Program-made: the position numbers and the translations under genes
Part shown: positions 1 through 64,000 of the stretch, one piece after another
How the letters are laid out: each line of letters starts with the position of its first letter
How positions within the stretch are numbered: the stretch's first letter is position 1
The notes under the pieces: generated by a model
What the model saw: the letters and a program-made list of their open reading frames with translations, nothing else
The model's database searches: none
Told to the model about the DNA's origin: nothing
Source: Spirochaetales bacterium
Lineage (GTDB): Bacteria > Spirochaetota > Spirochaetia > UBA9216
DNA length: 64,000 nucleotides
NCBI GenBank assembly: GCA_016839055.1
Contig: JAEKNX010000004.1
Location: forward strand, 310,001-374,000
Direction of reading: 5' to 3'

Positions 1-1815
1 ACCCAGATTCAGCAGTCGATAAATCTGGGTGTTCAGCTTCAGAAAGATTCACGTGAGGTTAAGAGCCTTATGAAGGACATTGTCTTTGATCTGTTTACAC
101 CGAAGATGTACGGACAGGTGCGCTCGCTTACATATTCTCCGCGGTCGGCCGTTACTCTGTCGCAATGGAAGGAGGCCGTCCTTCAGTATAAAAAAACATT
201 TTCCGACTTCATGAGCATCTCAAATTTTGTTAAGTCGAGCGATGAGGGGCTTCGTGATCAGTATTTTACCGCGTTGATGATGAACGACCGTGCAATGGAA
301 ATGCTTAAGCAGATGGAAGGTACTCTGGTTTTTCTGCGCGAACAGTACCGGACGGTTGATAATCTGTATAACAAGATGCAGAAGGACGAATCATTAACTC
401 CATTTTTTACTGAGGTACAGGAAACTTCCTACTTTTTTACAAACAGCTTTGAAAGTTTTATGAATTATTTTATCAAGTCGCTCAATGAAGAGGGGGACAG
501 GCTGAGGCGCCGGATAATAATGATTTTTATTATTTCAGCAGGGGCTGTCAGCGCAATTTCATTTCTGCTTACCCTCTACATAGTTCGGGATTTGAGTAAG
601 AAACTTTTAAAGGTAGAGAATACATTCCGTCAGGTTTCATACGGAAATTTTTCTGTAAAAATGGATATAAACTCCCGTGATGAATTCGGCGAGTTTTCAA
701 AAACATTTACAACTCTGGTCACCAATTTAAAAGAGAATGTAGACAGCATCCTCAATCTTACAAGGGATATCGGATCTTTTATCAGCGAGGGCTCGGACTT
801 GCGAAGTCTTCTTCAGCTTGTTGTACAGGCTGTTGTTCAGGATACAACAGCTGATTCGGCATTTATTCTCCGGTTCGATAAGGACGGAACGGCTATTCCT
901 GAAGCTGAGAATGGCAGGACTATTGATGTAACTGATCAGCGGATTCTGCTGGATTATTTTAGTCGGCGGATCATCCGCCCCACCTCTTTTATTCAGTACC
1001 GTCCTGATGAGGTTGCAGATAAAGATTCTGAACTTGTAAATCTTGATGCAGTTACATCGATGCTCGCCGTTCCGCTTATGGTTGAGGGGAGGGTTTTTGG
1101 AATTCTCGCCGCACTTAAAATTGAAACAGAGAATAATTTTTCCGATCTTGGAATTACCAGACTCCGCACCTTTGCAGAGTACGCGTCGCTTTCTATTGAT
1201 AATTTTCTTAAATACAGCGAGCTGATAGAAAAGCGTGAAGCACAGTATCAGGCTCTCAGTTCTCAGGTTCAGCCTCATTTTCTTTATAATATAATGAGCG
1301 GCATTCTCGGTCTGAACAGCCGGGGCGATTCTGAAGGAATAAAAATGACTATTGAGGCTTTGAAAGGAATGCTTCGTTATATTCAGTCAAAAAGTAACTG
1401 GAGCTCGCTTGAGGAGGAGTTTGAGTTCCTTGAAAAATATCTGTCGCTGCAGAGAATCCGTTTTGGGAAGCGGCTTGAGTACAGCCTCGAGCTGGATGAC
1501 GGAATTCGTCATTTGCAGATCCCCCGGCTTCTGCTTCAGCCGCTTGTCGAGAATGCAGTTATTCATGGTATCGAACCGATAGAGGAAGGCGGCTGTCTCA
1601 ATGTCAGGGCTATAATGGTGCGGAGGCTCGGTGAAAAAGGCGCAGACATTGTTGTTTCAGATAACGGAGCCGGGTTCGAGACCGGGGATCTTGATAAAAA
1701 AGCAAACATCGGCCTGTCAAATGTTCGTCAGCGGGTGCAGATTGCATTCCCCGACAGCAGCTTCCTGATTGAGAGCTCGCCCGACAGCGGAACAAGGATA
1801 GAGTTGAAAATATGA
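1..1815 (+). CDS. Sensor histidine kinase, YesM/LytS-like (5' end outside window)
   Basis: Membrane sensor kinase for the response regulator it overlaps. The frame is open from base 1, so the gene starts upstream; the first internal ATG is at 70. Counting from that ATG, an extracytoplasmic region is followed by a membrane helix at about residues 148-172, a HAMP linker to about 225, a GAF-like domain at about 250-380, a His_kinase domain with QPHFLYN near 401-407 and an ATPase domain with LVENAVIHG near 490 and DNGAGF near 530. This is the architecture of kinases that control AraC-type regulators next to sugar ABC importers. The stop overlaps the next start as ATGA. The signal sensed is not visible; control of the following importer is inference. 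Confidence 0.9.
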   Translation, partial: TQIQQSINLGVQLQKDSREVKSLMKDIVFDLFTPKMYGQVRSLTYSPRSAVTLSQWKEAVLQYKKTFSDFMSISNFVKSSDEGLRDQYFTALMMNDRAMEMLKQMEGTLVFLREQYRTVDNLYNKMQKDESLTPFFTEVQETSYFFTNSFESFMNYFIKSLNEEGDRLRRRIIMIFIISAGAVSAISFLLTLYIVRDLSKKLLKVENTFRQVSYGNFSVKMDINSRDEFGEFSKTFTTLVTNLKENVDSILNLTRDIGSFISEGSDLRSLLQLVVQAVVQDTTADSAFILRFDKDGTAIPEAENGRTIDVTDQRILLDYFSRRIIRPTSFIQYRPDEVADKDSELVNLDAVTSMLAVPLMVEGRVFGILAALKIETENNFSDLGITRLRTFAEYASLSIDNFLKYSELIEKREAQYQALSSQVQPHFLYNIMSGILGLNSRGDSEGIKMTIEALKGMLRYIQSKSNWSSLEEEFEFLEKYLSLQRIRFGKRLEYSLELDDGIRHLQIPRLLLQPLVENAVIHGIEPIEEGGCLNVRAIMVRRLGEKGADIVVSDNGAGFETGDLDKKANIGLSNVRQRVQIAFPDSSFLIESSPDSGTRIELKI

Positions 1816-2954
1816 AAATACTGATTGCCGATGATGAAGAACTTGTAAGAGTCGGATTGCGCGATATCCTGATGAAAATCGTGCCGGAGGCTGAGATCCG
1901 TGAAGCCGTCAACGGCAGGGCAATGATTGAGGCGGTTGAAGAACTTCAACCCGATATCTGCTTCGCTGATATCCGCATGCCCGGAATAAATGGTCTTGAG
2001 GCCATCGAGCATCTCTGTGGAATTTATCAGGAGATTTTCTGGATAATCTTAAGCGGTTATTCGGATTTTGGATACGCCCGAACGGCCCTGACACTGGGGG
2101 CCCTCGATTACCTGCTTAAGCCGGCTACCGAAGATGAGGTGAAGGCTGCCATTGATAAGGCGGCAGCGAAGATGAGAGATTTCGGGCTGCAGAAACGTGA
2201 GAAATTTGAATACAGGATTGGCGGAGTACTGAATAATTCCTCAGCACTTGAGTTTGATGATTATCTTATTGAAATCGGCTGCTATTCCGCCCTTGTTTTT
2301 ATTGCTGATATTAAGGATGTAGATCAGTCGGTCCTATTCCAGAGGGAATTATCTATAGAACTTAGAAGCCGGATTGATGAAGATCCTCCGGAAGGCTATG
2401 CCGGACTTTTTAACATCCTTGATGGCCTTCCGGCAGTAATAGCCGGCGGGAATAGAGCTGAAGAGTTCCTGCTTCGACTCGATAGGCGCATTCCTGGAAG
2501 ACTGAGGGATAAATGCAGGATTGTCTTTTCGCCGGCCCAGAATAGCCTGTCCGGGTTGATTGCCTGTTTTGAATCATCACCTGATTTGAAATCTGTCCCG
2601 GAAAAAGACCTTGTAAATGAGCACTCTGAAAAATCGGCAAGGATAGTACGTCAGGCAGAAAAGCTTGTCCGGAAACTGTATAACGAGCCAATCGGAGTAG
2701 CTCAGATAGCTGAGAGGCTCAACATCACTCCCAATTACCTCAGTTCACTCTTTAAAAAGTATATGGATGTTTCATTTACAAAATATATTACAGATATCAG
2801 GCTGAGTGAGGCCCCGAAAATTCTTGATGCTTCCGGAATTACGGTCAAAGAAGCTGCAACCCGGCTCGGGTACATGTCGAGCCGGCATTTTTCCAGGCTG
2901 TTTCGGGAGAAATACGGAATGCTTCCGACGGATTATTTAGGCAGAAAATCCTGA
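1812..2954 (+). CDS. Response regulator, YesN-like, receiver plus AraC-type DNA-binding domain
   Basis: Cytoplasmic transcription regulator paired with the preceding kinase. Residues 1-120 form a receiver domain with the acidic pocket DDE near residue 7 and the phosphoacceptor Asp53 in ADIRMPG. A middle region of about 150 residues has no recognised domain. Residues about 275-378 form an AraC-family double helix-turn-helix (AQIAERLNITPNYLSSLFKK, then GYMSSRHFSRLFREKYG). The start codon overlaps the kinase stop (ATGA), so the two are translationally coupled. The rhamnose-type importer begins 110 bases downstream in the same direction and is the likely target. Confidence 0.92.
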   Translation: MKILIADDEELVRVGLRDILMKIVPEAEIREAVNGRAMIEAVEELQPDICFADIRMPGINGLEAIEHLCGIYQEIFWIILSGYSDFGYARTALTLGALDYLLKPATEDEVKAAIDKAAAKMRDFGLQKREKFEYRIGGVLNNSSALEFDDYLIEIGCYSALVFIADIKDVDQSVLFQRELSIELRSRIDEDPPEGYAGLFNILDGLPAVIAGGNRAEEFLLRLDRRIPGRLRDKCRIVFSPAQNSLSGLIACFESSPDLKSVPEKDLVNEHSEKSARIVRQAEKLVRKLYNEPIGVAQIAERLNITPNYLSSLFKKYMDVSFTKYITDIRLSEAPKILDASGITVKEAATRLGYMSSRHFSRLFREKYGMLPTDYLGRKS

Positions 2955-3064
2955 TTAACTGTAGAAAATGATCCCTTTTTGTGGAATTTCGTCCTAACAC
3001 CTTTTGCCTATCCGGCTTTAGAATTAATTAAAAATAAATCCAATTGAGGTAAAAGGAGAGTTTT

Positions 3065-4093
3065 ATGAAGAAGCTGTTAATTCTTATGATGGCTATGGTC
3101 CTGGCAGGCGGTTTTGTATTTGCCGGAGGTCAGCAGGAAGCAAAAGGCGCTGATGAACCGCTAAAGCTGGTTCTGTTAGTTAAAAGTTTAGGAAACGGGT
3201 TTTTTGAGGCATACGCCGACGGAGGTAAAGAAGCTGCGAAGGAACTTGGCAATGTTGAATCAATCTACATGGGACCAAGCACATCAACAGCGGAAGGGCA
3301 GATTGAAATTATTGAGACGCTCATTGCCCAGAGGGTTGACGGTATTGCTATCTCGGCGAATGACAGAGATGCACTTATTCCAGTAGCTAAAAAGGCAATG
3401 AAGGCAGGAATAAAGGTTATATCATTCGATTCCGGTATTTCCTTGGGCGGTAGAACTGTTGACCTTGTTCCTTCCGAATCAGAGCTTATCGGACGTCAGC
3501 AGGTTCAGCTTATCGCCGAACTCTGTAACTATAAGGGTGAGGTAGGCATTGTTTCAGCTACATCACAGGCAACCAATCAGAATCTCTGGATTGAATGGAT
3601 GTTCAAGGAAATTGAAAAACCCGAATATAAAAACATGAAACTCGTAGAAGTTGTTTACGGTGATGATGCCGCTGACAAGAGCTACCGCGAAGCTGTGGGC
3701 CTCATGCAGAAGTACCCAAAACTTGCCGGAATCATTTCACCTACAACCATCGGAGTTCTCGCCTCAGCCAAGGCTATCGAAGATGAGGGCAAGCAGGGTG
3801 TAGTCCAGCTTACCGGCCTCGGTCTTCCGTCGGAAATGCAGCACTATATAGAAAATGGTACCTGTGTACAGATGGCACTATGGAACCCTATAGATCTTGG
3901 ATACAGCTCAACATTCATTCTTGAAGCGCTTGTAACCGGAAAGGTTGAAGGAAAACCTGGTGATGTTATTAAAGCCGGAAGAATGGGCGACATTGTTATC
4001 GGCGAAGACGGACTTTCAGTAATGGGAGCGCCCTTCGTGTTTAATAAGGACAATATCGCGAAGTTTGCGGCAATGTTCTATGAATTATTCTAA
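3065..4093 (+). CDS. Sugar ABC transporter substrate-binding protein, RbsB-like, probable rhamnose binding
   Basis: Exported sugar-binding protein that delivers substrate to the importer encoded next. Residues 1-21 are a signal peptide ending in FAG, followed by GGQQEAKG, an N-terminus typical of spirochaete exported proteins. The rest matches a Peripla_BP_4 fold (SLGNGFFEAYADGGKEAAKE, then RVDGIAISANDRDALIPVAK). A strong ribosome binding site (AAAGGAGAG) lies 6 bases before the ATG. A terminator-like hairpin separates it from the ATPase gene, as expected when binding protein is needed in excess. Rhamnose as substrate is inferred from rhaM, rhaA and rhaB downstream, not from the protein itself. 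Confidence 0.88.
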   Translation: MKKLLILMMAMVLAGGFVFAGGQQEAKGADEPLKLVLLVKSLGNGFFEAYADGGKEAAKELGNVESIYMGPSTSTAEGQIEIIETLIAQRVDGIAISANDRDALIPVAKKAMKAGIKVISFDSGISLGGRTVDLVPSESELIGRQQVQLIAELCNYKGEVGIVSATSQATNQNLWIEWMFKEIEKPEYKNMKLVEVVYGDDAADKSYREAVGLMQKYPKLAGIISPTTIGVLASAKAIEDEGKQGVVQLTGLGLPSEMQHYIENGTCVQMALWNPIDLGYSSTFILEALVTGKVEGKPGDVIKAGRMGDIVIGEDGLSVMGAPFVFNKDNIAKFAAMFYELF

Positions 4094-4100
4094 TAATTTC

Positions 4101-4148
4101 AGAAGCAGATTCTAAGGCGGAGCCGCCGCGGGGTCTGCTTCATTTTTT
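4101..4148 (+). terminator. Terminator-like attenuator hairpin between binding protein and ATPase genes
   Basis: Perfect 8-base outer arms GAAGCAGA (4102-4109) and TCTGCTTC (4134-4141) enclose an inner GGCGG/CCGCC stem, and ATTTTTTAA follows. It lies 8 bases after the binding-protein stop, inside the operon, so partial read-through would lower expression of the membrane components. Confidence 0.65.
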
Positions 4149-4170
4149 AATTAACTTCGAGGAGTTACAG

Positions 4171-5678
<1,508 letters not shown>

Positions 5679-5679
<1 letters not shown>

Positions 5680-6671
5680 TGAAGGTTGCTAAAAACTTTA
5701 AAACACTTATGCAGAAACGTGAGGTAACGCTGATTATTCTTATAGTAATACTGACTGCCGTGGTAACATTCCGTGCTCCGGGCTTCATTAAAATTAATAA
5801 TATTTCAAGGATACTGAACGATACGTCAATACTGATGATTGTCGCAATAGGGCAGTTCTTTGTTATTCTCACCGGCGGCATTGATCTGTCGGTGGGTTCG
5901 ATAATAGCTTTTTCAGGAATGGCTGCATCGATGATGAACCAGTATAACCCCGCCCTGCCGGTAGTCCTGGTCCTGCTTGCAGGAATTGTTATCGGAGCAG
6001 TGCTTGGCGCTATAAATGGCGTCCTCGTTACATTCGGAAAGGTACCGCCTATTATTACAACCCTCGGCACAATGAGTATCTACCGTGGGTTCACCTTTGT
6101 CCTGAGCCGGGGCCAATGGGTTACCGCGCATGAGATGTCTGAGAATTATATGAATATCCCGCATGGTCATTTTATTGGTATATCAAATCTAATCTGGTCT
6201 GCGGTGATAGTAGTAGTGTTAACTTATTATTTCAGCAAATACACACGTTCGGGTCGGGAGGTTTATGCAATTGGCGGAAATAAAACTGCGGCGCATTTTG
6301 TTGGTGTAAGCAAACCCAAGGTTGATATGATAATCTTCAGCCTGAGCGGACTCCTTTGCGGGCTTGCCGGTGTCATGTGGACGGCCCGCTACGCGGCTGC
6401 CGTTAACGAAACGGCAGCCGGATTCGAGCTGCAGACGGTGGCCGCCTGTGTTCTGGGCGGAGTTAGTGTGGCAGGAGGTTCGGGCGGGATTCCCGGTGTA
6501 GTTCTCGGGGCCCTGTTTCTCGGAATAATCAACAATGCGCTTCCTGTAGTAAATCTCTCCCCGTTTTTCCAGATGTTCATTCAGGGTGTGGTTGTTCTAT
6601 TAGCAATGTTTGTAAATACATTGATGGGTAAACGCCAGGAAAAGTCTGTGCTTAAAAGGAGATGCAGTTGA
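5679..6671 (+). CDS. Sugar ABC transporter permease, RbsC family (first)
   Basis: Integral membrane component of the importer. It is a 330-residue BPD_transp_2 protein with about 8-9 hydrophobic helices, the family motif GGIDLSVGSIIAFSGM near residue 65, and GREVYAIGGNKTAAHFVGV in the cytoplasmic loop that contacts the ATPase. Start and stop both overlap neighbouring genes (TGATG at 5677 and 6669). It would pair with the second permease as a heterodimer, as in the RhaSTPQ importer of rhizobia. Confidence 0.92.
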
Positions 6672-7720
6672 TGGGCGTTACAACACATAATAATAACAGC
6701 CTTGTGGAGACATCCAGGTTTATAAACGAGACAGGCCTGAAAGAACGATTTGGGAAATTAATAATACAATGGGAAGTAATTCTTGTTCTAATGTTTCTCT
6801 TTGAGATCATACTGTTCAGCAATATTTCTCCCTATTTTCTCGATTACTTTAATCTGATGAATGCAACCTTCACCTTCATGGAAAAGGCGATACTTGCTCT
6901 TCCGATGATATTTGTAATCATGTCGGGCGATATCGATATTTCGGTAGCCGCTATTATCGCGCTCTGTTCATTTTCGATGGGCTATGCCGCGGCAGCCGGA
7001 GTCGGGGCCGCGGGGCTTGTTGTAACAGGCCTCGCAGTTGGTACGGCTGCCGGCGCGTTTAACGGTTTTTTCATTACACGTTTCGGAATGCCGGCAATAG
7101 CGGTAACACTTGCGTCCTCTTCTCTGTTTCGGGGAGTATCACAGGCGGTGCTCGAAGATCAGGCATACACTAAATATCCGGATGCATTCGCTTACTTCGG
7201 CCAAGGTTATGTAGGTGATTCGGTTATTCCCTTTGAACTACTGCTGTTTGTTATACTCGCGACAGTTATGGGGTACATCCTCCATAAAACCACCTATGGT
7301 CGTAAACTGTATGCGATAGGCAATTCAGAATCGGCCGCGCGCTTTTCCGGCGTAAGGGTTAACAGAATCCGGATGATGAATTTTATGCTCAACGGCTTGT
7401 TCGCCGGCATCTCGGCTGTCCTCCTTACCTCTCGAATAGGCAGTACCAGGCCGAATATTGCGCTGGGGTTTGAACTTGAGGCAATCACACTCGTGGTCCT
7501 CGGCGGTGTATCAATCAGCGGTGGAAAGGGGAACATTTTCGGTGTTGTTCTTGCTGTATTTTTCATCGGCTACCTAAAGTTTGGAATGGGGCTGATGATG
7601 CTGTCGGCCAAGGTAATGATTATCACCACGGGCTTGCTGCTTATTATTGCAGTTCTGCTGCCGGGAGTCCTTGATACAATCAAAGGGCGTCGGAAACTTG
7701 CCAGACAGCAGATGGAGTAA
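6671..7720 (+). CDS. Sugar ABC transporter permease, RbsC family (second)
   Basis: Second membrane subunit of the same importer. Family motifs include SGDIDISVAAIIALCSFSMG and GRKLYAIGNSESAARFSGV. An in-frame ATG at 6662 touches the ribosome binding site AAAGGAG (6655-6661), so ATG 6671, nine bases from that site and overlapping the upstream stop as TGATG, is preferred; this gives 349 residues. The gene ends immediately before a tandem hairpin repeat that separates it from the mutarotase gene. Confidence 0.92.
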   Translation: MGVTTHNNNSLVETSRFINETGLKERFGKLIIQWEVILVLMFLFEIILFSNISPYFLDYFNLMNATFTFMEKAILALPMIFVIMSGDIDISVAAIIALCSFSMGYAAAAGVGAAGLVVTGLAVGTAAGAFNGFFITRFGMPAIAVTLASSSLFRGVSQAVLEDQAYTKYPDAFAYFGQGYVGDSVIPFELLLFVILATVMGYILHKTTYGRKLYAIGNSESAARFSGVRVNRIRMMNFMLNGLFAGISAVLLTSRIGSTRPNIALGFELEAITLVVLGGVSISGGKGNIFGVVLAVFFIGYLKFGMGLMMLSAKVMIITTGLLLIIAVLLPGVLDTIKGRRKLARQQME

Positions 7721-7918
7721 TCAAATTGAACGTCCCTGTTCAATTTGATTTTGGAGTTTGAAAGTTTTACTTTTCAAACTCCAACTGGGAAACTCCCTGC
7801 CGTCCCTGGCAGGCGCAGCAGATGTAGGTGTCAAATTGAACTTCCCTGTCCAATTTGATTCTGGAGTTTGAAAGTTTTTCAAACTTCGACATGGAAACTC
7901 CCTGCCGTCCCTGGCAGG
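7721..7918 (+). repeat. Two tandem copies of a three-hairpin intergenic module
   Basis: Copy 1 (7721-7813) and copy 2 (7831-7918) are near-identical and each holds three inverted repeats in order. H1 has CAAATTGAAC arms with loop GTCCCT (7722-7747) or TTCCCT (7832-7857, one mismatch in the stem). H2 is a long GGAGTTTGAAA/TTTCAAACTCC-type stem (7751-7784 and 7863-7886). H3 is CCTGCC-GTCCCT-GGCAGG (7796-7813 and 7901-7918). The second H3 ends 7 bases before the AGGTGA ribosome binding site of the mutarotase gene. Related elements occur at 8263, 16431 and 56268. No coding potential is apparent. Confidence 0.85.
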
Positions 7919-7938
7919 AGATGAGAGGTGAAGTGAGA

Positions 7939-8259
7939 ATGACGATACAGAGGCTTGCATTTAAGATGAAGATAAAACCCGGTACGGCCGCGGAATACAA
8001 GAAGCGGCATGATGAGATCTGGCCCGAGCTGGTGGGCTTACTGAAAGGCGCCGGGGTTTCCGATTATTCGATCTTCTTCGATGAAGACACAAATACTCTC
8101 TTTGCCGTCCAGAAGGTGGAGGGTGAGGGCGGCAGTCAGGATCTCGGAACAAACCCGATTATTAAAAAGTGGTGGAAGTATATGGCGGATATTATGGAAG
8201 TGAATGATGATTATTCGCCGGTGAGCATTCTGCTGCCTGAAGTTTTTTACATGGAATAG
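7939..8259 (+). CDS. rhaM: L-rhamnose mutarotase
   Basis: Interconverts alpha and beta anomers of L-rhamnose so that the isomerase can use them. It is 106 residues, close to the 104 of Escherichia coli RhaM (also called RhaU or YiiL). Family features are the start MTIQRLAFKMKIKPG, the block YKKRHDEIWPELVGLLKGAG and the tail KWWKYMADIMEVN. ATG 7939 is preferred over an in-frame extension that would translate a hairpin module, because AGGTGA (7926-7931) sits 7 bases upstream. This small enzyme is the best evidence that the upstream importer carries rhamnose. Confidence 0.9.
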   Translation: MTIQRLAFKMKIKPGTAAEYKKRHDEIWPELVGLLKGAGVSDYSIFFDEDTNTLFAVQKVEGEGGSQDLGTNPIIKKWWKYMADIMEVNDDYSPVSILLPEVFYME

Positions 8260-8262
8260 TGA

Positions 8263-8315
8263 AAAATTGAACATCAGTGTTCAATTTTATTAAGAAACCC
8301 ATCGTCTATGGTGGG
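8263..8315 (+). repeat. Shortened hairpin module (H1 and H3 only)
   Basis: H1 is a perfect 10-base stem, AAAATTGAAC, with loop ATCAGT (8263-8288). H3 is CCCATC-GTCTAT-GGTGGG (8298-8315) with one T-G pair. The long middle hairpin of the full module is absent. It fills the gap between rhaM and the URO-D gene, just upstream of that gene's GGGAGTAGGG ribosome binding region. Confidence 0.7.
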
Positions 8316-8336
8316 CATTTACGGGAGTAGGGATAA

Positions 8337-9428
8337 ATGACATCAAGAGAGAGGGTACTTACAGCATTAGGAAAGATTGAAGGTTTGCCTGACCGGCCGC
8401 CTCTGCAGTTTGATCTATGCCGAAAACTGATAGAAGACTTCGGAGAGAAGCTCGGAATAGCTCCGGATTATTCATTATCATATTATGAAGATTTGACATA
8501 CAGAATATCAGCAAATGATATAAGAACTGCCATCGGCAGTGATGTTGTCGTTGTGGGCGGAACGGTTAGGGAGGGGTTTGTACCTGAGCCCGTAGCTGAG
8601 AACATTGTCCGTAATGAGTTCGGAATGGCGATGAAGCCCACCGAACTTTATATGGAGGTTGTTGAATGTCCGCTTTCTGAGGCGTTTGCCGACGGAGACA
8701 TTGATGATTACGCCTTCCCTGATGCTTATGCTGAGGGAAGGTTTGAAAAGGCTGCTCGTGATATTGAAAAGTACAAGGGCAGTCATTTTATAATCGGTGA
8801 CTGTGAGCTTTCCATCTTTGAGCTGGCCTGGCACCTTAGCGGGATGGAAAAATACCTGCTGTCATTCGCCCTAGGTGACTCATGGGTTGAAAAACTTAAC
8901 GACAAGGTTGAGGCATGGACCACGGATATGGCTATGCAGCTTGTAGAACTTGGAGTAGATGCTGTCTGGTTAGGCGAGGACCTTGGAACCCAGATGTCTA
9001 TGCTTATTTCGCCCGAAATGTGGCGTGAGCGCTTCAAACCCAGATATGAGCGGATGATTGAAAAGCTGAAAATCGCCAATCCTGAGCTGCTGATAATCAT
9101 GCACTCGGACGGTGCGGTGGCTCCGCTAATAGATGATTTTATCGAAATGGGAATAGAGATTTACAATCCTGTTCAGCCGAACGTTCCGGGTTCTGATCCC
9201 TCAGAACTAAAAGCGAAGTACGGTGGCCGCATCAACTTCTTCGGAGGAATCGACCAACAGGAACTTCTTCCCTCCGGGAATTTAGACGAATTGAAGAAAG
9301 AAATCAAAATGAGGGCTCGGATTCTCGGCGAAGGGGGCGGATATCTCATGGCTCCGGCGCATATAATACAGGCAGATACTTCACCTGATACTGTGGAGGC
9401 TATGGTGAAGATAATTCAGGAACTATAA
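8337..9428 (+). CDS. Uroporphyrinogen decarboxylase (URO-D) family protein, function unknown
   Basis: A 363-residue TIM-barrel protein of the broad URO-D/MtaA family. Seen are the N-terminal TSRERVLTALGKIEGLPDRPP, the core MHSDGAVAPLIDDFIEMGIE and INFFGGIDQQELLP followed by YLMAPAHIIQ. True haem-pathway HemE proteins begin differently and sit with hem genes, so a haem role is unlikely. Members of this group often lie beside sugar importers in anaerobes, and some relatives are corrinoid methyltransferases. Its role in the rhamnose locus is not known. It is convergent with the AraC-type gene, 22 bases apart. Confidence 0.82.
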   Translation: MTSRERVLTALGKIEGLPDRPPLQFDLCRKLIEDFGEKLGIAPDYSLSYYEDLTYRISANDIRTAIGSDVVVVGGTVREGFVPEPVAENIVRNEFGMAMKPTELYMEVVECPLSEAFADGDIDDYAFPDAYAEGRFEKAARDIEKYKGSHFIIGDCELSIFELAWHLSGMEKYLLSFALGDSWVEKLNDKVEAWTTDMAMQLVELGVDAVWLGEDLGTQMSMLISPEMWRERFKPRYERMIEKLKIANPELLIIMHSDGAVAPLIDDFIEMGIEIYNPVQPNVPGSDPSELKAKYGGRINFFGGIDQQELLPSGNLDELKKEIKMRARILGEGGGYLMAPAHIIQADTSPDTVEAMVKIIQEL

Positions 9429-9450
9429 CTGCAATTACCCCTGCCGTCTT

Positions 9451-10314
9451 TCAGCGATAATCTCGCGGCGCCATTCCCATTATCTTTTTGAACTGCCGGC
9501 TTAGATAGTTACTATCACCATAGCCTGTGTCAAAGGCAATTTCGGTGATGGTTTTTGATGTAGTTGACAAGAGGTGGCATACTTTCTGAATACGCAGGCG
9601 GCTGTGGTATTCGATGGGGCTGAAACCCGTTGTTTTATTAAATAGTCTGAGAACGGTACTCTCAGACATGGCGGAGAACTCTGTTATTTCGGATATTGAA
9701 ACGAAGCGGTCAGTATTCTGCTCAAGAAATGAAAGTACGCCGCTTATTCTGGACAAATCCTTCATTTGGGGAACCTTGCTTGTGTCATAATGCCGGCTTA
9801 AAAATCCGCATAACTGCATGAAGAGGGCCAGACAAATAAACCTGTATCCGTCGAGTTTCAATTCGGTTTCCTTCTCCATTAATTCCGCCTGCTTTAAGGC
9901 CTCGGCGAGGTCCCTATGGCTGAGTCTCAGACGGCTTTGAAAGTTGTGCTCATGTCTGAGGCGGGGTTCCCAGGTGAATAGCGCGTGATAGCCCTTCAAA
10001 TCGAGTAAATCTTCCTTTGGAAAGGGGAGATTGATATCGTCATAAATAATATTGATGAGCATCAGGTCTTCAAGCTGTCTGTATCCATGGGCCCGGCTTC
10101 CCTGAATTACAAAGACATCCCCGCTGCTTACCGAATACTCTTCGTCATCGGTAAAATGAATGCCCTTACCTCCATACACTATTACGAGTTCAGAAAAGTC
10201 GTGAGTATGGCTGGGGAACGGAGCCTGGGGAGTTCTGCGGAGAACCGACAGGGGGAATGCTGAATCGGCAAAGACATCTGAATGGGTAAGATGGTTCTTG
10301 ATAGAAATCTCCAT
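9451..10314 (-). CDS. AraC-family regulator resembling RhaR/RhaS
   Basis: Sugar-responsive transcription activator. An N-terminal cupin-like ligand domain contains PFPSHTHDFSELVIVYGGKG and SSGDVFVIQGSRAHGY, strongly reminiscent of Escherichia coli RhaR. The C-terminal hundred residues are a double helix-turn-helix (ISEITEFSAMSESTVLRLF, then EIAFDTGYGDSNYLSRQFKK). It is divergent from rhaA with a 96-base gap that contains a long imperfect inverted repeat. Rhamnose as effector is inference from family and position. Together with the YesN-type and DeoR-type proteins it makes three regulators in one locus. Confidence 0.87.
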   Translation of the reverse strand: MEISIKNHLTHSDVFADSAFPLSVLRRTPQAPFPSHTHDFSELVIVYGGKGIHFTDDEEYSVSSGDVFVIQGSRAHGYRQLEDLMLINIIYDDINLPFPKEDLLDLKGYHALFTWEPRLRHEHNFQSRLRLSHRDLAEALKQAELMEKETELKLDGYRFICLALFMQLCGFLSRHYDTSKVPQMKDLSRISGVLSFLEQNTDRFVSISEITEFSAMSESTVLRLFNKTTGFSPIEYHSRLRIQKVCHLLSTTSKTITEIAFDTGYGDSNYLSRQFKKIMGMAPRDYR

Positions 10315-10340
10315 GTGACGGAATTGTGCTAAAATAAGAC

Positions 10341-10399
10341 TGTTTAGTCAAGGCGTGATTTCGGGGCAGGGTTTAAACTGAAATTACATTGATTAAACA
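10341..10399. promoter_or_regulatory. Candidate operator: spaced inverted repeat in the divergent rhaA/AraC promoter region
   Basis: Arms TGTTTAGTCAA (10341-10351) and TTGATTAAACA (10389-10399) are inverted repeats with one mismatch, separated by 37 bases. A palindromic GTTTAAAC lies between them at 10371-10378. Location between the divergent starts suits an AraC- or DeoR-type site. Which protein binds cannot be told from sequence. Confidence 0.4.
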
Positions 10400-10410
10400 G
10401 GGAGATAAAT

Positions 10411-11676
10411 ATGAGTGACAATATACAGAAAGCCTGGGAAATTGCTGTTGAGCAATATGGCGATTTGGGAATTGATCCTGCGAAGGCCATTGAGAATTTA
10501 AAGAAAGTTCCATTGTCCATTCACTGCTGGCAGGGGGATGATGTCGGAGGTTTTGAAACAGCTGATTCAGTACTCTCGGGAGGAGGTATTCAGGTGACCG
10601 GTAATTATCCGGGAAAGGCCAGGAATGCCGAGGAACTCAGAGCGGATCTTGATAAGGTTTATTCGATGATTCCCGGTAGTCACAGGCTTAATCTTCATGC
10701 AATATACGGTGATTTTGGCGGCAGGAAAGTTGACAGGGATGAGATTGAGGCTGGACATTTTAAAGAATGGATGAGGTGGTCATCGAATAATAAGATACCT
10801 CTGGATTTTAATGGAAGCTTTTTCTCGCATCCCAAGGCTGATGACGGGTTTACTCTTTCAAGCAAGGATAAGGGAATAAGAGATTTCTGGATTGAGCATG
10901 CAAGGCGTGTCAGGCTAATTGCGGCCGAATTCGGGAAAAACCAGGGGAGTCCATGTATTGAAAATGTGTGGATTCCTGACGGGATGAAGGATATACCTGT
11001 TGATCGCATGGGATACCGGAAGGTTCTTAAAGACGCTCTTGATGAGGTCTTCAGCGAAGAACTGCCGGCTGAATTTGTGAAGGACGCTGTTGAGACAAAG
11101 CTTTTCGGAATCGGGAGTGAGGCCTTCGTCGTCGGTTCTCATGAGTTTTATATGGGCTACGCGCAGAGCCGGGGAAAACTTCCCTGTCTTGACCTGGGCC
11201 ATTTTCATCCGACGGAGCTTATCGCGGACAAGATCTCTTCAACCCTTTTATTTAATGAAGAACTTCTTCTTCATGTCAGCCGCCCTATGCGTTGGGACAG
11301 TGACCATGTTGTAGTTCTCAATGATGATATCCGCTTCCTGACCGAAGAGCTCGTTCGCTCGGGGGCCCTCGACCGCATTCATATCGGGCTGGATTTCTTT
11401 GACGCTACACTGAACAGGATAGGGGCCTGGAGTACCGGTGCGCGCTCAACACTGAAGGGGCTGCTTTTTGCAATGCTCGAGCCTACCGATATATTGAAGG
11501 CCTTCGAGGAAGAGGGAGATTATTACGGCAGGATAGCGCTGCTTGAGCGGCTTAAAACAATGCCGGTAGGGGCGGTTTGGGATTACTATTGCGCACAGCA
11601 GGGCGTTCCATTCGAGGCTGATATCTTCAGTGAAGTGAAAATCTATGAAAAAGAAATTCTTGGTAAACGGAGTTAA
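10411..11676 (+). CDS. rhaA: L-rhamnose isomerase
   Basis: Converts L-rhamnose to L-rhamnulose in the cytoplasm, the first committed step. The opening of 421 residues includes VPLSIHCWQGDDVGGFE, which is nearly diagnostic for RhaA. Metal-binding regions are visible as LDLGHFHPTELIADK and HIGLDFFDATLNRIGAW, matching the His/Asp ligands of Escherichia coli RhaA. Length agrees with the family (about 419). GGGAGA precedes the ATG by 5 bases. The class II aldolase gene follows after only 6 bases. Confidence 0.96.
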   Translation: MSDNIQKAWEIAVEQYGDLGIDPAKAIENLKKVPLSIHCWQGDDVGGFETADSVLSGGGIQVTGNYPGKARNAEELRADLDKVYSMIPGSHRLNLHAIYGDFGGRKVDRDEIEAGHFKEWMRWSSNNKIPLDFNGSFFSHPKADDGFTLSSKDKGIRDFWIEHARRVRLIAAEFGKNQGSPCIENVWIPDGMKDIPVDRMGYRKVLKDALDEVFSEELPAEFVKDAVETKLFGIGSEAFVVGSHEFYMGYAQSRGKLPCLDLGHFHPTELIADKISSTLLFNEELLLHVSRPMRWDSDHVVVLNDDIRFLTEELVRSGALDRIHIGLDFFDATLNRIGAWSTGARSTLKGLLFAMLEPTDILKAFEEEGDYYGRIALLERLKTMPVGAVWDYYCAQQGVPFEADIFSEVKIYEKEILGKRS

Positions 11677-11682
11677 ACGAAA

Positions 11683-12798
11683 ATGAGCGACAATCTTGCA
11701 GATTTAATAGAGGTTTCAAGAACATACGGCAGTGATCCGGACTGGGTGCTTGCAGGCGGCGGAAACACTTCGATGAAAGAAGACGGTTTTCTCTACGTTA
11801 AAGCCTCAGGTTTTGAGCTGGCGACGATAGGGGCAGAGGGTTTTGTCAAGATGAGCCTCGATAAGCTTGATGCTGTCTGGAATAAAAACTATCCCGCGGA
11901 TGAGAAACTTCGGGAAGCTGGAGTTCTGGAGGATATGATGAATGCAAGGACCGAAGGCCAGGGTGCGAGGCCGAGCGTTGAGGCCCTGCTTCATTCACTT
12001 ATTAAAGGACGGCTTGTAGTTCATACCCATCCTGCGTTGATAAACGGTCTCACCTGCGGTGTCGGCGGAGAGGCTGCGCTGAAGGAAATATTCGGGGACG
12101 CGGCCCTCTGGGTTCCTCTGACTCATCCCGGCTACATTCTCGCGAATGAGATAAAAACAAGGCTTGATGCCGCGGCGGCTTCCGGTAAACCATATCCTGA
12201 AATGATATTTCTGCAGAATCACGGCCTCTTTGTCGCAGGAGAGACGCCCTTTGACATCGAAAGACTTCAGAAGAAGGCCGCGGCTGGAATAACCGGCCGG
12301 CTGGTAAAAACAGCCGTAGGAGATTCCGGTACAAGGTCGATTGCACAGTCAGTTTCGGGGTCGTTCCCGGAAGAGGCGGAGAGGGCCTGGGGTAGGAAGC
12401 TCACTGTCCTCGGAGCGGTAAATACTGATGTTCTCGCATTTGCCGAATCTGCTGAAAGCTTTGAGAAAATTCGGCTGCCTTTGAACCCTGATCAGATTGT
12501 CTACTGCGGCCCCGGGCCGCTTCGGATAGACAGCCTTTCCGGACTTTCTGCAGCCGTATCCGCGTATAAATCCGAATGGAAGAGGGAACCGCAGGGAGTT
12601 CTTCTGAAAGGAGTTGGTGCTTTCGCCGTCGGTGACAACGACAAGAAGGCAGAGTCTGCCCTGGCGCTGCTGCTGGATTCAGTCCGAATTGCCGTATACA
12701 GTGAGTCTTTCGGCGGAGCCTTGCCCATGACCGATGAGCTGATTATCTTTATCCGTGACTGGGAAGTAGAACATTACCGGGCAAAGGTAAGTAAGTAG
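11683..12798 (+). CDS. Class II aldolase, probable rhamnulose-1-phosphate aldolase (RhaE-type domain)
   Basis: Expected to cleave L-rhamnulose 1-phosphate to dihydroxyacetone phosphate and L-lactaldehyde. The start DPDWVLAGGGNTSMKEDGFLYVKASG, the zinc-site block HTHPALINGLTCG near residue 112 and LQNHGLFVAGET mark the class II aldolase/adducin fold. The C-terminus (AVYSESFGGALPMTD, EVEHYRAKVSK) resembles the end of the aldolase half of the fused RhaE-W enzymes, but translation stops there. The dehydrogenase half is encoded separately at 20341. The fold and split are seen; the exact substrate is inferred from context. Confidence 0.85.
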   Translation: MSDNLADLIEVSRTYGSDPDWVLAGGGNTSMKEDGFLYVKASGFELATIGAEGFVKMSLDKLDAVWNKNYPADEKLREAGVLEDMMNARTEGQGARPSVEALLHSLIKGRLVVHTHPALINGLTCGVGGEAALKEIFGDAALWVPLTHPGYILANEIKTRLDAAAASGKPYPEMIFLQNHGLFVAGETPFDIERLQKKAAAGITGRLVKTAVGDSGTRSIAQSVSGSFPEEAERAWGRKLTVLGAVNTDVLAFAESAESFEKIRLPLNPDQIVYCGPGPLRIDSLSGLSAAVSAYKSEWKREPQGVLLKGVGAFAVGDNDKKAESALALLLDSVRIAVYSESFGGALPMTDELIIFIRDWEVEHYRAKVSK

Positions 12799-12870
12799 CT
12801 ACTTTTATAATTCAAAACATTGTTTACCTCCGCCATGAAGTATTTTCTGCTAAGAAGGCAGTTTCCTCCC

Positions 12871-12900
12871 TTGACACGTAAAGTCAAAAGGAAATAAAAT
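12871..12900 (+). promoter_or_regulatory. Sigma-70-like promoter with overlapping inverted repeat
   Basis: TTGACA (12871-12876), an 18-base spacer and TAAAAT (12895-12900) precede the DeoR gene. An inverted repeat TTGAC-N7-GTCAA (12871-12887) covers the -35 box, a natural operator position for autoregulation. Transcripts from here could run through the dehydrogenase-complex genes. Confidence 0.55.
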
Positions 12901-12941
12901 AGAAAGCATAAAGAAAGGAAAAGGAAAGCGGAAATACGGTT

Positions 12942-13694
12942 ATGCACAACCTTACAGAAAGAGAAAGGAAAATTGTCGATATATTGTGTGAGGCGGGACA
13001 GATAGGCGTGACTGAAATCAGCGAGCGCCTTAATGTCTCGAAGGTTACAATAAGAAGTGATTTTACAGGACTTGTCGAGAAGGGAGTGATAGTTAAGACC
13101 CGGGGCGGAGCAATACCGGCTATGCACCCTGACATTCTCGAACGTCAGCGCGACATGACCGATGTTAAACGTGCTATCGCGAAAGAGGCCGCTTCAATGG
13201 TTGAAGACGGCGATAGTATAATGATTGTAGCGGGAACCACAACCGCCATGATAGGCAACTACCTTCTTGGAAAGCGCGACATCAGGATAGTTACCAATTC
13301 AACCCTTCTTCTTACCTACGCAAGGATGAATCCTTCAATACATCTCACTATAGTAGGCGGTGAGTTCAGGCCCCAGGCCGAGGCTATGGTTGGTCCCGAG
13401 ACAATCAGACAGCTGGATGAATTTTATGTGAAGAAGGCTTTTATCGGAACCGAGGGCTTTTCACTTGAAGCAGGCCTGACCACCCAGCTTATCGAGAGTT
13501 CGGAAACAATAAGAAAAATGGTTCAGCGGACCGAACAGACTGTTCTTGTCGCCGATTCCGGGAAATACAACAGGATCGGCTTTGTGAAGATTCTGCCGCT
13601 GGAAAGCATGGATTTGATAATTACCGACAGAGGTCTTGAAAAGGCTGTCTGTGATAATTTAAAAGATAAAGGACTTAATCTAAGATTAGTCTAA
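12942..13694 (+). CDS. DeoR-family transcriptional repressor, probable rhamnose regulator
   Basis: Residues 1-60 hold the DeoR helix-turn-helix (ERKIVDILCEAGQIGVTEIS, RLNVSKVTIRSDF), followed by the family signature VKTRGGAI. The C-terminal sensor domain has the sugar-phosphate-binding fold with MIVAGTTTAM, FIGTEGFSLEAGLTT and VLVADSGKYNRIGFVK. At 250 residues it has the usual family length. A promoter with an overlapping inverted repeat lies just upstream. Rhamnose loci of rhizobia use a DeoR-type RhaR, so this protein is a likely regulator of the genes on both sides; that is inference. Confidence 0.88.
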   Translation: MHNLTERERKIVDILCEAGQIGVTEISERLNVSKVTIRSDFTGLVEKGVIVKTRGGAIPAMHPDILERQRDMTDVKRAIAKEAASMVEDGDSIMIVAGTTTAMIGNYLLGKRDIRIVTNSTLLLTYARMNPSIHLTIVGGEFRPQAEAMVGPETIRQLDEFYVKKAFIGTEGFSLEAGLTTQLIESSETIRKMVQRTEQTVLVADSGKYNRIGFVKILPLESMDLIITDRGLEKAVCDNLKDKGLNLRLV

Positions 13695-13725
13695 ACAGGA
13701 ATGAAATTATTCTTCAGGAGGAGCA

Positions 13726-15066
13726 ATGGCAACAGCATTATTAATGCCTAAGCAGGGAAATTCGGTAGAATCCTGCATCATACTGGAATGGACAAAGAAA
13801 GAAGGTGACCAGGTTTTACAGGGCGAGACTGTACTTGAAGCGGAAACAGACAAGGCCACAATCGAAGTAGAAGCCGTCTGTGACGGGACAATACTGAAAA
13901 TTTTTTATGAGGCGGACTCGGAAGTGCCGGTTCAGAAAATAATAGCCGTAATCGGAGAACCCGGAGAGGATATAAGCGGTTTAATAGCTGAAGCCGCGGC
14001 TCCCGAGCCGGCAGTCCCCGCAGCCGAAGTAATCGAAGCCCCCCTCGCCAAGGCTAACGAGTCGGAGCCGGTGCAGCCGGCAGCTTCGGCCGGCGGAGCG
14101 GTATCCCCCCGGGCAAGGAACCTTGCCGCCGGGAAAGGCATTGATGCGGCAGCTCTGGCTGGTAGCGGCCCTAAGGGCCGGATAATTGAGCGCGATGTGC
14201 TCGCAGCAGCAGGACTGGGTCAGCCTCTGACCCCGGCAGCGGCAGCAGAGCTGATAGCAAGGGGCCTTTCTGCCCCGGCGGCCGGCAGCGGAATAGGCGG
14301 CAGAGTCAGGCTCGCGGACCTCGGCACGGCACAGCCACTTGGCGCTGCAGCCCGTAGCGCGGATTTTCCCGGAGCCTTCCGGGATGAGAAGGTTAAGGGT
14401 GTGCGCAAGATAACCGCGGCAAGAATGATGAAATCTCTCTCTGTGACAGCTCAGCTGACTCACAACTTCAGTGCTCTTGCAGGGCCGCTTCTTGATTACC
14501 GTGCAAAACTCAAGGCATCTCCAGAGGCCCTCGGTCTTAACAATATCAGCATAAACGATATTCTCATGTATATCCTCTCAAGGATCCTTAAAGCCAATCC
14601 TGAGTTTAACGCTCACTGGCATGGCGACTCGATGCGGTACTTCGACAGCGTTCATCTTGGCTTTGCATGCGATACTCCCAAAGGGCTCCTTGTTCCGGTA
14701 ATAAAATTTGCCGACCGGATGTCGCTCAAAGAGCTCTCCGATGAAGCCCGGCGGCTGATTGCCGCGTGCCGTGAAGGCCGGGCCCAGAGCGAAGAGCTCA
14801 CCGGAGCTACCTTTACTCTTAGCAATGTAGGCTCATTTGGAATAGAGAGTTTCACCCCGATTATAAATCCTCCCGAGGTTGCCATCCTCGGAATATGCTC
14901 AACTCAGCTTAAACCTGTTAGAACAGAGCTCGGGGTTGAATATAAGGATTATATAGGCTTCTCGCTGACCTATGATCACCAGGCAAATGACGGAGCTCCC
15001 GCGTCCAGGTTCTGTGCCGCTATAAGAGCCGCTGTAGAGAATTTTGATCTCTACCTTGCCGTCTGA
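13726..15066 (+). CDS. 2-oxoacid dehydrogenase E2 component (dihydrolipoamide acyltransferase)
   Basis: Core acyltransferase of a 2-oxoacid dehydrogenase complex. A lipoyl domain occupies residues 1-80 with the modified Lys43 in ETDKATIEV. An Ala/Pro/Glu-rich linker leads to a peripheral-subunit-binding domain at about 127-160 (VSPRARNLAAGKGID). A second, poorer copy of that domain seems present at about 170-200. The catalytic domain (about 218-446) ends with DHQANDGA, corresponding to the family's His-x3-Asp-Gly. GGAGGAG precedes the ATG. E3 follows after 16 bases, then E1. The acyl group handled (pyruvate, acetoin or another) is not decidable here. Confidence 0.9.
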   Translation: MATALLMPKQGNSVESCIILEWTKKEGDQVLQGETVLEAETDKATIEVEAVCDGTILKIFYEADSEVPVQKIIAVIGEPGEDISGLIAEAAAPEPAVPAAEVIEAPLAKANESEPVQPAASAGGAVSPRARNLAAGKGIDAAALAGSGPKGRIIERDVLAAAGLGQPLTPAAAAELIARGLSAPAAGSGIGGRVRLADLGTAQPLGAAARSADFPGAFRDEKVKGVRKITAARMMKSLSVTAQLTHNFSALAGPLLDYRAKLKASPEALGLNNISINDILMYILSRILKANPEFNAHWHGDSMRYFDSVHLGFACDTPKGLLVPVIKFADRMSLKELSDEARRLIAACREGRAQSEELTGATFTLSNVGSFGIESFTPIINPPEVAILGICSTQLKPVRTELGVEYKDYIGFSLTYDHQANDGAPASRFCAAIRAAVENFDLYLAV

Positions 15067-15082
15067 AAAAGGAGTTAGGAAG

Positions 15083-16441
15083 ATGTTTGATCTTATTGTA
15101 GTCGGCGCGGGACCCGCGGGTTATATTGCGGCCGAACGTGCAGGGCATATGGGAAAGAAAGTCCTCCTGGTCGAGCGCGAAGAACTCGGCGGCGTCTGTA
15201 CCAATCACGGATGCATACCGACGAAGAGCCTTCTGAATGCCGCGAAGCATTTTGTATATGGAAAAGAATCTGCACGCTTCGGTGTCCATTTCGACAATCC
15301 CAGGTTTAATTTCACCGAGGCAATGGCCTGGAAGAATGAAACTGTCCAGACTCTCCGTAAGGGAATTGCCTTTCTAATGAAGCAGGGCAAGGTTGAGGTT
15401 GTAAAAGGCCAGGCCTCCTTTCCGGGAGGAAAGAAGGTCGAAGTGGGCGGCGTGATCTATGAAGGCTCAAACCTGCTTCTTGCCACGGGCTCAGAAGCCT
15501 TTGTTCCGCCCATCCCCGGGGCTGACGGCGCCAATGTTGTAACTAACAGAGAAATTCTCAGCCTCGAGAAACTCCCTTCAAAGCTTGCCGTCATCGGCGG
15601 AGGCGTAATAGGGGTTGAGTTCGCATCCTTTTTCAGCAGTGTCGGCGTAGAGGTACATGTTATCGAGATGATGGATGAAATCTGCCCGATGATGGACACT
15701 GAGGCCGCGGGTCTTCTTCGAAAGAAGATGAGTGCTGTAGATTTCAAGCTCGGTGCCAAGGTTACTGAAGTTACACCTAGAGGTGTGAAGTACGAGAAGG
15801 CCGGAGCTGAGGAATTTATCGAGGCCGACCTTGTTTTGATGTCGGTTGGAAGACGGCCGATCACCTCAGGGCTCGAGGCTCTCGGCCTCGATATAAGCCG
15901 GCAGGGAGTCGTAGTAGATGAGCGGATGCGGACCAATCTACCCGGCGTCTACGCCGCGGGAGATGTGACGGGTAAGTCTCTTCTTGCGCACTCGGCTTCG
16001 CGAATGGCCGAGGTTGCCGTAATGAATATGTTCGGCAGCGGAAGCCAAGCGGCAAACGCCGGGGAGGCAATCGCCGTCATGCGCTATAACGCAGTGCCCT
16101 GGGCTGTTTACACTCTGCCCGAGGTCGCCGGATGCGGGATGACCGAGGCCGAAGCGAAGGAAGCCGGATATCGCTTTAAGTCGGCATCGATGCCGATGAG
16201 GGCTAACGGCCGCTTTCTCGCCGAGCATGGTAAGGATGCCGGTTTCTGCAAGGTGATCTCTGATGAGGACACCGGGTTAATTCTCGGCGTGCACATGATA
16301 GGCGCGGTCTGCTCCGAGATGATAGGGACAGCCGCGGTCTTTATTGAAGCCGAACTCAGGGTACAGGACATCATTGAGATTATCTTCCCTCATCCGTCCG
16401 TATCTGAAATTATAAAAGACGTATGCTGGAATATCATTTGA
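15083..16441 (+). CDS. lpd: Dihydrolipoamide dehydrogenase (E3)
   Basis: Reoxidises the E2 lipoyl groups and reduces NAD. The FAD motif VGAGPAG is at 7-13, the redox disulfide Cys39/Cys44 in CTNHGCIPTK, the NAD motif VIGGGVIGVEFASFF in the middle, and FPHPSVSE near the C-terminus carries the catalytic His-Glu pair. ATG 15083 follows AAAAAGGAG, so it is preferred over an in-frame start at 15044 inside the E2 gene; this gives 452 residues. The final codons and stop form one arm of a hairpin belonging to the module at 16431. Confidence 0.95.
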   Translation: MFDLIVVGAGPAGYIAAERAGHMGKKVLLVEREELGGVCTNHGCIPTKSLLNAAKHFVYGKESARFGVHFDNPRFNFTEAMAWKNETVQTLRKGIAFLMKQGKVEVVKGQASFPGGKKVEVGGVIYEGSNLLLATGSEAFVPPIPGADGANVVTNREILSLEKLPSKLAVIGGGVIGVEFASFFSSVGVEVHVIEMMDEICPMMDTEAAGLLRKKMSAVDFKLGAKVTEVTPRGVKYEKAGAEEFIEADLVLMSVGRRPITSGLEALGLDISRQGVVVDERMRTNLPGVYAAGDVTGKSLLAHSASRMAEVAVMNMFGSGSQAANAGEAIAVMRYNAVPWAVYTLPEVAGCGMTEAEAKEAGYRFKSASMPMRANGRFLAEHGKDAGFCKVISDEDTGLILGVHMIGAVCSEMIGTAAVFIEAELRVQDIIEIIFPHPSVSEIIKDVCWNII

Positions 16442-16522
16442 CCTCCATGTCAAATGATATTTTGAAGAATTGAAAGCGAGCTTCCAATTCTTCATCCATG
16501 ATTACCCGCCTTCCATGGCGGG
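16431..16522 (+). repeat. Three-hairpin intergenic module, single copy, overlapping the lpd stop codon
   Basis: H1 has 12-base arms ATATCATTTGAC with loop CTCCAT (16431-16460), and its left arm contains the lpd stop. H2 spans 16464-16493 with GAAGAATTG/CAATTCTTC arms. H3 is CCCGCC-TTCCAT-GGCGGG (16505-16522). The order, spacing and loop pattern match the tandem modules at 7721. AGGAGTGAAAT and the E1 start follow directly. Confidence 0.8.
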
Positions 16523-16544
16523 AAAAGAATATTAGGAGTGAAAT

Positions 16545-19004
16545 ATGCCGAAATCAATTGAAATTAACCCTGTTGAAATTAGAAGACAGGGCATCATAAA
16601 AGTTAACGACATTGCTGCCAATAGTTACAAGCCGGACTTCAAGAAAGAGCTGAAGACCTATGGAAGGGACGGGCTCCTCGGAGCCTATTACGATATGCTG
16701 ATGATCCGCGAGTTTGAGACCATGCTTGACCAGATTAAGAAAGAGGGTTCATACAGCGGGATGGAGTACGACCACAAGGGACCTGCTCATCTTTCGGCCG
16801 GACAGGAATCGGCTTCTGTCGGACAGAGCATGGTTCTGGATACTGATGACTTTATCTTCGGTTCACACCGCAGCCACGGCGAGATTCTGGCCAAGTGTTT
16901 CTCGGCAATCAAGAAGCTTGATGAGAAAGCGCTCACAGGTGTTATGGAAGGCTTTTTCGGCGGCGAGACACTCAATGTGGTCGAGAAGCACAATAAAGGC
17001 ACTGATGTTAAAGACCTGGCTGAGAATTTTGTCCTCTATGGAGCTCTCGCCGAGATTTTTGCACGCGCTCAGGGTTTTAACCGGGGCCTCGGCGGCTCGA
17101 TGCATACCTTTTTCGCCCCCTTCGGCAGCATGCCTAACAACGCGATAGTAGGCGGAAGCGGTGACATTTCAGTCGGCGCAGCCCTGTATAAGAGGATTAA
17201 CCGAAAGCCCGGTATAGTAATTGCGAACATCGGAGACGCCTCTCTTGCATGCGGTCCAGTCTGGGAAGGTCTGATGCTTGCTGCCATGGACCAGTATCAC
17301 ACCCTCTGGGATCCGGAAGTCGGCGGAGCGCCTCCTGTAATGATTAATGTATTCAACAATTTCTACGGAATGGGCGGACAGCCGGTCGGCGAGACGATGG
17401 GATATGGCGAGGCCGCCCGTGTAGGCTTAGGTGTTAACCCCGACGGAATGCATTCAGAGCGGGTAGACGGATTTAACCCCCTCGCGGTAGCTGACGCGGT
17501 AACCCGCAAGAAGAAGATTCTTCTCGAAGGCAGGGGCCCTGTCCTTATGGATACCATCACCTACAGGCTCTCGGGGCACTCACCGTCTGATTCGTCCTCC
17601 TACAGATCAAAGGAAGAGATGGCGGCTTTTAAAGAGAAGGATTCTCTTATTGAGTTTGAAAATTATCTAAAAGAAAACGGCGTTCTCGATGACTCATCCG
17701 CCGGTGAGATGAAAGAACGTGTCGTTAAAAAAATTACCGATACAATGCGTATTGCCATAGACGACTCTATCTCCACCCATGTTGACGGCAGATTTATCGA
17801 GTCGGTTATGTTCTCAAACCAGAATGTCCCTAAGCTCGATGACCGTGAACCTGAAGTTCTCATGCCCCTCGAGGAGAATCCCAGAGTAATAGCCAACGCT
17901 AAAAAGGCGCGCTATGCCTTTGATGAGGACGGAAAGAAGATTCCCTCTTCAAAACAATTTGTCTACCGTGATGCTCTCTTCGAGGCAGCAATACACGCTT
18001 TCTACACTGACCCAACCCTCGTGGCCTACGGTGAAGACAACCGTGACTGGGGCGGTGCTTTCGCCGTCTACCGCGGCCTCACCGAGGCTCTTCCGTATCA
18101 CCGGCTGTTTAATTCTCCGATTGCCGAAGCCGCCATTGTCGGTTCGGGTGTAGGTTATGCGCTCTGCGGCGGACGCGCTATGGTAGAGCTGATGTACTGT
18201 GACTTCCTGGGGCGTGCCGGCGATGAAGTCTTTAACCAGATGCCCAAATGGCAGTCGATGTCAGGCGGGGAGCTTAAGATGCCTCTCGTCCTCAGGGTTT
18301 CAGTCGGCAATAAATACGGCGCCCAGCATTCACAGGACTGGTCGGCCCTCGTTGCCCATATTCCGGGACTCAAGGTAATGTTCCCGTCGACTCCATATGA
18401 CGCGAAGGGAATGCTGAACCTGGCCCTCCGGGGAACTGACCCTGTCGTATTTTTCGAGAGTCAGAAACTATACGGGGTAGGCGAGGAGTTCGAGAAATCC
18501 GGCGTTCCCGAGGGCTATTATGAGATTCCCGAGGGTGAGCCTTCGGTCAAACGCAGCGGAAAAGATGTGACAATCATCACCATCGGGGCAACCCTCTATG
18601 AGGCTGTAAAGGCCGCGGAAAGGCTGGAGAAAGATCATGGGCTCAGTGCTGAGCTGATTGACCTTCGTTTTATCAATCCTCTGAACTATGCTCCGATTAT
18701 TGAATCGGTGAAAAAGACCGGAAAGGTTGTGATTTCATCCGATGCGAGCGAGCGGGGATCATTTCTCCATAATATTGCGTCGAATATCTCGAGGCTGGCA
18801 TTTGACTACCTCGATGCTCCTCCGGTTGTTGTCGGATCAAAGAACTGGATAACTCCTCCGGCTGAGATGGAAGAACTCTTCTTTCCGACAGCTGCCTGGA
18901 TAATTGATGCAATTGATGAGAATATTCTTCCGCTTAAGGGGCATCAGCCATCATCAAATCAGAGCGACGGTGAACTGATTCGTCAAAACCGGGAAGGTGT
19001 ATGA
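16545..19004 (+). CDS. 2-oxoacid dehydrogenase E1, alpha and beta subunits fused
   Basis: Thiamine-diphosphate-dependent decarboxylase of the complex. In 819 residues the alpha half (about 50-420) carries the cofactor motif as [18 protein letters not shown] followed later by INVFNNF. The beta half (about 470-800) carries [31 protein letters not shown] and VIIS-type motifs of transketolase C domains. In most bacteria these are two genes. AGGAGT precedes the ATG. The stop overlaps the PHP gene start (ATGA), tying the complex to the rhamnose genes. Substrate is undetermined; pyruvate derived from lactaldehyde is a plausible guess. Confidence 0.9.
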
Positions 19005-20344
19005 GTAATTCCGTTCTAGATGAAAGAATTATAGACAAACTTAACTCAGACAGCAGAGATGATCGCATCTCTGCTGCTTTTCTTGCCGGTGAGGAAATTG
19101 AACGACTGGGGCTCTATCCGGAGCAGACTAATGAAGTTAATAACCACATTCATACAAGCTATTCTTTCAGTCCCTACTCACCATCGAAGGCTGCATTCAT
19201 GGCAAGGGCAGCGGGACTCAAGGCCGCAGGAAGCGTTGATCATGACAGTATTGGGGCGGCCGGTGAGATGGTCGAAGCCTGTAAGGCCTTTCGCCTGGGT
19301 TCGACAGTCGGTTTTGAGGTGAGGGTGAATTTCAACGGAACCTTCCTTGAACAGAGGAAGATTAACAATCCTGATTCTGCGGGCAGCGGATATATTGTTA
19401 TCCATGGTGTGCCGCACAACCGTATTGATGAGGTTGCCGTCTGGCTTAAGCCTGTTAATGAGGAACGGAACCTGCGAAATCAAAAGCAGGTTGAGAGGCT
19501 CAATTCGGTACTGCCGCAGGGCATCCTCGAGCCGCTGGACTTTCAACAGGACATTTATCCGTTGTCACAGGCCGCCGACGGGGGCAGCATTACCGAGAGG
19601 CATATTCTTTTTGCACTTTCAAACCGGATAATCGAAAGCCTTGGGAAAGGGCCGGGGACTGTTGATTATGTCACTGGCAAACTCGGAATTGAGATTTCAT
19701 CAACAGTTAAGGATTTCCTCCTTGATGAGGCTAACCCGCATTATGCTTATGATCTTCTCGGGATTCTCAAGGGAAATCTTGTGTCGCGGTTTTTTATTCA
19801 GTCAAATGAGGCCGAATGTCCTTCTGCGTCTGAGGTGGTAGCCTTTGCGAACAGCATAGGGGCAATTCCCGCCTATTCATATCTTGGGGATGTTGCCGAA
19901 AGCCCGACAGGCGACAAGAAAGCTGAACATTTCGAAGATGAGTATCTGGATGATTTGATGCCGCTTATAAGGAACATTGGTTTCAAGGCTGTTACCTACA
20001 TGCCGCCGCGGAATACCATGGCACAGCTTCTTAGAATCCAGAAGCTCTGTGCCCGGCACGGTTTCATGCAGATAAGCGGAGTCGATATCAACTCTTCGAG
20101 GCAGATTTTCAGATGCCCAGAAATCATGAAGCCTGAGTTCTCCCACCTGATAGGGGCAACCTGGGCACTCATTGCCCACGAACATCTCGCGTCGATAGAG
20201 CCGGAACTTGCTCTGTTCAGCGGGAAGGGGAAATTTGCCGGACTCAGCCTCGATGAGAAGCTTGAGATATACTCTGATGCCGGCTCCCACATGGATCTCC
20301 GTCATCCGGAGAAGGTAATTGATTATATTCGGAGGATAAGATGA
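19001..20344 (+). CDS. PHP-domain protein (putative metal-dependent phosphoesterase)
   Basis: A 447-residue cytoplasmic protein. The metal-binding start of the PHP fold is seen as [14 protein letters not shown] (His49, His51) and [14 protein letters not shown] near residue 78, and later Asp/His residues occur in [10 protein letters not shown]. Proteins with this fold cleave phosphate esters, for example histidinol phosphate. No substrate is evident. It overlaps the E1 gene before it and the SDR gene after it by 4 bases each, so it is probably made in step with rhamnose catabolism. A repair or clean-up phosphatase is one possibility. Confidence 0.75.
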
Positions 20345-21396
20345 GTATCAATGCAGATGAAATAGCCGCCGTCCTGCGCGGGCTTAGCTTTGACGGGGCG
20401 AGCGGAGCCTTCATTAGCTATAGTGACAAGATGGTTGCCGCGCCAGAGCTTGAACTGCCTGAAGGAGCCTCGGAAGATGAAATGATTGCGAAAGCTTCCG
20501 GATTGTTTAAGAACGGCCGGCCTTCGGCAATAAATGTTGCAGGGGTCGGAAGCTTCAAAATAGGAACTGCAATCCGTGTTGCTGTAGTTACAGGCGGCGC
20601 TCAGGGTTTTGGCGCGGGTCTTGTACGCGAACTTGCGCGGAGCGGCTACTATGTTTTTATTGCGGACATGAATACAGGCGGAGCACGGAAGTTCGCCGAT
20701 GAACTGAATGCTGAATACGGACGTGAGACCTCCGCCGCTGTTGAAGTAAATGTTACCGATGAGCAGTCGGTTGAGAATATGGTATCGGAAGTGGTTCTTC
20801 GTGCCGGTGGAATTGACCTCTTTGTTAATAACGCCGGAGTACTTAAGGCCGGAAGTGTAAAAGAGCAGGAGCTGTCTGACTTTGAGTTTGTTACGAAGGT
20901 TAATTATACCGGCTATTTTCTCTGCGTCAAATACGTATCGAGGGTCATGGCCCTACAGAATAAGGCCGCGGAAGCAGCAGGACTCGTTTATTTTACCGAC
21001 ATTATTCAGATTAACTCGAAGTCCGGCCTCGAAGGCTCTAATAAAAACGGTGCCTATGCAGGCGGTAAGTTCGGCGGAATAGGGCTTACCCAGAGTTTCG
21101 CTCTCGAGCTTGTTACCGATCACATCAAGGTTAACTCAATCTGCCCCGGGAACTTCTTTGAAGGTCCGCTATGGGCTGACCCCGACCGGGGACTCTTTGT
21201 TCAGTATCTCAGAGCGGGGAAGGTTCCCGGTGCAAAAACTATCGAGGATGTTAAAGCCTTCTATGAGGCCAAGGTGCCGATGGGCCGGGGCTGTACTCCG
21301 GAAGATATAGCCAAGGCGCTTTTTTACCTGGTTGACCAGAAGTATGAGACTGGACAGGCTCTGCCTGTGACCGGCGGTCAGGTGATGCTGAAATGA
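20341..21396 (+). CDS. SDR-family dehydrogenase, probable lactaldehyde dehydrogenase half (RhaW-like)
   Basis: NAD(P)-dependent short-chain dehydrogenase. After an N-terminal extension of about 78 residues comes the cofactor motif TGGAQGFGAG, NNAG in LFVNNAGVL, and the catalytic YxxxK as AYAGGKFGG. The extension and the VTGGAQGFG region resemble the dehydrogenase half of the fused rhamnulose-phosphate aldolase/lactaldehyde dehydrogenase. The aldolase half is a separate gene at 11683. It would oxidise L-lactaldehyde to L-lactate; this is inferred. Start and stop overlap neighbours by 4 bases. Confidence 0.8.
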   Translation: MSINADEIAAVLRGLSFDGASGAFISYSDKMVAAPELELPEGASEDEMIAKASGLFKNGRPSAINVAGVGSFKIGTAIRVAVVTGGAQGFGAGLVRELARSGYYVFIADMNTGGARKFADELNAEYGRETSAAVEVNVTDEQSVENMVSEVVLRAGGIDLFVNNAGVLKAGSVKEQELSDFEFVTKVNYTGYFLCVKYVSRVMALQNKAAEAAGLVYFTDIIQINSKSGLEGSNKNGAYAGGKFGGIGLTQSFALELVTDHIKVNSICPGNFFEGPLWADPDRGLFVQYLRAGKVPGAKTIEDVKAFYEAKVPMGRGCTPEDIAKALFYLVDQKYETGQALPVTGGQVMLK

Positions 21397-22820
21397 AAAA
21401 ATTTATAGCAGTAGATCTGGGCGCGTCCAACGGGCGGGTTATTGTAGGAGATCTCTATAATATTGAGGTGGTTGCCCGTTTTAAGAGCCGTCCGGTCAGA
21501 ATCAGGAAGACAGTTTACTGGGATTTTCTTGGCCTCATGGCCGACATAAGAGAAGGCCTCCGAGCGGCCTTTGAAAAATATGGAGATGAGATTGTCAGTA
21601 TAGGATTTGATACCTGGGGAGTGGATTACGCGCTTCTGGATGCGAACGGCGACCTTCTTTCGAACCCCTTTCATTACCGGGATAACAGGACTGACGGCAT
21701 GATGGAAGAGTTCTTTAAGATCATCCCGAAGGAAGATGTCTATAACGAGACCGGAATTCAGTTCATGCAGATCAATACACTCTTTCAGATCTTCGCTCAC
21801 AACAGGATCTCTCCAGAGACAGTGAAGGCGGCAAGGCATTTTCTGACAGTGCCTGACCTCCTGAACTACTGGCTGACCGGAGTTATGAAAAATGAATTTT
21901 CCGAGGCAACCACTACCCAGCTTTATAATCCTGTAAAGGGCTGCTGGTCTGAGAAACTTATTAAGGCCGCGGGGTTTGACCCGAAAATCTTCGGCGATAT
22001 TGTGCTGCCTGGAACCGTGATAGGGAAGCTTCTTCCTGAAGAAGTGAAGTCGCTCGGGGCCGGGCCTGATGTTGTTGTAACTGCCGCGGCCTGTCATGAT
22101 ACCGCCTCCGCCGTGGCCGCCGTACCGGCGGCAGGAGGGAACTTCGCCTACCTTAGTTCCGGGACCTGGTCGCTGCTCGGCATTGAGCTTGATAAGCCGG
22201 TTATAAATGATCTTAGCTATAAATATAATTTTACAAACGAAGGCGGGCGGGAAGGAAGCATAACATACCTCAAGAATATAATGGGCCTCTGGATTATTCA
22301 GGAATGTAAGGCTCATTGGGATAAGACCGGCGAGGAGTACGACTGGCCCGAGATAGTCTCGATGGCTGAAGAGGCCGGTGACAGGGGCTTCAGTATGGAT
22401 CCCGATGATACGCGGTTTTTAAAATCTAATCTGACGAGCATCGGCATGCCGCTTCGGATTCAGGAGTACTGCCGGGAAGAAGGTCTTCCTGTCCCTGAGA
22501 CTATCGGGGAAATTGCGGCCTGCGTGTTCCGAAGTCTTGCAGAGAAATACGCTGTAACTGTGGGGCAGCTCGAAGAGAGCGCCGGAGTGGAGATTGAAAG
22601 CCTCTATATAATAGGCGGCGGTTGTCAAAATGAGCTTCTCTGCCGCTGGACGGCTGAGGCGGTCAAAGTACCAGTTTTTGCCGGCCCGGTTGAAGCAACG
22701 GCAATTGGCAACATCCTTATTCAGGCCATTTCGGCCGGAGAGGTTGCCTCCTATGAAGAAGGGCGGAAACTGATAGCGGCGAATTTTGAAATTAAACGCA
22801 TAGATTATAAGGAAGGGTGA
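21393..22820 (+). CDS. rhaB: L-rhamnulokinase
   Basis: Phosphorylates L-rhamnulose at C1 using ATP. It is a 475-residue FGGY-family kinase. The N-terminal phosphate loop is AVDLGASNGRVIVG, followed by RhaB-typical IGFDTWGVDYALLD and PFHYRDNRT, and later YLSSGTWSLLGIE and GGGCQNELL. FGGY kinases are usually about 480-500 residues, so the gene is full length. It overlaps both neighbours by ATGA junctions. With rhaM, rhaA and the aldolase it completes a standard rhamnose pathway. Confidence 0.95.
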   Translation: MKKFIAVDLGASNGRVIVGDLYNIEVVARFKSRPVRIRKTVYWDFLGLMADIREGLRAAFEKYGDEIVSIGFDTWGVDYALLDANGDLLSNPFHYRDNRTDGMMEEFFKIIPKEDVYNETGIQFMQINTLFQIFAHNRISPETVKAARHFLTVPDLLNYWLTGVMKNEFSEATTTQLYNPVKGCWSEKLIKAAGFDPKIFGDIVLPGTVIGKLLPEEVKSLGAGPDVVVTAAACHDTASAVAAVPAAGGNFAYLSSGTWSLLGIELDKPVINDLSYKYNFTNEGGREGSITYLKNIMGLWIIQECKAHWDKTGEEYDWPEIVSMAEEAGDRGFSMDPDDTRFLKSNLTSIGMPLRIQEYCREEGLPVPETIGEIAACVFRSLAEKYAVTVGQLEESAGVEIESLYIIGGGCQNELLCRWTAEAVKVPVFAGPVEATAIGNILIQAISAGEVASYEEGRKLIAANFEIKRIDYKEG

Positions 22821-24085
22821 TTATGAAGACCAAAGCAGTAAGAATATACGGAAAGAATGATTTAAGACTCGAGGAATTCGAGCTTCCGGTCATGGGTGAG
22901 GAGGAAATACTCGCGACAGTTATTTCGGATAGTATTTGTATGTCATCATACAAGGCTGCGTCACAGGGTTCTGCCCACAAGCGGGTTCCTGACGATGTTT
23001 CCGAGAATCCGACCATCATCGGGCATGAGTTTTGTGGTGAAATTCTCGAAGTAGGCTCAAAATGGGCCGGCAAGTTCAAGGCAGGTCAGAAATTTTCCAT
23101 TCAGCCTGCACTTAATTATAAAGGTTCTCTCGACGCTCCCGGCTATTCCTTCAGGTATATCGGCGGGGACGCTACAAACATACTAATACCCAATGAAGTA
23201 ATGGAAATGGATTGTCTTCTTCCCTATGAGGGTGACGCCTATTTCATGGGATCACTCTCTGAACCCGTATCCTGTATAGTCGGAACCTATCATGCTATGT
23301 ATCATATTCCCCAGGGAACTTATATTCACGAGATGGGAATAAGGGCAGGTGGGAATTTGGCAATTCTCGCGGGCGTGGGACCCATGGGGCTCGGGGCTAT
23401 AGATTATGCAATTCACGCGCCGGTAAAACCCGGGATGCTTGTAGTAACCGACATAGATGAGGCAAGGCTCGCCCGGGCGGCATCTATTTATACGGTAGAG
23501 GAGGCCGCCGCTAACGGGGTGAAGCTGATCTACCTCAATACAAAGGAATCCCCTGATCCTGTGGCCAGCCTGATGGAGCTCACCGGAGGCCTTGGATATG
23601 ATGATGTCCTTGTCATGGCACCGGTGAAACCGGTAATCGAGCAGGGAGACAAGATTCTGGCCAAGGACGGCTGTCTAAACTTTTTCGCCGGTCCATCAGA
23701 TGAAAACTTTAAGGCGGAGCTAAACTTCTATAATGTGCATTATGCTTTTCATCACCTCGTGGGAACCAGCGGCGGAAACACCGATGATATGAAAGAATCC
23801 CTCGTGATGATGGGTGACGGACGGCTCAATCCCTCAGCGATGATTACCCATGTTGGCGGTCTTGATGCTGTAGTGGAGACGACATTGAATCTTCCGAAGA
23901 TTCCCGGCGGCAAGAAACTTATATACAATCACAAGAGCATGCCGCTCACAGCCCTGGATGATTTTGAGAAACTCGGAGAGGGCAGTGAGTTCTTTGCCGA
24001 GCTGGCCCGGCTTGTGAAGGCGAATAACGGTTTGTGGAGTACAGAAGCAGAAGCCTATCTGCTTGAAAATGCCGAGAGTATTTAA
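22817..24085 (+). CDS. Zinc-type alcohol dehydrogenase family, L-sorbose-1-phosphate-reductase-like
   Basis: Medium-chain dehydrogenase of 422 residues. The GroES-like half carries the zinc-region GHEFCGEILEVGSKW, and a Rossmann region follows (LAILAGVGPMGLGAID, VVTDIDEARLARAASI). It is longer than typical alcohol dehydrogenases (about 350) because of inserts, as in sorbose/sorbitol-phosphate reductase relatives. It is the last gene of the overlapping series, and a terminator-like hairpin follows. It could reduce lactaldehyde to propanediol as a redox outlet, or act on another polyol; the sequence does not decide. Confidence 0.8.
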   Translation: MIMKTKAVRIYGKNDLRLEEFELPVMGEEEILATVISDSICMSSYKAASQGSAHKRVPDDVSENPTIIGHEFCGEILEVGSKWAGKFKAGQKFSIQPALNYKGSLDAPGYSFRYIGGDATNILIPNEVMEMDCLLPYEGDAYFMGSLSEPVSCIVGTYHAMYHIPQGTYIHEMGIRAGGNLAILAGVGPMGLGAIDYAIHAPVKPGMLVVTDIDEARLARAASIYTVEEAAANGVKLIYLNTKESPDPVASLMELTGGLGYDDVLVMAPVKPVIEQGDKILAKDGCLNFFAGPSDENFKAELNFYNVHYAFHHLVGTSGGNTDDMKESLVMMGDGRLNPSAMITHVGGLDAVVETTLNLPKIPGGKKLIYNHKSMPLTALDDFEKLGEGSEFFAELARLVKANNGLWSTEAEAYLLENAESI

Positions 24086-24111
24086 TTTCATCCGGCGATA
24101 TCAAAGCGGCG

Positions 24112-24143
24112 CCTCCTTATGAGCTGAATGAGGGGGGGCTTTT
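24112..24143 (+). terminator. Probable terminator of the rhamnose operon
   Basis: Arms CCTCCTTAT and ATGAGGGGG pair over 9 positions with two G-T pairs around a 7-base loop, then GGCTTTTAG follows. The position, 26 bases after the last stop and before a minus-strand gene end, suits a terminator. The T-run is short. Confidence 0.5.
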
Positions 24144-24151
24144 AGAACCTC

Positions 24152-25459
24152 TCAGGCAGGAAACTTGACCACTGCTTCGGTGTCTTCGGTGTGATTGAAG
24201 ATAATTGTTCCATTCAGTTGCTCTACAAGGATGCTAACCAATCTGGCGCCAAGGCTCCCACGAATTTCCTTCTTATGTTCCTCAGGGATTCTCAGGTTTC
24301 TGCAGATAATACTCATTTCATATTCACCGTCTGACTTTTTGAAGCGGATGTCTATTAGCTTTTCAATCTTCTCTTTCGACCAGCTCCTGACTGCTGTCGA
24401 AACCAGCTCGGTTGTTATGAGTCCGAGCGGAACAGCCCTTTCCGGTGAAAAATAGATTTCCGGTATGGCCATCCTGAATCTTACATTTTGGTCCGGAAAA
24501 GAGGAGAGAAGGGAGGAGGTAAGATCTTCCAGATAAATATTGATTTTCAACTTTGATACCAGATCTGAATTAAACATTTGTTCATGAATAAGCGACAATG
24601 AATAGATTCTGTTTCTTAGATCCTCAAGCTGGATTTTATTTGTATCATCAACGGTCTCTTCATAAAAATTTACAAGACTGATTATGATCATAAGGTTGTT
24701 TTTTACCCTATGATGAATCTCACCTATGAGAATCTCTCTTTCAGAAAGAGAAGTTTTGAGTGACTCTTCAAATTCTCTGCGTTTGGTAATATCCCTGATG
24801 ATGCAGGTTGCCGTGCTCTCCGGGGAGGCAATGAATCTGCATTCTATGCTGCAGAATCTTCCGTTCCAGAGCATGTCGCACTCGACTGTTGTCAGTTCAT
24901 GGGTTTTCAGGGTTTTATCAAGTGCCGCCATAATCTGTTTGCCTGTATCATCGGACAGGAATGATTTAATATCTCTTCCGAGAATCTTCTCTGAATCTCC
25001 TTCATATAGACTGTTACCGCTGAAAATCTTGTCAATTCGGCCGTCTTTGTTCAGCTGAAGGAAGGAGTCCGGGAGAGCATCATAGATTGATTCAAGCTCC
25101 TGTGTCCGGAGTTCCAATGTGCATGTCCGTTCATCGACAATCATCTGCAGATCGTGCTGGTAAATCAGTAATGCTGTTTCATGTTTGGTATTGGTTTTCG
25201 CATGGAAATAATGAATGATTGAGAGACCAATAAGGATGGCCGTATGGACTATCAGCGAACTCCGTATGAGGGTAATCATCAGCGTCATGTTTTGGTTGTA
25301 TGATACTTCCTTCTTTAGGTGAGCAAGAACCGATATTAATAAGACAATGAAAATGGCCGATAGGTAGAACATTGAAATCCGGAGCCATTTGAGACTTTTT
25401 TCTCTGCCTGACAGTTTTTTCGTCCTGTATCGAGTTATTTTTTCTGCTGATTCATTCAT
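24152..25459 (-). CDS. Sensor histidine kinase with PAS domain, HisKA_2 type
   Basis: Membrane-anchored kinase. Two helices at about 28-47 and 58-84 have almost no extracytoplasmic loop between them. A coiled linker (VDERTCTLELRTQELESIY) leads to a PAS domain at about 122-230. The phosphoacceptor region is EIHHRVKNNLMIIISLVNFY, with the His at 249 or 250, typical of HisKA_2/HWE kinases. The ATPase domain is short and lacks a clear canonical G-box. No response regulator is adjacent, so the partner is unknown. A 187-base gap separates it from the exporter gene upstream in its direction. Confidence 0.85.
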   Translation of the reverse strand: MNESAEKITRYRTKKLSGREKSLKWLRISMFYLSAIFIVLLISVLAHLKKEVSYNQNMTLMITLIRSSLIVHTAILIGLSIIHYFHAKTNTKHETALLIYQHDLQMIVDERTCTLELRTQELESIYDALPDSFLQLNKDGRIDKIFSGNSLYEGDSEKILGRDIKSFLSDDTGKQIMAALDKTLKTHELTTVECDMLWNGRFCSIECRFIASPESTATCIIRDITKRREFEESLKTSLSEREILIGEIHHRVKNNLMIIISLVNFYEETVDDTNKIQLEDLRNRIYSLSLIHEQMFNSDLVSKLKINIYLEDLTSSLLSSFPDQNVRFRMAIPEIYFSPERAVPLGLITTELVSTAVRSWSKEKIEKLIDIRFKKSDGEYEMSIICRNLRIPEEHKKEIRGSLGARLVSILVEQLNGTIIFNHTEDTEAVVKFPA

Positions 25460-25646
25460 GCAAATCTTCTCCGGCTATGAGTAACATAATATTCTCTTTA
25501 AAGGATATTGATTATCAGATTTTTGCTTAAGAAAGCATAGTAGTTCCCCTTTAAACATAGGTCAAGCCTATAAATTACCGTGAAAAGTAATTTAGGCAGG
25601 ATCTTCTCTGTTCTACATTGGAGATTCCGTTATTGCGATGAACTTT

Positions 25647-26525
25647 TTATTTAGCTCTTATTTTAACCGGGAGGTTTAGAATTAACACACCGCTCATGAT
25701 AATGAGTCCGCCAATTACCTGCTTGCCAGAAAGCTTATCTCCAATCACTAGCCAGGCGAGCAGAATTGTATATAGAGGTTCGATTGTACTAATGACGGCC
25801 GCGTTTTGGGCTCCGACCACCTTGAGACCGGACAGGAACGCTACAAACCCGATAATCGTACACCATACGGCAAGGACGGCGGCTGAGATCAGGTTGGCGG
25901 TGCTGAATGAAATATCAAGTGAACCTGTGAACGCCCCGTATATGGTGAAATATACCAGACAGCAGACTGCCATCCAGGCGGATACCTTCGCAGGCGGAAT
26001 ATCGGAAAGCATTTTCCGGCTTCCGATTATATAGATGGAATAAAATACCGCAACAAGAAATGCCAAAAGGACGCCGCGCAGGTCTAAATGTCCAAGAGGC
26101 CCCCAGAGAACGACAGCGCATCCGGTAAGCGAAATAATGAGTGAGGCGAGTTTGCGGCGACTGAAGCTTTCTCCAAGGAAGAGGACAGAGCCCGCCATCA
26201 CCATTGCCGGGTATGTGTACAAGATTAGTGAGCCGAGGGCCGGACTGATGTACTTCATCGCAAGAAACATCATCAGCGCAACATTTCCGTAACAGATAAA
26301 TCCCAGAAAGAGGAGACCTGCCAACTGTTTTCTGTTTACGCGCCAGCTGATGCCCCTGAGCCTGAGATAGCCTGTAAAAAAAAGACTTACAATTGCGAAG
26401 CGGATTATCATGATACTCGTCTCATCACCGCCCTGGGTAATTGCGATACGTGAGATGACGGCAATGGAGCCGAAGGCACAGGCTGAGATGATAATGAGAA
26501 TATTGCCCTTGATTTTCTGATTCAT
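25647..26525 (-). CDS. EamA/DMT-superfamily transporter
   Basis: Integral membrane protein of 292 residues with about ten hydrophobic helices in two EamA repeats. The first begins ILIIISACAFGSIAVISRIA and the second after about residue 150 (GVLLAFLVAVFYSIYIIGSR). STIEPLYTILLAWLVIGDKL is a typical second-repeat block. Family members export amino acids or other metabolites, and the substrate is not predictable. It stands alone between the kinase gene and the ABC importer operon. The 253 bases upstream of its start show no distinct signal. Confidence 0.88.
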   Translation of the reverse strand: MNQKIKGNILIIISACAFGSIAVISRIAITQGGDETSIMIIRFAIVSLFFTGYLRLRGISWRVNRKQLAGLLFLGFICYGNVALMMFLAMKYISPALGSLILYTYPAMVMAGSVLFLGESFSRRKLASLIISLTGCAVVLWGPLGHLDLRGVLLAFLVAVFYSIYIIGSRKMLSDIPPAKVSAWMAVCCLVYFTIYGAFTGSLDISFSTANLISAAVLAVWCTIIGFVAFLSGLKVVGAQNAAVISTIEPLYTILLAWLVIGDKLSGKQVIGGLIIMSGVLILNLPVKIRAK

Positions 26526-26778
26526 AAGTTTCTCCGAATCCTATCGTAGTTCAGCCCGCCGCAAGCCGTCAATCGAAGTTCATACTAGTTTTATATCATC
26601 TCTCTGACACAAGGCTGTTAATCCGCTGGAACTCAAAATAATGTAGTAAATTGAGTGGAAATAAGGATACAGACTAACTTGTTATTAGGCATGATTCATG
26701 AAATAAAAGTATTAACACGGAGAGTTTACCAGCAATTCTGATATGTTGTGCCGCCGGGGGACCTTTTCTTGAATAATC

Positions 26779-27552
26779 TCAATATACGACAGTGACCGAA
26801 CCGTCGCCAATTGGAACAATTTTTACGGCTATTCCGTAAACTGCGGAAAGGTTTTCTTCGGTAAACAGCTTGTCAAAGGGTCCTGATTTCACTTCCCTAT
26901 TCGGTCCTATTAGAATGAGATAATCGGCTGTCCGGGCTGCAAGTTCGGGGTCGTGAGTCGTGAATATTACTGTTTTTCCTGCTGTCCTGTAGGATTTCAT
27001 CAGGTTTATCATCTCCCGTTTTCTGGATAGATCGAGGTGATTTGTGGGTTCATCAAGCAGGAGGATCTCCGGCTCCTGGGTGAGTGAACGCGCCATCAGG
27101 CATACCTGAGTTTCTCCACCGCTGAGTCTGGGTATCTTTCTGTCGGCAATAGCCGTCCCTCCGGCTGTCGCAAGCGCTTCAAATGCTATTTTACGATCTT
27201 TTTCCCCGGGCTGCTGAAGAGGGTTCAGATAAGGTGCGCGGCCGAGAAGGATGTACTCGGCTACAGAGTACTCGAAGGATAGATTTTCTTTCTGAGGAAG
27301 CAGGCTTATTGTTCTTCCCCGCTCACGAGAACTGCGTTTCTGAAGATCTTTTCCGTTTAACAGTATTACCCCATCGTCCGGTTTCAGCCAGCCAAGCAAT
27401 AGATGCAGCAGTGTAGTCTTGCCCGTTCCGTTCGGTCCGAGAATTGCGCATATAGAACCTTCCGGCAGCGAAAGGTTGAGATCAGAAAAGAGTTTTGTTT
27501 CACCGAAAGAGAAGCTCATTCTCCTGAGTTCAAAAGCCGGTTGCCCTAGCAT
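26779..27552 (-). CDS. ABC importer ATP-binding protein, FecE/BtuD/MolC type
   Basis: ATPase of a metal-chelate, vitamin B12 or oxyanion importer. Walker A is GPNGTGKTT at 39-47, the signature LSGGETQ lies near residue 145, and Walker B is ILLLDEPTNHLD. At 257 residues it matches the family. The gene overlaps the permease by 7 bases and is last in a three-gene operon (binding protein, permease, ATPase). The neighbouring molybdoenzyme operon makes molybdate or tungstate a reasonable substrate, as for Haemophilus MolABC, but iron chelates or cobalamin cannot be excluded. Confidence 0.9.
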   Translation of the reverse strand: MLGQPAFELRRMSFSFGETKLFSDLNLSLPEGSICAILGPNGTGKTTLLHLLLGWLKPDDGVILLNGKDLQKRSSRERGRTISLLPQKENLSFEYSVAEYILLGRAPYLNPLQQPGEKDRKIAFEALATAGGTAIADRKIPRLSGGETQVCLMARSLTQEPEILLLDEPTNHLDLSRKREMINLMKSYRTAGKTVIFTTHDPELAARTADYLILIGPNREVKSGPFDKLFTEENLSAVYGIAVKIVPIGDGSVTVVY

Positions 27553-28553
27553 GTCTGCTCCGTATCAGGTCTTGTAAGGATGATTATAAAGAGAATGACG
27601 CCTAAAAATGCTGTCAGAATTCCCAGTGGAATCTCGCCTGAGAACAGCAGTCGGGCAAAATCATCGCAGATGAGTCCGAAAAGTCCGCCTATTACAATGG
27701 CGCCCGGAAGTGATGCCGAAGCATCGGCGCCAAATAGTTTTCGGGACAGATGAGGCACTATCAATCCTACCCACTGAACAATTCCACTGATGGAAATCAT
27801 TGTAGTGACGGGGATTACAGCCAGAAAGAGTATGAGCAGTCGGCCTTTTGCCGGGCTTAGTCCCAGGGAGAATGCCGTTTGGTCGCCGGTCGACAGGATG
27901 TTTATTCTCCAGCGCAGGGCGATGAGAATTGTCAGAGGAATCACTACTCCCGGAATTGCAGCCTTGAGGTGGGAGGGTGTTACTCCGGACAGGCCGCCGA
28001 GCAGCCAGAAGGTCATCTCCGGAAGTTGTGTCAGCGGATCGGCCAGCGTTTTCACGAGGCCGAGGCCCGCCGAGAATAGTGCCGATACGGCAATCCCTGC
28101 GAGTATAAGACGCAGCAACCAGCCTCCGAAGCGGAGCCTGTGGGCAAGGATGTAGGTTAGCGCAAGCCCTGTCAGCCCCGCGGCGGCAGCGCTGATCTGC
28201 ATCCATATCAGAGCCTGTCCGCCGAGTATAATGCTGAGTCCCGCACCGAAGGCGGCCCCCTGGCTTATCCCCAGAAATCCCGGCTCAACAAGAGGGTTGG
28301 AAAATATTAACTGAAATATAAGCCCTCCGCAGCCAAGCGCCATTCCCAGCAGCATGGCGGCTGTACAGCGGGGCAGTCTTAACGTCAGGAAGATTTTCAA
28401 CGCCAGAGGATCAGCTCTGAGCACTGAAATTGGAGTAAAGCCCGGCTTCGGGTAACGGCCTAGAAGCAGCGACAGCAGGAAGACTGCCGCAAGCGTAAGG
28501 CAAAGTAGTATTAGTCTGCTCTTGTTGCTTCGGTGCTTTACTGTTTTGCTCAT
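27546..28553 (-). CDS. ABC importer permease, FecCD/BtuC family
   Basis: Membrane channel subunit of 335 residues with roughly ten hydrophobic helices. FecCD signatures are LRLPRCTAAMLLGMALGCGG, NPLVEPGFLGISQGAAFGA and WVGLIVPHLSRKLFG. The start overlaps the stop of the binding-protein gene by one base. This family moves chelated iron, haem, cobalamin or, in MolB, molybdate. No substrate-specific residue can be picked out by eye. Confidence 0.92.
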   Translation of the reverse strand: MSKTVKHRSNKSRLILLCLTLAAVFLLSLLLGRYPKPGFTPISVLRADPLALKIFLTLRLPRCTAAMLLGMALGCGGLIFQLIFSNPLVEPGFLGISQGAAFGAGLSIILGGQALIWMQISAAAAGLTGLALTYILAHRLRFGGWLLRLILAGIAVSALFSAGLGLVKTLADPLTQLPEMTFWLLGGLSGVTPSHLKAAIPGVVIPLTILIALRWRINILSTGDQTAFSLGLSPAKGRLLILFLAVIPVTTMISISGIVQWVGLIVPHLSRKLFGADASASLPGAIVIGGLFGLICDDFARLLFSGEIPLGILTAFLGVILFIIILTRPDTEQTC

Positions 28554-29581
28554 CAGCGGTAGTCGCCTGTGATTTTGGGAAGAATTATCTCATCAACATC
28601 AGCCTTCGAGAAGCCGTATGCGGTGCTGTAAAATTGATAAAGTTTGCTCTCAAGCAGTGCTTCTGAAAACAGCTGAGGATGGAGTTTGCTTCCTATCCAG
28701 TACATGCCGAGTATCCATCGCGGATCAGGTTGATCCCAGCTTAGGAAATCTCCCGGGAAGGCATAGAGCCTGTCGTTCTGTTCTGCTCGCAGCATCTTCC
28801 ATAGCGGATCTTTTTTAAGCTGTTCTTTGACATCCGCAACATCGGTATGATAGGAGACTACAAAAATTGTATCCGGATCCCATGCGGCAATCTGCTCAAA
28901 TGATACGGTCTGCCAGCTTCTTTCGCTTACGGCATCCGTCCAGACCGGGACGCCCCCCGCCCATTCAACCATCCTTGTCTGAATCCAGCCGGCTGGCGGA
29001 ACCTTGAGGGTTAGACTGCCGCCTTTCATACTGTGATAGAGAAAGAGTACTCCGGGTTTTTCCGAAGCCGCTATTCCTGATGTTGTATTTTCAACAGCAA
29101 GCCGCTCGGTCTTGAAATAAGATTTAAGTTCCTCAGCCCGTTCGGGGTTATTGAAGATCTCTCCCATCAGCGTCAAATCTCTATCGTACTGCTCCGGTGA
29201 TTCCATGTCGATGTAGTAGACCGGGATGCCCAATGTCTCAATGTTTTTTGCGGCCTTTCTCATATACCCTTTTAGTATAACATGAGACGGGTTGTAGGCA
29301 GCAACAGTTTCGGGCTGCAGCTCCATTGCCAGAACAGCCTTGCCTGAATAGGCCGGATCAAGTATTTCCTGAAAACTACCGCCTGCCTGATTTCCTTTTC
29401 CCATTGCTATGAGAGCGTCTGCAGCCTCCGGGAACATATAGAGAGCGTCGAGGACTAGTGAATATCCGGGTCCCCAGCAGAGAATCTTCGGAGTAGTTCT
29501 GTCTTCAGCTGCCACAGTGGTCAATGAAATACAGACTGTCAAAAGCAGAGCTGAAACTGATTTTTTCATGTTGAATTGCAT
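28553..29581 (-). CDS. ABC importer substrate-binding protein, BtuF/FepB/MolA fold
   Basis: Exported binding protein of 342 residues with a signal peptide of about 24 residues (SVSALLLTVCISLTTVAAED). The body has the Peripla_BP_2 pattern (ETVAAYNPSHVILKGYMRK, then VSFEQIAAWDPDTIFVVSYH). The block SWDQPDPRWILGMYWIGSKL recalls the MolA-like branch from memory. It is transcribed away from the molybdoenzyme operon, which begins with a predicted cofactor riboswitch. Molybdate or tungstate is therefore the favoured but unproven ligand. It is first in its operon. Confidence 0.85.
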   Translation of the reverse strand: MQFNMKKSVSALLLTVCISLTTVAAEDRTTPKILCWGPGYSLVLDALYMFPEAADALIAMGKGNQAGGSFQEILDPAYSGKAVLAMELQPETVAAYNPSHVILKGYMRKAAKNIETLGIPVYYIDMESPEQYDRDLTLMGEIFNNPERAEELKSYFKTERLAVENTTSGIAASEKPGVLFLYHSMKGGSLTLKVPPAGWIQTRMVEWAGGVPVWTDAVSERSWQTVSFEQIAAWDPDTIFVVSYHTDVADVKEQLKKDPLWKMLRAEQNDRLYAFPGDFLSWDQPDPRWILGMYWIGSKLHPQLFSEALLESKLYQFYSTAYGFSKADVDEIILPKITGDYR

Positions 29582-29610
29582 AATTGTGTCCTTTTCAAGT
29601 GATGCTGATC

Positions 29611-29641
29611 ATTGTGGCGTCGAGTTAGTGCTTTTTGTCAA
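29611..29641 (-). promoter_or_regulatory. Weak promoter candidate for the importer operon
   Basis: On the minus strand TTGACA (29641-29636) is followed after 19 bases by CACAAT (29616-29611), 30 bases before the binding-protein start. The spacer is long and the -10 poor, so this is tentative. Confidence 0.3.
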
Positions 29642-29734
29642 GGCGATTTTTTAAAAAAAATAATGAAAAGTATTGTTTTTTGTTAAAATTAGAGGTGTGT
29701 CAGAGGTAAGTAAGAGTGAAACAATGATTTTTCG

Positions 29735-29763
29735 TTGACCGCAGACATTTTCTATGCTAGTCT
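29735..29763 (+). promoter_or_regulatory. Promoter candidate for the riboswitch/aldehyde oxidoreductase operon
   Basis: TTGACC (29735-29740), a 17-base spacer and TAGTCT (29758-29763). Transcription would begin near 29770, just ahead of the predicted riboswitch. Confidence 0.45.
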
Positions 29764-29778
29764 TTTAGAAAATTATAT

Positions 29779-29880
29779 TTCTCCGAGTTTGTGAATCCTG
29801 TGGCAAAGGCTATGGACGCAAACCGATGGGTTTATCTGGAAACGGATACGCCTCCCGGACTTGGAAAGGAGAGTGAGAGT
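29779..29880 (+). promoter_or_regulatory. Molybdenum cofactor (Moco/Tuco) riboswitch
   Basis: The 3' part, ACGCCTCCCGGACTTGGAAA then GGAG (29848-29871), closely matches the Escherichia coli moaA leader, which from memory reads CGCCTCCCG-N5-GGAAAGGTG. The P1 stem pairs TTCTCC (29779-29784) with GGAGAG (29868-29873). ATCC (29794-29797) can pair with GGAC (29857-29860) only in part for P2, so the inner fold is less certain. A TATC/GGATA hairpin lies at 29833-29848. It precedes a molybdopterin enzyme gene by about 170 bases. In that leader a TATCTGA-N9-TCAGATA hairpin at 29955-29977 followed by GTTTTGG could belong to the expression platform. Moco versus tungsten form is not resolved. Confidence 0.75.
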
Positions 29881-30049
29881 GGATAGGTTAAGAATACCCG
29901 TCACCTGACTGAATAAGAATCAATACACAACAGAATACAGTTTCTCTATACCTTTATCTGAATAAAATCGTCAGATAGTTTTGGATAGCTGTATATACTC
30001 ATTTCCAGTAAATTGTCCGGGGAGAAGACAAACACAAACGGAGGTTGAC

Positions 30050-32845
30050 ATGTGTGATTCAACAGTCGCAGCAGGCTGTGGTGAAAGTGACGAGAAGGTA
30101 AAGAAAAACAGGCATCTTTACAAAAAGGTATTGAATGTGAACGGTCTTGATCAAACAGTGATCGTTGATGTGGACGACAGACTGGTTGATGTAATCAGAA
30201 AGCAGCTTGGGTTGACCGGAACTAAGGTGGGATGCCGGGCCGGGCAATGCGGAATCTGTTCCGTACTGATCGACGGCAAGGTCAAACGTGCTTGTGTCGT
30301 AAAGATGAAGTCGGTCCGTGAAAACGCCGAGATCATAACGATCGAGGGTATTGGCAACCCTGAAAACCTTCACCCCGTACAGGCGGCTTGGATTAAACAC
30401 GGTGGTGCTCAATGTGGAATCTGCTCTCCGGGTTTCATAGTTTCGGCAAAAGCTCTTCTGGATCAGAATCAGAGTCCGAGCAGGGAAGATGTACGGGACT
30501 GGTTTCAGAAAAACCGTAATGCCTGTCGCTGTACAGGGTATAAACCTCTGGTAGATGCCGTTATGGATGCAGCGAAGGTTGTTCGCGGAGAAATGAAGAT
30601 TGAAGAACTATTGTGGGAATTCAAGGACGGTGAGAGTATCCTCGGTTCATTTGCTCCCCGGCCTTCAGCCCTCGCGAAGGTTACAGGCCGATGGGATTAT
30701 GGTGCCGACCTTGGTCTTAAGATGCCCGGAGAGATGCTCCACCTCGCCCTTGTTCAGTCGAAGGTCTCGCATGCGAATATCCTGTCTATTGATTACAGCA
30801 AGGCTGAAAAAATGCCGGGTGTCGAATGTGTTCTAACGGCGAAAGATGTGCAGGGTACGAACCGAATAAACGGAATGGCTACCCTTCCGGGAAATAAATG
30901 CGACGGTTTCGACCGGCCTATCATCTGTGATGAGAAAATCTTTATGTACGGTGATGTAATGGCTATTGTATGTGCCGACACCTCCGAACATGCTAAGGCT
31001 GCAGCGGCCGCGGTGAAGGTTGAACTTGAAGAGCTGCCCGCCTACCTGAGTGCATTTGAGGCGATGGAAGAAGACGCAATGGAGATTCACCCCGGCGTGC
31101 CTAATGTTTATTATGAGCTTCCGACAATTAAGGGTGGAGAGGTGAAACCGCTGATTGAGAAATCTGCGTACTCTGCCGAAGGCAGCTATTATACTACTCG
31201 TCAGCCCCATCTGATTTTAGAGCCTGATGTCGGATTCTCATACTATGATGAGGATGACAGACTGACTATCCATTCAAAGAGTATCTGCCTTTACCTGCAT
31301 ATCGACATGCTTCATAGAGCCCTCGGCCTCGATGCCGACAAGGTCAGGATTGTCCAGAATAACATGGGTGCCACCTTCGGTTATAAACTGAGCCCGACAT
31401 GTGAAGGTTATCTAGGTGTTGCAACCATGGCAACGGGGAAAGCCTGTTACCTTGAGTTTGATATGCATCAGACAATTACATATACGGGAAAGAGAGCTCC
31501 GTCAAATATCGATATTACAATGTCTGCCGACGAGGAGGGCAGGATCACAGCCCTTGATTATCAGCATATCTTCGATCACGGTGCCTATTCCGAGTGGGGT
31601 GACCTCGTTTTATTCAAGGGGAATATGTTTATCGGCGGCGGTTACAATATCGATAATATCCGCGGGTACGGAAAACTTGTCTGTACGAACCATGCATACG
31701 GTACGGCATTCAGGGCCTACGGATCTCCGCAGGCCCTCTTCGCGAGCGAATCTGTTGTCGATGAGCTTGCCCTAAAGATGGGTATGGATCCGCTCGAATT
31801 CCGTTATAAGAATGTCTACCGGGAAGGTTCGACAACACCGACCGGACAGAGTCCGGAGGTCTACCCCCTGCCCGAGATGATTGACTGGCTCAGGCCAAAA
31901 TATCAGGCGGCTTTGAAAAAGGCTGAGGCTGAATCAACTGAAGCGCAGAAGAAGGGGGTCGGTGTAGCGCTTGCAACTTACTGCGTCGGTGGTGACTTTG
32001 CCGATTATTCCGAGGCCTGGGTCGAACTTCTGCCCAACGGAGGCGCGGCGGTCTACAACTGCTGGCAGGATCACGGCCAGGGTTCGGATATGGGTACTCT
32101 TACAATCATCCATGAATGTCTGCGTCCTCTGAACATTCCTGTAGACAAAATTAAGCTGATTATGAACGACACTGCAATGAGCCCCGACGGTGGAATATCA
32201 GCGGGAAGCCGGGGACAGGTTTTTTTCGGAAATGCGATGAAGGACGCCTGCGATAAAATGCTTGTCGCAATGGTGAAACCCGATGGAAGCTACCGCAGCT
32301 ATGACGAGATGAAGTATGAGGGAAAGGAGTTTCTTTACAAGGGCAATTACGCCTCTGGTCCTCATTGTTCTATGATCGATGAGAAAACGTCGCAGTGTAA
32401 ACCGATGCTAATGTATATGTACGGAATGATCATGAGCGAGGTAACCGTAGATACCGCGACGGGTAAAACATCGGTCACCAAGATGACTATGGCTATTGAT
32501 GTCGGTAAGGTTATAAACCGCAATAATGTAGACGGGCAGATGTACGGAGGGCTTGCACAGGGAGTAGGTCTGGCCTTAAGCGAAAACTTCGATGATCTCT
32601 CTAAGCATGTTGATCTTGTCCGCTGCGGGCTTCCGTTTATAAAGGATATTCCCGATGAGATGGAGCTTGAGTATTTTGAGTCTCCCCGCGAACAGGGTCC
32701 ATTCGGAGCCTCCGGAGTAGGCGAGCTGCCGCTGTCGTCTCCCCATGCCTCGGTTGTCAATGCGATAGCCAATGCCTGCGGAGTCAGAATCAGAGAGCTG
32801 CCTGCAACACCCGACAAGGTGTTATCTGGTTTGAAGAAACTATAG
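30050..32845 (+). CDS. mop: MOP-type molybdopterin aldehyde oxidoreductase
   Basis: Xanthine-oxidase-family enzyme oxidising aldehydes to acids. Two [2Fe-2S] domains come first: Cys62, Cys67, Cys70 and Cys82, then Cys122, Cys125, Cys159 and Cys161 (CRCTGYKPLVDAVMDAA). The molybdenum domains follow without an FAD domain. The protein ends with FGASGVGELPLSSPHA, whose Glu is the catalytic base. The sequence is close throughout to Desulfovibrio gigas Mop (907 residues; 931 here). ATG 30050 with ACGGAGG upstream is chosen over an in-frame ATG at 29981 lacking such a site. First gene of an eight-gene operon under a predicted Moco riboswitch. Confidence 0.93.
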   Translation: MCDSTVAAGCGESDEKVKKNRHLYKKVLNVNGLDQTVIVDVDDRLVDVIRKQLGLTGTKVGCRAGQCGICSVLIDGKVKRACVVKMKSVRENAEIITIEGIGNPENLHPVQAAWIKHGGAQCGICSPGFIVSAKALLDQNQSPSREDVRDWFQKNRNACRCTGYKPLVDAVMDAAKVVRGEMKIEELLWEFKDGESILGSFAPRPSALAKVTGRWDYGADLGLKMPGEMLHLALVQSKVSHANILSIDYSKAEKMPGVECVLTAKDVQGTNRINGMATLPGNKCDGFDRPIICDEKIFMYGDVMAIVCADTSEHAKAAAAAVKVELEELPAYLSAFEAMEEDAMEIHPGVPNVYYELPTIKGGEVKPLIEKSAYSAEGSYYTTRQPHLILEPDVGFSYYDEDDRLTIHSKSICLYLHIDMLHRALGLDADKVRIVQNNMGATFGYKLSPTCEGYLGVATMATGKACYLEFDMHQTITYTGKRAPSNIDITMSADEEGRITALDYQHIFDHGAYSEWGDLVLFKGNMFIGGGYNIDNIRGYGKLVCTNHAYGTAFRAYGSPQALFASESVVDELALKMGMDPLEFRYKNVYREGSTTPTGQSPEVYPLPEMIDWLRPKYQAALKKAEAESTEAQKKGVGVALATYCVGGDFADYSEAWVELLPNGGAAVYNCWQDHGQGSDMGTLTIIHECLRPLNIPVDKIKLIMNDTAMSPDGGISAGSRGQVFFGNAMKDACDKMLVAMVKPDGSYRSYDEMKYEGKEFLYKGNYASGPHCSMIDEKTSQCKPMLMYMYGMIMSEVTVDTATGKTSVTKMTMAIDVGKVINRNNVDGQMYGGLAQGVGLALSENFDDLSKHVDLVRCGLPFIKDIPDEMELEYFESPREQGPFGASGVGELPLSSPHASVVNAIANACGVRIRELPATPDKVLSGLKKL

Positions 32846-32857
32846 ATTTATCGGTTT

Positions 32858-32893
32858 CCGCCGCGGACTGATGCGGCGGGAGCCTGCTTTTTT
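32858..32893 (+). terminator. Intercistronic hairpin after the aldehyde oxidoreductase gene
   Basis: CCGCCGC (32858-32864) pairs with GCGGCGG (32873-32879) around an 8-base loop; a run of six T ends at 32893, eight bases past the stem. It may only partly terminate transcription or protect the mop message, allowing more enzyme than accessory protein. Confidence 0.45.
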
Positions 32894-32905
32894 GAAGGAT
32901 TGAAG

Positions 32906-35185
32906 ATGGATAAAGAGTATATCGGAGCCCTTGAGGATAAGTGTATTCAGGACTGCCCTCCTGGATGTCAGAGCCTATGTCCCCTGCATGTAGACGTCAG
33001 GAAGATGCTTGAAGCCATTCAGAAGGCCGATTTTAACCTTGCTCGCAGCATCTATGAAAGATCGGTGGCCTTTCCGGGGATACTCAGTAGGATCTGTGAT
33101 GCCTCCTGTAGATCCGGCTGTCTGAGAGGAGATTACGGCGGCGCTATAGATGTTCCCCGACTTGAAGAGGCGGCAGTTCTATTTGGAATGAAAAAGGCTC
33201 GGAAGTTCCGTATCCTCAGAAAGAGAAGTGAGCGTGTGGCTGTCGTAGGCGGCGGACTCTGCGGGATGACCGCGGCGCTTACTCTTTATGAGAAGGGTTA
33301 TGACGTTGAACTCTTTGAGAAGTCTTCATCACTCGGAGGCTGCGTCCGAAGTATCGTTCTGGATATTCTGACGCCGGATATTATAGCTGAGGACGTCTCC
33401 GTCTTCGATTCTACCGCTGTCAGCATTAGGTTGAACTCCGGCCGTAATGCTTCTGAGCTTGAAAATTTAATAGAGTCATATGACGCCGTTCTCGTTGCCT
33501 GGGGAAGCGGGCAGGCGACTAGGGAGCTGGTAGCTGATATTGATACCTTCATTTGCAGGCATTCGGGCCTCTTTGCCGCCGGCAGTCTTCTCCGGAAGAA
33601 TTATTCGCCATCGACGTCGATGTCGGACGGTCGCAGAGCTGCTGTTTCCATTGATCGCTACCTCCAGGGGGTTTCGCTTTCGGCAGGTCGCGATGGAGAA
33701 TTACCCTTTGAAAGTTGTCTTTATACAAATACAGAAACTATCGTCCCGTCAAGTGTTACGGTGCCTGCCGAGGGCGGGTCTTTTCGCCGTGATGAGGCAT
33801 TAACCGAGGCTTGCCGCTGTGTGCTTTGCGAATGCATGGAGTGTGTCTCCGCCTGCAAGTTGTTAGAGCATCACGGGAGCTATCCAAAGCGCTATGTGAG
33901 AGAGCTGTCGAACAGCGTCAATCAGTTCTACGGGGTGAGGAAAACAAAGCATATGCTTAACGGCTGCACTGATTGCGGTCTTTGCGCCGAGCTCTGCCCG
34001 AATGATCTGTCAATGGGAGAACTCTGCACGATGGGAAAGCGCGAACTTGTAGAACGGGGAATAATGCCGCCGGCAGTCCATGATTTTCCAATTCAGGATA
34101 TGATATACAGTAACAGTGAGCAATGCTCCATCCGAATCTTCCCTGAAGGAGCTGACTCTGTCTATTTCCCCGGATGTCAGATGCAGGCCCTGATGCCTGA
34201 TTTGCTGGAAAAATCCTATGAAAGCATTCTTCAAATGAGTTCAGGCAGAACAGGTCTTTATCTCGGCTGCTGCGGAGCCCCTGCAGACTGGGCCGGCCGT
34301 ATACCTCTTCGGGACGAGATAATAGAATCATTCAGAACCTGGTGGAGCGGCTGCGGCAAACCCAGAATAATCTATGCCTGTACCTCCTGTAGGAAGATTC
34401 TTGCAAATGCAGTCGATAAGGAATCACTCATTTCCTTATGGGAAATCTTCGATGAAAAATCTTCAGAAAATATTCTTCCGGCGACCGTGGGAGAGCAACC
34501 TAGGCTCGCAATCGCCGATCCATGCACCTCTCGTTATCTTCCTGAAGTCAGATCGGCTGCTAGATCCCTTTTTAAAAGACAGGGCTGTGAAATTGAAGAA
34601 TTATTCTATAGTGGAGAGCTTACCCGCTGCTGCGGATTCGGAGGCCTTGTCAGCCTGACGGAACCGGAGGTCGGCCGTCTAATGGTAGAGGCGAGAATCA
34701 ATGAAAGCAATGAAGATTACGGGCTTTATTGCGTGATGTGTCAGGATAACTTCGCATCCGAAGGGAAAAGCACCAGACATATTCTTGAAGTCCTCTATGG
34801 TGCTTCCGCCCATAGGAAGCCGCCGGGCAGCAGGATATCTTATAGTGAAAGACAGGAAAACCGGCGAAGAGCCCGTGAGTCGGTTCGAAGAAGATGGGCT
34901 TCAAACCACGCCCTACCTGCAGACGATGCCTGGGAGAATACAAGGCTGCTGATATCGGAAGAGGTTGCTGCCCGGGTGGAAGAGCGGATGATTCTTTATA
35001 GGGATATTCAGCGTGCTGTCTTCGAAGCGGAGCTGAGCGGCCGCCGGATTCTGAATCCGGAAACCGAACATTTAATAGCCTCGAATAAACCAGGAGTAGT
35101 TACCTATTGGGTTGAGTATTCGCTGGAAGGGGAGGCTGTCAGGATTCATAATGCCTACAGTCACCGGCTCGAGGTTATGGAGTAA
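32906..35185 (+). CDS. FAD/NAD(P) oxidoreductase with iron-sulfur and CCG domains, MOP electron-transfer partner candidate
   Basis: A 759-residue fusion. The N-terminal GltD-like iron-sulfur domain has CIQDCPPGCQSLC and CDASCRSGCLRG. A Rossmann FAD domain follows (VAVVGGGLCGMTAAL, ELFEKSSSLGGCV). Next come cysteine clusters CRCVLCECMECVSAC and CTDCGLCAELCPN, then a heterodisulfide-reductase-like CCG region (YFPGCQMQ, LGCCGAP, CCGFGG). The last 100 residues have no recognised domain. I recall this architecture as the pyridine nucleotide-disulfide oxidoreductase/dicluster-binding protein next to aldehyde oxidoreductases in Desulfovibrio. It probably accepts electrons from Mop; the direction and partner are inferred. 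ATG 32906 with GAAGGA is preferred over TTG 32900. Confidence 0.85.
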   Translation: MDKEYIGALEDKCIQDCPPGCQSLCPLHVDVRKMLEAIQKADFNLARSIYERSVAFPGILSRICDASCRSGCLRGDYGGAIDVPRLEEAAVLFGMKKARKFRILRKRSERVAVVGGGLCGMTAALTLYEKGYDVELFEKSSSLGGCVRSIVLDILTPDIIAEDVSVFDSTAVSIRLNSGRNASELENLIESYDAVLVAWGSGQATRELVADIDTFICRHSGLFAAGSLLRKNYSPSTSMSDGRRAAVSIDRYLQGVSLSAGRDGELPFESCLYTNTETIVPSSVTVPAEGGSFRRDEALTEACRCVLCECMECVSACKLLEHHGSYPKRYVRELSNSVNQFYGVRKTKHMLNGCTDCGLCAELCPNDLSMGELCTMGKRELVERGIMPPAVHDFPIQDMIYSNSEQCSIRIFPEGADSVYFPGCQMQALMPDLLEKSYESILQMSSGRTGLYLGCCGAPADWAGRIPLRDEIIESFRTWWSGCGKPRIIYACTSCRKILANAVDKESLISLWEIFDEKSSENILPATVGEQPRLAIADPCTSRYLPEVRSAARSLFKRQGCEIEELFYSGELTRCCGFGGLVSLTEPEVGRLMVEARINESNEDYGLYCVMCQDNFASEGKSTRHILEVLYGASAHRKPPGSRISYSERQENRRRARESVRRRWASNHALPADDAWENTRLLISEEVAARVEERMILYRDIQRAVFEAELSGRRILNPETEHLIASNKPGVVTYWVEYSLEGEAVRIHNAYSHRLEVME

Positions 35186-35189
35186 TTAT

Positions 35190-35396
35190 ATGAAAACTGA
35201 AGTATCAAATATAGACGGACTTCTCTGCGAGGGCTGTAATCTCCTACTCGAAGCCGGAAAGGTTCATATAAGGTATATGAAAAGTAAATTTCCTGCGGAA
35301 CTTCTGGTCTGTCCGGGCTGCGGCCTCATCTACGTACCAGAAGAACTTGCTATAGGGAAGATGGCCGAGGTCGAGCGGACCCTGGAGGATAAATGA
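35190..35396 (+). CDS. Small zinc-ribbon/redox protein (DVU_1557-like)
   Basis: A 68-residue protein with two cysteine pairs, LLCEGCNLLLE and LVCPGCGLIYVPEELA, that can bind one zinc or iron ion. The start at 35190 lies just after the preceding stop; a longer in-frame version would run inside the upstream gene. The stop overlaps the methyltransferase start (ATGA). The position between the dicluster protein and the methyltransferase matches the Desulfovibrio gene order as remembered. The function is unknown; metal delivery or electron transfer is a guess. Confidence 0.75.
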   Translation: MKTEVSNIDGLLCEGCNLLLEAGKVHIRYMKSKFPAELLVCPGCGLIYVPEELAIGKMAEVERTLEDK

Positions 35397-36115
35397 TCAG
35401 GACGGAAAAAACGCCTCTTTACGAAGCCCCTCTATGGCGGGATTTCAACGAAGGGCTCAGACGTCCCGGCGGGCTTGAACTTACCGACTATGCGCTTTCT
35501 CTATGCGGGATTTCTGCCGGGGCTAGGGTTCTCGATGTCGGATGCGGCGGCGGCTTCTCGGTGGAGTATTTGTCCAGCCGCTTCGGTTTTATAACAGAAG
35601 GCTGCGATATCTCAGATCAGATGATAGAAGAAGCACGGCTGCGGTTTCCGGCAAAAATCTTTTTCAAAGCCGATACGGCTGCCATTCCCTGCTCCGGTGG
35701 CTGCTACGATGCCGTACTGGCAGAATGCAGCCTTAGTATCTGTAACGATCTTTCCGCGGCTCTCTCTGAAATCAACAGGGTTCTTGTCGCCGAGGGGAGG
35801 CTTATAATCACCGATATGTATTTAAGAGGCAGAGGTGGGGCGGGGACGGCGGATAATGGAAAAAGCTGTCTGCAGAAATTATCTCCCGAATGGAAATGGC
35901 GGAAAGCGCTTCAGGCCGAAGGTTTTGAAATTCTCTGCATAAAGGAGCGCAGCTCTGATCTTGGGTCGTTGATTGCAAGGATAATATTTGAGTTTGGTTC
36001 AGTCGAAAATTTCTACTCCGAGTGGCTGGGCGGCCCTGATGACTGCGGAGTAAAAGACAGTACTGCAAAACCTGGCTACTTTCTTGCAGTCTGCCGAAAA
36101 AAAGGAGATCTCTGA
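35393..36115 (+). CDS. Class I SAM-dependent methyltransferase (DVU_1556/TrsM-like)
   Basis: Cytoplasmic methyltransferase of 240 residues. The SAM-binding motif I is RVLDVGCGGGFSVEYL near residue 45, followed by motif II EGCDISDQMIEEAR and a post-motif with AVLAECSLSI. The C-terminal third is less typical. The acceptor is unknown. Its place beside a radical SAM gene and a C_GCAxxG_C_C gene suggests a shared small-molecule or protein modification needed by the aldehyde oxidoreductase. Both ends overlap or abut neighbours. Confidence 0.83.
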   Translation: MIRTEKTPLYEAPLWRDFNEGLRRPGGLELTDYALSLCGISAGARVLDVGCGGGFSVEYLSSRFGFITEGCDISDQMIEEARLRFPAKIFFKADTAAIPCSGGCYDAVLAECSLSICNDLSAALSEINRVLVAEGRLIITDMYLRGRGGAGTADNGKSCLQKLSPEWKWRKALQAEGFEILCIKERSSDLGSLIARIIFEFGSVENFYSEWLGGPDDCGVKDSTAKPGYFLAVCRKKGDL

Positions 36116-36507
36116 TGAATGAAACAAACTGGGAACTGCTTGAGCTTGCTGGCAAGGGATACTGCTGCAGCCAGATTCTTGCAGCACAGGCCCTTTCAAT
36201 TAAGGGCGTAGAGAATCCTCTGCTTATAAGGACTATGAAAGCTTTCTGCGGTGGACTGCAGAGTGGGCTTCTTTGCGGGGCTCTCAGCGGAGGGGCCTGC
36301 TTTCTGGAGCTGCTGCATGAAGGTTCGGCATTTGTAATGATTCCGGAGCTTATCAGCTGGTTTACTGATAATTTCGGCAGCAGCGACTGTGGGGTTCTCA
36401 CCGGAGGAGATGCTGACTGGAAGGCTGAGCACTGTCCTTTAATCATCGCCGGGGTTTATGAAAAATGTCTTGAACTTCTGGAGAACCATGATTATGAAAT
36501 CGAGTAG
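36115..36507 (+). CDS. C_GCAxxG_C_C family redox protein (DVU_1555-like)
   Basis: A 130-residue protein of the putative redox-active C_GCAxxG_C_C family. The conserved cysteines are seen in GYCCSQILAAQ, AFCGGLQSG, LLCGALSGGACFLEL, near DCGVLTGGD and in HCPLIIAG. It shares one base with the methyltransferase stop and overlaps the radical SAM start by about 20 bases. Proteins of this family are often encoded near molybdenum and iron-sulfur enzymes. The biochemical role is not established. Confidence 0.83.
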   Translation: MNETNWELLELAGKGYCCSQILAAQALSIKGVENPLLIRTMKAFCGGLQSGLLCGALSGGACFLELLHEGSAFVMIPELISWFTDNFGSSDCGVLTGGDADWKAEHCPLIIAGVYEKCLELLENHDYEIE

Positions 36508-37867
36508 GAGTCTCTGCCCTGTATGTTTGAAACTTCTGAATCTTGAATATATCAGACGGGATGATGATGTTTTTCTTTCCAAAGAATGTGATGAGCACGG
36601 CAGTTTTGAAATTCCGATATGGAGGGGGCTCCCCGATATCGATGACTGGATGATGGGGACGGAACTCACTCGGCCGTCAAAAGTACTGACAACCTCTGTC
36701 GATGGTTGTCCGTTTGACTGCGGAGTTTGTCCTGAACATAAACAACAGGCCTGCTGTGTTGTTATTGAGATAACAAGTCGGTGCAATCAGTCCTGCCCTG
36801 TCTGCTACGCCTCCTCATCAAAGGACACTTGCGGCCCGGATGATCGGCCAGTGGATGAAATAATTTCTGATTTGAAATTTCTAAAAGAGATAGGTGAAAC
36901 ACGTCCGTTTAACCTGCAGTTTTCGGGAGGCGAACCCTCACTTCGCGACGATTTGCCGGAGATTCTCCGGGCAGCTTCAGCGCTCGGTTTCCCGTATCTT
37001 CAGCTCAATACAAACGGCCGGAGGCTCGCAGAAGAACCTGGCTATGCCTCCACGTTGAAAGATTCCGGATTGTCAGCGGTCTTTCTCCAGTTTGACGGCT
37101 TGTCGGATGACGTTTATATACGACTCCGAGGAGAGGCGCTTGCAGAAAAAAAACGACAGGCAGTGACAAACTGTGCTGCAGCAGGACTTGGTGTTGTACT
37201 GGTCATGACTCTGGTGCAGGGGGTGAATGATCATCAGCTTGGAGGCCTTGTTAAATATCTCACAGAAAATCTCCCTGCCGTCAGAGGGCTGCATCTCCAG
37301 CCGGTAAGCTGCTTCGGCCGGTATCCGGAAGGTAGGGGAAAACCTCGGCGGATTACTATGCCCGAAGTTTTTGCGGCTCTTGAACTTCAGTTGGGAGACT
37401 CGGTAAAAGCTGATTATTTTAAACCTTTAAGCTCCGGGCACCCTCTTTGTTCATTTCACGGACGTTTCTATCTCGGACCGGAGAAAGAGATCGTTCCGCT
37501 GATAAATGATAAGGCTGAAAGCCCGGGCTCTTTCTGCTGCTGTTCAGGCGGTGTTTCTGCCATAATGAAGGCGCGAGATTTTCTTTCGGAAAAATGGACA
37601 ATGCCCTCGGCATCTTCTTCGCAGCCGGTCGGAGCTGCCTATAATGTTTCGGCCTGGGATGAGTATCTTCAGCTGGTAAAACAGAACGGCTTCAGCATCA
37701 CCGGAATGCTTTTTCAGGATGCCGATACCCTTGATTTGGACAGACTATCTTCCTGTAGGGTTCATGTTCTCGCCCCCAATCGCAGACTCATTCCATTTTG
37801 TGCGTATAACCTCAGCAGCAGGAACGGAATGACACTGTATCGCAGACAACTCAAGGTGCAGCATTGA
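36488..37867 (+). CDS. Radical SAM protein (TrsS-like, cysteine form)
   Basis: A 459-residue enzyme. The N-terminus has SLCPVCLKLLN and a DGCPFDCGVC element. The radical SAM [4Fe-4S] motif CNQSCPVC (Cys99, 103, 106) lies in VIEITSRCNQSCPVCYASS, followed by FSGGEPSLRDDLPEI. I recall this family as the radical SAM (seleno)protein TrsS; here all such positions are Cys codons. Starts at 36488 or 36494 are both possible from CTGGAG at 36478-36483. The reaction is unknown. With the methyltransferase and ligase it may build or modify a cofactor. Confidence 0.85.
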   Translation: MIMKSSRSLCPVCLKLLNLEYIRRDDDVFLSKECDEHGSFEIPIWRGLPDIDDWMMGTELTRPSKVLTTSVDGCPFDCGVCPEHKQQACCVVIEITSRCNQSCPVCYASSSKDTCGPDDRPVDEIISDLKFLKEIGETRPFNLQFSGGEPSLRDDLPEILRAASALGFPYLQLNTNGRRLAEEPGYASTLKDSGLSAVFLQFDGLSDDVYIRLRGEALAEKKRQAVTNCAAAGLGVVLVMTLVQGVNDHQLGGLVKYLTENLPAVRGLHLQPVSCFGRYPEGRGKPRRITMPEVFAALELQLGDSVKADYFKPLSSGHPLCSFHGRFYLGPEKEIVPLINDKAESPGSFCCCSGGVSAIMKARDFLSEKWTMPSASSSQPVGAAYNVSAWDEYLQLVKQNGFSITGMLFQDADTLDLDRLSSCRVHVLAPNRRLIPFCAYNLSSRNGMTLYRRQLKVQH

Positions 37868-39120
37868 TCAGTCCGCTGGATAAATGGATGGAGGGCAGGC
37901 TGGGGCATAGTCCAACCTCTGAAAATCTACTTAGGTATCAGTTTGCCAAAATCAGGGAAACGGCTGCGTATATAAAGAATTACAGCCCTTATTATAGAAG
38001 AATTCTATATAATTTACACCCGGAGGATCTCAGATCCGCCTCTGATCTTGCCGAATGGCCGCTGACTACGCAAGAGGACTTGAAATTATACGGAGCGGGG
38101 ATGGTCTGTGTTTCACAGGATGAAATATGCCGAGTTGTAAGCTTGACCAGTTCCGGCACAACCGGCGGAAGAAAGAGGGTCTGGTTTACCGATGAAGATC
38201 AGGAACGCACCCGTGATTTTTTTCATCACGGCATGATGAGTTTTACCTCAAAGGGCGACATTGTTCTTATCGGGATGCCCGGACCTCAGCCGGGGAGCAT
38301 CGGCCCCTTGCTCTACGATGCCTTGTCACGATTCAGCGCCCGGGGAATTGTCGCGGGACCGCTCGGTTCTCTCTCAGAGGCCGGGGGTATAGTCATAAAT
38401 AAGGGAGTAACTCATTTTGCCGGGCTTCCCCGGCAGGCGGCCGGTCTTTCGGCTTTTCTTGAATCCTGCGGCAGGTCTCACAATCTCAAGACCTGGCTTT
38501 TGACTGCTGATTATGTACCCTCCGGTATTAGAGAACGCCTTGAGGCAGTCCCCGGCACCGCCGTATATGAACACTGGGGAATGACCGAAACGGGGCTCGG
38601 CGGAGGGGTATTCTGCGGCGCAAAGTCGGGTTACCATATGCGTGAGGCTGATCTTTATATAGAGATAATTGATCCTGATACCGGGGTGATGCTTTCTCCG
38701 GGGCAATGGGGTGAGATTGTCATTACGACGCTGAGCCGCCTCGGAATGCCACTTTTTCGGTACAGAACCGGCGACTGCGGTCGCTGGCTGTCAGCTTCCT
38801 GTTCCTGTGGTTCTATGCTCCGGCTGATGGATAGAACCCCCGGCAGACTTGACGACTTTATGGAGCAGCCGGATGGCAGCAGGCTGGCGCGCAGCGACTG
38901 GGAAGATGCTGTATTCAGCCTTGACGGTGTAATTGATTATCGCATTAAGTCCGGAGGTTCTGTTGCCGAGCTTATCATCCTCAATGCTCCGGCGCCGCAG
39001 GGGGTTGAGATTGAAAAGCTTGAAACCATCCTTCAGGGACGGATAGAATACAGAAATGTAAGAGATTGGTCTTTTGAAGGGCCGCAAAAAGGTATATGGG
39101 GCAGAGCGAGATTTGACTGA
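37864..39120 (+). CDS. PaaK-like AMP-dependent ligase (DVU_1553-like)
   Basis: Adenylate-forming enzyme of 418 residues. The ATP-binding loop is VSLTSSGTTGGRKRVWF and the downstream motif VYEHWGMTETGLGGG; FRYRTGDCGRW corresponds to the usual YRTGD. It resembles phenylacetate-CoA ligases (about 430 residues). Activation of a carboxylate for CoA or amine transfer is expected. The substrate could be the acid formed by Mop, or a precursor of a cofactor modification; context alone does not decide. It overlaps the radical SAM stop by 4 bases. Confidence 0.85.
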   Translation: MISPLDKWMEGRLGHSPTSENLLRYQFAKIRETAAYIKNYSPYYRRILYNLHPEDLRSASDLAEWPLTTQEDLKLYGAGMVCVSQDEICRVVSLTSSGTTGGRKRVWFTDEDQERTRDFFHHGMMSFTSKGDIVLIGMPGPQPGSIGPLLYDALSRFSARGIVAGPLGSLSEAGGIVINKGVTHFAGLPRQAAGLSAFLESCGRSHNLKTWLLTADYVPSGIRERLEAVPGTAVYEHWGMTETGLGGGVFCGAKSGYHMREADLYIEIIDPDTGVMLSPGQWGEIVITTLSRLGMPLFRYRTGDCGRWLSASCSCGSMLRLMDRTPGRLDDFMEQPDGSRLARSDWEDAVFSLDGVIDYRIKSGGSVAELIILNAPAPQGVEIEKLETILQGRIEYRNVRDWSFEGPQKGIWGRARFD

Positions 39121-40261
39121 AAATAAAATAAAAACAACATATGGAGCTATAATATTGGCCGCAGGCTTTTCATCACGAATGGGCCGGCTGAAGCCGCTTA
39201 TGCAGCTCGGAGGCTGTACTGTGCTTGAGCATCAGATTCGGTTGTTTCAGTCTGTTGGAATTGATTCACCTGTTGTTGTTGTCGGCCATCATGCTGATGA
39301 GGTGATTCCCACTGCCGAAAGGCTGGGTGCACGAGCTGTGCTGAACAGCCGTTATGAAGCGGGCATGTTCTCATCAGTCATAGCCGGAGTCGGGGCACTA
39401 AGAGATTCCAGTATAGACGCATTTTTCATGCTTCCGGTTGATGTTCCGCTAGTCTTGGGAATCTTTCTTAAGCGGATGTGCAGAATCTTTGAAGAAGAGT
39501 CTGCACGTATCATTTATCCGGAATACAGGGGAGAATCAGGACATCCGCCGCTGATCAGCTCCTCTCTCATTCCAGAGATCCTCAAGCATGACGGAGCCGG
39601 GGGGCTTCGGACGGTGCTTGCGAACTATGAATCAGGCACTTTTGGGTTTGAGACTGGCGAAGAGGGTATTCTTTTTGATATGGATACCCCTGATGCTTAT
39701 GAGAAAATAAAACATAGATGGGATGAGAGGCAGCTTCCGAAGGAGAGCGAATGCCTACATCTGCTGAATGACTATGCAACTCCGTTAGACGTGATTAGTC
39801 ATTCTGAGAAGGTCTCGGAGCTATCCGGTATTATATGCCGAAAGTTGAACAATCGGGGATTTAATCTATCTATTCAGCTTGCCGAGCGGGCAGGGCTGCT
39901 GCATGATGTGGCCAAGAGTTTGCCCAATCACGCCCGTGAAGGCGCGCGGATACTGACCCTTCATGGTTATAATGATATTGCGTTGATAACCGGGCAGCAT
40001 ATGAACCTATACTATAGCTCCGGCAGCCCGATAACCGAGGCGGAGATCCTCTATTTAGCCGACAAGCTCCTTGATGGTGTTGAAGTATGTCCTCTCGTTC
40101 ATCGCCGGACTGAGTCACTCCGCCAGAAAGGCGATACTCCGGAGATTCGGAACGCAATAAACAAGCGTTTTGATTCTGCTGAATGTATCGCTGCAGCTGT
40201 TGAAGAACTTCTCGGGGAACCTTTGATGAAATTTATTCAATTCGATAGAGGCTCAAAATAA
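39113..40261 (+). CDS. MobA/MocA-like nucleotidyltransferase fused to an HD domain (DVU_1551-like)
   Basis: Probable cytidylyl- or guanylyltransferase for molybdopterin, 382 residues. The N-terminal half has the NTP-transferase motif ILAAGFSSRMGRLKPLMQLG, then DAFFMLPVDVPLV. The C-terminal half is an HD phosphohydrolase-like domain with ERAGLLHDVAKSLPNHA. There is no in-frame ATG ahead of the domain. TTG 39113, overlapping the previous stop by 8 bases, is chosen; TTG 39074 is an alternative. Xanthine-oxidase-family enzymes use the cytosine dinucleotide cofactor, so MocA-like activity fits the operon. Last gene of the series. Confidence 0.85.
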   Translation: MTENKIKTTYGAIILAAGFSSRMGRLKPLMQLGGCTVLEHQIRLFQSVGIDSPVVVVGHHADEVIPTAERLGARAVLNSRYEAGMFSSVIAGVGALRDSSIDAFFMLPVDVPLVLGIFLKRMCRIFEEESARIIYPEYRGESGHPPLISSSLIPEILKHDGAGGLRTVLANYESGTFGFETGEEGILFDMDTPDAYEKIKHRWDERQLPKESECLHLLNDYATPLDVISHSEKVSELSGIICRKLNNRGFNLSIQLAERAGLLHDVAKSLPNHAREGARILTLHGYNDIALITGQHMNLYYSSGSPITEAEILYLADKLLDGVEVCPLVHRRTESLRQKGDTPEIRNAINKRFDSAECIAAAVEELLGEPLMKFIQFDRGSK

Positions 40262-40310
40262 GGCCCGGCAATCACATCATAATCGGGGCAATCAGGTTCT
40301 CATAGGATAA

Positions 40311-40520
40311 TATCGATTAGTTCTTGAATCGGAAGAGTTTAATACACCAATTTTTAGTACCAGCACTATAGAGCAAGCATGTAAGGAAGCGGTGAGGATG
40401 GGAAACCCTGGGATTAATTCTATTGAGTTATTAAGTGCTTTCGGTCAGAATGAAATAAAACTCATAATAAATAGCGTAAGCGAAAAGACGCCTGTTGGGC
40501 CGGTTGGCTCCTTCGACTGA
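40311..40520 (+). other. Short open frame in the gap after the molybdoenzyme operon, unrecognised
   Basis: The 403-base gap 40262-40664 contains an open frame from 40311 to a TGA at 40518. Its only internal ATG is at 40398, leaving 41 codons beginning MGNPGINSIELL and ending GPVGSFD. No ribosome binding site precedes it. It could be the tail of a decayed gene, a small protein, or chance. The rest of the gap holds the symporter promoter and an inverted repeat ATTAAGA-N2-TCTTAAT (40528-40543). Confidence 0.25.
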
Positions 40521-40555
40521 AATAATCATTAAGAAATCTTAATAAATATTTAATA

Positions 40556-40584
40556 TTGACTTAAGGTTTATGCTCAAATACTGT
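40556..40584 (+). promoter_or_regulatory. Promoter candidate for the sodium:solute symporter gene
   Basis: TTGACT (40556-40561), a 17-base spacer and TACTGT (40579-40584), 80 bases before the start. An inverted repeat (40528-40543) lies just upstream and could bind the neighbouring OmpR-type regulator or another factor. Confidence 0.45.
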
Positions 40585-40664
40585 GTCATAATTAAATATC
40601 GACATATGAAAGAATATGATATATATTAGTTGCATGTGCAAACAATTTATAAGGAGGATTGAAT

Positions 40665-42245
40665 ATGGAATTTTTAAGTTCACCTGGTGGCATCATTGCC
40701 TTGTCTATTTATTTCATGATCATTATTTTGATCGGCGTGAAATACTCAAAAAAAGCTAAGACAACAAATGATTACATCATTGCAGACAGGGGGTTGACCA
40801 CACCCTTTGTTACAGCATCTGTTACCGCAACATGGATTGGCGGGGCGGTTATTTTAGGTGGTGCATCAGAAGCTTTTAGAGGCGGTTTTCAGGCAATTGT
40901 TTGGGACCCCTGGTCACCTGTTTTAACATTGATGATAAGCGGTTTCTTTCTTGTAAGGGTTTTTAGAAAGTCAAAGTTTTTAACCATCGTCGATTATTAC
41001 AATAGCAGATTCAACAAGAAAATCGGAGCATTCGGTATTGTCATCAATACTCTTGCTCTTGTCTCATGGCTTTCCGCACAGCTCTTATCTCTCGGAGTAG
41101 TGCTATCAATGATTACCGGATTCAGTCTGTTAGCCGGAACCATCATTGGTGCGGTTGTCATTCTGATTATATCTCTTGTGGGTGGTCTCTGGGCTTTATC
41201 GCGTTCCGACATGTTGGCATTCATCATCATCGGGCTGTCAATGTTGATAATGGTTCCGTATGCCTTCAGTGCTGTTGGGGGTGTGAAAGAATTCATTGCT
41301 AATGCTGGTACCTTCGATGGTAACCCGCCGTTTGCACTCTTTTACTCTATAAACTTGAATGAAGCAGGCGATGTCTTCGGATTTGACGGTTATACCGGAG
41401 CACTCGGTATTCTCTACATGCTCGCCGCATGGTTCTCTGTTGCACTCGGTGATGCCGGTGGTCCGGTTCTTACTGCAAGAGCCCTAGCCGCAAAGAGTGA
41501 AAGAACCGCAACAAAGGGTTTTATCTACGGCGGTCTTTTCTATCTTGTACTTGGAATGATTCCCGTAATCATAGGTATGTGTGTGTTTATTCTGAACCCG
41601 GGCTTTCCTGAGGGTGAATGGGATAATATCCTGCCTTGGTTTATTGCAAACTATGTTCCAGGATGGCTCAGAATTATGTTTCTCGTTGCCCTGGCTTCGG
41701 CTATAGTCAGTACTGCTGGTGATACAATTCTATCAACCGGTGCAATGCTTGGAAATACAGGCCAGCAGATGATTAATCCCAAGGCAACTGATAAAAACAG
41801 GCTGCTCGGAACAAGGATCTGTATGGTTATCCTGACGATAATTGCATTAATCTTCGGACTTGTTCTCGGTAACCTTTATAACCTCCTCGTTTTCGCAGGA
41901 GCCCTTGGCTTTCCGACAATGGCCGCCGTTTATATCTGCGGTATTGTATGGAAAAAGACTAATAATTCCGGAGCTTATGCATCAATGTCGAGTGGTGTAA
42001 TAAGTTGGATAATCGGTGTTTTTATATTCCTTCCGTCGGTTGAAGGTGATGTATGGGAAGCCATCTACATGGCATGTGTACCGGCCTTCCTTGTCAGTCT
42101 TACAGCATTGATAGTTGTCTCTAATCTGACACAGAAAAAAGATCCGGCAAACCCAATAAGAGATATTGACGGTAATGATATCTCTGATACAAAGCTTTTT
42201 GTCTGGGGAAAGAAGAAGGACGCCGCCGAAGTGGCTTCTAGGTAG
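40665..42245 (+). CDS. Sodium:solute symporter (SSS family)
   Basis: Membrane symporter of 526 residues with about 13 hydrophobic helices. Family features are NDYIIADRGLTTPFVTAS, TWIGGAVILGGASEAF and, in the sodium-site helix 8 region, LVALASAIVSTAGDTILS. ATG 40665 follows AAGGAGG by 7 bases; TTG 40659 touches that site and is rejected. The C-terminal cytoplasmic tail is charged. Substrate is unknown. It lies between the molybdoenzyme operon and a convergent two-component system, so a link to either is possible but not shown. Confidence 0.92.
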   Translation: MEFLSSPGGIIALSIYFMIIILIGVKYSKKAKTTNDYIIADRGLTTPFVTASVTATWIGGAVILGGASEAFRGGFQAIVWDPWSPVLTLMISGFFLVRVFRKSKFLTIVDYYNSRFNKKIGAFGIVINTLALVSWLSAQLLSLGVVLSMITGFSLLAGTIIGAVVILIISLVGGLWALSRSDMLAFIIIGLSMLIMVPYAFSAVGGVKEFIANAGTFDGNPPFALFYSINLNEAGDVFGFDGYTGALGILYMLAAWFSVALGDAGGPVLTARALAAKSERTATKGFIYGGLFYLVLGMIPVIIGMCVFILNPGFPEGEWDNILPWFIANYVPGWLRIMFLVALASAIVSTAGDTILSTGAMLGNTGQQMINPKATDKNRLLGTRICMVILTIIALIFGLVLGNLYNLLVFAGALGFPTMAAVYICGIVWKKTNNSGAYASMSSGVISWIIGVFIFLPSVEGDVWEAIYMACVPAFLVSLTALIVVSNLTQKKDPANPIRDIDGNDISDTKLFVWGKKKDAAEVASR

Positions 42246-42268
42246 AAGAATTTTAAAAATAAAATTAA

Positions 42269-43642
42269 TTATGTGGCAGGAAGCATTATGCGGAAGACCG
42301 TAGTAAAACGATCATTATCTGTGAGTATGATGCTTCCGCCGTGTTTTTCAAGAATTTCTTTAGCAATATTAAGCCCCAGTCCTGAACTGGGGCCTTTTTT
42401 ATTACTGTAATTATTATAGTAATACGGCATGAAGATGCTTGCCTTGACATCTTCTGTTATGCTAATACCGTTATTCATGAAATTTATTACAATTTCTCCG
42501 TTCCGCATTTCTGATGAGATTAATACATCGGTCGGATTCTCGTTATGTTTAAGACAGTTGTCGAGGATGTTGTTAAAGACCCGCTTCATATTTATCCTGT
42601 CTATATACAGGACACGGCTCTCTTCTTCTATATCAATTTCGACATTGAAACCGGCTCTGGTGAAGGCAATATAGTAATTCGCACAGACTTCCCGCAGAAC
42701 TTCATTGATATCGTAATCACCTCGTTTCAGCAGAGTTTCGGTATGGCGGGACTGGACCTGCTCGAAGAGCATGGAAACAATATTATTCAGATCTTTGACA
42801 CTGTTGTCTATATATCCGAAATATTCGTTTATCTTTTCGGTATTGTTATATTTTTCACCGAGAAGGGCGGTGTATCCTGTTAGGCATGTTAGAGGTGACT
42901 TGATGTCATGGGAAAGATTTGTAATAAGCTGATTACTGTTCTCCTGAATCTCGGCATTTACCTTTTTAATCATTTCCATCTCTTTAACCGTCTGGTTGTA
43001 GGCTTCCGCCAGCTCTCTGGCTTCAATTAATTGGAATTGGTCCGATTCAATTCTCGTCTGCAGATGTGGAATCTTTGTTATCTTTTCCTGAATATACAGA
43101 AACTCCCTGCTTAACTTACCGTAGATGTCCTTAAAGTAAAAAAATGAAAACCCGGTAGAAATTAAAAGAATGCCCATAATCATCAAGCCAATATAGTATG
43201 CTGCCTCATTTCTTAATAATTCAAGTTCAGTCTCAGGTATGGATTGATCAAAGAGGATGATGTTTTCATTTCCCTCTTCATCAAGATAAACTTTATGCGT
43301 AACAAATTCAGTCCATGTATCGAGATTTATCCGATCGAGGAGCTGTTTGAAGGAATATTTTTTGCCGGGAATACTATTTTTGCCCCTCGTATAAATTACT
43401 TCGAGGTTCTTATTTATTACTTCAATAGTGAGGCCGCTGTTGTGAAGGAAATCATCATTTAGAGTCTCATAGCTTAAAAGATCAATTTCTTTGTTGTTAA
43501 AATAATGTCTATGCATCTGATTGGTCATAATTTTCTCAATAAAGTAATCATAAATAAAAATCGAGGATGTTACCGTGATTATCAATATGATTAGCTTCGA
43601 TAAGAGATACTTTCGCAGACTGATTTCGCGGCTATTGTTCAT
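42269..43642 (-). CDS. Sensor histidine kinase (HisKA, EnvZ-like architecture)
   Basis: Membrane kinase of 457 residues. Helices at about 10-30 and 170-190 flank an extracytoplasmic sensor of about 140 residues. A HAMP-like or coiled segment leads to the H-box ITNLSHDIKSPLTCLTGYTA, then the N-box NILDNCLKHN and G-boxes GPSSGLGLNIAKEILEKHGG. The gene overlaps its response regulator by 11 bases. It lies convergent to the symporter gene, 23 bases away. Signal unknown. Confidence 0.92.
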   Translation of the reverse strand: MNNSREISLRKYLLSKLIILIITVTSSIFIYDYFIEKIMTNQMHRHYFNNKEIDLLSYETLNDDFLHNSGLTIEVINKNLEVIYTRGKNSIPGKKYSFKQLLDRINLDTWTEFVTHKVYLDEEGNENIILFDQSIPETELELLRNEAAYYIGLMIMGILLISTGFSFFYFKDIYGKLSREFLYIQEKITKIPHLQTRIESDQFQLIEARELAEAYNQTVKEMEMIKKVNAEIQENSNQLITNLSHDIKSPLTCLTGYTALLGEKYNNTEKINEYFGYIDNSVKDLNNIVSMLFEQVQSRHTETLLKRGDYDINEVLREVCANYYIAFTRAGFNVEIDIEEESRVLYIDRINMKRVFNNILDNCLKHNENPTDVLISSEMRNGEIVINFMNNGISITEDVKASIFMPYYYNNYSNKKGPSSGLGLNIAKEILEKHGGSIILTDNDRFTTVFRIMLPAT

Positions 43643-44309
43643 TTATTTTGTAGCCCAGTCCCCTTATCGTCTGGATGTATCTTGGCTGCCTGCTGCTGTC
43701 CATCAGTTTTTCTCTGAGTCTGCTGATGTGAACAGTTATAGTATTCTCATCCTTAAAGTTGAACTCTCCGAATACCTCATTGTATAGTTGATTCTTTGTG
43801 AAAATATGGTCTGGTGAATTGACAAGAATTATCAGTATCTTATATTCAGTCGCAGTCAGCTCACAGTCTTTTTCATTTATAAAGACCTGGCATTTCTCGG
43901 TATTTATTTCAATATCTCCAAATTTCAGTATCTTCCTACAGCCGGAGAATGTATAACTTCGCCTGAGCTGGGCTTTGACTCGTGATACGAGTTCCAATGA
44001 GTTAAAAGGTTTACAGATATAGTCATCGGCTCCCAGGTCAAGGCCAAGGACTATATCCTGATTCATAGTTTTCGCAGTCAGGATGATGATCGGTACGTTT
44101 GAGGTTTTTCTGATTTTCTGCACGAGGGAGAAGCCGTCGAGCCCGGGCATCATAATATCAAAAATACATAAATCGACCTTCGTCGATTGGAAAATCTCCA
44201 GCGCCACTTTGCCGTCATTACCGACGATGACTTCCCAACCTTCTTTTTCCATATATATTCTTACTAGGTTGGAAAGGTCAGGCTTGTCATCTGCGACGAG
44301 TATCCTCAT
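43632..44309 (-). CDS. OmpR/PhoB-family response regulator
   Basis: DNA-binding regulator of 225 residues partnered with the adjacent kinase. The receiver domain has VADDKPD and the phosphoacceptor in CIFDIMMPGLDGF. The winged helix spans about 125-222 (TATEYKILIILVNSP, TITVHISRLREKL, QTIRGLGYKI). The ATG three codons upstream of the chosen start sits directly on the AAAGG ribosome binding site, so MRILVADD at 44309 is preferred. Targets are unknown. Confidence 0.93.
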   Translation of the reverse strand: MRILVADDKPDLSNLVRIYMEKEGWEVIVGNDGKVALEIFQSTKVDLCIFDIMMPGLDGFSLVQKIRKTSNVPIIILTAKTMNQDIVLGLDLGADDYICKPFNSLELVSRVKAQLRRSYTFSGCRKILKFGDIEINTEKCQVFINEKDCELTATEYKILIILVNSPDHIFTKNQLYNEVFGEFNFKDENTITVHISRLREKLMDSSRQPRYIQTIRGLGYKINEQ

Positions 44310-44499
44310 GAAGTACATCCTTTAGGCTGATAATCATTTTATTGTATCATTAATATCAGCAGATGAAAAAAGCCGCGCGCTTAAATAATTGAAATATTAT
44401 AATGGTGTCACCGTAATAACCACAATCGGATAATATCGGCACTAAGGTCAGGAAAACTGCAGACACTCTTTTCGGTTCGCGGGGACTTATGAAATACCG

Positions 44500-45534
44500 C
44501 TAATAGGCTTCTTCGTTATCAACGTTTGTAACCCCTGCGGAGGCAAATGAGGCCATCTCCCGGGAAATTCTCACCCCCAGTTCAACCATGAAGCCTCCAA
44601 TCACTGCCCCGGTGCCTTCTCCTAGTCTCATGTTGAAGTCTACAATTGGTTCGAGCCCCATGGCATCGAGCATTACCTTATGACCCTTAACTTTTGACTT
44701 GTGGCCGGCGAAGAGATAGTCTGATACCGATGGGTCAATAAGCCATGCCATGTATGCGCCAGATGTGACAGGAAAACCGTCTATCATGCAGGCTACCCCT
44801 CTTCCTTTCAGTCCCAGAATAAATCCTGCCATCGTGCATAGCTCAAAGCCTCCGAGTTTTCGCATGATATCCATCGGGCCGGAATATGGCGCGTGTTTCA
44901 AGATAGACTCGAGAATTATCCGCCGCTTTTTTTCGAGCAGCTCATCGCTGATTCCGGTTCCCTTGTCGATTATAGAATCGGCTTCCAGTCCTGCTGCAAC
45001 GACCATTGCGGCAGCGCTTGAAGTATTGCTTATTCCCATGTCTCCGAGAGCCGTCAGCTGATAGCCATCAGCGACGGCTGATTTAGCAAGTCTCTTCCCG
45101 TTTTCGAGACATTTTTCCAGTTCGGAGTCAGACATCGCCTCCTCTTCATGGAAGTTCTTCGTACCCTTTGCTACCTTGCAGTCAATTATTCCCGGATTAT
45201 CAAAATCAGCCGCCACTCCCGCGTCCACGGCCTTAACCTCGAAGCCGCAGTGGTTTGCAAGTACGTTTATTCCGGCTCCGCCGCTTACGAAGTTCATTAC
45301 CATTTGAGGTGTTACCTCGCTTGGAAACATCGAGACTCCGGAGGTGTTTATCCCATGATCACCTGCTATCACGTAGACTGCCTTTTTTTCTATAATCGGC
45401 GGAACCTTATTCTGTATTCGAGCCATCTTCATCGCATACTCTTCGAGTTTTCCAAGGCTCCCGACCGGTTTGGTCAGGTTATCTAGATGGTTCTGCATTT
45501 TTTCCTGTATTTCATTATTACTGTTACTGCTCAC
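44500..45534 (-). CDS. cobT: Nicotinate-nucleotide-dimethylbenzimidazole phosphoribosyltransferase
   Basis: Activates the lower-ligand base of cobalamin by making alpha-ribazole phosphate. It is 344 residues, the usual length. Family motifs are LTKPVGSLGKLEEYA, VIAGDHGINTSGVS, ALGDMGISNTSSAAA and the catalytic Glu region MRLGEGTGA. It is the last gene of a seven-gene cobalamin operon, 4 bases after cobC. Activated base is then used by cobS. Which base is natural here (dimethylbenzimidazole or another) is not visible. Confidence 0.96.
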   Translation of the reverse strand: MSSNSNNEIQEKMQNHLDNLTKPVGSLGKLEEYAMKMARIQNKVPPIIEKKAVYVIAGDHGINTSGVSMFPSEVTPQMVMNFVSGGAGINVLANHCGFEVKAVDAGVAADFDNPGIIDCKVAKGTKNFHEEEAMSDSELEKCLENGKRLAKSAVADGYQLTALGDMGISNTSSAAAMVVAAGLEADSIIDKGTGISDELLEKKRRIILESILKHAPYSGPMDIMRKLGGFELCTMAGFILGLKGRGVACMIDGFPVTSGAYMAWLIDPSVSDYLFAGHKSKVKGHKVMLDAMGLEPIVDFNMRLGEGTGAVIGGFMVELGVRISREMASFASAGVTNVDNEEAY

Positions 45535-45538
45535 AATC

Positions 45539-46141
45539 TTACTCCGTTATTTGTTTCAGGTTTGTCCCTGAAATCTGATATTTTCCGTCTTCAAACATCT
45601 GTATTCTACAGAAGTTTCCTCTGTCTATATGAAATGCCCAATGATTTTCGATGCCGCCTCCGGAGAGGATCGAAAGGAGGGTTCTAATGGGGCCTCCATG
45701 GCTGATAATAAGTATTGCCGGTTCATGACATAGTACAACTTGTTTGTTCCAGAAATTTTCAACTCTCTCATACAGCTGTCGAAGGGTCTCTCCCTCCGGT
45801 GGTGAGTGTTCAGCAGGGGCGCTAAGCCAATCAGTGAGAAGTTCCGGGGATTCATCATTTATCTCATCATAGGTTCTGCCTTCCCAAAGGCCGAAGTTGA
45901 TTTCCTTGAGTTCTTCGGCATGTATCGGCTTTAGTCCGAACGCTTCAGCTATCGGGGCAGCTGTATCAACGCAGCGCCTCATCGGGCTGGTGAATATGAG
46001 ATTAACCCCATTACGGTTGAACTGCCCCGCCTTCAGAGCCGCTCTTGTTCTTCCTTTTGCGGTGAGGTCTACATCGCTTCCGGCTCCTGTGTAGCCGCGG
46101 CTGTCGCATTCTTCATGCCGGAGCAGGAAAATTGTTTTCAT
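45539..46141 (-). CDS. cobC: Alpha-ribazole phosphatase-like histidine phosphatase
   Basis: Histidine phosphatase superfamily protein of 200 residues. The active-site motif appears as LLRHEECDS where most members have RHG, so a Glu replaces the Gly. The other conserved blocks, TSPMRRCVDTA, EINFGLWEGRTYDEI and IISHGGPIRTLL, are intact. It removes phosphate from alpha-ribazole phosphate or from adenosylcobalamin phosphate. It overlaps cobS by 4 bases and precedes cobT. Confidence 0.88.
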   Translation of the reverse strand: MKTIFLLRHEECDSRGYTGAGSDVDLTAKGRTRAALKAGQFNRNGVNLIFTSPMRRCVDTAAPIAEAFGLKPIHAEELKEINFGLWEGRTYDEINDESPELLTDWLSAPAEHSPPEGETLRQLYERVENFWNKQVVLCHEPAILIISHGGPIRTLLSILSGGGIENHWAFHIDRGNFCRIQMFEDGKYQISGTNLKQITE

Positions 46142-46884
46142 GAGATGAAAACCTGAATAAAGAGAGGCAGCAGCAGCATTATAAGTACTTCACCAGTTTC
46201 TATCAGGCTGCCGTATACGTCCCCGGTGAGCCCTTCGAGTATTCTGCTGATAACCAGGGTCGCAATGCTCAGGAGGAGCAGGGCTGCAAGACAGGCAAAA
46301 ATTCCCGGCAGTCCTCCAATTAGAAAGGCGGCTGCAAGGGTGAAGAATCCGGCGAGAAGGGGTTCTCGCACTCTGCTGTACTCCTTGAAAAATGAACCCA
46401 TACCGTCCTTTCTCGCCGACGGGAAAATGAGGATGAAATTCATTGTAATCCAGCGAGCCCCCATTGGTATGAGCAAAAGGCTAAAGGAAGCACCGTCTTT
46501 AATAAACTGAAGAATAAGGGTCCATTTGAGAAGGAGCTGAATAATTAGCGCAATGGCCCCAAAGGCTCCGGTTCGGCTGTCTTTCATGATAGAGAGCTTT
46601 TCGGTTCTTGTTTTACCGCCGCCCAAGCCGTCGGCTAGATCCGCAAGGCCGTCGAGGTGAAGACCTCCGGTGATGACAACCCATATTAAAAGGATTAGGG
46701 CGGAACTTACCTCTGGAATGAAGAATTTTACGGACAGGAGGCTCGCTCCATACAAAAGCCCGCCGATAATAAGGCCTACTGCAGGGAAGAAGATTGTGGC
46801 CCTCGCGACACTCGCCATATCCTCATCCTGTCTGTACGGAATGGGGATGATCGTTAAAAACCTTATTGCGTATAATAGTTTCAT
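46138..46884 (-). CDS. cobS: Adenosylcobinamide-GDP ribazoletransferase (cobalamin synthase)
   Basis: Membrane enzyme of 248 residues that joins adenosylcobinamide-GDP to alpha-ribazole. Family motifs are FLTIIPIPYRQDED, GGLHLDGLADLADGLGGG, with its Asp-rich metal site, and KDSRTGAFGAIAL. Several hydrophobic helices are present, as is normal. It sits between cobU, 4 bases away, and cobC, which it overlaps. Confidence 0.95.
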   Translation of the reverse strand: MKLLYAIRFLTIIPIPYRQDEDMASVARATIFFPAVGLIIGGLLYGASLLSVKFFIPEVSSALILLIWVVITGGLHLDGLADLADGLGGGKTRTEKLSIMKDSRTGAFGAIALIIQLLLKWTLILQFIKDGASFSLLLIPMGARWITMNFILIFPSARKDGMGSFFKEYSRVREPLLAGFFTLAAAFLIGGLPGIFACLAALLLLSIATLVISRILEGLTGDVYGSLIETGEVLIMLLLPLFIQVFIS

Positions 46885-46888
46885 GAGC

Positions 46889-47443
46889 TCAACCCTTCAA
46901 TTTCTGAGGAATGCCGGCTGTCATCAGAATCACTTCATCGGCCGCGGCTGCGATTATCTGGTGGCTTATTCCTGCTATATCCTGGAAAATTCCCCCGAGC
47001 CTCGTTGGTGCAACAAGACCGACTTCAACCAGATTCGAGATGATTATTAACTCGGCGTCGATGCCGGCGGCTTTCGCGAGAATTGCTTTAACTTCGGAGG
47101 TAACCAGAGCCTGTGCTTCTTCCCGGGCAGGATCCTCTCCAAGCTCCATTATAATATTTGTTGCCAGCATAGTCAGGCAGTCGATGATTACAGCGGCTTT
47201 CCCTATTGAAGCGGCAGAGAGTATTGCCGAAACCTTGAGCGGTTCCTCGGCCGTTTGCCATTCGGCAGGTCTTGTCCTCTGATGCGCCTCAATTCTTTTC
47301 TCCATTCCGCCGTCAAGGGCGAGAGCTGTTGCTATATAGCTCACGTTTTTCCCTGATTCGCCGGATAATTCTGAGGCCCGATTCTGTGCCAATGAGGTCT
47401 TGCCGCTCTTGGTTCCGCCTAAAACGAGGGTTATTTTTCCCAT
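46889..47443 (-). CDS. cobU: Adenosylcobinamide kinase/guanylyltransferase
   Basis: Phosphorylates adenosylcobinamide and attaches GMP. It has 184 residues. The P-loop is LVLGGTKSGKTSLA, the guanylylated His lies in EAHQRTRP, and later blocks are IDCLTMLATN and IISNLVEVGLVAPTRLGG, all typical of CobU. The gene overlaps the aminotransferase-like gene by 13 bases, showing tight coupling. Confidence 0.95.
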   Translation of the reverse strand: MGKITLVLGGTKSGKTSLAQNRASELSGESGKNVSYIATALALDGGMEKRIEAHQRTRPAEWQTAEEPLKVSAILSAASIGKAAVIIDCLTMLATNIIMELGEDPAREEAQALVTSEVKAILAKAAGIDAELIIISNLVEVGLVAPTRLGGIFQDIAGISHQIIAAAADEVILMTAGIPQKLKG

Positions 47444-48519
47444 AATCTCTGTTTCCTTAATACTTTTATGAGTCTGCGATTTTTTTTCGAGGTAAGGACT
47501 CCTAACCGCGCAAAATCAGGAAGTCCGAAGGATGCACAGTCACGTATGAGAACCCCTGAGTTAAGTAGTTTTATTCTCATCTTATTTCGCTCCTCTTCTG
47601 AAGGATTTCCGTGTTTGACCATGATGAAGTTGGCGGTTCCCGGGAATATTTTAAGGTTAAAGTCCCTGAGCATTCGGATGAAGTCAGCCTTTGTCCTTCG
47701 TAGACTCTCCCATTGCCGCTCATAGACGTTCAGGGCCTTAAGTGCTGCGATTCCCGCCGCCTGAGCCTGGGAGCTTACACTCCAGACCGGTTGAAGCTTT
47801 TTCAGATTTGATATTATCTTTGAATCAGCCGCTATGTATCCGAGTCTGAGCCCGGGAAGAGAGAAATCCTTCGTCATAGATCTCATGATTATTATATTTT
47901 CAGCTGTAACAGAGCTCCTGTTTTCAGGGGACAGGAAGTTGATATAGGCCTCATCTATTATCAGATAGCCTTCAGATTCGCCGCAGGCTCGGCTGATTTT
48001 AAGGAGATCTTCGGTTTCAAGCTGGGTGCCTGTTGGATTGTTGGGATTACAGAGCCAGGTGGTTCTCGGCCGGCTCTCTCTAATCCGGCTGCACAGCTTT
48101 TCGGCCTCAGGGATGAAGTCATCTTCCTCACGGCTTCTGCACTCAATTACCCGGGCTCCCGAGATTCGCGAATATTTCTCATATTCTCCGTAAGAGGGGC
48201 CGGCAATGAGGGCGTCCCTGCCTGCTGAATTGAGCAGGTAGGAAAGAAGCCATATCCCCTGACTCAGCCCGTTAACAGGGATTATTTCATCCGTCCTTCG
48301 GTTTTGAAACCGGGAAATGGCCCCGCATAATTCCAGTGCCTTGGGATCCGGGTATTCGGAAATGCTGCTTTTTTTTACAGCCCTCCTGACATTGCGGGGC
48401 AGGGGGAAGGGGTTCACGCTGACCGAGAAATCCAGGAGCCTTCGTGATGTCATCCCTTTTTTCCCTAGTTCCGCATAATCCGGGCCGCCGTGGATCACGT
48501 CCTGTATTTTAAATTCCAT
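47431..48519 (-). CDS. Threonine-phosphate decarboxylase-like PLP enzyme (CobD of Salmonella naming)
   Basis: PLP-dependent enzyme of 362 residues, probably making the aminopropanol-phosphate arm of cobalamin. Fold-type I features are LDFSVSVNPFPLPRNVRRAV, CNPNNPTGTQLETEDL, LIIDEAYINF and the PLP lysine in SMTKDFSLPGLRLGYIA. It resembles histidinol-phosphate aminotransferase, but the cobalamin operon and the HGGPDYAELGKKG start favour the cobalamin role. ATG 48519 is chosen over an in-frame start 8 codons upstream because MEFKIQDVIHGG is the family-like start and GGGGA precedes it. Confidence 0.87.
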   Translation of the reverse strand: MEFKIQDVIHGGPDYAELGKKGMTSRRLLDFSVSVNPFPLPRNVRRAVKKSSISEYPDPKALELCGAISRFQNRRTDEIIPVNGLSQGIWLLSYLLNSAGRDALIAGPSYGEYEKYSRISGARVIECRSREEDDFIPEAEKLCSRIRESRPRTTWLCNPNNPTGTQLETEDLLKISRACGESEGYLIIDEAYINFLSPENRSSVTAENIIIMRSMTKDFSLPGLRLGYIAADSKIISNLKKLQPVWSVSSQAQAAGIAALKALNVYERQWESLRRTKADFIRMLRDFNLKIFPGTANFIMVKHGNPSEEERNKMRIKLLNSGVLIRDCASFGLPDFARLGVLTSKKNRRLIKVLRKQRLWEK

Positions 48520-49423
48520 AGATGAGTATCCCCATTGCCACAAGAAAAATCATTATCAGGATTGTCGCTGCTTTGCATATTCTAAGGCAGTCATCGATGT
48601 CTCCGCTCTCCGGTTCCCGTCCCTTTTCATTGATTATATAGAATCCCTTTTTTTCGAGACGAAGGTCAAGAATTACCGCTATCGCAGCCATTGTCCAACC
48701 TGCATTCGGGCTTTCTGTTTTATTGCGACTTTGAAGCGTTTCGCGAAATGCTGAAATCAGATTTTTCTTTTTGCATCCCGCGATCATGATAAAAAAAGCA
48801 GTTATTCGGGCGGGAATGAAATTCAGGATATCATCCAGCCGGGCGGGGAACTTTCCTCCCCATTCATAATCATCCCTTCGGTAGCCGAGCATTGCGTCGC
48901 AGGTGTTGACAAAGCGGAAAGCCCATGCGCCGGCCAGGCCGAAAAGCAGATAGAAAAAGAAGGGAGAGGTGAAACTGTCGGTAATGTTTTCTGATGTCGA
49001 TTCGATGACAGCTGCGGCAATTCCGGGTTCAGTGAGTTCTGTTGTGTCGCGGCTTACCAGATGCCAGGCTGTCTGAGTTCTTGCTTTATCGAGTTCGCCT
49101 GTCTCTAATAGTTCCCGGATTTCCCCCGCAGCCTTGAAAAGATTCCGAAGTGAAAATGACAGCTTCAGAAGCGGAATGGAGAGCAGAATTATTAATAACA
49201 CGGGAAGAAATCCGATGAAATAAAGGGGGACTGATAAAAAAAAGATTCCTGATGAGGTGATTAATACTCCCCAAATGAACAGTCTGAATCTGCCCGGTAG
49301 TCTTTTCTTCCAGAGCATATCAATCCATTGTCCAATCCAGGCAACAGGGTGGAAGCTGTTCGGCGGATCTCCGAAAAAGAGATCAAGAATGAAGGACGCG
49401 GTGAGTATTGCTGAAATAATCAT
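48509..49423 (-). CDS. cbiB: Adenosylcobinamide-phosphate synthase
   Basis: Membrane enzyme of 304 residues attaching aminopropanol or its phosphate to adenosylcobyric acid. The start AILTASFILDLFFGDPPNSF followed by HPVAWIGQWIDML is diagnostic, and later blocks are SENITDSFTSPFFFYLLFGL and ARLDDILNFIPARITAF. It overlaps cbiP by 4 bases and the PLP enzyme by 11 bases. Confidence 0.95.
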   Translation of the reverse strand: MIISAILTASFILDLFFGDPPNSFHPVAWIGQWIDMLWKKRLPGRFRLFIWGVLITSSGIFFLSVPLYFIGFLPVLLIILLSIPLLKLSFSLRNLFKAAGEIRELLETGELDKARTQTAWHLVSRDTTELTEPGIAAAVIESTSENITDSFTSPFFFYLLFGLAGAWAFRFVNTCDAMLGYRRDDYEWGGKFPARLDDILNFIPARITAFFIMIAGCKKKNLISAFRETLQSRNKTESPNAGWTMAAIAVILDLRLEKKGFYIINEKGREPESGDIDDCLRICKAATILIMIFLVAMGILIYGI

Positions 49424-50919
49424 AGTCCGATTATCCGATCAAGAAGATTCATGTCGATGTTATCTCTTACTGTTTGTGCCAGAATATCAAGTTCCTCATC
49501 TCTCTTTGTTTCAAGGCTTACGGCCCTGCCTTCGGGCGTCCATCTGAGGGTTTTAAGCCAGCCTCGCCTGAACTCAGCCTCATCAAAGGCTCCGTGAAAA
49601 TAGGTTCCCCAGATTTTCCCGGATGCAGAGGCTGCTCCGTCAAAGCCGCCCGATTCTGTTTTAAAGATGGCGAGGGACTGATTATCGAGCTTTGTCTCTC
49701 CCATGTGGATCTCATATCCGGATATTTTAACCCCGCGGAGCCCTGCGAGAAAGCCGGAAGAGGAGATGCACTTTGCGGAAGACTGAATAGTTTTCTTTTT
49801 TCTGGTGAAATCGGTTTTTACCGGGAGCAGGGCAAGTCCTCGAAATGAGCCCGTATAGCCTTCAGCCCCGTCATCATCATTAATGCTTCGCCCTAGCATC
49901 TGATATCCGCCGCATATTCCTGTTACCGGAGTTCCGCCTTCAGCGAGTTTGGTTATCATTTCTGAAAGGCCGGTCTGTTTCAGCCAGAGAAGATCTCCAA
50001 TTGTAGTCTTTGTCCCGGGCAGAATGATCCAGTCAGGCTCTCCAAGCTCTTCAACCCGGCTGATGAATCTTAGTTTCAGCCCCTTCTCGATAAGCAGGGC
50101 GTCAAAGTCGTCATAGTTTGATATATGAGGGAAATGAATTACCGCAATATCGATCCCGGTTGTTCCGAACTCCCGGCGCTCATCGAGGAAGACCGAATCT
50201 TCCTGGGCCAGGAGGAGATCTTTAATATAAGGAATGACCCCGAGTGTCGGCCTTCCGTCAGTGAGATCTTCGAGCATTCTAAGTCCTGGCTCAAGCAGAC
50301 TGATGTCGCCCCGGAACTTATTAATGATAAATCCTTTAATGAGATCTCGTTCCTCAACCTCAAGCAGTTCAAGGGTTCCGTAGAGAAACGCAAAAACTCC
50401 GCCACGGTCGATATCCGCGGTAAGAAGAACCGGGGCAGATAAATGTCTGGCTACCCTCATGTTTACTATATCATTAGCTTTCAGATTTATTTCCGCCGGG
50501 CTTCCGGCTCCTTCGATTATGATGAGATCATTTTCTTTCTGTACAGTCTCGAGCACTTCGCAGACCTTGCCCCATAGCTGGTTTTTCTGTGAAAAGTAAC
50601 TGCTCCCGCTGAGCCTTGTAAGCGGCTCGCCCATTAGAACTACCTGACAGGAAGAATCTGTCTCAGGTTTAAGAAGTACAGGATTCATGTTTATTTCAGG
50701 CAGGCGTCTCGCGGCATAGGCCTGAAGAGCCTGGGCCCTGCCTATTTCGAGCCCCTCGGGAGTAACGAAAGAGTTGAGGGCCATATTCTGACTCTTGAAC
50801 GGAAAGACCTTAAAGCCCCTGTCGGCGTAAATCCGGCATAGGGCTGCGGTTAGAAGGCTCTTACCTACATTTGAGGATGTGCCCTGAATCATGAGGCATT
50901 TCGCCCCTATCTTTTTCAT
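49420..50919 (-). CDS. cbiP: Cobyric acid synthase
   Basis: Glutamine-dependent amidase that adds four amides to adenosylcobyrinic acid diamide. It has 499 residues. The ATP-binding half starts CLMIQGTSSNVGKSLLTAAL with FKSQNMALNSF. The glutamine amidotransferase half has LPGTKTTIGDL and the catalytic Cys in GICGGYQMLG, then the His in TYFHGAFDEAEF. First gene of the late cobalamin operon. No B12 riboswitch is visible in the 347 bases upstream. Confidence 0.96.
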   Translation of the reverse strand: MKKIGAKCLMIQGTSSNVGKSLLTAALCRIYADRGFKVFPFKSQNMALNSFVTPEGLEIGRAQALQAYAARRLPEINMNPVLLKPETDSSCQVVLMGEPLTRLSGSSYFSQKNQLWGKVCEVLETVQKENDLIIIEGAGSPAEINLKANDIVNMRVARHLSAPVLLTADIDRGGVFAFLYGTLELLEVEERDLIKGFIINKFRGDISLLEPGLRMLEDLTDGRPTLGVIPYIKDLLLAQEDSVFLDERREFGTTGIDIAVIHFPHISNYDDFDALLIEKGLKLRFISRVEELGEPDWIILPGTKTTIGDLLWLKQTGLSEMITKLAEGGTPVTGICGGYQMLGRSINDDDGAEGYTGSFRGLALLPVKTDFTRKKKTIQSSAKCISSSGFLAGLRGVKISGYEIHMGETKLDNQSLAIFKTESGGFDGAASASGKIWGTYFHGAFDEAEFRRGWLKTLRWTPEGRAVSLETKRDEELDILAQTVRDNIDMNLLDRIIGL

Positions 50920-51266
50920 TTTTCCACAATAACGCCGAATACTGTTTTGAGCAATTAAAATATTGTTATATATATAAATATTTTATCGCGGTTATTAGAT
51001 TTTGCGGGAGGGTCGTAGATATGCATTGTGATAAGGACAGGGCATGATAGAAAAACGGTTGTCATGATTCAGCTTATACAAAGTTCAACCAGGTTATAGC
51101 AAGAGGCTCAATTAATGCGGAATGATAATCCGAACAACATCTTAAGAAAGCAATAATGATACTGTCAGCGAAGTGATTTTGAAAATTTAATAAAATTTAA
51201 AGAAAATGTGATGCGTGAAATCGGTTTCCGGCTCATAATAGCTAATAAAGATAAGGAAGTGATTTT
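50920..51266. other. Gene-free divergent intergenic region, AT-rich
   Basis: Lies between the divergent cbiP and agmatinase-family genes. It must contain both promoters, but no confident -35/-10 pair, B12 box, terminator or open frame was found. Bases 50955-50990 are strongly AT-rich (TATATATAAATATTTTAT) and could hold the cbiP promoter. AAGGAAG precedes the agmatinase start. Confidence 0.5.
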
Positions 51267-52139
51267 ATGAATATTCAGACGCCAGAACATACAACATTCT
51301 TCTACGGCGGCACCGATACAATTGAGGAGGCGGACATCGTTCTCGCCGGTTTCTCGTATGACTGCACGGCAAGTTTCAGGGCCGGTACTCGTTTCGGACC
51401 GCGTGAGCTGCGATCATATCCCGGGGACGGGCTTGAAACCTTCTCATTCTACTTCGGAGAAGATCTTGAAGATGTAGCCTACCACGATGCGGGTGATATG
51501 GAGCCGGTCTACGGGGATCCTCTGCCGATGATCGATATCTATAAGGCTGCCGCAAGTGAGCTTATATCTGAAAATCGGCGGCTTATAGCAATAGGCGGTG
51601 AGCATCTTATAACCTATCCATTTTTCCTTGCGACGAAGATTCTTCACGGGAATTTCACAATGGTACATCTCGATGCTCATGCCGATCTTGCAATAATTAA
51701 TCATGTCGGCTCGCGGGTAGCGCACGGTACGGTAATGAACCTATGCCTTGAAGCAGGGCTTCAGAAACTGGTTCAGTATGGAATCAGAAGCGGCAATAGG
51801 CAGGAATGGGAAATGCGGCAGAATGATCCCCGGATAATACCCGCAACCAGTCTTGAGGAATTTGATGATAGTCTCGATGACGGTGAGAAGATCTATCTTA
51901 CAATCGATGTAGATTTTTTCGACCCCGCCTATGTTCCCGGTACCGGGACTCCTGAAGCCGGCGGCGCCAGCTTTGGAGATTACGTGCAAATCCTAAAAAT
52001 ATTACGTAGAAAGAGGGTTCGCATAATCGGAGCCGATCTCGTCGAACTTGCGCCTGAACTTGACAGTTCCCGCAACTCCACGGTCTTTGTCGGCAAGGTT
52101 CTGCGAGAGCTGCTTCTTACAATGCACGCGCTTAAATAG
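51267..52139 (+). CDS. speB: Agmatinase/arginase family ureohydrolase
   Basis: Dimanganese hydrolase of 290 residues, probably agmatine to putrescine and urea. The N-terminal GFSYDCTASFRAGTRFGPRE is typical of agmatinases. Metal ligands are visible in GGEHLITYP, VHLDAHADL and TIDVDFFDPAYVPGTGTPE. Length fits SpeB (about 290-306). The only plus-strand gene in a minus-strand stretch. The SDR gene is convergent, 8 bases past the stop. Another guanidino substrate is possible, as the family is broad. Confidence 0.88.
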   Translation: MNIQTPEHTTFFYGGTDTIEEADIVLAGFSYDCTASFRAGTRFGPRELRSYPGDGLETFSFYFGEDLEDVAYHDAGDMEPVYGDPLPMIDIYKAAASELISENRRLIAIGGEHLITYPFFLATKILHGNFTMVHLDAHADLAIINHVGSRVAHGTVMNLCLEAGLQKLVQYGIRSGNRQEWEMRQNDPRIIPATSLEEFDDSLDDGEKIYLTIDVDFFDPAYVPGTGTPEAGGASFGDYVQILKILRRKRVRIIGADLVELAPELDSSRNSTVFVGKVLRELLLTMHALK

Positions 52140-52147
52140 GGGAACTT

Positions 52148-52918
52148 CTAATAGCCTGCCGTCAGTCCGAAGTCGATAGACAGGCAGGCTCCGGTTATTG
52201 CTTCCACCTTGCCGGATGCCAGGAAAAGGATACATCGCGCGACTTCCTCAGGCCGGGTGAAACGCCTGCCGGGACGTTCTGGATATACTTCGAGCAGATC
52301 TTTAATGTAGGCTTCGTCATCTCCACCGCCATAAGTTTCCATTGCCTTGTCAAGCATCGGGGTTGCGACGTCTCCGGGGCAGACGGCGTTAACTCTTATG
52401 TTCTTCCTGGCAAGTTCAACCGCGAGTGACTTGGTAAGGAGGGTTATTCCTCCCTTCGACGCGCAGTAGACAGCCGCCAGATCGTTGCCGACCAGCCCTG
52501 AGTCAGAGCTGATGTTTACAATGCAGCCGGAGCTTTTTTCAAGATAGGGAATGGCGTGACGGCAGATGAAGAAGGTTCCCCTGAGGTTTGTATCCATCAC
52601 CGAGTTCCACTGTGCGTCGGTCACCATCTCCGCCGGACCTTCGAGCCAGATACCGGCGCTGTTTACGACAATATCTATTCCGCCGAGTTTTCCGGCCGTT
52701 TTTGTAACGATTTTTTTGCAGCCTTCCGCGGTTGAAACATCGCCCTCAATCAAGTGCAGCCTTTCACTGTTTATCTTTTCAGATGCCTTTCTTAGGCTTT
52801 TTTCGCTGCGGCCGACAATGCAGACTAAAGCCCCGTCTGATGTAAACGCTTCGGCGGCGGCAAGACCTATTCCGCTGGTTCCGCCGGTAATTAGTACTCT
52901 TTTGTTTTCAAATTCCAT
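52148..52918 (-). CDS. Short-chain dehydrogenase/reductase (classical SDR)
   Basis: NAD(P)-dependent oxidoreductase of 256 residues. The cofactor motif is TGGTSGIG at about 11-18, NNAG is replaced by NSAG in IVVNSAGIW, the catalytic Ser is in VNISSDSG and YxxxK is YCASKGG. The C-terminal block RPEEVARCILFLAS and the GACLSIDFG tail are classical. Substrate unknown. The methyltransferase gene ends 60 bases upstream in the same direction, so it may be the tail of the alpha-glucoside operon. Confidence 0.9.
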   Translation of the reverse strand: MEFENKRVLITGGTSGIGLAAAEAFTSDGALVCIVGRSEKSLRKASEKINSERLHLIEGDVSTAEGCKKIVTKTAGKLGGIDIVVNSAGIWLEGPAEMVTDAQWNSVMDTNLRGTFFICRHAIPYLEKSSGCIVNISSDSGLVGNDLAAVYCASKGGITLLTKSLAVELARKNIRVNAVCPGDVATPMLDKAMETYGGGDDEAYIKDLLEVYPERPGRRFTRPEEVARCILFLASGKVEAITGACLSIDFGLTAGY

Positions 52919-52978
52919 ATGAGGAGCATAACGCGCGGCAGCGGCGCGGGCAAGTATTTTTTTCAGAGGAAGAGAAGC

Positions 52979-54769
52979 TTAAAGCTGCAGGTTTTTGATA
53001 TATTGGATTTCAGCCTCGGTCAGTCCAAAGAGCCCGGTTAGCCTCTCCTCTGAAGGAACACCAAGCGGCAGCGGCAGCTCCTCGAGGTTACTTCGGAGAA
53101 CCTTTACCGAATTAAACTTTTTAACATAGAGGAAGTTGTAAATATCCGAGTTCAGCAGCTGCATTAGGAGAGGGGCGGGAAGGCAGCCGGGTCCCGGCAG
53201 CAGGATGTTGGCGCTGTTGAGCGTCAGAGTTCCCTGCCTGTCCAGGGCGAAGACGAGCTTTTTTGAAATAAATTTGTATACAAGCTTCTCGGCGGAGCGG
53301 TATTTCCATTCAGGTGCCGTCTGCTGAAATATATCCGGCTCAAATTTAATAAAATGTGATGCCGGCCTTATCGTGCCCGGCCCTATGTCGCCGCCGCGGA
53401 TTAATGGCTCGAACCCCGGTCTATTCTCTATGCTGACATACTTTTTATTATCACCGGTAACAATTCCAAGCGCCCATTCTGCGCGGCCTGACAATGTGAA
53501 ATGCGGGACGGAATAGATCTTGTCGATTATTTTAATATCATTGCTGTTTATATTTATGTTGAAAGCAAGGCTGCTGTCAGCAGGCCGGGGATTGTCCGGA
53601 CTTGTAAGCATTTCCAGGGTGATAACAGGAGTATAGACCCCCTTGAAGATTTTTCCGAGCTTCCTGACTTTCGTTATCCTGCTTCTATCGAGGATGAGCT
53701 CCCGGACATCTTTATGCATCCTGACATTGGTTATTGATTCAGGCAGCACCAGGGAGACCATCCCTCCTATACTCGAAAGTTCGAAGGCTCGGCTGATGAA
53801 GTAGGAGAAACTCTCACCGCTTTTTATCATCGGGAATCTTTTCTCCAGCTCTGCTCTTTTTGCAGAATTGCAGGCGCCCCAGGGCGGGTTTGTGGCCGTT
53901 ATATCAAAGGCGGAAGGAAAGCCCTCCGGAGGCTGGAGCAGGCTGTCGCAGGCGAATACTTTCGGCTGAAAATCTATGTCCGGGCACTCAAGCAGGATGT
54001 TGGACGCAGCCATGAAGGCGGCTGTACTGTCCGAGTCCATTCCATATGTTCTCTCCGGAGAGCCGCCTGCCGCGATGAATGACAGCATAAACTGTCCTGT
54101 CCCGCAGCATGGGTCGACGAATAGCGGATTATCAGTCTTGAGACCTCTCATGGCCGAAGCAATCATCGACGCGGAAATGTCCGCGGGCGTGTAGAATGAA
54201 CCCGAGACTGATCTGTCGCCCCGCTGCCGCACGGCCTGGTAGATAATTCCGGCTATATCCGTCTCGGAGGGGGGCAGTTTTGGCAGGTCTATCCTCATCA
54301 TTGCAGATGCGGCCGCGGTGAAGCCGGGACTGAGGGTGAGCTCAAGCTGCATGAATCTTTCTCTCAGATGGCTGAACACCACCTTGCTGCCGTAATTATT
54401 CGGATTGAAATCCAGAAGGACTATAGGTTCCGCGGTGCTTACCTGTCCGCTATCTATAAACTGTTTTAACGAGAGCAGAAACATTAGTTCAGGGCCGTCA
54501 AGCTCTATCTTTGATACCGCGTCACAGAGGACGCGGTACTCTGCCGCGGGACTAATAGTGCCGGCAGTCTTCTTTTTATTTGCTCTCCGGTTAAGTCTGT
54601 CAATCTCTCCGCTCTGGATCTTTTCAAGGAGGCTGAGAACTTCACTCTTCCTGTAGCCTCCATCCTGTTTGGTGAGATATTCGTGTCTTTCCCAGTTTAG
54701 AATACTTGCTTTCGAGATACCTATAAGTTGTGCCGTCTGTGCTGCCGTGAGCAGGTCGCTACCAATCAT
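52979..54769 (-). CDS. Adenine-specific DNA methyltransferase with N-terminal helix-turn-helix
   Basis: Class I N6-adenine methyltransferase of 596 residues. Residues 1-60 look like a MerR-type helix-turn-helix (TAAQTAQLIGISKASILNWE). The SAM motif is FVDPCCGTGQFMLSFI and the catalytic motif NPPW lies in ITATNPPWGAC. A C-terminal region resembles the target-recognition part of TaqI/Eco57I-type enzymes. No restriction endonuclease gene is adjacent, so it may be solitary, with a regulatory or protective role. It starts 39 bases after the sucrose phosphorylase-family gene, an unusual operon partner. Confidence 0.85.
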   Translation of the reverse strand: MIGSDLLTAAQTAQLIGISKASILNWERHEYLTKQDGGYRKSEVLSLLEKIQSGEIDRLNRRANKKKTAGTISPAAEYRVLCDAVSKIELDGPELMFLLSLKQFIDSGQVSTAEPIVLLDFNPNNYGSKVVFSHLRERFMQLELTLSPGFTAAASAMMRIDLPKLPPSETDIAGIIYQAVRQRGDRSVSGSFYTPADISASMIASAMRGLKTDNPLFVDPCCGTGQFMLSFIAAGGSPERTYGMDSDSTAAFMAASNILLECPDIDFQPKVFACDSLLQPPEGFPSAFDITATNPPWGACNSAKRAELEKRFPMIKSGESFSYFISRAFELSSIGGMVSLVLPESITNVRMHKDVRELILDRSRITKVRKLGKIFKGVYTPVITLEMLTSPDNPRPADSSLAFNININSNDIKIIDKIYSVPHFTLSGRAEWALGIVTGDNKKYVSIENRPGFEPLIRGGDIGPGTIRPASHFIKFEPDIFQQTAPEWKYRSAEKLVYKFISKKLVFALDRQGTLTLNSANILLPGPGCLPAPLLMQLLNSDIYNFLYVKKFNSVKVLRSNLEELPLPLGVPSEERLTGLFGLTEAEIQYIKNLQL

Positions 54770-54808
54770 TTTCTGTTTGAGATTTTATCATTTTACGCCT
54801 GTTCGAAT

Positions 54809-56251
54809 CTACGGTCTGAAACTTCTTATCTCTCCACCGGCGTCCTTTAAGGTTATGATCGTCCTTTTAATAGATAAATCGGCGGTCAGCACGGCAGTTT
54901 CCCCGTCCTTATTCCAGATTATCTCAAGAGTCTTGTTGTCCTTGTTTTCAGATAGAGAAAAATTCCCTTCAAATGCAGTACATGTCATCCTTAATTTCAT
55001 CAGATTTTTAAGCCGCCGCACAACCGGGCGGTTCATCTCTTCGGAGATTTCAGAGTTTGAGTAGTTGTGGCGGTTTATGTCGCGCCCGTTGCGGGTTGCC
55101 TCTACAAGCTCTGTATCGTTTTTTCCCGCGAGAGCACCGACGTAATATACCTGAGGGGTTCCGGGAGTGAAAAACTGTATTGCCCTTGCCATTATGTAGG
55201 CATCATCTTCCTCTCCAATGGCTGAGTAGAAGGTACAGTTTATCTGGTAGATATCGAGGTTCTGGTATTCGGAGGTGGAGTATTTTCTCTTGATATTCGA
55301 CCCCCGGCTGTAGAGTTTTTCCACAGTAAAATCGGTTTGTTCAGGGGTGAGCAGGTCGGCCGCGTCGACAACTCCGATGCCGTCGTGGGTATCGAGGGTT
55401 GTGAACTGCTTTCTCGGGCAGATTGAAAGCCAGTTTTTCAAGGGGGAGAAGTCTTCGGCGTACCATGAATACAGCAGCAGCAGAGGGAGTGCAAAGTCAT
55501 ATACCCTATACCCCTTGGACGCCATCTTGAGCTGAATGCTATAGTGCTCATGCATTTCAGGAAGAAGTTCAATATTGAATTTCGACGCAATGGCTTCCAG
55601 TTTTTCAAGAGTCTCCCAGATGTCCGGCTCTACCATGAAGCAGGAGGTTCCGCGCTTTTTTGTTATGTAGCCCACGGCGTCCAGTCTGACCATGTTTATT
55701 CCACCGTCTTTAAGCCTGCGGAGCGTCTTTCTAAAGAGGCTCTCGCCTGCTTCAGAAGAGATGTCTATGTCTATCTGCTGCTCTGAAAATGTACACCAGA
55801 CCTTCCTCTCTGTTCCTGATGGAAAGTTTATTGTAAGCCACGGCTCGGTCGGCTGCCGACGGTAGATGGCCGAAATCTCTTTTTCGGTTGGGCCCGCTTC
55901 ACCGAAGATCTTTTCAATCGGAAGAAACAGTCCTGAATACCGGGAATCATCTTCATTTTTAAGCCAATCTTTGAAGTAGACTGATTCTCTCGATATATGG
56001 TTAACCATAAAGTCGGCTATTATTTCGTAGTCGGCGCCCAGGGCAGCGGTATCCTCCCAGCTTCCCAGCGTTGAATCTACTTCGTCGTAATTGATAGGTG
56101 AAAAACCCCTGTCTCCCGATGATGGGAAGAAGGGGAGGAGGTGTATTCCAGAGAAACATCCCTGGAAGTTCTTATTCAGGTTGGAGAGGAGGGCTTTCAG
56201 ATTCCCTCCGAGGCTGTCGGCATAGGTGATTAACACAACTCCGTTTTTCAT
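54809..56251 (-). CDS. gtfA: Sucrose phosphorylase-family enzyme (GH13_18)
   Basis: Cytoplasmic glycoside phosphorylase of 480 residues. Catalytic residues fall almost exactly where they do in Bifidobacterium sucrose phosphorylase: Asp191 in MVRLDAVGY, Glu232 in LLPEMHEHYS and Asp290 in TLDTHDGIGV. The start NGVVLITYADSLGGNLKAL is typical. It would split an imported alpha-glucoside with phosphate, releasing glucose 1-phosphate. Sucrose, sucrose 6-phosphate, glucosylglycerate and glucosylglycerol are all possible substrates in this subfamily. The aglEFG-like importer genes lie upstream in the same direction. A block of hairpins precedes its ribosome binding site. Confidence 0.9.
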   Translation of the reverse strand: MKNGVVLITYADSLGGNLKALLSNLNKNFQGCFSGIHLLPFFPSSGDRGFSPINYDEVDSTLGSWEDTAALGADYEIIADFMVNHISRESVYFKDWLKNEDDSRYSGLFLPIEKIFGEAGPTEKEISAIYRRQPTEPWLTINFPSGTERKVWCTFSEQQIDIDISSEAGESLFRKTLRRLKDGGINMVRLDAVGYITKKRGTSCFMVEPDIWETLEKLEAIASKFNIELLPEMHEHYSIQLKMASKGYRVYDFALPLLLLYSWYAEDFSPLKNWLSICPRKQFTTLDTHDGIGVVDAADLLTPEQTDFTVEKLYSRGSNIKRKYSTSEYQNLDIYQINCTFYSAIGEEDDAYIMARAIQFFTPGTPQVYYVGALAGKNDTELVEATRNGRDINRHNYSNSEISEEMNRPVVRRLKNLMKLRMTCTAFEGNFSLSENKDNKTLEIIWNKDGETAVLTADLSIKRTIITLKDAGGEIRSFRP

Positions 56252-56267
56252 TTATTACTCCTAATAT

Positions 56268-56543
56268 CCCGCCACAGATGGCGGGTGAATTAAGTGAAGT
56301 TTGAAAGGCTCTGCCTTCAAACTTCAGAAAAACCTTGCCATGGAAGGTCGTAGATTAACCCCGCCATGGATGGCGGGTGAATGAAGCGAAGTTTGAAAGG
56401 CTCTGCCTTTAAACTTCAGAAAGAAATTGGACATGGAAGGTCTTATATTAACCCGCCACGGAGGGCGGGCAAACCAGGGCGAAGTATTAAAAGTTTTGCT
56501 TTTAATACTTCTAAATGAAATTGAACAAGGATGTTCAATTTCA
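56268..56543 (-). repeat. Array of hairpin modules between aglG and gtfA
   Basis: Read on the minus strand, a full module comes first: H1 with arms TGAAATTGAAC (56543-56516), H2 (56511-56481, 13-base stem) and H3 (56469-56452). Two further H2-H3 units follow (56417-56388 with 56377-56360, and 56325-56296 with 56285-56268), each preceded by a decayed H1 that keeps a TTCCAT centre. H3 stems are all CCCGCC/GGCGGG with sense loops CTCCGT, ATCCAT and ATCTGT; the intact H1 loop is ATCCTT. The last H3 ends 16 bases before the gtfA start, with AGGAGT between. These are the same kind of elements as at 7721, 8263 and 16431. Confidence 0.85.
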
Positions 56544-57644
56544 TTACCCCTTAACAGAGCCTGCTGTGAGCCCTCGAACGAAAAATCGCTGGAGGCCGAA
56601 GAATACAGCAATGGGAATAATCATGCTCAGGAAGGCACCGGCTGTCAGCAGATGCCAGTCTTGTCCCTTCTCTCCTACCATGGCGGCAAGGGCGCTGGTG
56701 ACAACCCTGTTTTTATCTCCAAGAAAGACAAGTGCCACAAGGTAATCGTTCCAGACCCAGAGAAACTGGAATATGGCAAAGCTTGCGAGTGCCGGAATTG
56801 AAAGCGGCAGAACCAGTTTGACAAAGGTGACAAATGGAGTTGCCCCGTCTAGGTATGCCGACTCGAAGATATCGCGCGGGAGATTGCTTATATAATTATA
56901 CAGAAGATAGATCGCCAGAGGCAGGCCGAAGCTTGTGTGGGCAAGCCACATACCTACAAAGGTTCCGTTCAGCCCCCATTTTGTAAAATCTCTCAGGATT
57001 GGAATCAGGGCAATCTGGAGAGGGACTACCAGGAGGGCTACAACGATGATGAATAGTGGTTTTCGTCCGGGGAATTCCATCCAGGAGAAGGCGTAGGCGG
57101 CAAAGGCCGCAATCAGGATCGGGATGATCGTAGCCGGGATGCTTACGGCAATAGAGTTTAGTACCGCGTCGGAGAAATTATTCCCCTGGCGGGAGATCGT
57201 ATTTCCTTCGCCGTCGGTGTATTCTATTTCTCCCGCGCTCAGGACGTCCCTGTAATTCTGCAGGTTCAGGTTAGCCCCGAATCCTATCCATTTTTCTTCA
57301 AAGATCTCAACCTTGCGGGTACGCTTATTTCCGTACCATTTTAAGGTTCGCCCTTCCTCAACTTCAATTCCGTTGCGCCATTCGTTAAATGAGGCTGTAA
57401 CTCCTTCAATCTCAATCGGCTGATCCGGATCAAGCTCAGAGGGCATCTCCATTTCTCCGGTTTTGACGAAGTCTTTATGAGGCAGAACTGTCCACCAGCC
57501 CGAACTGTAGATGTCTCTCGAATCACGGAAAGAGGTTATGAAAACACCTAGGGTCGGAACTGTCCATAGTACTACAATGACTATAAGGACGATGCCTATC
57601 AGAGGATTTGACTTGCTTCTATTCAATTTGATTTTTTTCCTCAT
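56544..57644 (-). CDS. aglG: Sugar ABC permease, AglG/MalG-like
   Basis: Inner-membrane subunit of an alpha-glucoside importer, 366 residues. A first helix (about 14-35) is followed by a large soluble insert of roughly 120 residues before the permease core, a trait I associate with AglG. The core includes the EAA loop as ESAYLDGATPFVTFVKLVLP. It overlaps aglF by 4 bases. Its stop abuts the hairpin array. The substrate assignment rests on this architecture and the neighbouring sucrose phosphorylase-family gene. Confidence 0.87.
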   Translation of the reverse strand: MRKKIKLNRSKSNPLIGIVLIVIVVLWTVPTLGVFITSFRDSRDIYSSGWWTVLPHKDFVKTGEMEMPSELDPDQPIEIEGVTASFNEWRNGIEVEEGRTLKWYGNKRTRKVEIFEEKWIGFGANLNLQNYRDVLSAGEIEYTDGEGNTISRQGNNFSDAVLNSIAVSIPATIIPILIAAFAAYAFSWMEFPGRKPLFIIVVALLVVPLQIALIPILRDFTKWGLNGTFVGMWLAHTSFGLPLAIYLLYNYISNLPRDIFESAYLDGATPFVTFVKLVLPLSIPALASFAIFQFLWVWNDYLVALVFLGDKNRVVTSALAAMVGEKGQDWHLLTAGAFLSMIIPIAVFFGLQRFFVRGLTAGSVKG

Positions 57645-58723
57645 TTCAGGACCCTCCGTCTGCGGAAATCTCTGAGGTTGTACATCAGTACCGGCACTAT
57701 TACTATCAGCAGCACAACGGCAATGGCCGATGCCTGTCCGGAGTTGCCGTACGTGAATTGACGCAGATAAAATTCATTGGCAATAACATTCGTTCCGAAG
57801 TTACCTCCTGTCATAACCCTTACAATGTCGAATAGTTTAAGGCTGAAAATGAGAATTGTTGTTGTCACAGTGATAATAGTCGGCATTATATAGGGGATGG
57901 TTATCTTGAAGAAAATAGTAAAAGAATTTGCTCCGTCTACCCATGCTGCCTCATTTATTTCCCCTGGTATTGCCTTGATTGCGGAAGATATTATAACCAT
58001 GGCGTAGCCGGTCTGAAGCCAGACCATTATCACAATGAGAAAGAAATTATTCCAGAAGGGGACAAGCAGCCATGCCTGTGCTTCTCCTCCGAAAGATGTT
58101 ACTATGGCATTTATCAAGCCTATTTCGGTAACGTTGAATCCCTCGCCTTTATAGGCATATATGAACCTCCAGATAACACCCGCGCCTACGAAGGATATTG
58201 CCATCGGCATGAAGATCAGCGACTTGAACACTTTCTCATAGCGGCTTTTGTCTGCCAGTACGGCAATCAGCAGTCCCATAATTACGCAGAAGGATGTTCC
58301 GAATATCATCCATAATAAATTGTTTCTGAAACTCTCGAGCATTATCGGATCAGTAAATGCGAAGGCGAAATTGTCAAAGCCTACGAATTTGTCAGCATGA
58401 GGGCCCAGAAAGCTCAGCCTCAGGGTTCTCAGTGTCGGAATTACAAGGGCCCAGAACAGTAAGACTATCGCGGGGCCTGCAAACACAAAGGCTACTGCAA
58501 CAGAGCGGATTTTCCTGGGCATAGTTTCTGCAATCGCGTTGAGAACGAAGAATAGAAGAGCTGCCGAACCCAGACCCCAGGTGACGGCAAAGACTGTCAT
58601 CAAGATCTTATAATCCTGAATTGTCTGCAGGAGTATAAAGCCTCCTCCCAGTACGACAATGGTTAGGATGACAAGGGCTGCCAGGGTGATGGGGCTCCAT
58701 CTGGAATCTATATCCCGGCTCAT
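57641..58723 (-). CDS. aglF: Sugar ABC permease, AglF/MalF-like
   Basis: Second permease subunit, 360 residues, with two or three extra N-terminal helices before the usual six. The EAA loop is seen as NEAAWVDGANSFTIFFKITI. GGAGG lies just ahead of the start. It is separated from the binding-protein gene by a terminator-like hairpin, and its stop overlaps the aglG start. Confidence 0.88.
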   Translation of the reverse strand: MSRDIDSRWSPITLAALVILTIVVLGGGFILLQTIQDYKILMTVFAVTWGLGSAALLFFVLNAIAETMPRKIRSVAVAFVFAGPAIVLLFWALVIPTLRTLRLSFLGPHADKFVGFDNFAFAFTDPIMLESFRNNLLWMIFGTSFCVIMGLLIAVLADKSRYEKVFKSLIFMPMAISFVGAGVIWRFIYAYKGEGFNVTEIGLINAIVTSFGGEAQAWLLVPFWNNFFLIVIMVWLQTGYAMVIISSAIKAIPGEINEAAWVDGANSFTIFFKITIPYIMPTIITVTTTILIFSLKLFDIVRVMTGGNFGTNVIANEFYLRQFTYGNSGQASAIAVVLLIVIVPVLMYNLRDFRRRRVLK

Positions 58724-58750
58724 AAAAACCTCCTTGAAAATGTTTTATAA

Positions 58751-58791
58751 GGAAAACGGGAACAGAATACGGCTTAATGCATCTGTTCCCG
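58751..58791 (-). terminator. Terminator-like attenuator hairpin after the binding-protein gene
   Basis: On the minus strand CGGGAACAGA (58791-58782) and TCTGTTCCCG (58766-58757) form a perfect 10-base stem with a 15-base loop, followed by TTTTCC. It stands between aglE and aglF and would reduce permease expression relative to binding protein. Confidence 0.6.
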
Positions 58792-58815
58792 CTAGGTCAG
58801 TTAAAAACAGGATGC

Positions 58816-60147
58816 TTATTTAGGCCAGGACGCGTCTATTGTTTTTAGAGCTTCATCGAGTGTTTTCGCGCCGGAGACATAGGCTGTCATCTCTTTCCAG
58901 AATGAGCCTGCGCCTACTGCGCCCGGCATCAGGTCTGAGCCGTCGAAGCGAACGCTTGTAGCATTCTGGATTACTTCAGCAACTTTTCGGTCAACCGCAT
59001 TCGTGTACCAGCTGAGCTTTGAGTCCTTATGCGGGGAGATAGCTCCGCCTGCCTTTACCCATCCCTCTACAGAAGCACCGGTTGCAAAATACTGCATAGT
59101 CATTCTAACTTCGGGCCTGTCGTTGAACATTGCGTAGATATCGCCGGCAACTAGTACCGGTTTCCCGTATGCCGTGTCGACAGTCGGGAGATAGAAGAAG
59201 TCATAATCAGTTCCGGCCACAAGATTGTCAGGGAAGAATGATGTTATAAAGTTACCCTGCTTGTGAAGCCATGCCTTTGGAGGACTCTCAAACATTACCT
59301 TGGGTGCGTCTCCGAAACTTGTTGTGGTTATGCTTTTGCGCCCGCCGTAAACCATGCCTTTTGCAAACCAGATAGATGCCATAGCGTCAATTGCTTTGCG
59401 TACTTCCGGGCTATCGAATTTAAGTTCACCTGCAACCCATCTGTCATAGTTTTCCAGACTCGTTGTCCGGAGCATCATCTCTTCTACCCAGTCGGTGGCT
59501 GCCCATCCGGTAGCGGCTCCGGATTCAATTCCTACAGCCCAGGGACTGTCGCCGTCGGCGAGAATTGTTTTCTGCAGTTCAACGAGTTCTTTCCATGTTT
59601 TAGGAACCTTGTATCCGGCAGCATCAAATTCTTTCTTGTTGTACCATACAAGTGATTTGCCGTTTACTCTTCCCCAGATTCCGGCCATTATTTCGCCGTC
59701 GGGAGCCTTCATTGTGGCCATGTCGAGCCAGCTCTGAATGAAATTTGACTTAACCTTTCCCATGTCGAGGACCTTGTTCAGGTCAACAACATAGCCTTTT
59801 TCTACGAAGTTCTTAAGAAGTCCGGGCTGTGGAAAATCTACAATATCGGGAGCATTTCCGCCTTCTATGGAAATGCCGATTGATGCTTCAAATTCTTTTG
59901 AACCTTCATACTGGATGTCGATTCCGGTCATCTTTTCAAATGATTTCACCGATTCTTCGAATTTGATGGCGTCGTTATCGGTGAACGGACCTGCCATCCT
60001 GACAACCGTACCGCGCACTTCAGCGTATGGATCATCGGCGTCTTTTTCGGTTGCTGCTGGTGCAGGTTCTTCTTTTTTCTGACAGCCTGTCAGAGTGAAG
60101 GATGCAATCAGCAGTACAGACAGTAGAATTAATAAGATTTTTTTCAT
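58816..60147 (-). CDS. aglE: Alpha-glucoside-type ABC substrate-binding lipoprotein
   Basis: Extracytoplasmic binding protein of 443 residues. A lipoprotein signal peptide ends LIASFTLTGCQKK, with Cys22 the likely lipidated residue. A linker rich in Glu, Pro and Ala leads to a SBP_bac_1 fold (YEGSKEFEASIGISIEGGNA, PDIVDFPQPG, KTWKELVELQKTI). It resembles AglE-type proteins. AAGGAGA precedes the ATG. It lies 43 bases after the LacI-type gene, with a small hairpin (60164-60179, ACGGCT arms, CTTT loop) between them. Confidence 0.88.
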   Translation of the reverse strand: MKKILLILLSVLLIASFTLTGCQKKEEPAPAATEKDADDPYAEVRGTVVRMAGPFTDNDAIKFEESVKSFEKMTGIDIQYEGSKEFEASIGISIEGGNAPDIVDFPQPGLLKNFVEKGYVVDLNKVLDMGKVKSNFIQSWLDMATMKAPDGEIMAGIWGRVNGKSLVWYNKKEFDAAGYKVPKTWKELVELQKTILADGDSPWAVGIESGAATGWAATDWVEEMMLRTTSLENYDRWVAGELKFDSPEVRKAIDAMASIWFAKGMVYGGRKSITTTSFGDAPKVMFESPPKAWLHKQGNFITSFFPDNLVAGTDYDFFYLPTVDTAYGKPVLVAGDIYAMFNDRPEVRMTMQYFATGASVEGWVKAGGAISPHKDSKLSWYTNAVDRKVAEVIQNATSVRFDGSDLMPGAVGAGSFWKEMTAYVSGAKTLDEALKTIDASWPK

Positions 60148-60190
60148 ATCAATCTCCTTTTTTACGGCTCTTTAGCCGTTGATTACTTTT

Positions 60191-61204
60191 TTAAGTAGTC
60201 GACCTTTCTATCAGACTCACCTGAAGGTTGACCTTCTGAATTGTCTCAGCTTTTCCGGATAAACGCTCGAGCAGTAGACCGGCTGCAATTCGGCCTGAAT
60301 CAGCAAGATGCTGAGAAATTGTCGATAGCTCCATCCAGTCAGCCGCGTCGATGTCGTCGAAGCCGAGGATGGCGAGCTCCTCAGGAACCTTTATTCCATG
60401 TTCCCTTGCTGCCTTGATGATACCAATAGCATGGAGGTCTGACATGGCAAAGACGGCTCTGGGGCATTTTCCTGTATCCAGGAAGGCGCTGAAGATCTTC
60501 TGGGCGTCTTCTACTCTTGTTTCAGATTCAAGAATGAATTGATCCTCCAGTTCGTATCCTTTTTGTGATAAGGTTTCACGATATCCCCTGAGCCTGACTT
60601 CTGAAGGATGACAGCTGTAGGGGATGTCCTTGATTTTATCTCCGAAGAATCCGCAGGGCAGATAATTTTTCTCAAGGAAGAGTTCCGCAGCCATCTGGCC
60701 TCCGCGATAGTCATCCGCGAGGACCCTGGAAAAGTTCTCATCATCAGATTCAATCATTACAACATTGAGTTCCGAGGCTTTTAAAATACGGTGCTGATCA
60801 GCTGTGAGATGTACCGACATTAGTATCAAACCGTCGATGCGGCGAGTGAAGGGGACTGACGTGAGGTATTCATCAAGCTGCTCAGGCGTCTCGATTGTGT
60901 AGACGATGACCTCGAAATTCTGTTCACGGAGCGGTGGAATTGTACCGCTTAAGCGTGTTGCAAAAGAAGGGGCAGGGAAAAAGGGGGTTAGAACTCCGAT
61001 TCTGCCTACCGAGCGCCGCGCCCTGGTGCCTGCGTTCCCCTGCGGGATGTAGTCAAGTTTTTCCATTGCTTTGGCTATTCGGCTGCTGGTGGTATCTTTG
61101 ACATCACCAGGATTGTTAAGGAACCGGGATACAGTTGTTATGCTTACACCTGCTTCCTGAGCTACGTCATATATTGTCATTCTGTCATCATTGTTTTTTG
61201 CCAT
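60191..61204 (-). CDS. LacI-family transcriptional regulator
   Basis: Sugar-responsive repressor of 337 residues. The helix-turn-helix is MTIYDVAQEAGVSITTVSRF plus LNNPGDV, and the effector domain resembles periplasmic binding proteins (VGRIGVLTPFF, LGFDDIDAADWMELSTISQ). The longest frame starts at 61243, but that ATG lies inside a perfect 18-base palindrome that looks like the operator, so MAKNNDDRMT at 61204, with GGGGCAG upstream, is preferred. It is upstream of and co-directional with aglEFG and is the obvious regulator. Confidence 0.9.
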   Translation of the reverse strand: MAKNNDDRMTIYDVAQEAGVSITTVSRFLNNPGDVKDTTSSRIAKAMEKLDYIPQGNAGTRARRSVGRIGVLTPFFPAPSFATRLSGTIPPLREQNFEVIVYTIETPEQLDEYLTSVPFTRRIDGLILMSVHLTADQHRILKASELNVVMIESDDENFSRVLADDYRGGQMAAELFLEKNYLPCGFFGDKIKDIPYSCHPSEVRLRGYRETLSQKGYELEDQFILESETRVEDAQKIFSAFLDTGKCPRAVFAMSDLHAIGIIKAAREHGIKVPEELAILGFDDIDAADWMELSTISQHLADSGRIAAGLLLERLSGKAETIQKVNLQVSLIERSTT

Positions 61205-61226
61205 CTGCCCCAGCCTGAAAGAACTG

Positions 61227-61244
61227 TATGAAAGTACTTTCATA
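61227..61244. promoter_or_regulatory. Probable LacI-family operator O1
   Basis: TATGAAAGTACTTTCATA is a perfect 18-base palindrome 23 bases upstream of the regulator start. Central symmetry and length are typical of LacI-type sites, and the position implies autoregulation. Confidence 0.65.
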
Positions 61245-61342
61245 TAAATTCAGAATAACCCCGAAAAGTGGGAGTTGTCAAATGAAAAATATCAAAAACA
61301 TTCAATAAATATCTATAAAAGGATGAATGGGTTTGTAATTGA

Positions 61343-61356
61343 TGAAAGAACTTTCA
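61343..61356. promoter_or_regulatory. Probable second operator O2
   Basis: TGAAAGAACTTTCA differs from the core of the palindrome at 61227 by one central base. Centre-to-centre distance is 114 bases, compatible with DNA looping by a tetramer or with two promoters. Confidence 0.45.
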
Positions 61357-61358
61357 AG

Positions 61359-61394
61359 AAAAGCCGTCCCGGACGGCTGTCCGAAACGGCTTTT
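61359..61394 (-). terminator. Terminator of the ferritin gene, possibly bidirectional
   Basis: Arms AAAAGCCGT (61359-61367) and ACGGCTTTT (61386-61394) enclose an inner CGGAC/GTCCG stem. On the minus strand the stem is followed by CTTG after four T. It lies 26 bases past the ferritin stop. Confidence 0.7.
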
Positions 61395-61420
61395 AAATTT
61401 TCTAAAACACCGGAATGTTT

Positions 61421-61957
61421 TTATATAATAGGCTGGGCCAGGATTGTCGGAACAGCGGCGGGTGAGAGCGCACGAGACGCAAGCTCTTTATCCAGCATGA
61501 AAAGACCGTTAGAGTCAGTTTTGATTCTTTTGACCTTTGAGAGGATTTCATTTGCCGAATCTTCTTCCTCCACCTGCTCATCGACGTACCACATGAGAAA
61601 GCTTTCGGTAGCATAGTCTTCAAGCTTTCTTGATAGGGTAACGAGTTTGTTGATTCTACCGCTTATATATTCTTCATGCTTCACAACGGCCTCGAAGGCT
61701 TCGATATAAGAATTCCATTTTGTATCAGGTCCTTCAAGCGGCTTAAGTTCGGCTCGTCCGCCCCTGTCATTAAGAAAGTTGAAGAATTTCATAGCATGCA
61801 TGGTTTCTTCCATATATTGGCATCTCATCCAGTTTGAAAAACCGGGAAGATCTTCATCATCAAACCAGCTGGCCATGGAGAGGTAGAGATAAGCTGAAAA
61901 CATCTCCGCCTGAATCTGATCATTGATAGCGTCCTGCATTTCGTTTTTTATACTCAT
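61421..61957 (-). CDS. ftn: Ferritin (FtnA-like, non-haem)
   Basis: Iron-storage protein of 178 residues. Ferroxidase ligands lie in QIQAEMFSAYLYLSMASWFD, YMEETMHAMKFFNFLNDRGG and later KHEEYISGRIN and WYVDEQVEEEDSA, a typical bacterial ferritin pattern. The longest frame starts 17 codons earlier, but MSIKNEMQ at 61957 has AAGGAGCAAT in front and is the family start. The C-terminal tail is slightly long. The gene is monocistronic, with a terminator downstream. Confidence 0.93.
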   Translation of the reverse strand: MSIKNEMQDAINDQIQAEMFSAYLYLSMASWFDDEDLPGFSNWMRCQYMEETMHAMKFFNFLNDRGGRAELKPLEGPDTKWNSYIEAFEAVVKHEEYISGRINKLVTLSRKLEDYATESFLMWYVDEQVEEEDSANEILSKVKRIKTDSNGLFMLDKELASRALSPAAVPTILAQPII

Positions 61958-62031
61958 TATATTGCTCCTTATTACTCTTTTAATAATATAATCAGAGCCG
62001 GCGAACATTGCAAGAAAATCTATATAGGACG

Positions 62032-62065
62032 GAAGAAAAAAGGCCCGCAGGCTTGTCTGCGGGCC
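62032..62065 (-). terminator. Strong terminator hairpin with no assigned gene
   Basis: GGCCCGCAG (62042-62050) and CTGCGGGCC (62057-62065) form a perfect 9-base stem with loop GCTTGT. On the minus strand six T follow, then CTTCC. The nearest minus-strand gene lies downstream (ferritin) and none ends here, so an unannotated minus-strand transcript would have to end at this point. Confidence 0.5.
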
Positions 62066-62348
62066 GGAACGACGGAATTGATGCCGGCATTCCGATTATT
62101 CCTATGAAGAGCGGCTTTAAGCGCTCAGTGTCAAGTCGCCGCGCGGCGGAACTTTTTGATTACGCAAGGATCTAATAACAGGAGATCTAAGGCCATCATC
62201 TTGTCCTATAATATTTCACCGCCTTCCAAGCGTGAAATCATCGTGGGGGTTCTTTGGGGATTTCAGGTCATTGGATTTTTCTTTAAAATTAATAAAAACA
62301 TGTAGAATAATTCTAGTTTTGGCTTGTAGAATAAGATGAAGACGTTAT
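62066..62348. other. Gene-free region with several hairpins, possible small RNA
   Basis: No convincing open frame. On the plus strand GAGCG/CGCTC pairs at 62109-62126 and a stem AAGT-CGCC/GGCG-ACTT (62133-62154) is followed by TTT, resembling a second, plus-strand terminator. ATGCCGGCAT (62081-62090) is palindromic. No match to SRP, 6S, tmRNA or RNase P signatures was seen. The last 150 bases are AT-rich and should hold the promoter of the ABC exporter. Confidence 0.3.
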
Positions 62349-62360
62349 TTGGGGGAATGC

Positions 62361-63269
62361 ATGATAGAAATTCAGAACGTAACGAAAAAGTACGGGAAGC
62401 TGGAAGCAGTTAAAGACCTTTCATTTTCCCTTAAGAGCGGAGAGACCTTCGGGCTTCTCGGTCCCAACGGGGCGGGAAAATCAACGACTATCCGGATGAT
62501 AATGAATATAATCAGGCCCGATTCAGGAAACATTCTGTTTAATGGGAAAGAGATTGCCGGGAAGGATACAGACCGGATTGGATACATGCCCGAGGAGCGG
62601 GGGCTGTACAAGAAGGTTCCGGTAGACGAGCTTCTAATCTTTCTTGCCGAGCTCAAGGGCATGCCGGCCGCGCAGGCTTCCAAAGCGATGGATCCGCTTC
62701 TTGAAATGTTTGATCTGTCCAAATGGAGGAAAAGCAAGACCGACAGCCTGTCAAAGGGAATGAGCCAGAAAATACAGTTTATCTCTACCATTCTTCATGA
62801 TCCTGATATTATAATTCTTGATGAACCCTTCTCCGGCCTGGATCCTGTAAGCGCTGATCTGATGTGCTCAATGATTACGCAGCTAAGGGACAGAGGGAAG
62901 ACGATTATTTTTTCAACTCACATAATGGATCATGCCGAGAAAATCTGTAACAAGATCTGCATAATGAAAGAAGGCAGGGTGAAAACTTCAGGAACCCTTT
63001 CTGAAGTCAAGAACAGGCATGGCCGGAATACCGTGGTCATCGATTTTGAGGGCAGCGCGGGATTTATAAAGGAGCTTCCCATGGTGGAAGATGTAGTACA
63101 GTGGCCGGGGTCATGCGAAGTCTCGCTGACTGATGACCCTGACGCGGGCTCAGGGCTTCTCAAGGCCGTCGTTGAAAAGCTCAAAATAAGACGGTATGAG
63201 CTTCAGCGACCCAGTCTTCACAAGATTTTTATTGATCTAGTCGGAGAAAAGGAGAATGGTGATGCGTAA
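62361..63269 (+). CDS. ABC exporter ATP-binding protein, NatA-like
   Basis: ATPase of 302 residues. Walker A is LLGPNGAGKSTT, the signature is SLSKGMSQKIQF and Walker B is IIILDEPFSGLDP. A C-terminal extension of about 80 residues is typical of NatA-like proteins. ATG 62361 with GGGGGA 4 bases upstream is preferred over TTG 62349. The stop overlaps the permease start by 8 bases. Confidence 0.92.
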   Translation: MIEIQNVTKKYGKLEAVKDLSFSLKSGETFGLLGPNGAGKSTTIRMIMNIIRPDSGNILFNGKEIAGKDTDRIGYMPEERGLYKKVPVDELLIFLAELKGMPAAQASKAMDPLLEMFDLSKWRKSKTDSLSKGMSQKIQFISTILHDPDIIILDEPFSGLDPVSADLMCSMITQLRDRGKTIIFSTHIMDHAEKICNKICIMKEGRVKTSGTLSEVKNRHGRNTVVIDFEGSAGFIKELPMVEDVVQWPGSCEVSLTDDPDAGSGLLKAVVEKLKIRRYELQRPSLHKIFIDLVGEKENGDA

Positions 63270-64000
63270 GCTTTTTGTTCTTATAAAATATAATTTCAGA
63301 AGAACCGCGGTGAAGAAGAGCTTTGTAGTTCTTACAATTCTCGGACCTTTTATAATAATTGCCATGTCCGTTCTCCCCGGTCTTCTCATGACCAGGAGTA
63401 TGGAATCGGTTACTGAGGCGGGTATTGCCGTTTACGGTGGAGATGATAAGGTCGCCGAGGCCCTGATTGCCTCCAGTCCTGATTTTCTTAATATGAGCAG
63501 GAGCCGCGACTTTGAAGAATCCAGAGATGCGTGTATGAAAGGCAGCCTCGACGGAGTCCTTCTTCTTCCTGAAGACAGTCTGAATGCTGAGTCCCTTATT
63601 TTCTATACAAGGAGCGGAAGTGATCTTGTAATGACCGAAACGGTTCGCAACACTGTCGGGCAGCTGATAACCGGAATGCGTGCCGCCGCGGAGGGGCTGG
63701 ATCCCGAGAGGATTGCCAGGATTACAACCTATCCTGCAATGAATATTGTTCAGCTTAAGAAGGGCGGGGATGACGCAGCCGGAGCTGACTTTGGAACAAT
63801 AATTTACACCGCTATAGCGTTTATAATGCTGCTGTATATGACTACTCTGCTCTACAGTCAGATGATAGGCCGGTCGGTCGTGACCGAGAAGACGAGTAAG
63901 ACGGTTGAAATTATGCTCTCATCTGTTAAGCCCGAGATTCTGATGATTGGTAAGATTCTCGGTATGGGGATAGCCGGAATTCTTCAGTACGGAATATGGA
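63262..64000 (+). CDS. ABC-2 type permease, NatB-like (3' end outside window)
   Basis: Membrane partner of the preceding ATPase. The frame is open to the window edge, giving 246 residues. A hydrophobic helix near residues 18-40 (SFVVLTILGPFIIIAMSVLP) is followed by a soluble domain of about 150 residues and a second helix (IIYTAIAFIMLLYMTTLLYS), then VTEKTSKTVEIMLSSVKP, a signature of NatB-like ABC-2 membrane proteins. ATG 63262 follows GGAG by 7 bases. Sodium export or drug export are the usual guesses; neither is shown. Confidence 0.88.
   Translation, partial: MRKLFVLIKYNFRRTAVKKSFVVLTILGPFIIIAMSVLPGLLMTRSMESVTEAGIAVYGGDDKVAEALIASSPDFLNMSRSRDFEESRDACMKGSLDGVLLLPEDSLNAESLIFYTRSGSDLVMTETVRNTVGQLITGMRAAAEGLDPERIARITTYPAMNIVQLKKGGDDAAGADFGTIIYTAIAFIMLLYMTTLLYSQMIGRSVVTEKTSKTVEIMLSSVKPEILMIGKILGMGIAGILQYGIW

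Follow-up and report, generated by a model that had tools for sequence, protein, structure and literature searches.

The 64,000-nucleotide stretch of a Spirochaetales genome analysed here (the window) carries a tandem pair of hairpin-rich units between the end of an ABC permease gene (7720) and the start of rhaM (7939), which raises the question of whether such units are terminators, regulatory RNAs or elements that spread as DNA. Positions 7715-7918 consist of two three-hairpin units, 89-91% alike, in which the hairpins H1, H2 and H3 follow each other in the same order; two direct repeats, one of 63 nt (89%) and the other of 43 nt (91%), span 7706-7918 with a period of 105-110 bp (Table 1). 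Three non-overlapping perfect stems of at least 9 bp are found in 208 nt, against a mean of 0.014 and a maximum of 1 in shuffled sequences, and the RNA folding z-score of the units is -7.0, with no shuffle equally stable; H1 and H2 of copy 2 are partly decayed. The sequence-only reading had described three ordered inverted repeats per unit, duplicated in tandem with conserved order, and this is borne out by the repeats, the shuffles and the fold; its length of about 90 bases must be corrected to about 105-110 bp, including the spacers and the repeated CAGCAGATG.

Table 1. Features of the rhaM locus and further copies of the element in the window (SD, Shine-Dalgarno sequence)
Feature	Position	Strand	Basis or remark
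ABC sugar-transport permease gene (PF02653)	6662..7720	+	ORF, Pfam
Permease stop TAA	7718-7720	+	overlaps first bases of copy 1
GGAG within CAGCAGATGGAG, presumed SD-like ancestral target, with the insertion immediately 3' of it	7714..7717	+	sequence; compare empty site TAA-AGGAG-ATG in L054
Element copy 1 (H1-H2-H3)	7715..7813	+	minus strand 57.9 bits to Rfam TD-2
Copy 1 H1, 13-bp stem arms, loop GTCCCT	7719..7750	+	
Copy 1 H2, 13-bp stem TTGGAGTTTGAAA..TTTCAAACTCCAA	7751..7784	+	
Copy 1 H3, CCTGCC-GTCCCT-GGCAGG	7796..7813	+	
CAGCAGATG, repeat of permease gene 3' end (first copy 7706-7714)	7816..7824	+	trace of tandem duplication
Element copy 2	7824..7918	+	minus strand 43.6 bits to TD-2, under cut-off
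Copy 2 hairpins	H1 7831-7860, H2 7864-7886, H3 7901-7918	+	
GAGGTG, probable SD of rhaM	7925..7930	+	sequence
rhaM, L-rhamnose mutarotase (PF05336), ATG start	7939..8259	+	
Degenerate unit after rhaM, without H2	8263..8327	+	24.9 bits, E 6e-4
Parts of degenerate unit	H1 8263-8288, H3-like 8298-8315		then GGGAG before URO-D-family gene at 8337
Further copy, between Pyr_redox_2 gene and E1_dh/transketolase-domain gene	16423..16526	+	ATTAGGAG 3' of copy
56 kb array, third (3'-most) unit	56264..56366	-	ATATTAGGAG 3' of unit
56 kb array, middle unit	56356..56452	-	H1 stem short, TTCCAT loop kept
56 kb array, first unit	56448..56552	-	42.9 bits to TD-2 on plus strand

Beyond the rhaM region the window holds four more copies, one at 16423-16526, whose ortholog is present in genome G004, and three in a tandem array on the minus strand (56264-56552) between a BPD_transp_1 permease gene and an alpha-amylase-like gene. 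A covariance model of the plus strand, built from a uniform subset of eleven congeneric copies (a first alignment with mixed H1 lengths gave no consensus for H1 and H3), returns 53 hits at E<=0.01 in this genome, corresponding to about 50 further copies, and 21, 29, 22 and 74 hits in four congeners. Hits are found in 13 of 148 Spirochaetia genomes, the genomes compared being mostly MAGs; the carriers are all five of the own genus, a second genus of the same family, a single genome from a different family and six of family f24. Tandem arrays (two units at rhaM, three in C3 and three at 56 kb) show local duplication. The sequence-only reading had seen in the units more than a simple terminator, namely a discrete element that is selected or mobile, an idea that was to fall if the genome held no further copies and relatives no structure-preserving substitutions; the copies listed above and the many such substitutions between relatives support it. 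Clan membership, SD-specific insertion in one orientation and a compensation of the stems that does not look like that of RNA are beyond what it foresaw. In one orthologous pair (L234:1240-1307 and L253:1001-1095) the copy of G000 is without H2 and that of G004 has it, so that a clean loss of H2 can occur; at L215:1501-1628, L220:1501-1616 and L210:1501-1618 an extra small GGTGCTGCTTCGCAGTCC-type hairpin lies inside the H3 loop, as though a second palindrome had inserted.

In Rfam, the rhaM units match TD-2 (RF03162, clan CL00124) on the minus strand. With a gathering cut-off of 48.7, copy 1 passes (57.9 bits) and copy 2 (43.6) and a 56 kb copy (42.9) fall short; no match to TD-1 (RF03155) is found in the window at E<=1, overlapping matches within the clan being reduced to the best one. 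Judged by sequence and structure, the units are members of the TD-1/TD-2 clan. Of the relatives searched, two Treponema-like f24 genomes, G029 and G049, each a single 2.8 Mb contig, have the most TD-2; 53 and 25 TD-2 matches are found in two Treponema-like genomes. The label of TD-2 as a small RNA and the strand assigned to it are not supported in this genus, where gene orientation points to the other strand. PMC2864571 makes no mention of TD-1 or TD-2. The window also contains a molybdenum/tungsten cofactor riboswitch (RF01055, 29769-29887 on the plus strand, 75.1 bits, E 2.5e-16); weak matches to eukaryotic Rfam families were taken as chance.

Relative to genes, the element sits between the upstream stop codon and the next SD. 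Among 122 copies flanked by called genes, it is sense to the downstream gene in 114 of the 121 with a called downstream gene (binomial p about 5e-26, relatedness ignored); as genes were called mechanically, some of the seven exceptions may be miscalls. The upstream gene is likewise sense at most copies, and its stop and the element start are then usually at most about 20 nt apart; where it points away, the gap to the element is usually 55-430 nt and the element is therefore in the 5' leader. The downstream start is mostly 12-20 nt past the element, and an SD motif precedes 101 of 114 called starts. The downstream genes have no common theme, and the idea of a regulon was rejected on this ground. 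A leader peptide read from AGGAGG-A-ATGAT was rejected too, since its ATG varies (Treponema-like copies have ACG or TCG there) and these bases are part of the H1 stem; so was anti-SD pairing by the UCC loops, which extends over just 3-4 bp with variable neighbours.

Comparison of filled and empty sites yields an insertion rule: the old SD (AGGAG) is left in place, the element lies directly 3' of it and a new SD, TTTATAGGAG, closes the element. A GGAG-type motif stands left of the element in 59 of the 76 copies where the upstream stop leaves room, a frequency to be compared with about 7% by chance. For rhaM, an empty site is found in L054 (Spirochaetales SZUA-414), whose permease is 83% identical and whose permease stop is directly followed by AGGAG and the rhaM start. 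The full element is present in none of the 28 orthologous junctions read in congeners for elements of this genome; in most of these the stop or upstream gene, AGGAG and start codon are intact, one (L289) keeps an H3-like remnant, and in a few, mainly of G002, the upstream region is different or unclear. The 5' flanks of the left and right SD show a paired similarity no higher than shuffled ones, which indicates that the right SD belongs to the element and led us to reject a longer target-site duplication. TD-1-type copies of G029, compared with G049, obey the same rule; in the clearest case (169661), G029 has AATAAGGAG and then an element ending in TTTATAGGAG, where G049 has AATAAGGAGAAACAAA-ATG, the protein being 99% identical. 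Several G049 sites (L355-L368) hold short remnants, GATAAAC beside the SD or H3 alone, as though internal deletion of the element were frequent.

The best explanation of the units, to which we give a probability of about 0.7, is a small non-coding interspersed element of the TD-1/TD-2 clan that targets SDs. The element would spread as DNA, or as a DNA copy, using AGGAG as target; since it ends in its own SD, TTTATAGGAG, the downstream gene retains a ribosome-binding site, and the mRNA gains a three-hairpin spacer. At rhaM, the element would have inserted once, after the GGAG of CAGCAGATGGAG, and then been duplicated together with the last permease bases. The effect on expression would probably be mild, with neighbouring cistrons uncoupled or mRNA half-life altered. 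A point against this explanation is TD-2 proper in G029, where the left AGGAG is mostly absent and the orientation is mixed.

The upkeep of the stems bears on whether the element acts as DNA or as RNA. Seven junctions are common to G000 and G004 or G001, at six of which both flanks match and at one, L206/L263, the downstream flank; in the H1 and H3 stems of these copies 36 changes are two-sided (compensatory), 4 are one-sided and none leads to G.U. Covariation alone would here have been taken as proof of RNA. G.U and A.C pairs were compared with a count that handles both wobble types alike. An RNA folded on either strand is expected to show an excess of wobble on that strand. The 351 hairpins of 120 distinct copies contain 3415 Watson-Crick pairs, 28 G.T, 34 A.C and 54 other mismatches, whereas 30 tRNAs of the same genome, taken as control, have 53 G.U and 0 A.C (Fisher p 2e-12); thus, pairing is not kept as in folded RNA, nor does the strand modelled for TD-2 show the tolerance of G.U that a structure kept as RNA would have. 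Concerted two-sided changes, with a loop inverted now and then, are what template switching between the arms of a hairpin predicts (PMC8794818), and an inverted loop, the footprint expected of this process, is found once among 124 in the genus (L230 H3) and once in the Treponema-like set. Upkeep at the DNA level, for instance by template-switch correction of palindromes, is a better fit than selection on a folded RNA. For the SD-targeting element we infer that the perfect pairing of the stems is due mainly to processes at the DNA level, which may be template-switch correction between the arms or selection on the DNA hairpin. If this is right, comparing G.U with A.C in stems gives a simple test by which candidate RNAs can be sorted into DNA palindromes and true RNA structures.

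One alternative is that the element is a sense-strand cis-regulatory or processing RNA, that is, an mRNA insulator, an RNase site or a protein-binding leader kept by selection. Strict sense orientation, a location between the stop and the SD, stems that stay paired in orthologous copies, conserved loops, a very stable RNA fold (z -7) and the Rfam class of TD-1 speak for such an RNA; the lack of G.U excess over A.C, unlike tRNA, the unrelated downstream genes and the fact that most orthologous genes do without the element, with nothing in its place, make it rather unlikely. Pairing at the seven shared junctions has been kept over considerable divergence, which suggests constraint in situ; some copies may have a host function, and this counts against the SD-targeting element as best explanation.

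Mobility could also be of the REP/BIME type, with palindromes moved by a RAYT (Y1, HUH) transposase whose recognition site in single-stranded DNA would be a hairpin with a GGAG foot. The foot-plus-hairpin layout, the strand-specific target, the DNA-level pairing and the tandem arrays agree with this proposal, but the H1 and H3 loops are in direct and not inverted order and Y1_Tnp (PF01797) has no match in G000, G001, G002, G004, G029, G049 and G128, so that we regard it as improbable. Y1_Tnp is absent from four of the five genomes of the genus, and a RAYT/Y1 transposase was rejected as mover because it is absent from most carriers. RVT_1 is absent from three of the five; reverse transcriptase, found only in G002, G004, G006 and G128 among the genomes searched, was rejected because it has no consistent link with carriers of the element. 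No transposase or recombinase was linked to the element in the genomes searched. Separately, hairpins of the form GGAGTTTT..AAAACATCCAT, nearly identical to one another, lie close to contig ends in this genome (L023-L027) and are possibly the ends of a repeated mobile element.

The loops follow the motif NTCCNT in a single orientation (57 H1 and 66 H3 loops; 123 TCC vs 1 GGA), and in the 56 kb array they persist where the H1 stem shrank. Fixed orientation suggests that the loops are recognised by some partner; it is conserved far beyond the need of a purely selfish relic, which again counts against the SD-targeting element. On the minus strand, and only there, the loops of both H1 and H3 become ANGGAN hexaloops closed by C-G, that is, the CsrA/RsmE hexaloop C-ANGGAN-G, matching the motif (A/U)CANGGANG(U/A) quoted in PMC6692469, and CsrA is encoded in this genome. 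In line with the Rfam label of TD-2, one could thus envisage a small RNA from the minus strand, acting perhaps as a CsrA sponge, all the more as the minus strand of copy 1 is above the TD-2 cut-off and a tandem TD-2 array of G029 (L143 1588-1722) weakly matches TwoAYGGAY, a motif with AYGGAY loops (37.1 bits vs a cut-off of 43). However, such an RNA would be antisense inside operons or leaders in 114 of 121 cases, and wobble preference on the minus strand is absent; for both reasons a sponge is very doubtful. Finally, it is most improbable that the hairpins are only intercistronic terminators or attenuators, since, despite a stable G+C-rich H3 in intergenic position, no U-run directly follows H3 at rhaM, the next start is mostly close to the element, and the many copies, their modular order and the insertion rule speak against it.

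Compared with known families, the units share with TD-2 the same three hairpins in the same order and the same NTCCNT/ANGGAN loops, and copy 1 passes its gathering score; they differ in that Rfam models the minus strand as a small RNA gene, whereas in this genus the downstream gene is almost always read in the direction of the plus strand; an SD is part of the element, and most copies stay below the Rfam cut-off. TD-1, classed by Rfam as cis-regulatory, overlaps TD-2-like hairpins on the sense strand in G029, has AAAAAGTTTTTATAGGAG at its end and follows AGGAG by the same insertion rule, but differs in its 3' region (an A/T-rich hairpin). We tentatively advance, as somewhat short of an even chance, that TD-1 and TD-2 form one superfamily of DNA elements, not RNA genes, with a putative mobility system that homes to SDs and restores them on insertion. 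If this is true, two Rfam families have to be reinterpreted, one with the strand reversed, and a bacterial repeat enters operons at ribosome-binding sites yet leaves a usable one; to our knowledge, no such SD-homing, SD-restoring target specificity has been described for bacterial repeats. REP/BIME are interspersed extragenic palindromes with a short foot sequence, found in tandem clusters, and the element resembles them in all these features; it differs in its insertion at SDs inside operons, and no RAYT was found here. With respect to MITEs, AGGAG flanks both ends of the element, the right copy being element-borne, and no terminal inverted repeats are seen beyond the hairpins. BOX, RUP and SPRITE are short non-autonomous repeats that form hairpins when transcribed and are modular or tandem (PMC3049150), and the element is like them, and like ERIC and Correia, in being short, non-autonomous, hairpin-forming and modular or tandem. 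The pneumococcal repeats, however, are over-represented between convergent genes (PMC3049150), whereas the element described here lies in operons, in sense orientation, with AGGAG as target and a replacement SD at its end.

Follow-up and report, generated by a model that had tools for sequence, protein, structure and literature searches.

A P3-less Moco/Tuco riboswitch aptamer heads a molybdenum aldehyde oxidoreductase operon in a spirochaete and may link it to the tungsten cofactor

The 64,000-nucleotide stretch of Spirochaetales DNA analysed here (the window) almost certainly contains a genuine, P3-less member of the RF01055 Moco/Tuco riboswitch family, which heads an operon for the molybdenum aldehyde oxidoreductase Mop. 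Cofactor sensing by this element would follow from the family to which it belongs. In the scheme that we slightly favour, the aptamer is functional: it would bind the molybdopterin cofactor in its tungsten form and, whenever this form is plentiful, lower mop expression by ligand-dependent repression, so that the molybdenum enzyme would be made mainly when the cell cannot load its tungsten aldehyde oxidoreductases (W-AORs).

The original prediction had placed a Moco RNA element, recognised by its core motif and a matching P1 stem, at positions 29779-29880. A cmscan search of the window against Rfam 15 bears this out: RF01055 scores 75.1 bits (gathering threshold 36, E 2.5e-16) over the full model (1-135), and the span of the match, 29769-29887, agrees with the predicted one to about 10 bases. 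Both the P1 stem and the core are present at 29779-29873; by sequence inspection the core consists of GCCTCCCG (29850-29857), a five-nucleotide gap and GGAAAGGAG (29863-29871). P1, P2, P4 (whose GAAA loop is a GNRA loop) and P5/core all align, with few non-standard pairs, while the model positions of the P3 stem are deleted in the RF01055 alignment. The tetraloop receptor in P2 reads CCUGUGGC...GCUAUGG as against CCUAAG...UAUGG, and the same variant is seen in several Mop-linked aptamers. Its CUGU form is common to four of these, namely the aptamers of the window, of a genome from another family of the class (G007), of a Eubacteriales locus (L100) and of Anaerovorax (L159), a distribution that would fit common descent within that part of the Mop set. 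The Moco-II RNA (RF01713) had no match in the window at the gathering threshold (cmscan). Elsewhere in the window, cmscan placed a TD-2 RNA (RF03162) at 7715-7813 on the reverse strand (57.9 bits, gathering threshold 48.7).

Table 1. Features of the mop leader and operon (window coordinates)
Feature	Position	Strand	Basis
Weak promoter candidate TTGACC-N17-TAGTCT, just 5' of the aptamer	29735..29763	+	By eye; -10 matches 3/6; not listed by promoter scan
RF01055 Moco/Tuco aptamer, P3-less variant	29769..29887	+	cmscan
P1 5' strand TTCTCC, pairs with GGAGAG 29868-29873	29779..29784	+	Sequence, Rfam alignment
P3 site, about 3 bases remaining between P2 and P4	29825..29827	+	Alignment deletion; gap length by script
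GAAA tetraloop capping P4; arms 29828-29838 / 29843-29853	29839..29842	+	Rfam alignment, sequence
Core GCCTCCCG-N5-GGAAAGG and P1 3' strand GGAGAG (29868-29873)	29850..29873	+	Sequence, Rfam alignment
Leader hairpin, -17.1 kcal/mol, without U-run; candidate part of expression platform	29935..29994	+	Folding
Shine-Dalgarno CGGAGG and ATG of mop	30039..30052	+	Sequence, script
mop, molybdopterin-dependent aldehyde oxidoreductase, 931 aa	30050..32845	+	NF045668 1488.4 bits, cut-off 1100; Pfam MoCoBD_1, MoCoBD_2, Fer2, Fer2_2
Pyridine nucleotide-disulfide oxidoreductase/dicluster-binding protein	32900..35185	+	NF045663 829 bits
DVU_1556 family methyltransferase	35393..36115	+	NF045667 202 bits
DVU_1555-like C_GCAxxG_C_C protein	36115..36507	+	PF09719 over gathering; NF045669 97.6 against cut-off 103, just under
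Radical SAM protein TrsS	36458..37867	+	NF045646 533 bits
DVU_1553 family AMP-dependent ligase	37864..39120	+	NF045666 384 bits
DVU_1551 family NTP transferase, akin to Moco cytidylyltransferase MocA	39074..40261	+	NF045665 401 bits; TIGR03310 138 bits, below cut-off

Profile searches (NCBIfam, Pfam) identify a seven-gene operon behind the aptamer, with mop first and its accessory genes downstream, as had been predicted; 162 bases separate the end of the aptamer from the mop ATG. Since the D. gigas aldehyde oxidoreductase, a characterised Mop homologue, holds molybdenum with molybdopterin cytosine dinucleotide (MCD) (PMC10223205), we read the window Mop, by homology, as a probable molybdenum (MCD) enzyme. 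A FecCD-type ABC importer (26779-29581, reverse strand) is divergent from the operon; no RF01055 element was found on its strand, and its binding protein shares 24% identity with one encoded behind a P3-containing element elsewhere in the source genome (G000:C15). Within the mop leader of the window we found no terminator, a script detected no Shine-Dalgarno sequence inside P1 of the aptamer, and the predicted accessibility of the ribosome site is 0.28 with or without P1. The regulatory sign in the window is therefore assigned by analogy.

The RpoB of the source genome comes closest to those of other members of the class and, of the named genomes compared, to that of a Spirochaetes bacterium, in line with a place in Spirochaetota. 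Seven RF01055 elements exceed the cut-off in the source genome. Two contain P3 and stand before a FecCD-type importer and before a lipoprotein gene with a TonB receptor; the five P3-less ones precede mop, tupABC, genes for an Fe-S protein and a W-AOR of the AFOR family, a solute-binding/Oxidored_molyb/permease set, and purB-guaB. The host carries genes of tungsten metabolism, namely AFOR genes (AFOR_N gives 11 matches, including two fragments) and a TupA-like gene, which reaches 229 bits with the TupA model, below the cut-off of 400. The presence of P3-less copies before TupABC and a W-AOR in the same genome, together with the missing P3, lends weight to the earlier guess that the compact element might be the tungsten-cofactor variant.

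Several of these leader types recur in relatives. In three species (L038 3623-3739, L044, L047) a P3-less RF01055 element precedes purB-guaB, followed by purA and guaA; these leaders carry ATGGCAG and, between aptamer and gene, a terminator-like hairpin and a conserved TATATAGTTTCCACCATAATCCTTCCGTATA. GTP is the precursor of molybdopterin. A purine riboswitch before purB was suspected in L038 from a motif but was not found, Rfam giving no other match in that locus. An operon for a solute-binding protein, an Oxidored_molyb lipoprotein and a permease lies behind a P3-less element in L041 (3598-8515) and its relatives, and the Shine-Dalgarno sequence falls within P1 in 9 of 11 such leaders. The TupABC leaders of L040, L043 and L050 have in common, as judged by eye, a CCTTC-N(10-13)-GGAGG arrangement 3' of the aptamer, which could pair the ribosome site while the aptamer holds GGAAAGG.

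A survey of Mop genes in named genomes and relatives from the class, with G007 representing another family of it, found RF01055 elements before eight of them: in the window, G007, Eubacteriales (L100 and L153), Anaerovorax (L159), Synergistota (L139 and L140) and Desulfomicrobium (L094). P3 is missing in all eight, that is, in spirochaetes, Clostridia, Synergistota and Desulfomicrobium. The majority of the Mop genes surveyed have no RF01055 element, and on a 48-row Mop tree this trait changes six times, five of the changes being forced by well-supported branches. Because the tree demands at least five changes, the element must have been gained or lost on Mop genes repeatedly. The window Mop clusters with those of Desulforhopalus, L100 and G007; the nearest, 77% identical, is from Desulforhopalus vacuolatus, in whose genome neither RF01055 nor AFOR_N was found. 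At the G007 locus (L220, G007:C1:6328-11020) two P3-less elements stand in tandem, the first on a gene for an NAD-type aldehyde dehydrogenase, whose Shine-Dalgarno sequence lies within P1, and the second on mop. Enzymes of the NAD-type family use neither molybdenum nor tungsten; substitution is the most sensible reading of a cofactor sensor that controls the G007 aldehyde dehydrogenase.

To relate P3 to the target gene, about 120 RF01055 elements were examined with a script that uses core anchors, about 15 of them being read by eye. All elements before AFOR genes in this set read as P3-less (a few of them by eye). Both types occur before TupABC-type transporters, with P3-containing elements in several members of the class, and xdhC/modA-like genes of Geobacter lie behind P3-less elements; P3 is thus no clean marker of the metal. 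W-AORs are found in nearly all Mop genomes examined, with or without a Mop-linked element, so the co-occurrence of the two is uninformative.

The imperfect sorting of P3 by metal speaks for a different reading, in which the element senses Moco or does not discriminate between the metals, the loss of P3 is structural only, and Mop is adjusted directly to the Moco supply. Mop itself requires Mo-MCD, the operon includes a MocA-like gene, and deletion of P3 from the E. coli element abolished control without switching specificity (PMC2408646), all of which would suit such a sensor. We nevertheless consider it unlikely, given that the P3-less type precedes TupABC and a W-AOR in the same genome and, in G007, a metal-free aldehyde dehydrogenase. 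Moreover, the leaders with terminators suggest an OFF switch, and an OFF switch that sensed Moco would let the cofactor shut off its own apoenzyme, which would be odd.

The sign of regulation was approached through the layout of the leaders, a leader being counted as OFF if P1 includes the Shine-Dalgarno sequence or a terminator separates the aptamer from the gene (rough script, some leaders by eye). This layout is present in 31 of 44 non-AOR leaders versus 1 of 22 AOR leaders (Fisher p 1.9e-7, a value that overstates the difference because the leader sequences are related). Among the nine leaders of Mop or Mop-like genes, seven have a hairpin and U-run between aptamer and gene, which is, as judged from sequence, the layout of an OFF switch. 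Shuffled versions yield such a structure in only 0-7 of 60 cases (0-12%) for four of the seven (G161, G190, G192 and G185:C15); the other three terminators, in GC-rich leaders, are not better than shuffles, which often yield one. In most cases the energy of the antiterminator duplex did not beat that of shuffles, and ribosome-site accessibility gave no clear signal with P1 state in most leaders. An ON switch, in which the ligand-bound aptamer promotes mop and thereby matches enzyme production to available cofactor, would account for a window leader with neither terminator nor Shine-Dalgarno sequence in P1. The same lack is seen in the AOR leaders, and tungstate induces their products in Pelobacter carbinolicus; but the OFF layout of the four orthologous Mop leaders whose terminators stand well above the shuffled background makes an ON switch improbable. 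That the aptamer is a relic brought in by gene transfer and no longer regulates mop is scarcely credible: the closest Mop does sit in a genome without RF01055 and no expression platform is evident in the window, but the core and all paired elements except P3 are intact, the score is high, and the Mop genes of L100 and G007, from the same clade, also carry the element.

A physiological precedent comes from P. carbinolicus, in which tungstate raises the aldehyde oxidoreductases Pcar_0456 and Pcar_0665, and a molybdenum-dependent isoenzyme, Pcar_0220, appears only without tungsten, replacing the W-AORs when molybdate alone is given (PMC4275255); that paper does not mention a riboswitch. In a genome that is probably that of P. 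carbinolicus (G311), two AFOR proteins are 74.96% identical, against 75.4% in PMC4275255, and each of the two genes has an RF01055 element ahead of it, read as lacking P3. The Mop of this genome, at 281,912, fits Pcar_0220 in position and stands behind a moeA-like gene with Moco-II upstream, not RF01055. Of the 30 Mop loci scanned in Desulfuromonadia (L256-L285), 18 have a Moco-II match close to Mop; in L268, for example, the order is Moco-II, moeA-like gene, Mop. In one organism, then, a Mop-type enzyme goes down with tungsten, though under a different RNA.

Taken together, tungsten as the sensed metal with repression as the outcome appears to be the best-supported reading, with the chances about evenly balanced. 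It draws on the P3-less elements of TupABC and the W-AOR in the same genome, the missing P3 in all eight Mop elements, the OFF layout of seven of the nine Mop leaders, the metal-free aldehyde dehydrogenase of G007 and the exchange in P. carbinolicus, and it suggests that the cell makes less Mop whenever tungsten versions can take over its task. Counting against it are the incomplete sorting of P3 by metal, the lack of an evident platform in the window, the near universality of W-AORs, three terminators of seven that resemble shuffles, and Moco-II in place of RF01055 before the Mop of the probable P. carbinolicus. More tentatively, and with somewhat less confidence than we give to repression in the window, P3-less RF01055 RNAs may run a general exchange of tungsten for molybdenum enzymes: the tungsten cofactor would favour W-AORs and turn off Mop and the metal-free aldehyde dehydrogenase through opposite platforms on the two gene sets, the arrangement would have arisen more than once, and Moco-II would do the Mop part in Desulfuromonadia.

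The case for tungsten sensing by P3-less Moco RNAs has rested on gene association since 2008. Where such an element sits on a molybdenum enzyme and the cell has many tungsten isoenzymes, the two readings part: if tungsten is sensed, tungstate should repress; if molybdenum is sensed, molybdate should have an effect instead. The window case is a further member of a known riboswitch class, one that makes the Tuco hypothesis testable and is a candidate RNA mechanism for a tungsten/molybdenum aldehyde oxidoreductase exchange like that of P. carbinolicus. In the open-licence literature we found no paper with the term 'tuco riboswitch' and none joining Desulfovibrio, aldehyde oxidoreductase and riboswitch.

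The closest known relatives are those of Regulski et al. (2008), who showed that the E. coli element represses in a Moco-dependent way and proposed Tuco sensing, from gene association, for the 58 of 176 RF01055-type elements without P3, direct and preferential Tuco binding not being shown for any of these at the time (PMC2408646). The window element resembles this putative subtype in its core, P1, P2 and GAAA-capped P4, in the missing P3, and in its place in the leader of a molybdopterin enzyme. The 2008 text ties RNAs without P3 almost exclusively to molybdopterin synthesis or to tungsten enzymes; the window element differs in that its target, Mop, belongs to the molybdenum xanthine-oxidase family. 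Because Mop, judged by homology, is a molybdenum enzyme and neither makes molybdopterin nor uses tungsten, we class the element as a P3-less RF01055 RNA and infer Tuco sensing. Its host is a spirochaete, a group missing from the 2008 list; the original description of Moco RNAs as known mostly from other phyla was loosely worded, as that list included delta-Proteobacteria, Clostridia and others (PMC2408646). The P3-less RNAs on presumed molybdenum enzymes (putative sulphite oxidase) of S. wolfei, flagged in the same paper as possible exceptions with Tuco repression as one explanation, are likewise P3-less RNAs on a presumed molybdenum enzyme, but of another enzyme family, and neither recurrence across lineages nor physiology was shown there. 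Moco-II is alike in that many Desulfuromonadia, the probable P. carbinolicus among them, have it ahead of a moeA-like gene and Mop, but it is an unrelated 46-nt motif that does not occur at the window locus. Finally, the W-AORs of P. carbinolicus (PMC4275255) lie behind P3-less RF01055 elements, as does the W-AOR of the window genome, whereas the molybdenum enzyme is preceded by Moco-II there and by RF01055 in the window.

Follow-up and report, generated by a model that had tools for sequence, protein, structure and literature searches.

A conserved accessory gene set around a MOP-type aldehyde oxidoreductase: a candidate module for maturation and electron transfer

The operon that encodes a MOP-type aldehyde oxidoreductase (Mop) within a 64,000-nucleotide stretch of a Spirochaetales genome (contig JAEKNX010000004.1, hereafter the window) is best explained as a dedicated maturation plus electron-transfer module serving one xanthine oxidase (XO)-type enzyme family, a reading that we place slightly on the right side of even. 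Mop almost always occurs together with seven to ten partner genes, among them a radical SAM line, and the genes of the module display a conserved order, mutual dependence, fusions and a characteristic domain make-up. The aldehyde oxidoreductase of Desulfovibrio gigas provided the first structural model of the XO family, and its sulfido-free activity and missing flavin are standing puzzles. As seven accessory genes travel with Mop across distant bacteria, this classic and well-studied molybdenum enzyme apparently depends on machinery that has so far gone unstudied. A literature search found no biochemical or genetic test of the module and no functional paper on it, and every accessory family is already in NCBIfam with its function unassigned there.

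Composition and layout of the locus

Eight open reading frames, all on the forward strand, occupy positions 30050–40261 in the order Mop, Dic, Zrb, MT, CGA, TrsS, AMP and NTP (Table 1), just where the first-pass annotation had placed its eight-gene operon. That annotation had also described the genes as mostly overlapping, which holds from Zrb onward, where the junctions overlap or almost abut; between Mop and Dic lies a 60-nt gap containing a terminator-like hairpin. As a putative terminator, the hairpin may raise the output of Mop relative to that of the accessory genes. Two usual members of such loci are absent from the operon of the window, namely XdhC and HisP, a CobC-like histidine phosphatase; the former belongs to the NCBI 'aldehyde oxidoreductase maturation factor' family. 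The riboswitch, the hairpin and the absence of XdhC and HisP are additions to what had been listed before.

Table 1. Features of the Mop locus (positions are those of the window)
Feature	Position	Strand	Evidence
Moco/Tuco riboswitch aptamer (RF01055)	29769..29887	+	75.1 bits (gathering 36); stem P3 absent
Mop, MOP-type molybdopterin aldehyde oxidoreductase, 931 aa	30050..32845	+	NF045668, 1488 bits (cut-off 1100), full length
Terminator-like hairpin between Mop and Dic	32853..32884	+	13 pairs plus T-run
Dic, flavin / 4Fe-4S dicluster / double CCG protein, 759 aa	32906..35185	+	NF045663, 829 bits (cut-off 530)
Zrb, 68 aa, two CxxC knuckles, C-terminal LEDK	35190..35396	+	NF045645, 89 bits (cut-off 60), DUF7479
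MT, class I SAM methyltransferase, DVU_1556 family	35393..36115	+	NF045667, 202 bits (cut-off 155)
CGA, C_GCAxxG_C_C putative redox protein, DVU_1555 family	36115..36507	+	PF09719, 69 bits, passes
TrsS, Tes-like radical SAM protein	36494..37867	+	NF045646, 533 bits (cut-off 490)
AMP, PaaK-like adenylate-forming ligase, DVU_1553 family	37864..39120	+	NF045666, 384 bits (cut-off 300); PaaK structures
NTP, MocA-like nucleotidyltransferase fused to HD domain, DVU_1551 family	39074..40261	+	NF045665, 401 bits (cut-off 315)

The aptamer upstream of Mop belongs to the P3-less class of RF01055 rather than to the P3-containing Moco class, as its core aligns without P3 and the P3 region is deleted in the alignment. 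The P3-less class has been linked to the tungsten cofactor, Tuco (PMC2408646), and since the operon lies downstream of an aptamer of this type its expression is probably coupled to the tungsten cofactor in this organism. The locus would thereby offer a natural case of a Mop operon wired to a tungsten-type riboswitch. No expression platform was recognised, the fold of 29860–30065 being no better than that of shuffled sequences (z -0.47).

The proteins were identified with NCBIfam equivalog profiles and their curated cut-offs, with Pfam used for domains. The proposed correspondence of this set to the DVU_1551-1559 families is borne out, with all eight proteins matching and seven lying above the cut-offs; CGA scores 97.6 against NF045669, below the cut-off of 103. 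Mop contains two [2Fe-2S] domains and lacks an FAD domain (Pfam), and its closest solved chains are 1sij/1vlb and 1dgj. The C-terminus of Zrb represents an invariant LE(D/E/G)K tail that is kept across 85 sequences, whilst TrsS has a possible alternative upstream start (ATG) at 36458. NTP, composed of PF12804 and PF01966, falls below the MocA cut-off (TIGR03310, 137.7 bits vs 186) and carries the motif LAAG, not LAGG (LAAGFSSRMGRLKP), with Ala/Gly at 98–100% within the family. We take LAAG in MocA-type enzymes to denote the CTP type.

No in-frame UGA, as would encode selenocysteine, was found in the eight core families or HisP in the loci examined; TrsS has been listed among selenoprotein families (PMC13188914). 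The suggestion that CGA is homologous to DUF5714, a domain that occurs as a fusion partner of some TrsS proteins, was discarded, on an hhalign probability of 6.8%.

Dic contains two HdrB-type CX(29-40)CC...CXXC motifs, C424-C455C456-C492xxC495 and C540-C575C576-C609xxC612, with spacings of 31/36 and 35/33, and two or more CCG motifs are found in 60 of 76 homologues. Dic is thus a flavoprotein that has no NAD(P)H domain, and could represent the flavin that is missing from Mop.

Association of the module with Mop

The order Mop-Dic-Zrb-MT-CGA-TrsS-AMP(-XdhC-NTP-HisP) is repeated in tens of loci across many phyla, including Bacillota, Chloroflexota, Thermodesulfobacteriota, Pseudomonadota and Spirochaetota, which exceeds chance; XdhC is present in 57 of 99 loci. 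The first-pass annotation had called for gene order and co-occurrence to be tabulated across genomes, and the resulting counts support an association with Mop that is specific and nearly obligate. In raw counts that ignore kinship, Mop and TrsS exceed their cut-offs in the same 4 of 296 Spirochaetota genomes, and within the Desulfovibrio family (288 genomes) 164 of the 172 genomes with TrsS also have Mop. Apparent Mop-without-TrsS genomes in this family largely reflect a threshold effect among those fetched: a divergent TrsS was found in 10 of 11 such loci and the eleventh stops at a contig edge. Where the TrsS locus is detached or truncated by a contig end, Mop is nonetheless above cut-off in 17 of 19 genomes. 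A subset of TrsS proteins carries a DUF5714 fusion and is encoded at a distance from Mop, and the positional link is thus not absolute.

TrsS, AMP, MT, CGA and Zrb are all absent from the examined flanks of 13 sister Mop-like genes, several of which share a genome with a module-bearing Mop. Mop has 33 family-specific positions relative to these 13 sequences, which are not decisive without coordinates.

The module proteins diverge in a correlated fashion (TrsS-Dic r 0.83; TrsS-CGA r 0.80) and are joined in a range of fusions. In-frame fusions include MocA-HD-TrsS (L061, L064, L077 and L080), AMP-MocA-HD-HisP (L041), AMP-HD (L017) and, in four loci, Dic-Zrb (L141-143 and L150); HD-HisP fusions occur in L046 and L094. 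A MocA-HD-TrsS fusion is present in Pleomorphomonas. These arrangements bear on a catabolic reading, in which aldehyde oxidation by Mop is followed by acyl-CoA formation by the PaaK-like ligase, with MT and TrsS working on the substrate. Aryl acids are the usual substrates of PaaK-type ligases and Mop generates acids from aldehydes, but the fusion partners of AMP are HD, HisP and MocA and do not include Mop, the set stays constant across sulfate reducers, acetogens, Anaerolineae and Rhodocyclales whatever their lifestyle, and Mop takes a wide range of aldehydes in vitro (PMC3877041), all of which renders such a route highly improbable.

Placement of the five Spirochaetota TrsS proteins in a single clade is rejected (p-AU 0.00018), which supports a spread of the module partly by transfer, as the earlier idea of a transferable module had it, with the caveat that metagenome-assembled genomes may be mis-binned. 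The base composition of the operon (GC 0.50 vs 0.48 for the window) is uninformative as to foreign origin.

TrsS and the tetraether lipid synthase Tes

The structure model of TrsS (pLDDT 89.5) has Tes as its best PDB match (7tom; TM 0.80, 29% identity), and the two proteins share the radical SAM core. The cysteines of the CX3CX2C motif of TrsS (C98, C102 and C105) are invariant, the ligands of the rubredoxin-like and N-terminal clusters of Tes are kept in TrsS (C9, C12, C33, H36, C73, C77 and C80 plus H83), and Met439, the labile methionine of the C-terminal cluster of Tes, aligns with the conserved M406. This ligand set suggests that TrsS may perform C-C bond chemistry on a carbon skeleton.

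With Tes as the closest solved relative, and with the checked cluster ligands and labile methionine conserved, TrsS might itself be a membrane-lipid coupling enzyme that is merely located in the operon, but this is barely credible given the strict dependence of TrsS on Mop, its score against the NCBIfam Tes profile (309.8 bits, under the cut-off of 450) and the failure to align of Tes residues about 334–423, between two aligned blocks before the C-terminal cluster domain. TrsS also differs from Tes in being fused to MocA-HD in some genomes, and would represent a Tes-like radical enzyme that operates outside lipid synthesis. Pterin methylation by TrsS, on the grounds of homology to HMPTM/MJ0619, was rejected because MJ0619 has been re-identified as the tetraether lipid synthase and its annotation as a pterin methylase withdrawn (PMC9433317).

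The cofactor of Mop

The first-pass annotation had proposed either a cofactor modification or a dedicated maturation and electron path. The first would have the accessory enzymes covalently modify the pterin or a residue of Mop, with the modification retained in the active enzyme. The fusion of TrsS to MocA in four loci, which joins the radical enzyme to the enzyme that makes MCD, and the filing of Mop, XdhC and TrsS as one neighbourhood by NCBIfam speak for it. However, two operon-bearing organisms have a solved Mop: the D. gigas genome carries the accessory operon (L140) with a Mop 100% identical to the PDB sequence, and D. desulfuricans carries it (L144) with a Mop that shows no difference from 1DGJ within the compared stretch. 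In the published description of the D. gigas enzyme, whose refinement started from a 1.28 Å model, the cofactor is plain pyranopterin cytosine dinucleotide with an equatorial oxo ligand, the enzyme is active without a sulfido ligand, and the structures compared reveal no further change able to explain activity (PMC3877041). Together with the withdrawn annotation of MJ0619, this makes a stable modification improbable; a modified pterin is accordingly not supported, whilst the maturation and electron path stands as the best reading.

Two observations on the D. gigas enzyme count against the module reading as well. Its reconstitutions used flavodoxin, not Dic, as the acceptor (PMC10223205), a review in which no operon or gene cluster is mentioned, and the sulfido-free activity with an oxo ligand has no obvious need of XdhC or TrsS (PMC3877041).

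A model for the module

Judging from the protein families, the MocA half of NTP would convert the cofactor into its cytosine dinucleotide form, in whose finishing XdhC, encoded elsewhere in this organism, would act. Aldehyde-derived electrons would pass from the [2Fe-2S] clusters of Mop to the flavin of Dic, and onward via the 4Fe-4S and HdrB-like CCG centres of the same protein; Zrb would form part of the Dic electron-transfer unit. TrsS, MT, AMP, the HD domain, HisP and probably CGA may constitute one processing line acting on a small molecule that serves Mop exclusively. Given the plain MCD of the solved Mop, this line would most likely play a transient role in cofactor loading or activation, or else make a separate partner molecule.

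The latter option can be taken further. The FeGP-cofactor pathway combines a radical SAM enzyme with a methyltransferase, a nucleotidyltransferase and an adenylating enzyme, and by analogy TrsS, MT, AMP, NTP-HD and HisP would build a diffusible nucleotide-linked cofactor or redox carrier as a partner of Mop. This is doubtful as an account of the whole locus, although it fits the set of enzyme activities and their fusions, the kinship of HisP to the CobC alpha-ribazole phosphatase (149 bits, under the cut-off of 162.9), the C-C bond chemistry suggested for TrsS and the plain MCD of solved Mop, by which any product must lie elsewhere. Against it, MCD synthesis alone accounts for NTP, a MocA-like match also adjoins sister Mop-like genes that have no TrsS, no gene for a precursor was recognised, and the purified D. 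gigas enzyme functions with flavodoxin in vitro (PMC10223205).

More broadly, and only tentatively, TrsS, MT, AMP, HD and HisP with the MocA domain may use Tes-type carbon-carbon coupling to produce a nucleotide-linked molecule not described before, or else a transient cofactor form, which would serve only MOP-type enzymes. If true, such a product would explain how these enzymes differ from their xanthine oxidase relatives, for example in working with an oxo ligand. The question is directly testable in genetically tractable Desulfovibrio.

Comparison with known systems

The D. gigas aldehyde oxidoreductase (1vlb/1sij) aligns end to end with the Mop of the window (1181 bits) and belongs to the same family, but has been studied as a stand-alone enzyme with flavodoxin as its partner. 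The gene order of the operon is that of the Desulfovibrio DVU_1551-1559 loci; relative to the corresponding NCBIfam set (NF045645, NF045646 and NF045663-NF045669) it lacks XdhC (NF045664) and HisP, and is led by a P3-less aptamer. Dic begins, like GltD and NfnL, with Fer4_20 and an FAD fold, but lacks their NAD(P)H-binding domain, has an HdrB-like CCG part fused onto the flavoprotein, and has its FAD halves adjacent rather than about 160 residues apart as in NfnA. As in XO-family maturation by MocA and XdhC, the Mop module contains a MocA-like NTP (LAAG) and often XdhC. Beside sister Mop-like genes there is no more than this generic MocA/XdhC set, to which the Mop module adds Dic, Zrb, MT, CGA, TrsS and AMP.

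The Mop operon

The eight-gene set described in the first-pass annotation around Mop, a MOP-type aldehyde oxidoreductase, is confirmed as eight open reading frames on the forward strand. Downstream of Mop these encode Dic (a flavin/4Fe-4S dicluster/double CCG protein), Zrb (zinc ribbon), MT (methyltransferase), CGA (a C_GCAxxG_C_C protein), TrsS (a radical SAM protein similar to Tes, the tetraether lipid synthase), AMP (a PaaK-like ligase) and NTP (a MocA-like nucleotidyltransferase with an HD domain). The proposed identity with DVU_1551-1559 is borne out, as the top NCBIfam match of every protein is a family named after these genes or their neighbourhood; seven of the eight pass the curated cut-offs, and CGA falls 5 bits under its NCBIfam cut-off and passes that of Pfam. 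Most of the genes do overlap, with bases overlapping or shared at the last five junctions. A gap of 4 nt separates Dic from Zrb, and the 60-nt gap between Mop and Dic holds a 13-bp terminator-like hairpin that could keep Mop output above that of the accessory proteins.

The families are already curated by NCBI, including XdhC, named an AOR maturation factor. TrsS appears in a review among selenoproteins, with no function given (PMC13188914), and DVU_1559 was detected in a D. vulgaris proteomics paper; the literature searched yielded no mention of DVU1551, DVU1553, DVU1554 or DVU1557. The module is real, widespread, specific and uncharacterised, and is best read as a dedicated maturation and electron path for Mop, a possibility already raised in the first-pass annotation.

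Features of the window and of compared loci
Feature	Location	Strand	Observation
TD-2 RNA (RF03162)	window 7715-7813	-	57.9 bits
FecCD/Peripla_BP_2/ATPase ABC transporter	window 26779-29581	-	divergent from Mop, upstream region common to both
Moco/Tuco aptamer (RF01055)	window 29769-29887		75 bits; stem P3 absent from alignment
Mop operon	window 30050-40261	+	eight genes
Histidine phosphatase	window 45542-46189	-	150 bits with module HisP profile; 5 kb downstream, opposite strand; possibly the displaced HisP of the module
XdhC	L159 (own genome, C2) 8410-9844		sole XdhC match of genome; adjoins MocA-like gene, apart from Mop
Nitroreductase-family gene	L140 (D. gigas) 5882-6568		between Mop and Dic

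Conservation and specificity

Scanning genome contigs with the TrsS alignment gave 80 loci. Profiles built from the window proteins revealed the recurrent order Mop-Dic-Zrb-MT-CGA-TrsS-AMP, in many cases with XdhC, NTP and HisP (a histidine phosphatase) after AMP, in members of Chloroflexota, Thermodesulfobacteriota, Bacillota, Pseudomonadota, Acidobacteriota and Spirochaetota. In the window's phylum, 296 genomes were covered; TrsS exceeds its cut-off in exactly four and Mop in the identical four (Fisher 3e-9, uncorrected for shared ancestry). The 288 genomes of the family to which locus L083 (titled Desulfovibrio) belongs, likewise uncorrected and divided according to the thresholds used, comprise 164 with both, eight with TrsS alone, 27 with Mop alone and 89 with neither. 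Eleven of the 27 Mop-alone genomes were fetched; ten have a divergent TrsS within the operon and in the other the contig ends before the site. A further search covered 19 genomes, in most of which the TrsS locus is detached or truncated by a contig end; Mop exceeds its cut-off in 17 of them. Three loci (L042, L054, L069) carry TrsS-DUF5714 fusions at Mop-free sites, with Mop elsewhere in the genome, and two from Chloroflexota (L047, L057) have second, divergent Mop/Dic/Zrb copies beside the main module.

The association also withstands the refutation proposed in the first-pass annotation, that close Mop homologues would show no conserved link to these genes. Thirteen sister genes that resemble Mop and score under the family cut-off, several of them in module-owning genomes, have none of TrsS, AMP, MT, CGA and Zrb in the examined flanks; the flanks are short in a few cases, such as L165 and L170, and an XdhC and/or MocA-like match lies near some of the genes. 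The accessory set is therefore a trait of the Mop family and is not general to single-chain XO-type enzymes.

Fusions, called with true stop codons respected, place TrsS, AMP, MocA, HD and HisP in a single pathway and tie Zrb to Dic. Four loci, including one of the isolate Pleomorphomonas koreensis, encode MocA-HD-TrsS as a single ORF, and L041 does so for AMP-MocA-HD-HisP; NTP-HisP (L049, L055, L060), HD-HisP (L046, L094), AMP-HD (spirochaete L017), AMP-HisP (L019) and Dic-Zrb (L141, L142, L143, L150) are also fused.

The suggestion of a transferable module is supported by the TrsS tree, in which the window protein pairs with L017 (support 81) within a clade containing Bacillota (96) and three further proteins of the phylum lie elsewhere; a single clade for all five is rejected, although several are from MAGs and mis-binning could contribute. 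The TD-2 RNA, a motif named after Treponema denticola, agrees with the suggested spirochaete host.

Tungsten context

P3-less aptamers have been linked to the tungsten cofactor by Regulski et al. (PMC2408646). Of seven RF01055 aptamers above the gathering threshold in the window's ~5-Mb genome, five lack P3, the window's included. Two P3-less examples precede a TupA-like tungstate-binding protein (229 bits, under the cut-off of 400) and a gene pair encoding a ferredoxin and a tungsten AOR, and the genome holds about nine tungsten AOR genes, counted as full AFOR N-domains; the Mop operon therefore lies within an apparent tungsten regulon. The aptamer also occurs, always P3-less, in three of a further 14 loci that were scanned, immediately upstream of Mop in L017 and L018 and ~1.2 kb ahead of the Mop frame in L036. 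The two P3-containing aptamers precede a Peripla_BP_2 binding protein and a short ORF without Pfam match, the latter followed by a frame judged TonB-receptor-like by reading the sequence. Because the former gene follows such an aptamer, the ABC transporter divergent from Mop may have molybdate or a related ion as its substrate.

Comparison with known enzymes

The first-pass annotation also proposed a cofactor modification. The operon is present in D. gigas (recognised by 100% identity across 742 Mop residues) and in D. desulfuricans (by identity to 1DGJ over the compared stretch), yet published work describes the D. gigas cofactor as PCD, a cytosine dinucleotide pterin, bearing an equatorial oxo ligand, in a refinement that started from a 1.28 A model and applied no geometrical restraints (PMC3877041). 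A lasting modification, whether on the pterin or on Mop itself, is therefore unlikely. The D. gigas cluster includes an XdhC gene, in tension with a sulfido-free enzyme.

For the electron path, other XO enzymes have an FAD subunit that is absent from Mop, so Dic is a promising candidate to provide this flavin; in published in vitro work Mop is partnered by flavodoxin (PMC10223205). Dic has two HdrB-type CCG motifs. The two FAD halves of NfnA, N-terminal and C-terminal, match residues 20-117 and 121-168 of the searched fragment, whereas in NfnA they are ~160 residues apart, so that Dic is without the NAD(P)H domain. The spacing is short in the 34 homologues with both motifs recognised. In 85 Zrb sequences four Cys are conserved at 98-100% and the C-terminal Lys at 100%, with the tail LE(D/E/G)K in all except two ME(D)K.

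NTP has the LAAG motif, as in MocA, and HisP is CobC-like. The AlphaFold2 model of TrsS (pLDDT 89.5) best matches Tes in the PDB (7tom, TM 0.80), and the ligands published for Tes, together with the residue aligning with its labile Met, are kept without or almost without exception in 69-94 sequences. TrsS and Tes do not match in the stretch that separates the two aligning blocks, so that the substrate of TrsS probably differs from that of Tes.

Follow-up and report, generated by a model that had tools for sequence, protein, structure and literature searches.

Within a 64,000-nt stretch of a Spirochaetales genome (the whole of the DNA analyzed, referred to below as the window), a gap between two genes on the minus strand is filled from end to end with hairpins, which raises the question of what this array is and how it came to lie there. 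As set out below, it most probably consists of three tandem copies of a non-coding, non-autonomous mobile element of about 100 bp, which carries three hairpins and inserts in one orientation at the Shine-Dalgarno (SD) sequence.

Layout of the Hairpin Array

The gap measures 292 nt (56252-56543). On the minus strand, it separates an ABC sugar-transporter permease gene (56544-57644; PF00528, E 7.1e-15), named aglG in the initial annotation and ending with a stop codon at 56544-56546, from an alpha-amylase/sucrose-phosphorylase-like gene (54809-56251; PF00128, E 2.3e-10), which starts at 56249-56251. Read on the gene strand from 56552 to 56252, three units of a hairpin element follow one another in the order H1-H2-H3, decayed H1-H2-H3, and decayed H1-H2-H3. 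The initial annotation had likewise described the gap as filled by three H2-H3 units, of which the first has a full H1. Unit 1 (56450-56552; H1 56514-56545, H2 56481-56511, H3 56452-56469) is complete and contains the only intact H1 of the array, with 14 perfect pairs. In unit 2 (56358-56456; H2 56388-56417, H3 56360-56377) and unit 3 (56266-56363; H2 56296-56325, H3 56268-56285), most of the 5′ arm of H1 is missing and TTCCAT is retained, just as had been proposed for the later H1 elements. The units are supported by matches to a model, R1, built from 21 copies of the element (unit 1: E 9.5e-11, unit 1 being itself among the 21 sequences; units 2 and 3, which are not in the model: E 3.8e-8 and 1.4e-4) and, for units 2 and 3, by repeat analysis as well. 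Units 2 and 3 are spaced 92 nt apart and are 89% identical over 70 nt.

The H3 stems are identical (CCCGCC/GGCGGG) in all three units and the loops differ (ACAGAT, ATGGAT, and ACGGAG on the plus strand in units 3, 2, and 1, respectively), as the initial annotation had noticed. Allowing at most one mismatch, this H3 palindrome occurs four times in the window, compared with a mean of 0.19 and a maximum of two in shuffled sequences (none of 100 shuffles reached four). The predicted fold of the 301-nt strand has a free energy of −122.7 kcal/mol (z = −9.84, 0/100 shuffles as good). Inverted repeats in the array are confined to the internal hairpins and a match between neighboring H2s; no inverted repeat joins the two ends of a unit, as the terminal repeats of a MITE would. 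The array is bordered by two SD-like direct repeats that are identical at 9 of 11 positions, AGGGGTAATGA at 56541-56551 (minus strand), which includes the permease stop codon, and AGGAGTAATAA at 56252-56262 (minus strand), which is the SD of the alpha-amylase-family gene. An N6-adenine DNA methylase gene with a TaqI-like specificity domain (52979-54769, minus strand) adjoins this sugar operon.

GC-rich hairpins located between genes could be intrinsic or bidirectional transcription terminators, and the initial annotation had implied a link to transcript ends. No terminator-like site (a GC hairpin followed by a T-run) was found in the array, against 0.7 expected in shuffles, and other copies of the element lie inside operons such as rpoBC. 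This reading was therefore rejected as extremely improbable, and the implied link to transcript ends is not supported.

Copies of the Element in the Window, the Genome, and Related Species

The second array of the same family reported by the initial annotation is indeed present at 7712-7920, where two units were found on the plus strand: 7712-7815, which is matched on the minus strand by the Rfam family TD-2 with 57.9 bits, above the cut-off, and 7822-7920, an R1 match that precedes the rhaM gene. The window also contains an H1-H3 deletion derivative between rhaM and the next gene (8254-8317, plus strand; R1 match, E 0.004) and a single copy between a pyridine-nucleotide-disulphide-oxidoreductase-like gene and a dehydrogenase-E1/transketolase gene (16426-16524, plus strand). 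H2 is the only hairpin paired in R1, since the differing lengths of H1 could not be brought into register during alignment. At E ≤ 0.1, it gave 48 matches in the genome that contains the window (G000) and 19, 18, 22, and 64 matches in four congeneric genomes (G001-G004). The operons concerned are diverse, with rpoBC, flgFG, and pyrBI among them, which shows the dispersal that had been proposed. In two other genomes of the same family, one match (G006) and none (G005) were obtained. With stricter filters (E ≤ 1e-4), 14 of 248 genomes of the class had a match. They comprise the five genomes of the genus, a further one from its family, seven from family f24, and another one besides.

The local expansion suggested by the initial annotation is also borne out, by three units in the studied gap, a junction at which two congeners have no unit, and by a threefold tandem at another locus of the same genome (L115:1558-1850; G000:C3:120057-120349). 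There, three near-exact 100-bp units, each composed of the element and CAGGAGAATTA, are arranged head to tail and the last is followed by CAGGAGAATTAAATG; we read this tandem, which lies before a gene with a lipoyl-domain-like start, as a very recent expansion. A fixed copy number and a lack of homologues elsewhere, which the initial annotation had named as speaking against its proposal, are the opposite of what was found.

Several copies are more elaborate. An extra hairpin is nested in the H1 or H2 loop at six loci (L135, L143, L348, L133, L164, and L165; for example ..AAGTACTTCGTACTTT..), and in H3 of several others (L120, L121, and L126), giving palindromes within palindromes. A different repeat, GGTGGAG..GGAGTTTTGGC/GCCAAAACATCCAT, which obtains weak TD-2 scores (L033-L037, L039), is clustered at contig ends (C14, C33, C34, and C43).

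Position and Orientation Relative to Genes

The downstream gene is on the H1-H2-H3 strand at 49/49 units of the studied genome (44 sites) and at 52 of 54 congeneric units, the latter taken from 123 counted. Both neighboring genes are on the strand of the element at 47/49 and 41/54 units, respectively; gene contexts came from a simple longest-ORF caller, and some of the same-strand exceptions may be miscalls. The 49 units include 56358-56456, from the R1 search, and two weak matches (E 0.004 and 0.025). The orientation of the element relative to genes is thus fixed.

Its position is equally constrained. H3 is followed by the start codon after 13-23 nt at 35 of 44 sites and after 29-60 nt at the remaining nine, some of which have a longer, nested H3. 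The usual frame is TAGGAGGAATGATAAAA-H1-H2-H3-TTATAGGAG-N6-ATG, so that the element is located at the SD. At its 5′ edge, an SD-like core was present within 20 nt at 66 of 98 sites (103 units minus five array units), compared with 5.7% of random 20-nt windows. The initial annotation had missed both this location at the ribosome-binding site and the constant orientation. The neighboring genes have no common theme (rpoC, flgG, ybaB, pyrI, rhaM, and genes encoding MotA/TolQ/ExbB-like and ETF proteins).

Hairpin-shaped, intergenic repeats that are dispersed and also form tandem arrays recall the REP-type palindromes that a Y1 (IS200/RAYT) transposase mobilizes, but the fixed orientation relative to genes is at odds with such an origin. 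Moreover, no Y1_Tnp domain (PF01797) was detected in G000, G001, G002, G004, G029, or G049. The domain was found in six of the 15 genomes searched, including the element-poor G006, G007, G008, G010, and G087, and G003 was the only element-rich genome that had it. Because the Y1 transposase is absent from the studied genome and from most element-rich genomes, we rejected this explanation, which is highly improbable.

Empty Sites at Orthologous Junctions

The orthologous junctions of 12 genes preceded by the element in the studied genome, and of the alpha-amylase-family gene, were looked up in eight genomes; presence and absence were compared between species, and the genomes are mostly drafts. 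At all 13 junctions, at least one congener had a tight, element-free junction, a presence/absence pattern at orthologous sites of the kind expected of MITEs. Thirty-five junctions were recovered in the four congeners (G001-G004). Two contained the element (rpoC in G001 and flgG in G004), four had a longer gap (43-162 nt) without a recognized element, and 29 were tight (−10 to 27 nt), one of which, that of the alpha-amylase-family gene in G003, belongs to a distant relative.

At rpoB-rpoC, the two genes are 110 nt apart with the element in the studied genome and 11 nt apart in an empty example. The empty junction of G003 reads TAA-GGAGTAAATGA>atg, and the distance is 9-15 nt in the outgroups G005, G006, G007, and G010. 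The junction occupied by the studied array, 292 nt long here, is reduced to 3 nt in the congener G002 (AAGGGGTAATAT>ttg) and to 10 nt, as determined by eye, in G001, where the upstream sequence encodes the same permease C-terminus. The element is therefore an insertion relative to these empty sites, and its copy number varies between species. Gain is more probable than loss, since the outgroups recovered at several junctions, rpoC among them, are also empty. What is new here is that these comparisons identify the element as having inserted at the SD sequence of tightly spaced gene junctions.

SD-Like Flanks and Possible Target Duplication

An SD-like sequence is frequently found on either side of the element, which leaves the upstream gene with its stop codon and the downstream gene with its SD. 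At flgG, the empty sites read TATAGGGGTA (TATAGGGG in G001 and G003), and in the filled site of G004 the element is flanked by TATAGGGG left and right. For pyrI, G001 and G006 are empty and have CTTACAGGAG within the end of the upstream gene, and ACAGGAG is found on both sides of the filled site. To compare flanks more generally, we excluded eight array units and then, from the 95 left, a further 29 that had no recognizable core or full flank on both sides. The two flanks of one copy agreed at 7.42 of 12 positions, compared with 6.94 for re-paired flanks, and none of 2000 re-pairings was as high (n = 66). The effect is real but modest. At rpoC, neither of the two filled sites has AGGAG at its 5′ edge. 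Because of this missing left SD and of the modest effect, we do not claim a target duplication of fixed length; a true duplication is partly shown and appears clear only in some copies, such as flgG in G004 and pyrI. As the element's own ends are also SD-like (..TTATAGGAG), recombination at a shared AGGAG core is a possible alternative.

Conservation of the Hairpins and Possible RNA Roles of Either Strand

Hairpins below the score thresholds, or with loops that could not be set to 6 nt, were left out of the comparison of stems and loops. For H1, 87 of 102 hairpins could be set to a 6-nt loop, and 70 of these 87 loops read NTCCNT; for H3, the corresponding counts were 77 of 96 and 59 of 77. The loops of H1 and H3 are mostly closed by a C-G pair, and both hairpins share the motif C[NTCCRT]G. 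Stems are 94-96% Watson-Crick, and most stem positions show several kinds of Watson-Crick pairs (at H1 pair 4, all four kinds were observed and pairing was kept in 84 of 87 copies), so the stems stay paired while their sequence changes.

Selection acting on an RNA from one strand should favor GU pairs on that strand. After removal of noisy H3 alignment rows (false extension), departures from pairing on the gene strand were GU in 35 cases and AC in 44 (p 0.37), with no strand preference. In 15 terminator-like hairpins used as a control, GU was counted nine times and AC three times, a sample too small to lean on. Equal numbers of GU and AC are compatible with recognition at the DNA level or with neutral decay after insertion.

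The loops initially led us to consider a CsrA sponge. When the opposite strand from that of the genes is read, the loops of H1 and H3 are AYGGAN (70/87 and 59/77, respectively), which is the loop form bound by CsrA/RsmA, and ACAAGGAUGU in unit 1 matches the SELEX consensus. A CsrA gene is present in the studied genome and in 75 of 98 genomes searched. TwoAYGGAY and the reverse complement of Bacillaceae-1 have been proposed as CsrA-binding sRNAs on similar evidence (PMC4333381). However, a GGA in a hairpin loop (ANGGA) is found only on the strand opposite to the genes, and at 49/49 units of the studied genome this is the antisense strand of the downstream gene. No excess of promoter-like sites was found (one, on the gene strand, against 0.5 expected), GU is not in excess on either strand, copies are gained and lost between congeners, and the TwoAYGGAY model itself scores only 22.5 bits, with a cut-off of 43. 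A CsrA-binding RNA, whether a sponge or a regulatory site, was dropped as the main reading because the GGA strand is antisense to genes almost everywhere, and we consider it very unlikely. The hairpins of the element could nevertheless mislead searches for CsrA-binding RNAs.

On the sense strand, the element might be a cis-regulatory or mRNA-processing leader of the host (an intercistronic stabilizer, an RNase III site, or a translational control element) that has spread because it is useful. Its strict sense placement 5′ of the SD and its strong predicted folding fit this idea, as does the Rfam type 'Cis-reg' given to the TD-1 family described below. On the other hand, the neighboring genes have no common theme, the orthologous genes of sister species do without the element, GU is no commoner than AC, and two of the three H1s of the studied array are broken. 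We therefore regard a host leader as unlikely to be what the element primarily is, and a secondary effect of the element on expression as likely.

Relationship to the Rfam Families TD-1 and TD-2

The closest Rfam family is TD-2 (RF03162, clan CL00124, typed as an sRNA gene), which matches the strand opposite to the genes. Unit 1, the best-scoring unit of the studied array, obtains 42.9 bits, below the cut-off of 48.7, over model positions 1-98 of 98, so that all three hairpins are covered. The cut-off was passed by six of 30 matches listed for the studied genome, including the one at 7715-7813 in the window (57.9 bits). TD-2 shares with the element a set of three hairpins that follow one another in an identical order along one strand, and GGA is present in the loops of H1 and H3. 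Within this genus, genes are antisense to the TD-2 strand and the element is located at SDs, whereas neither holds at the loci examined in the TD-2-rich genomes G029 and G049, which, to judge from the TD names in Rfam, are presumably Treponema denticola-like. Since TD-2 in that genus is not at SDs in this orientation, SD targeting is not common to every relative. Weak TD-2 matches were also obtained in a family without a detected CsrA (L058, L067, and L074 in G070; L060 and L068 in G008); most of their hairpins lack GGA loops, and they look like other repeats. Another Rfam match in the window, well above its cut-off, is a molybdenum/tungsten cofactor (Moco) riboswitch (RF01055; 29769-29887, plus strand, 75.1 bits).

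TD-1 (RF03155), typed as cis-regulatory, shares clan CL00124 with TD-2 and overlaps it on opposite strands in G029. In the studied genome, no TD-1 match was obtained at E ≤ 0.01 and none reached the cut-off (64.5 bits). At 22 of 23 loci examined in G029 and G049, TD-1 lies directly 5′ of the SD with the downstream gene in sense, and the element shares this placement in cis, 5′ of genes and in sense, at 49/49 units of the studied genome. TD-1 also resembles the element in beginning just after GGAG, with ATGATAAA, and it ends ..TATAGGAG; it differs in its other internal hairpins and its greater length.

Nineteen of 20 TD-1 sites of G029 had no TD-1 match at the orthologous junction of the relative G049, with the reservation that L240 and its G049 orthologue share only 53% identity, so that the latter might be a paralogue. 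A weak TD-1 match (E 0.003) extends into the remaining junction, three more junctions contain short remnants seen by eye, and no remnant was seen at the others. At L235, for example, the empty site reads AATAAGGAGAAACAAA>atg and the filled site AATAAGGAG-TD-1-TATAGGAGAAGAAA>atg. In the flank test, one of 2000 re-pairings of TD-1 flanks was as high as the true pairing (n = 21). The G049 junctions corresponding to L222 and L241, in which RTGATAAAC is joined to the SD, look like the footprints of near-complete TD-1 deletions. The 5′ side of five TD-1 copies of G029 (L215, L220, L228, L232, and L240) carries ..GTTTTTATAGGAG or a similar sequence, that is, the 3′ end of the element, as if insertions had been stacked at one SD.

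TD-1 and TD-2 appear to belong to the group of the element. A literature search for 'TD-1 RNA' and 'TD-2 RNA' returned no paper, the original description probably being outside the literature covered. Given the gain and loss of copies, the insertion at SDs, and stems without strand preference, mobile DNA seems to fit better than the present RNA typing, clearly so for TD-1 and the elements of this genus and by clan membership only for TD-2 proper. This would amount to a testable correction to two Rfam families, typed as cis-regulatory RNA (TD-1) and sRNA (TD-2).

A Possible Mechanism of Insertion

We propose that the element targets the SD (AGGAG) in the interval from a stop codon to the start codon that follows it. 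This asymmetric target would impose the single orientation, with H1 toward the upstream gene and H3 toward the downstream gene. After insertion, an SD-like sequence would be present on both sides, the left one associated with the upstream stop codon and the right one serving the downstream gene at normal spacing. Such an arrangement would be tolerated even inside rpoBC, which may explain the survival of the element in essential operons. Inserted copies would then decay largely neutrally, and some would expand in tandem; the studied array may have arisen in this manner, as suggested by the spacing and likeness of units 2 and 3 and by the near-exact case of L115.

Mobility would depend on an enzyme that acts in trans and recognizes the hairpins in their DNA or RNA form, and it is conceivable, as an idea, that the TCC loops pair with the GGA of the SD. 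When the conserved 5′ end AGGAGGAATGATAAAA, with one mismatch allowed, was used to look for an autonomous copy, 31 matches were obtained in three genomes and none for a reversed control; the nine loci inspected were copies of the element and a few unrelated sequences, and no longer copy or transposase was seen among them. The full scheme, in which a non-Y1 enzyme moves the hairpin DNA or RNA one way to AGGAG sites throughout the genome, guided by UCC loops through GGA, with the SD rebuilt behind the element and with TD-1 and TD-2 as members of the same mobile group instead of regulatory RNAs, is tentative, and we hold it to be possible rather than probable.

Comparison with Known Repeats

TwoAYGGAY (RF01731, clan CL00106) resembles the element in its paired hairpins with AYGGAY-type loops on one strand, but at the score reported above the element is not a member of this family. 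REP/RAYT sequences are likewise palindromic extragenic repeats found singly and in arrays, from which the element differs by the lack of a Y1 transposase in its own genome, by its larger three-hairpin unit, and by its SD-specific, oriented insertion. It also resembles RUP, BOX, Correia, ERIC, and YPAL/RU-2, which are likewise small, hairpin-rich, non-coding, non-autonomous, and intergenic. For YPAL/RU-2, inverted repeats within the unit and target duplications that vary in size have also been described (PMC2229807). Unlike these MITE-like repeats, the element has no terminal inverted repeat and no TA target, and it is found in a fixed orientation at SDs. In the portions of the literature searched, the SD is not described as a target of any of these five families, and the only source found to join the SD with small mobile repeats was PMC3049150, on pneumococcal repeats, in which one mention of the SD was found. 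Mobile hairpin repeats are common, but the SD as a landing site that is then restored would be new and, if true, would be a new answer to the problem of entering operons, even rpoBC, without killing the host.
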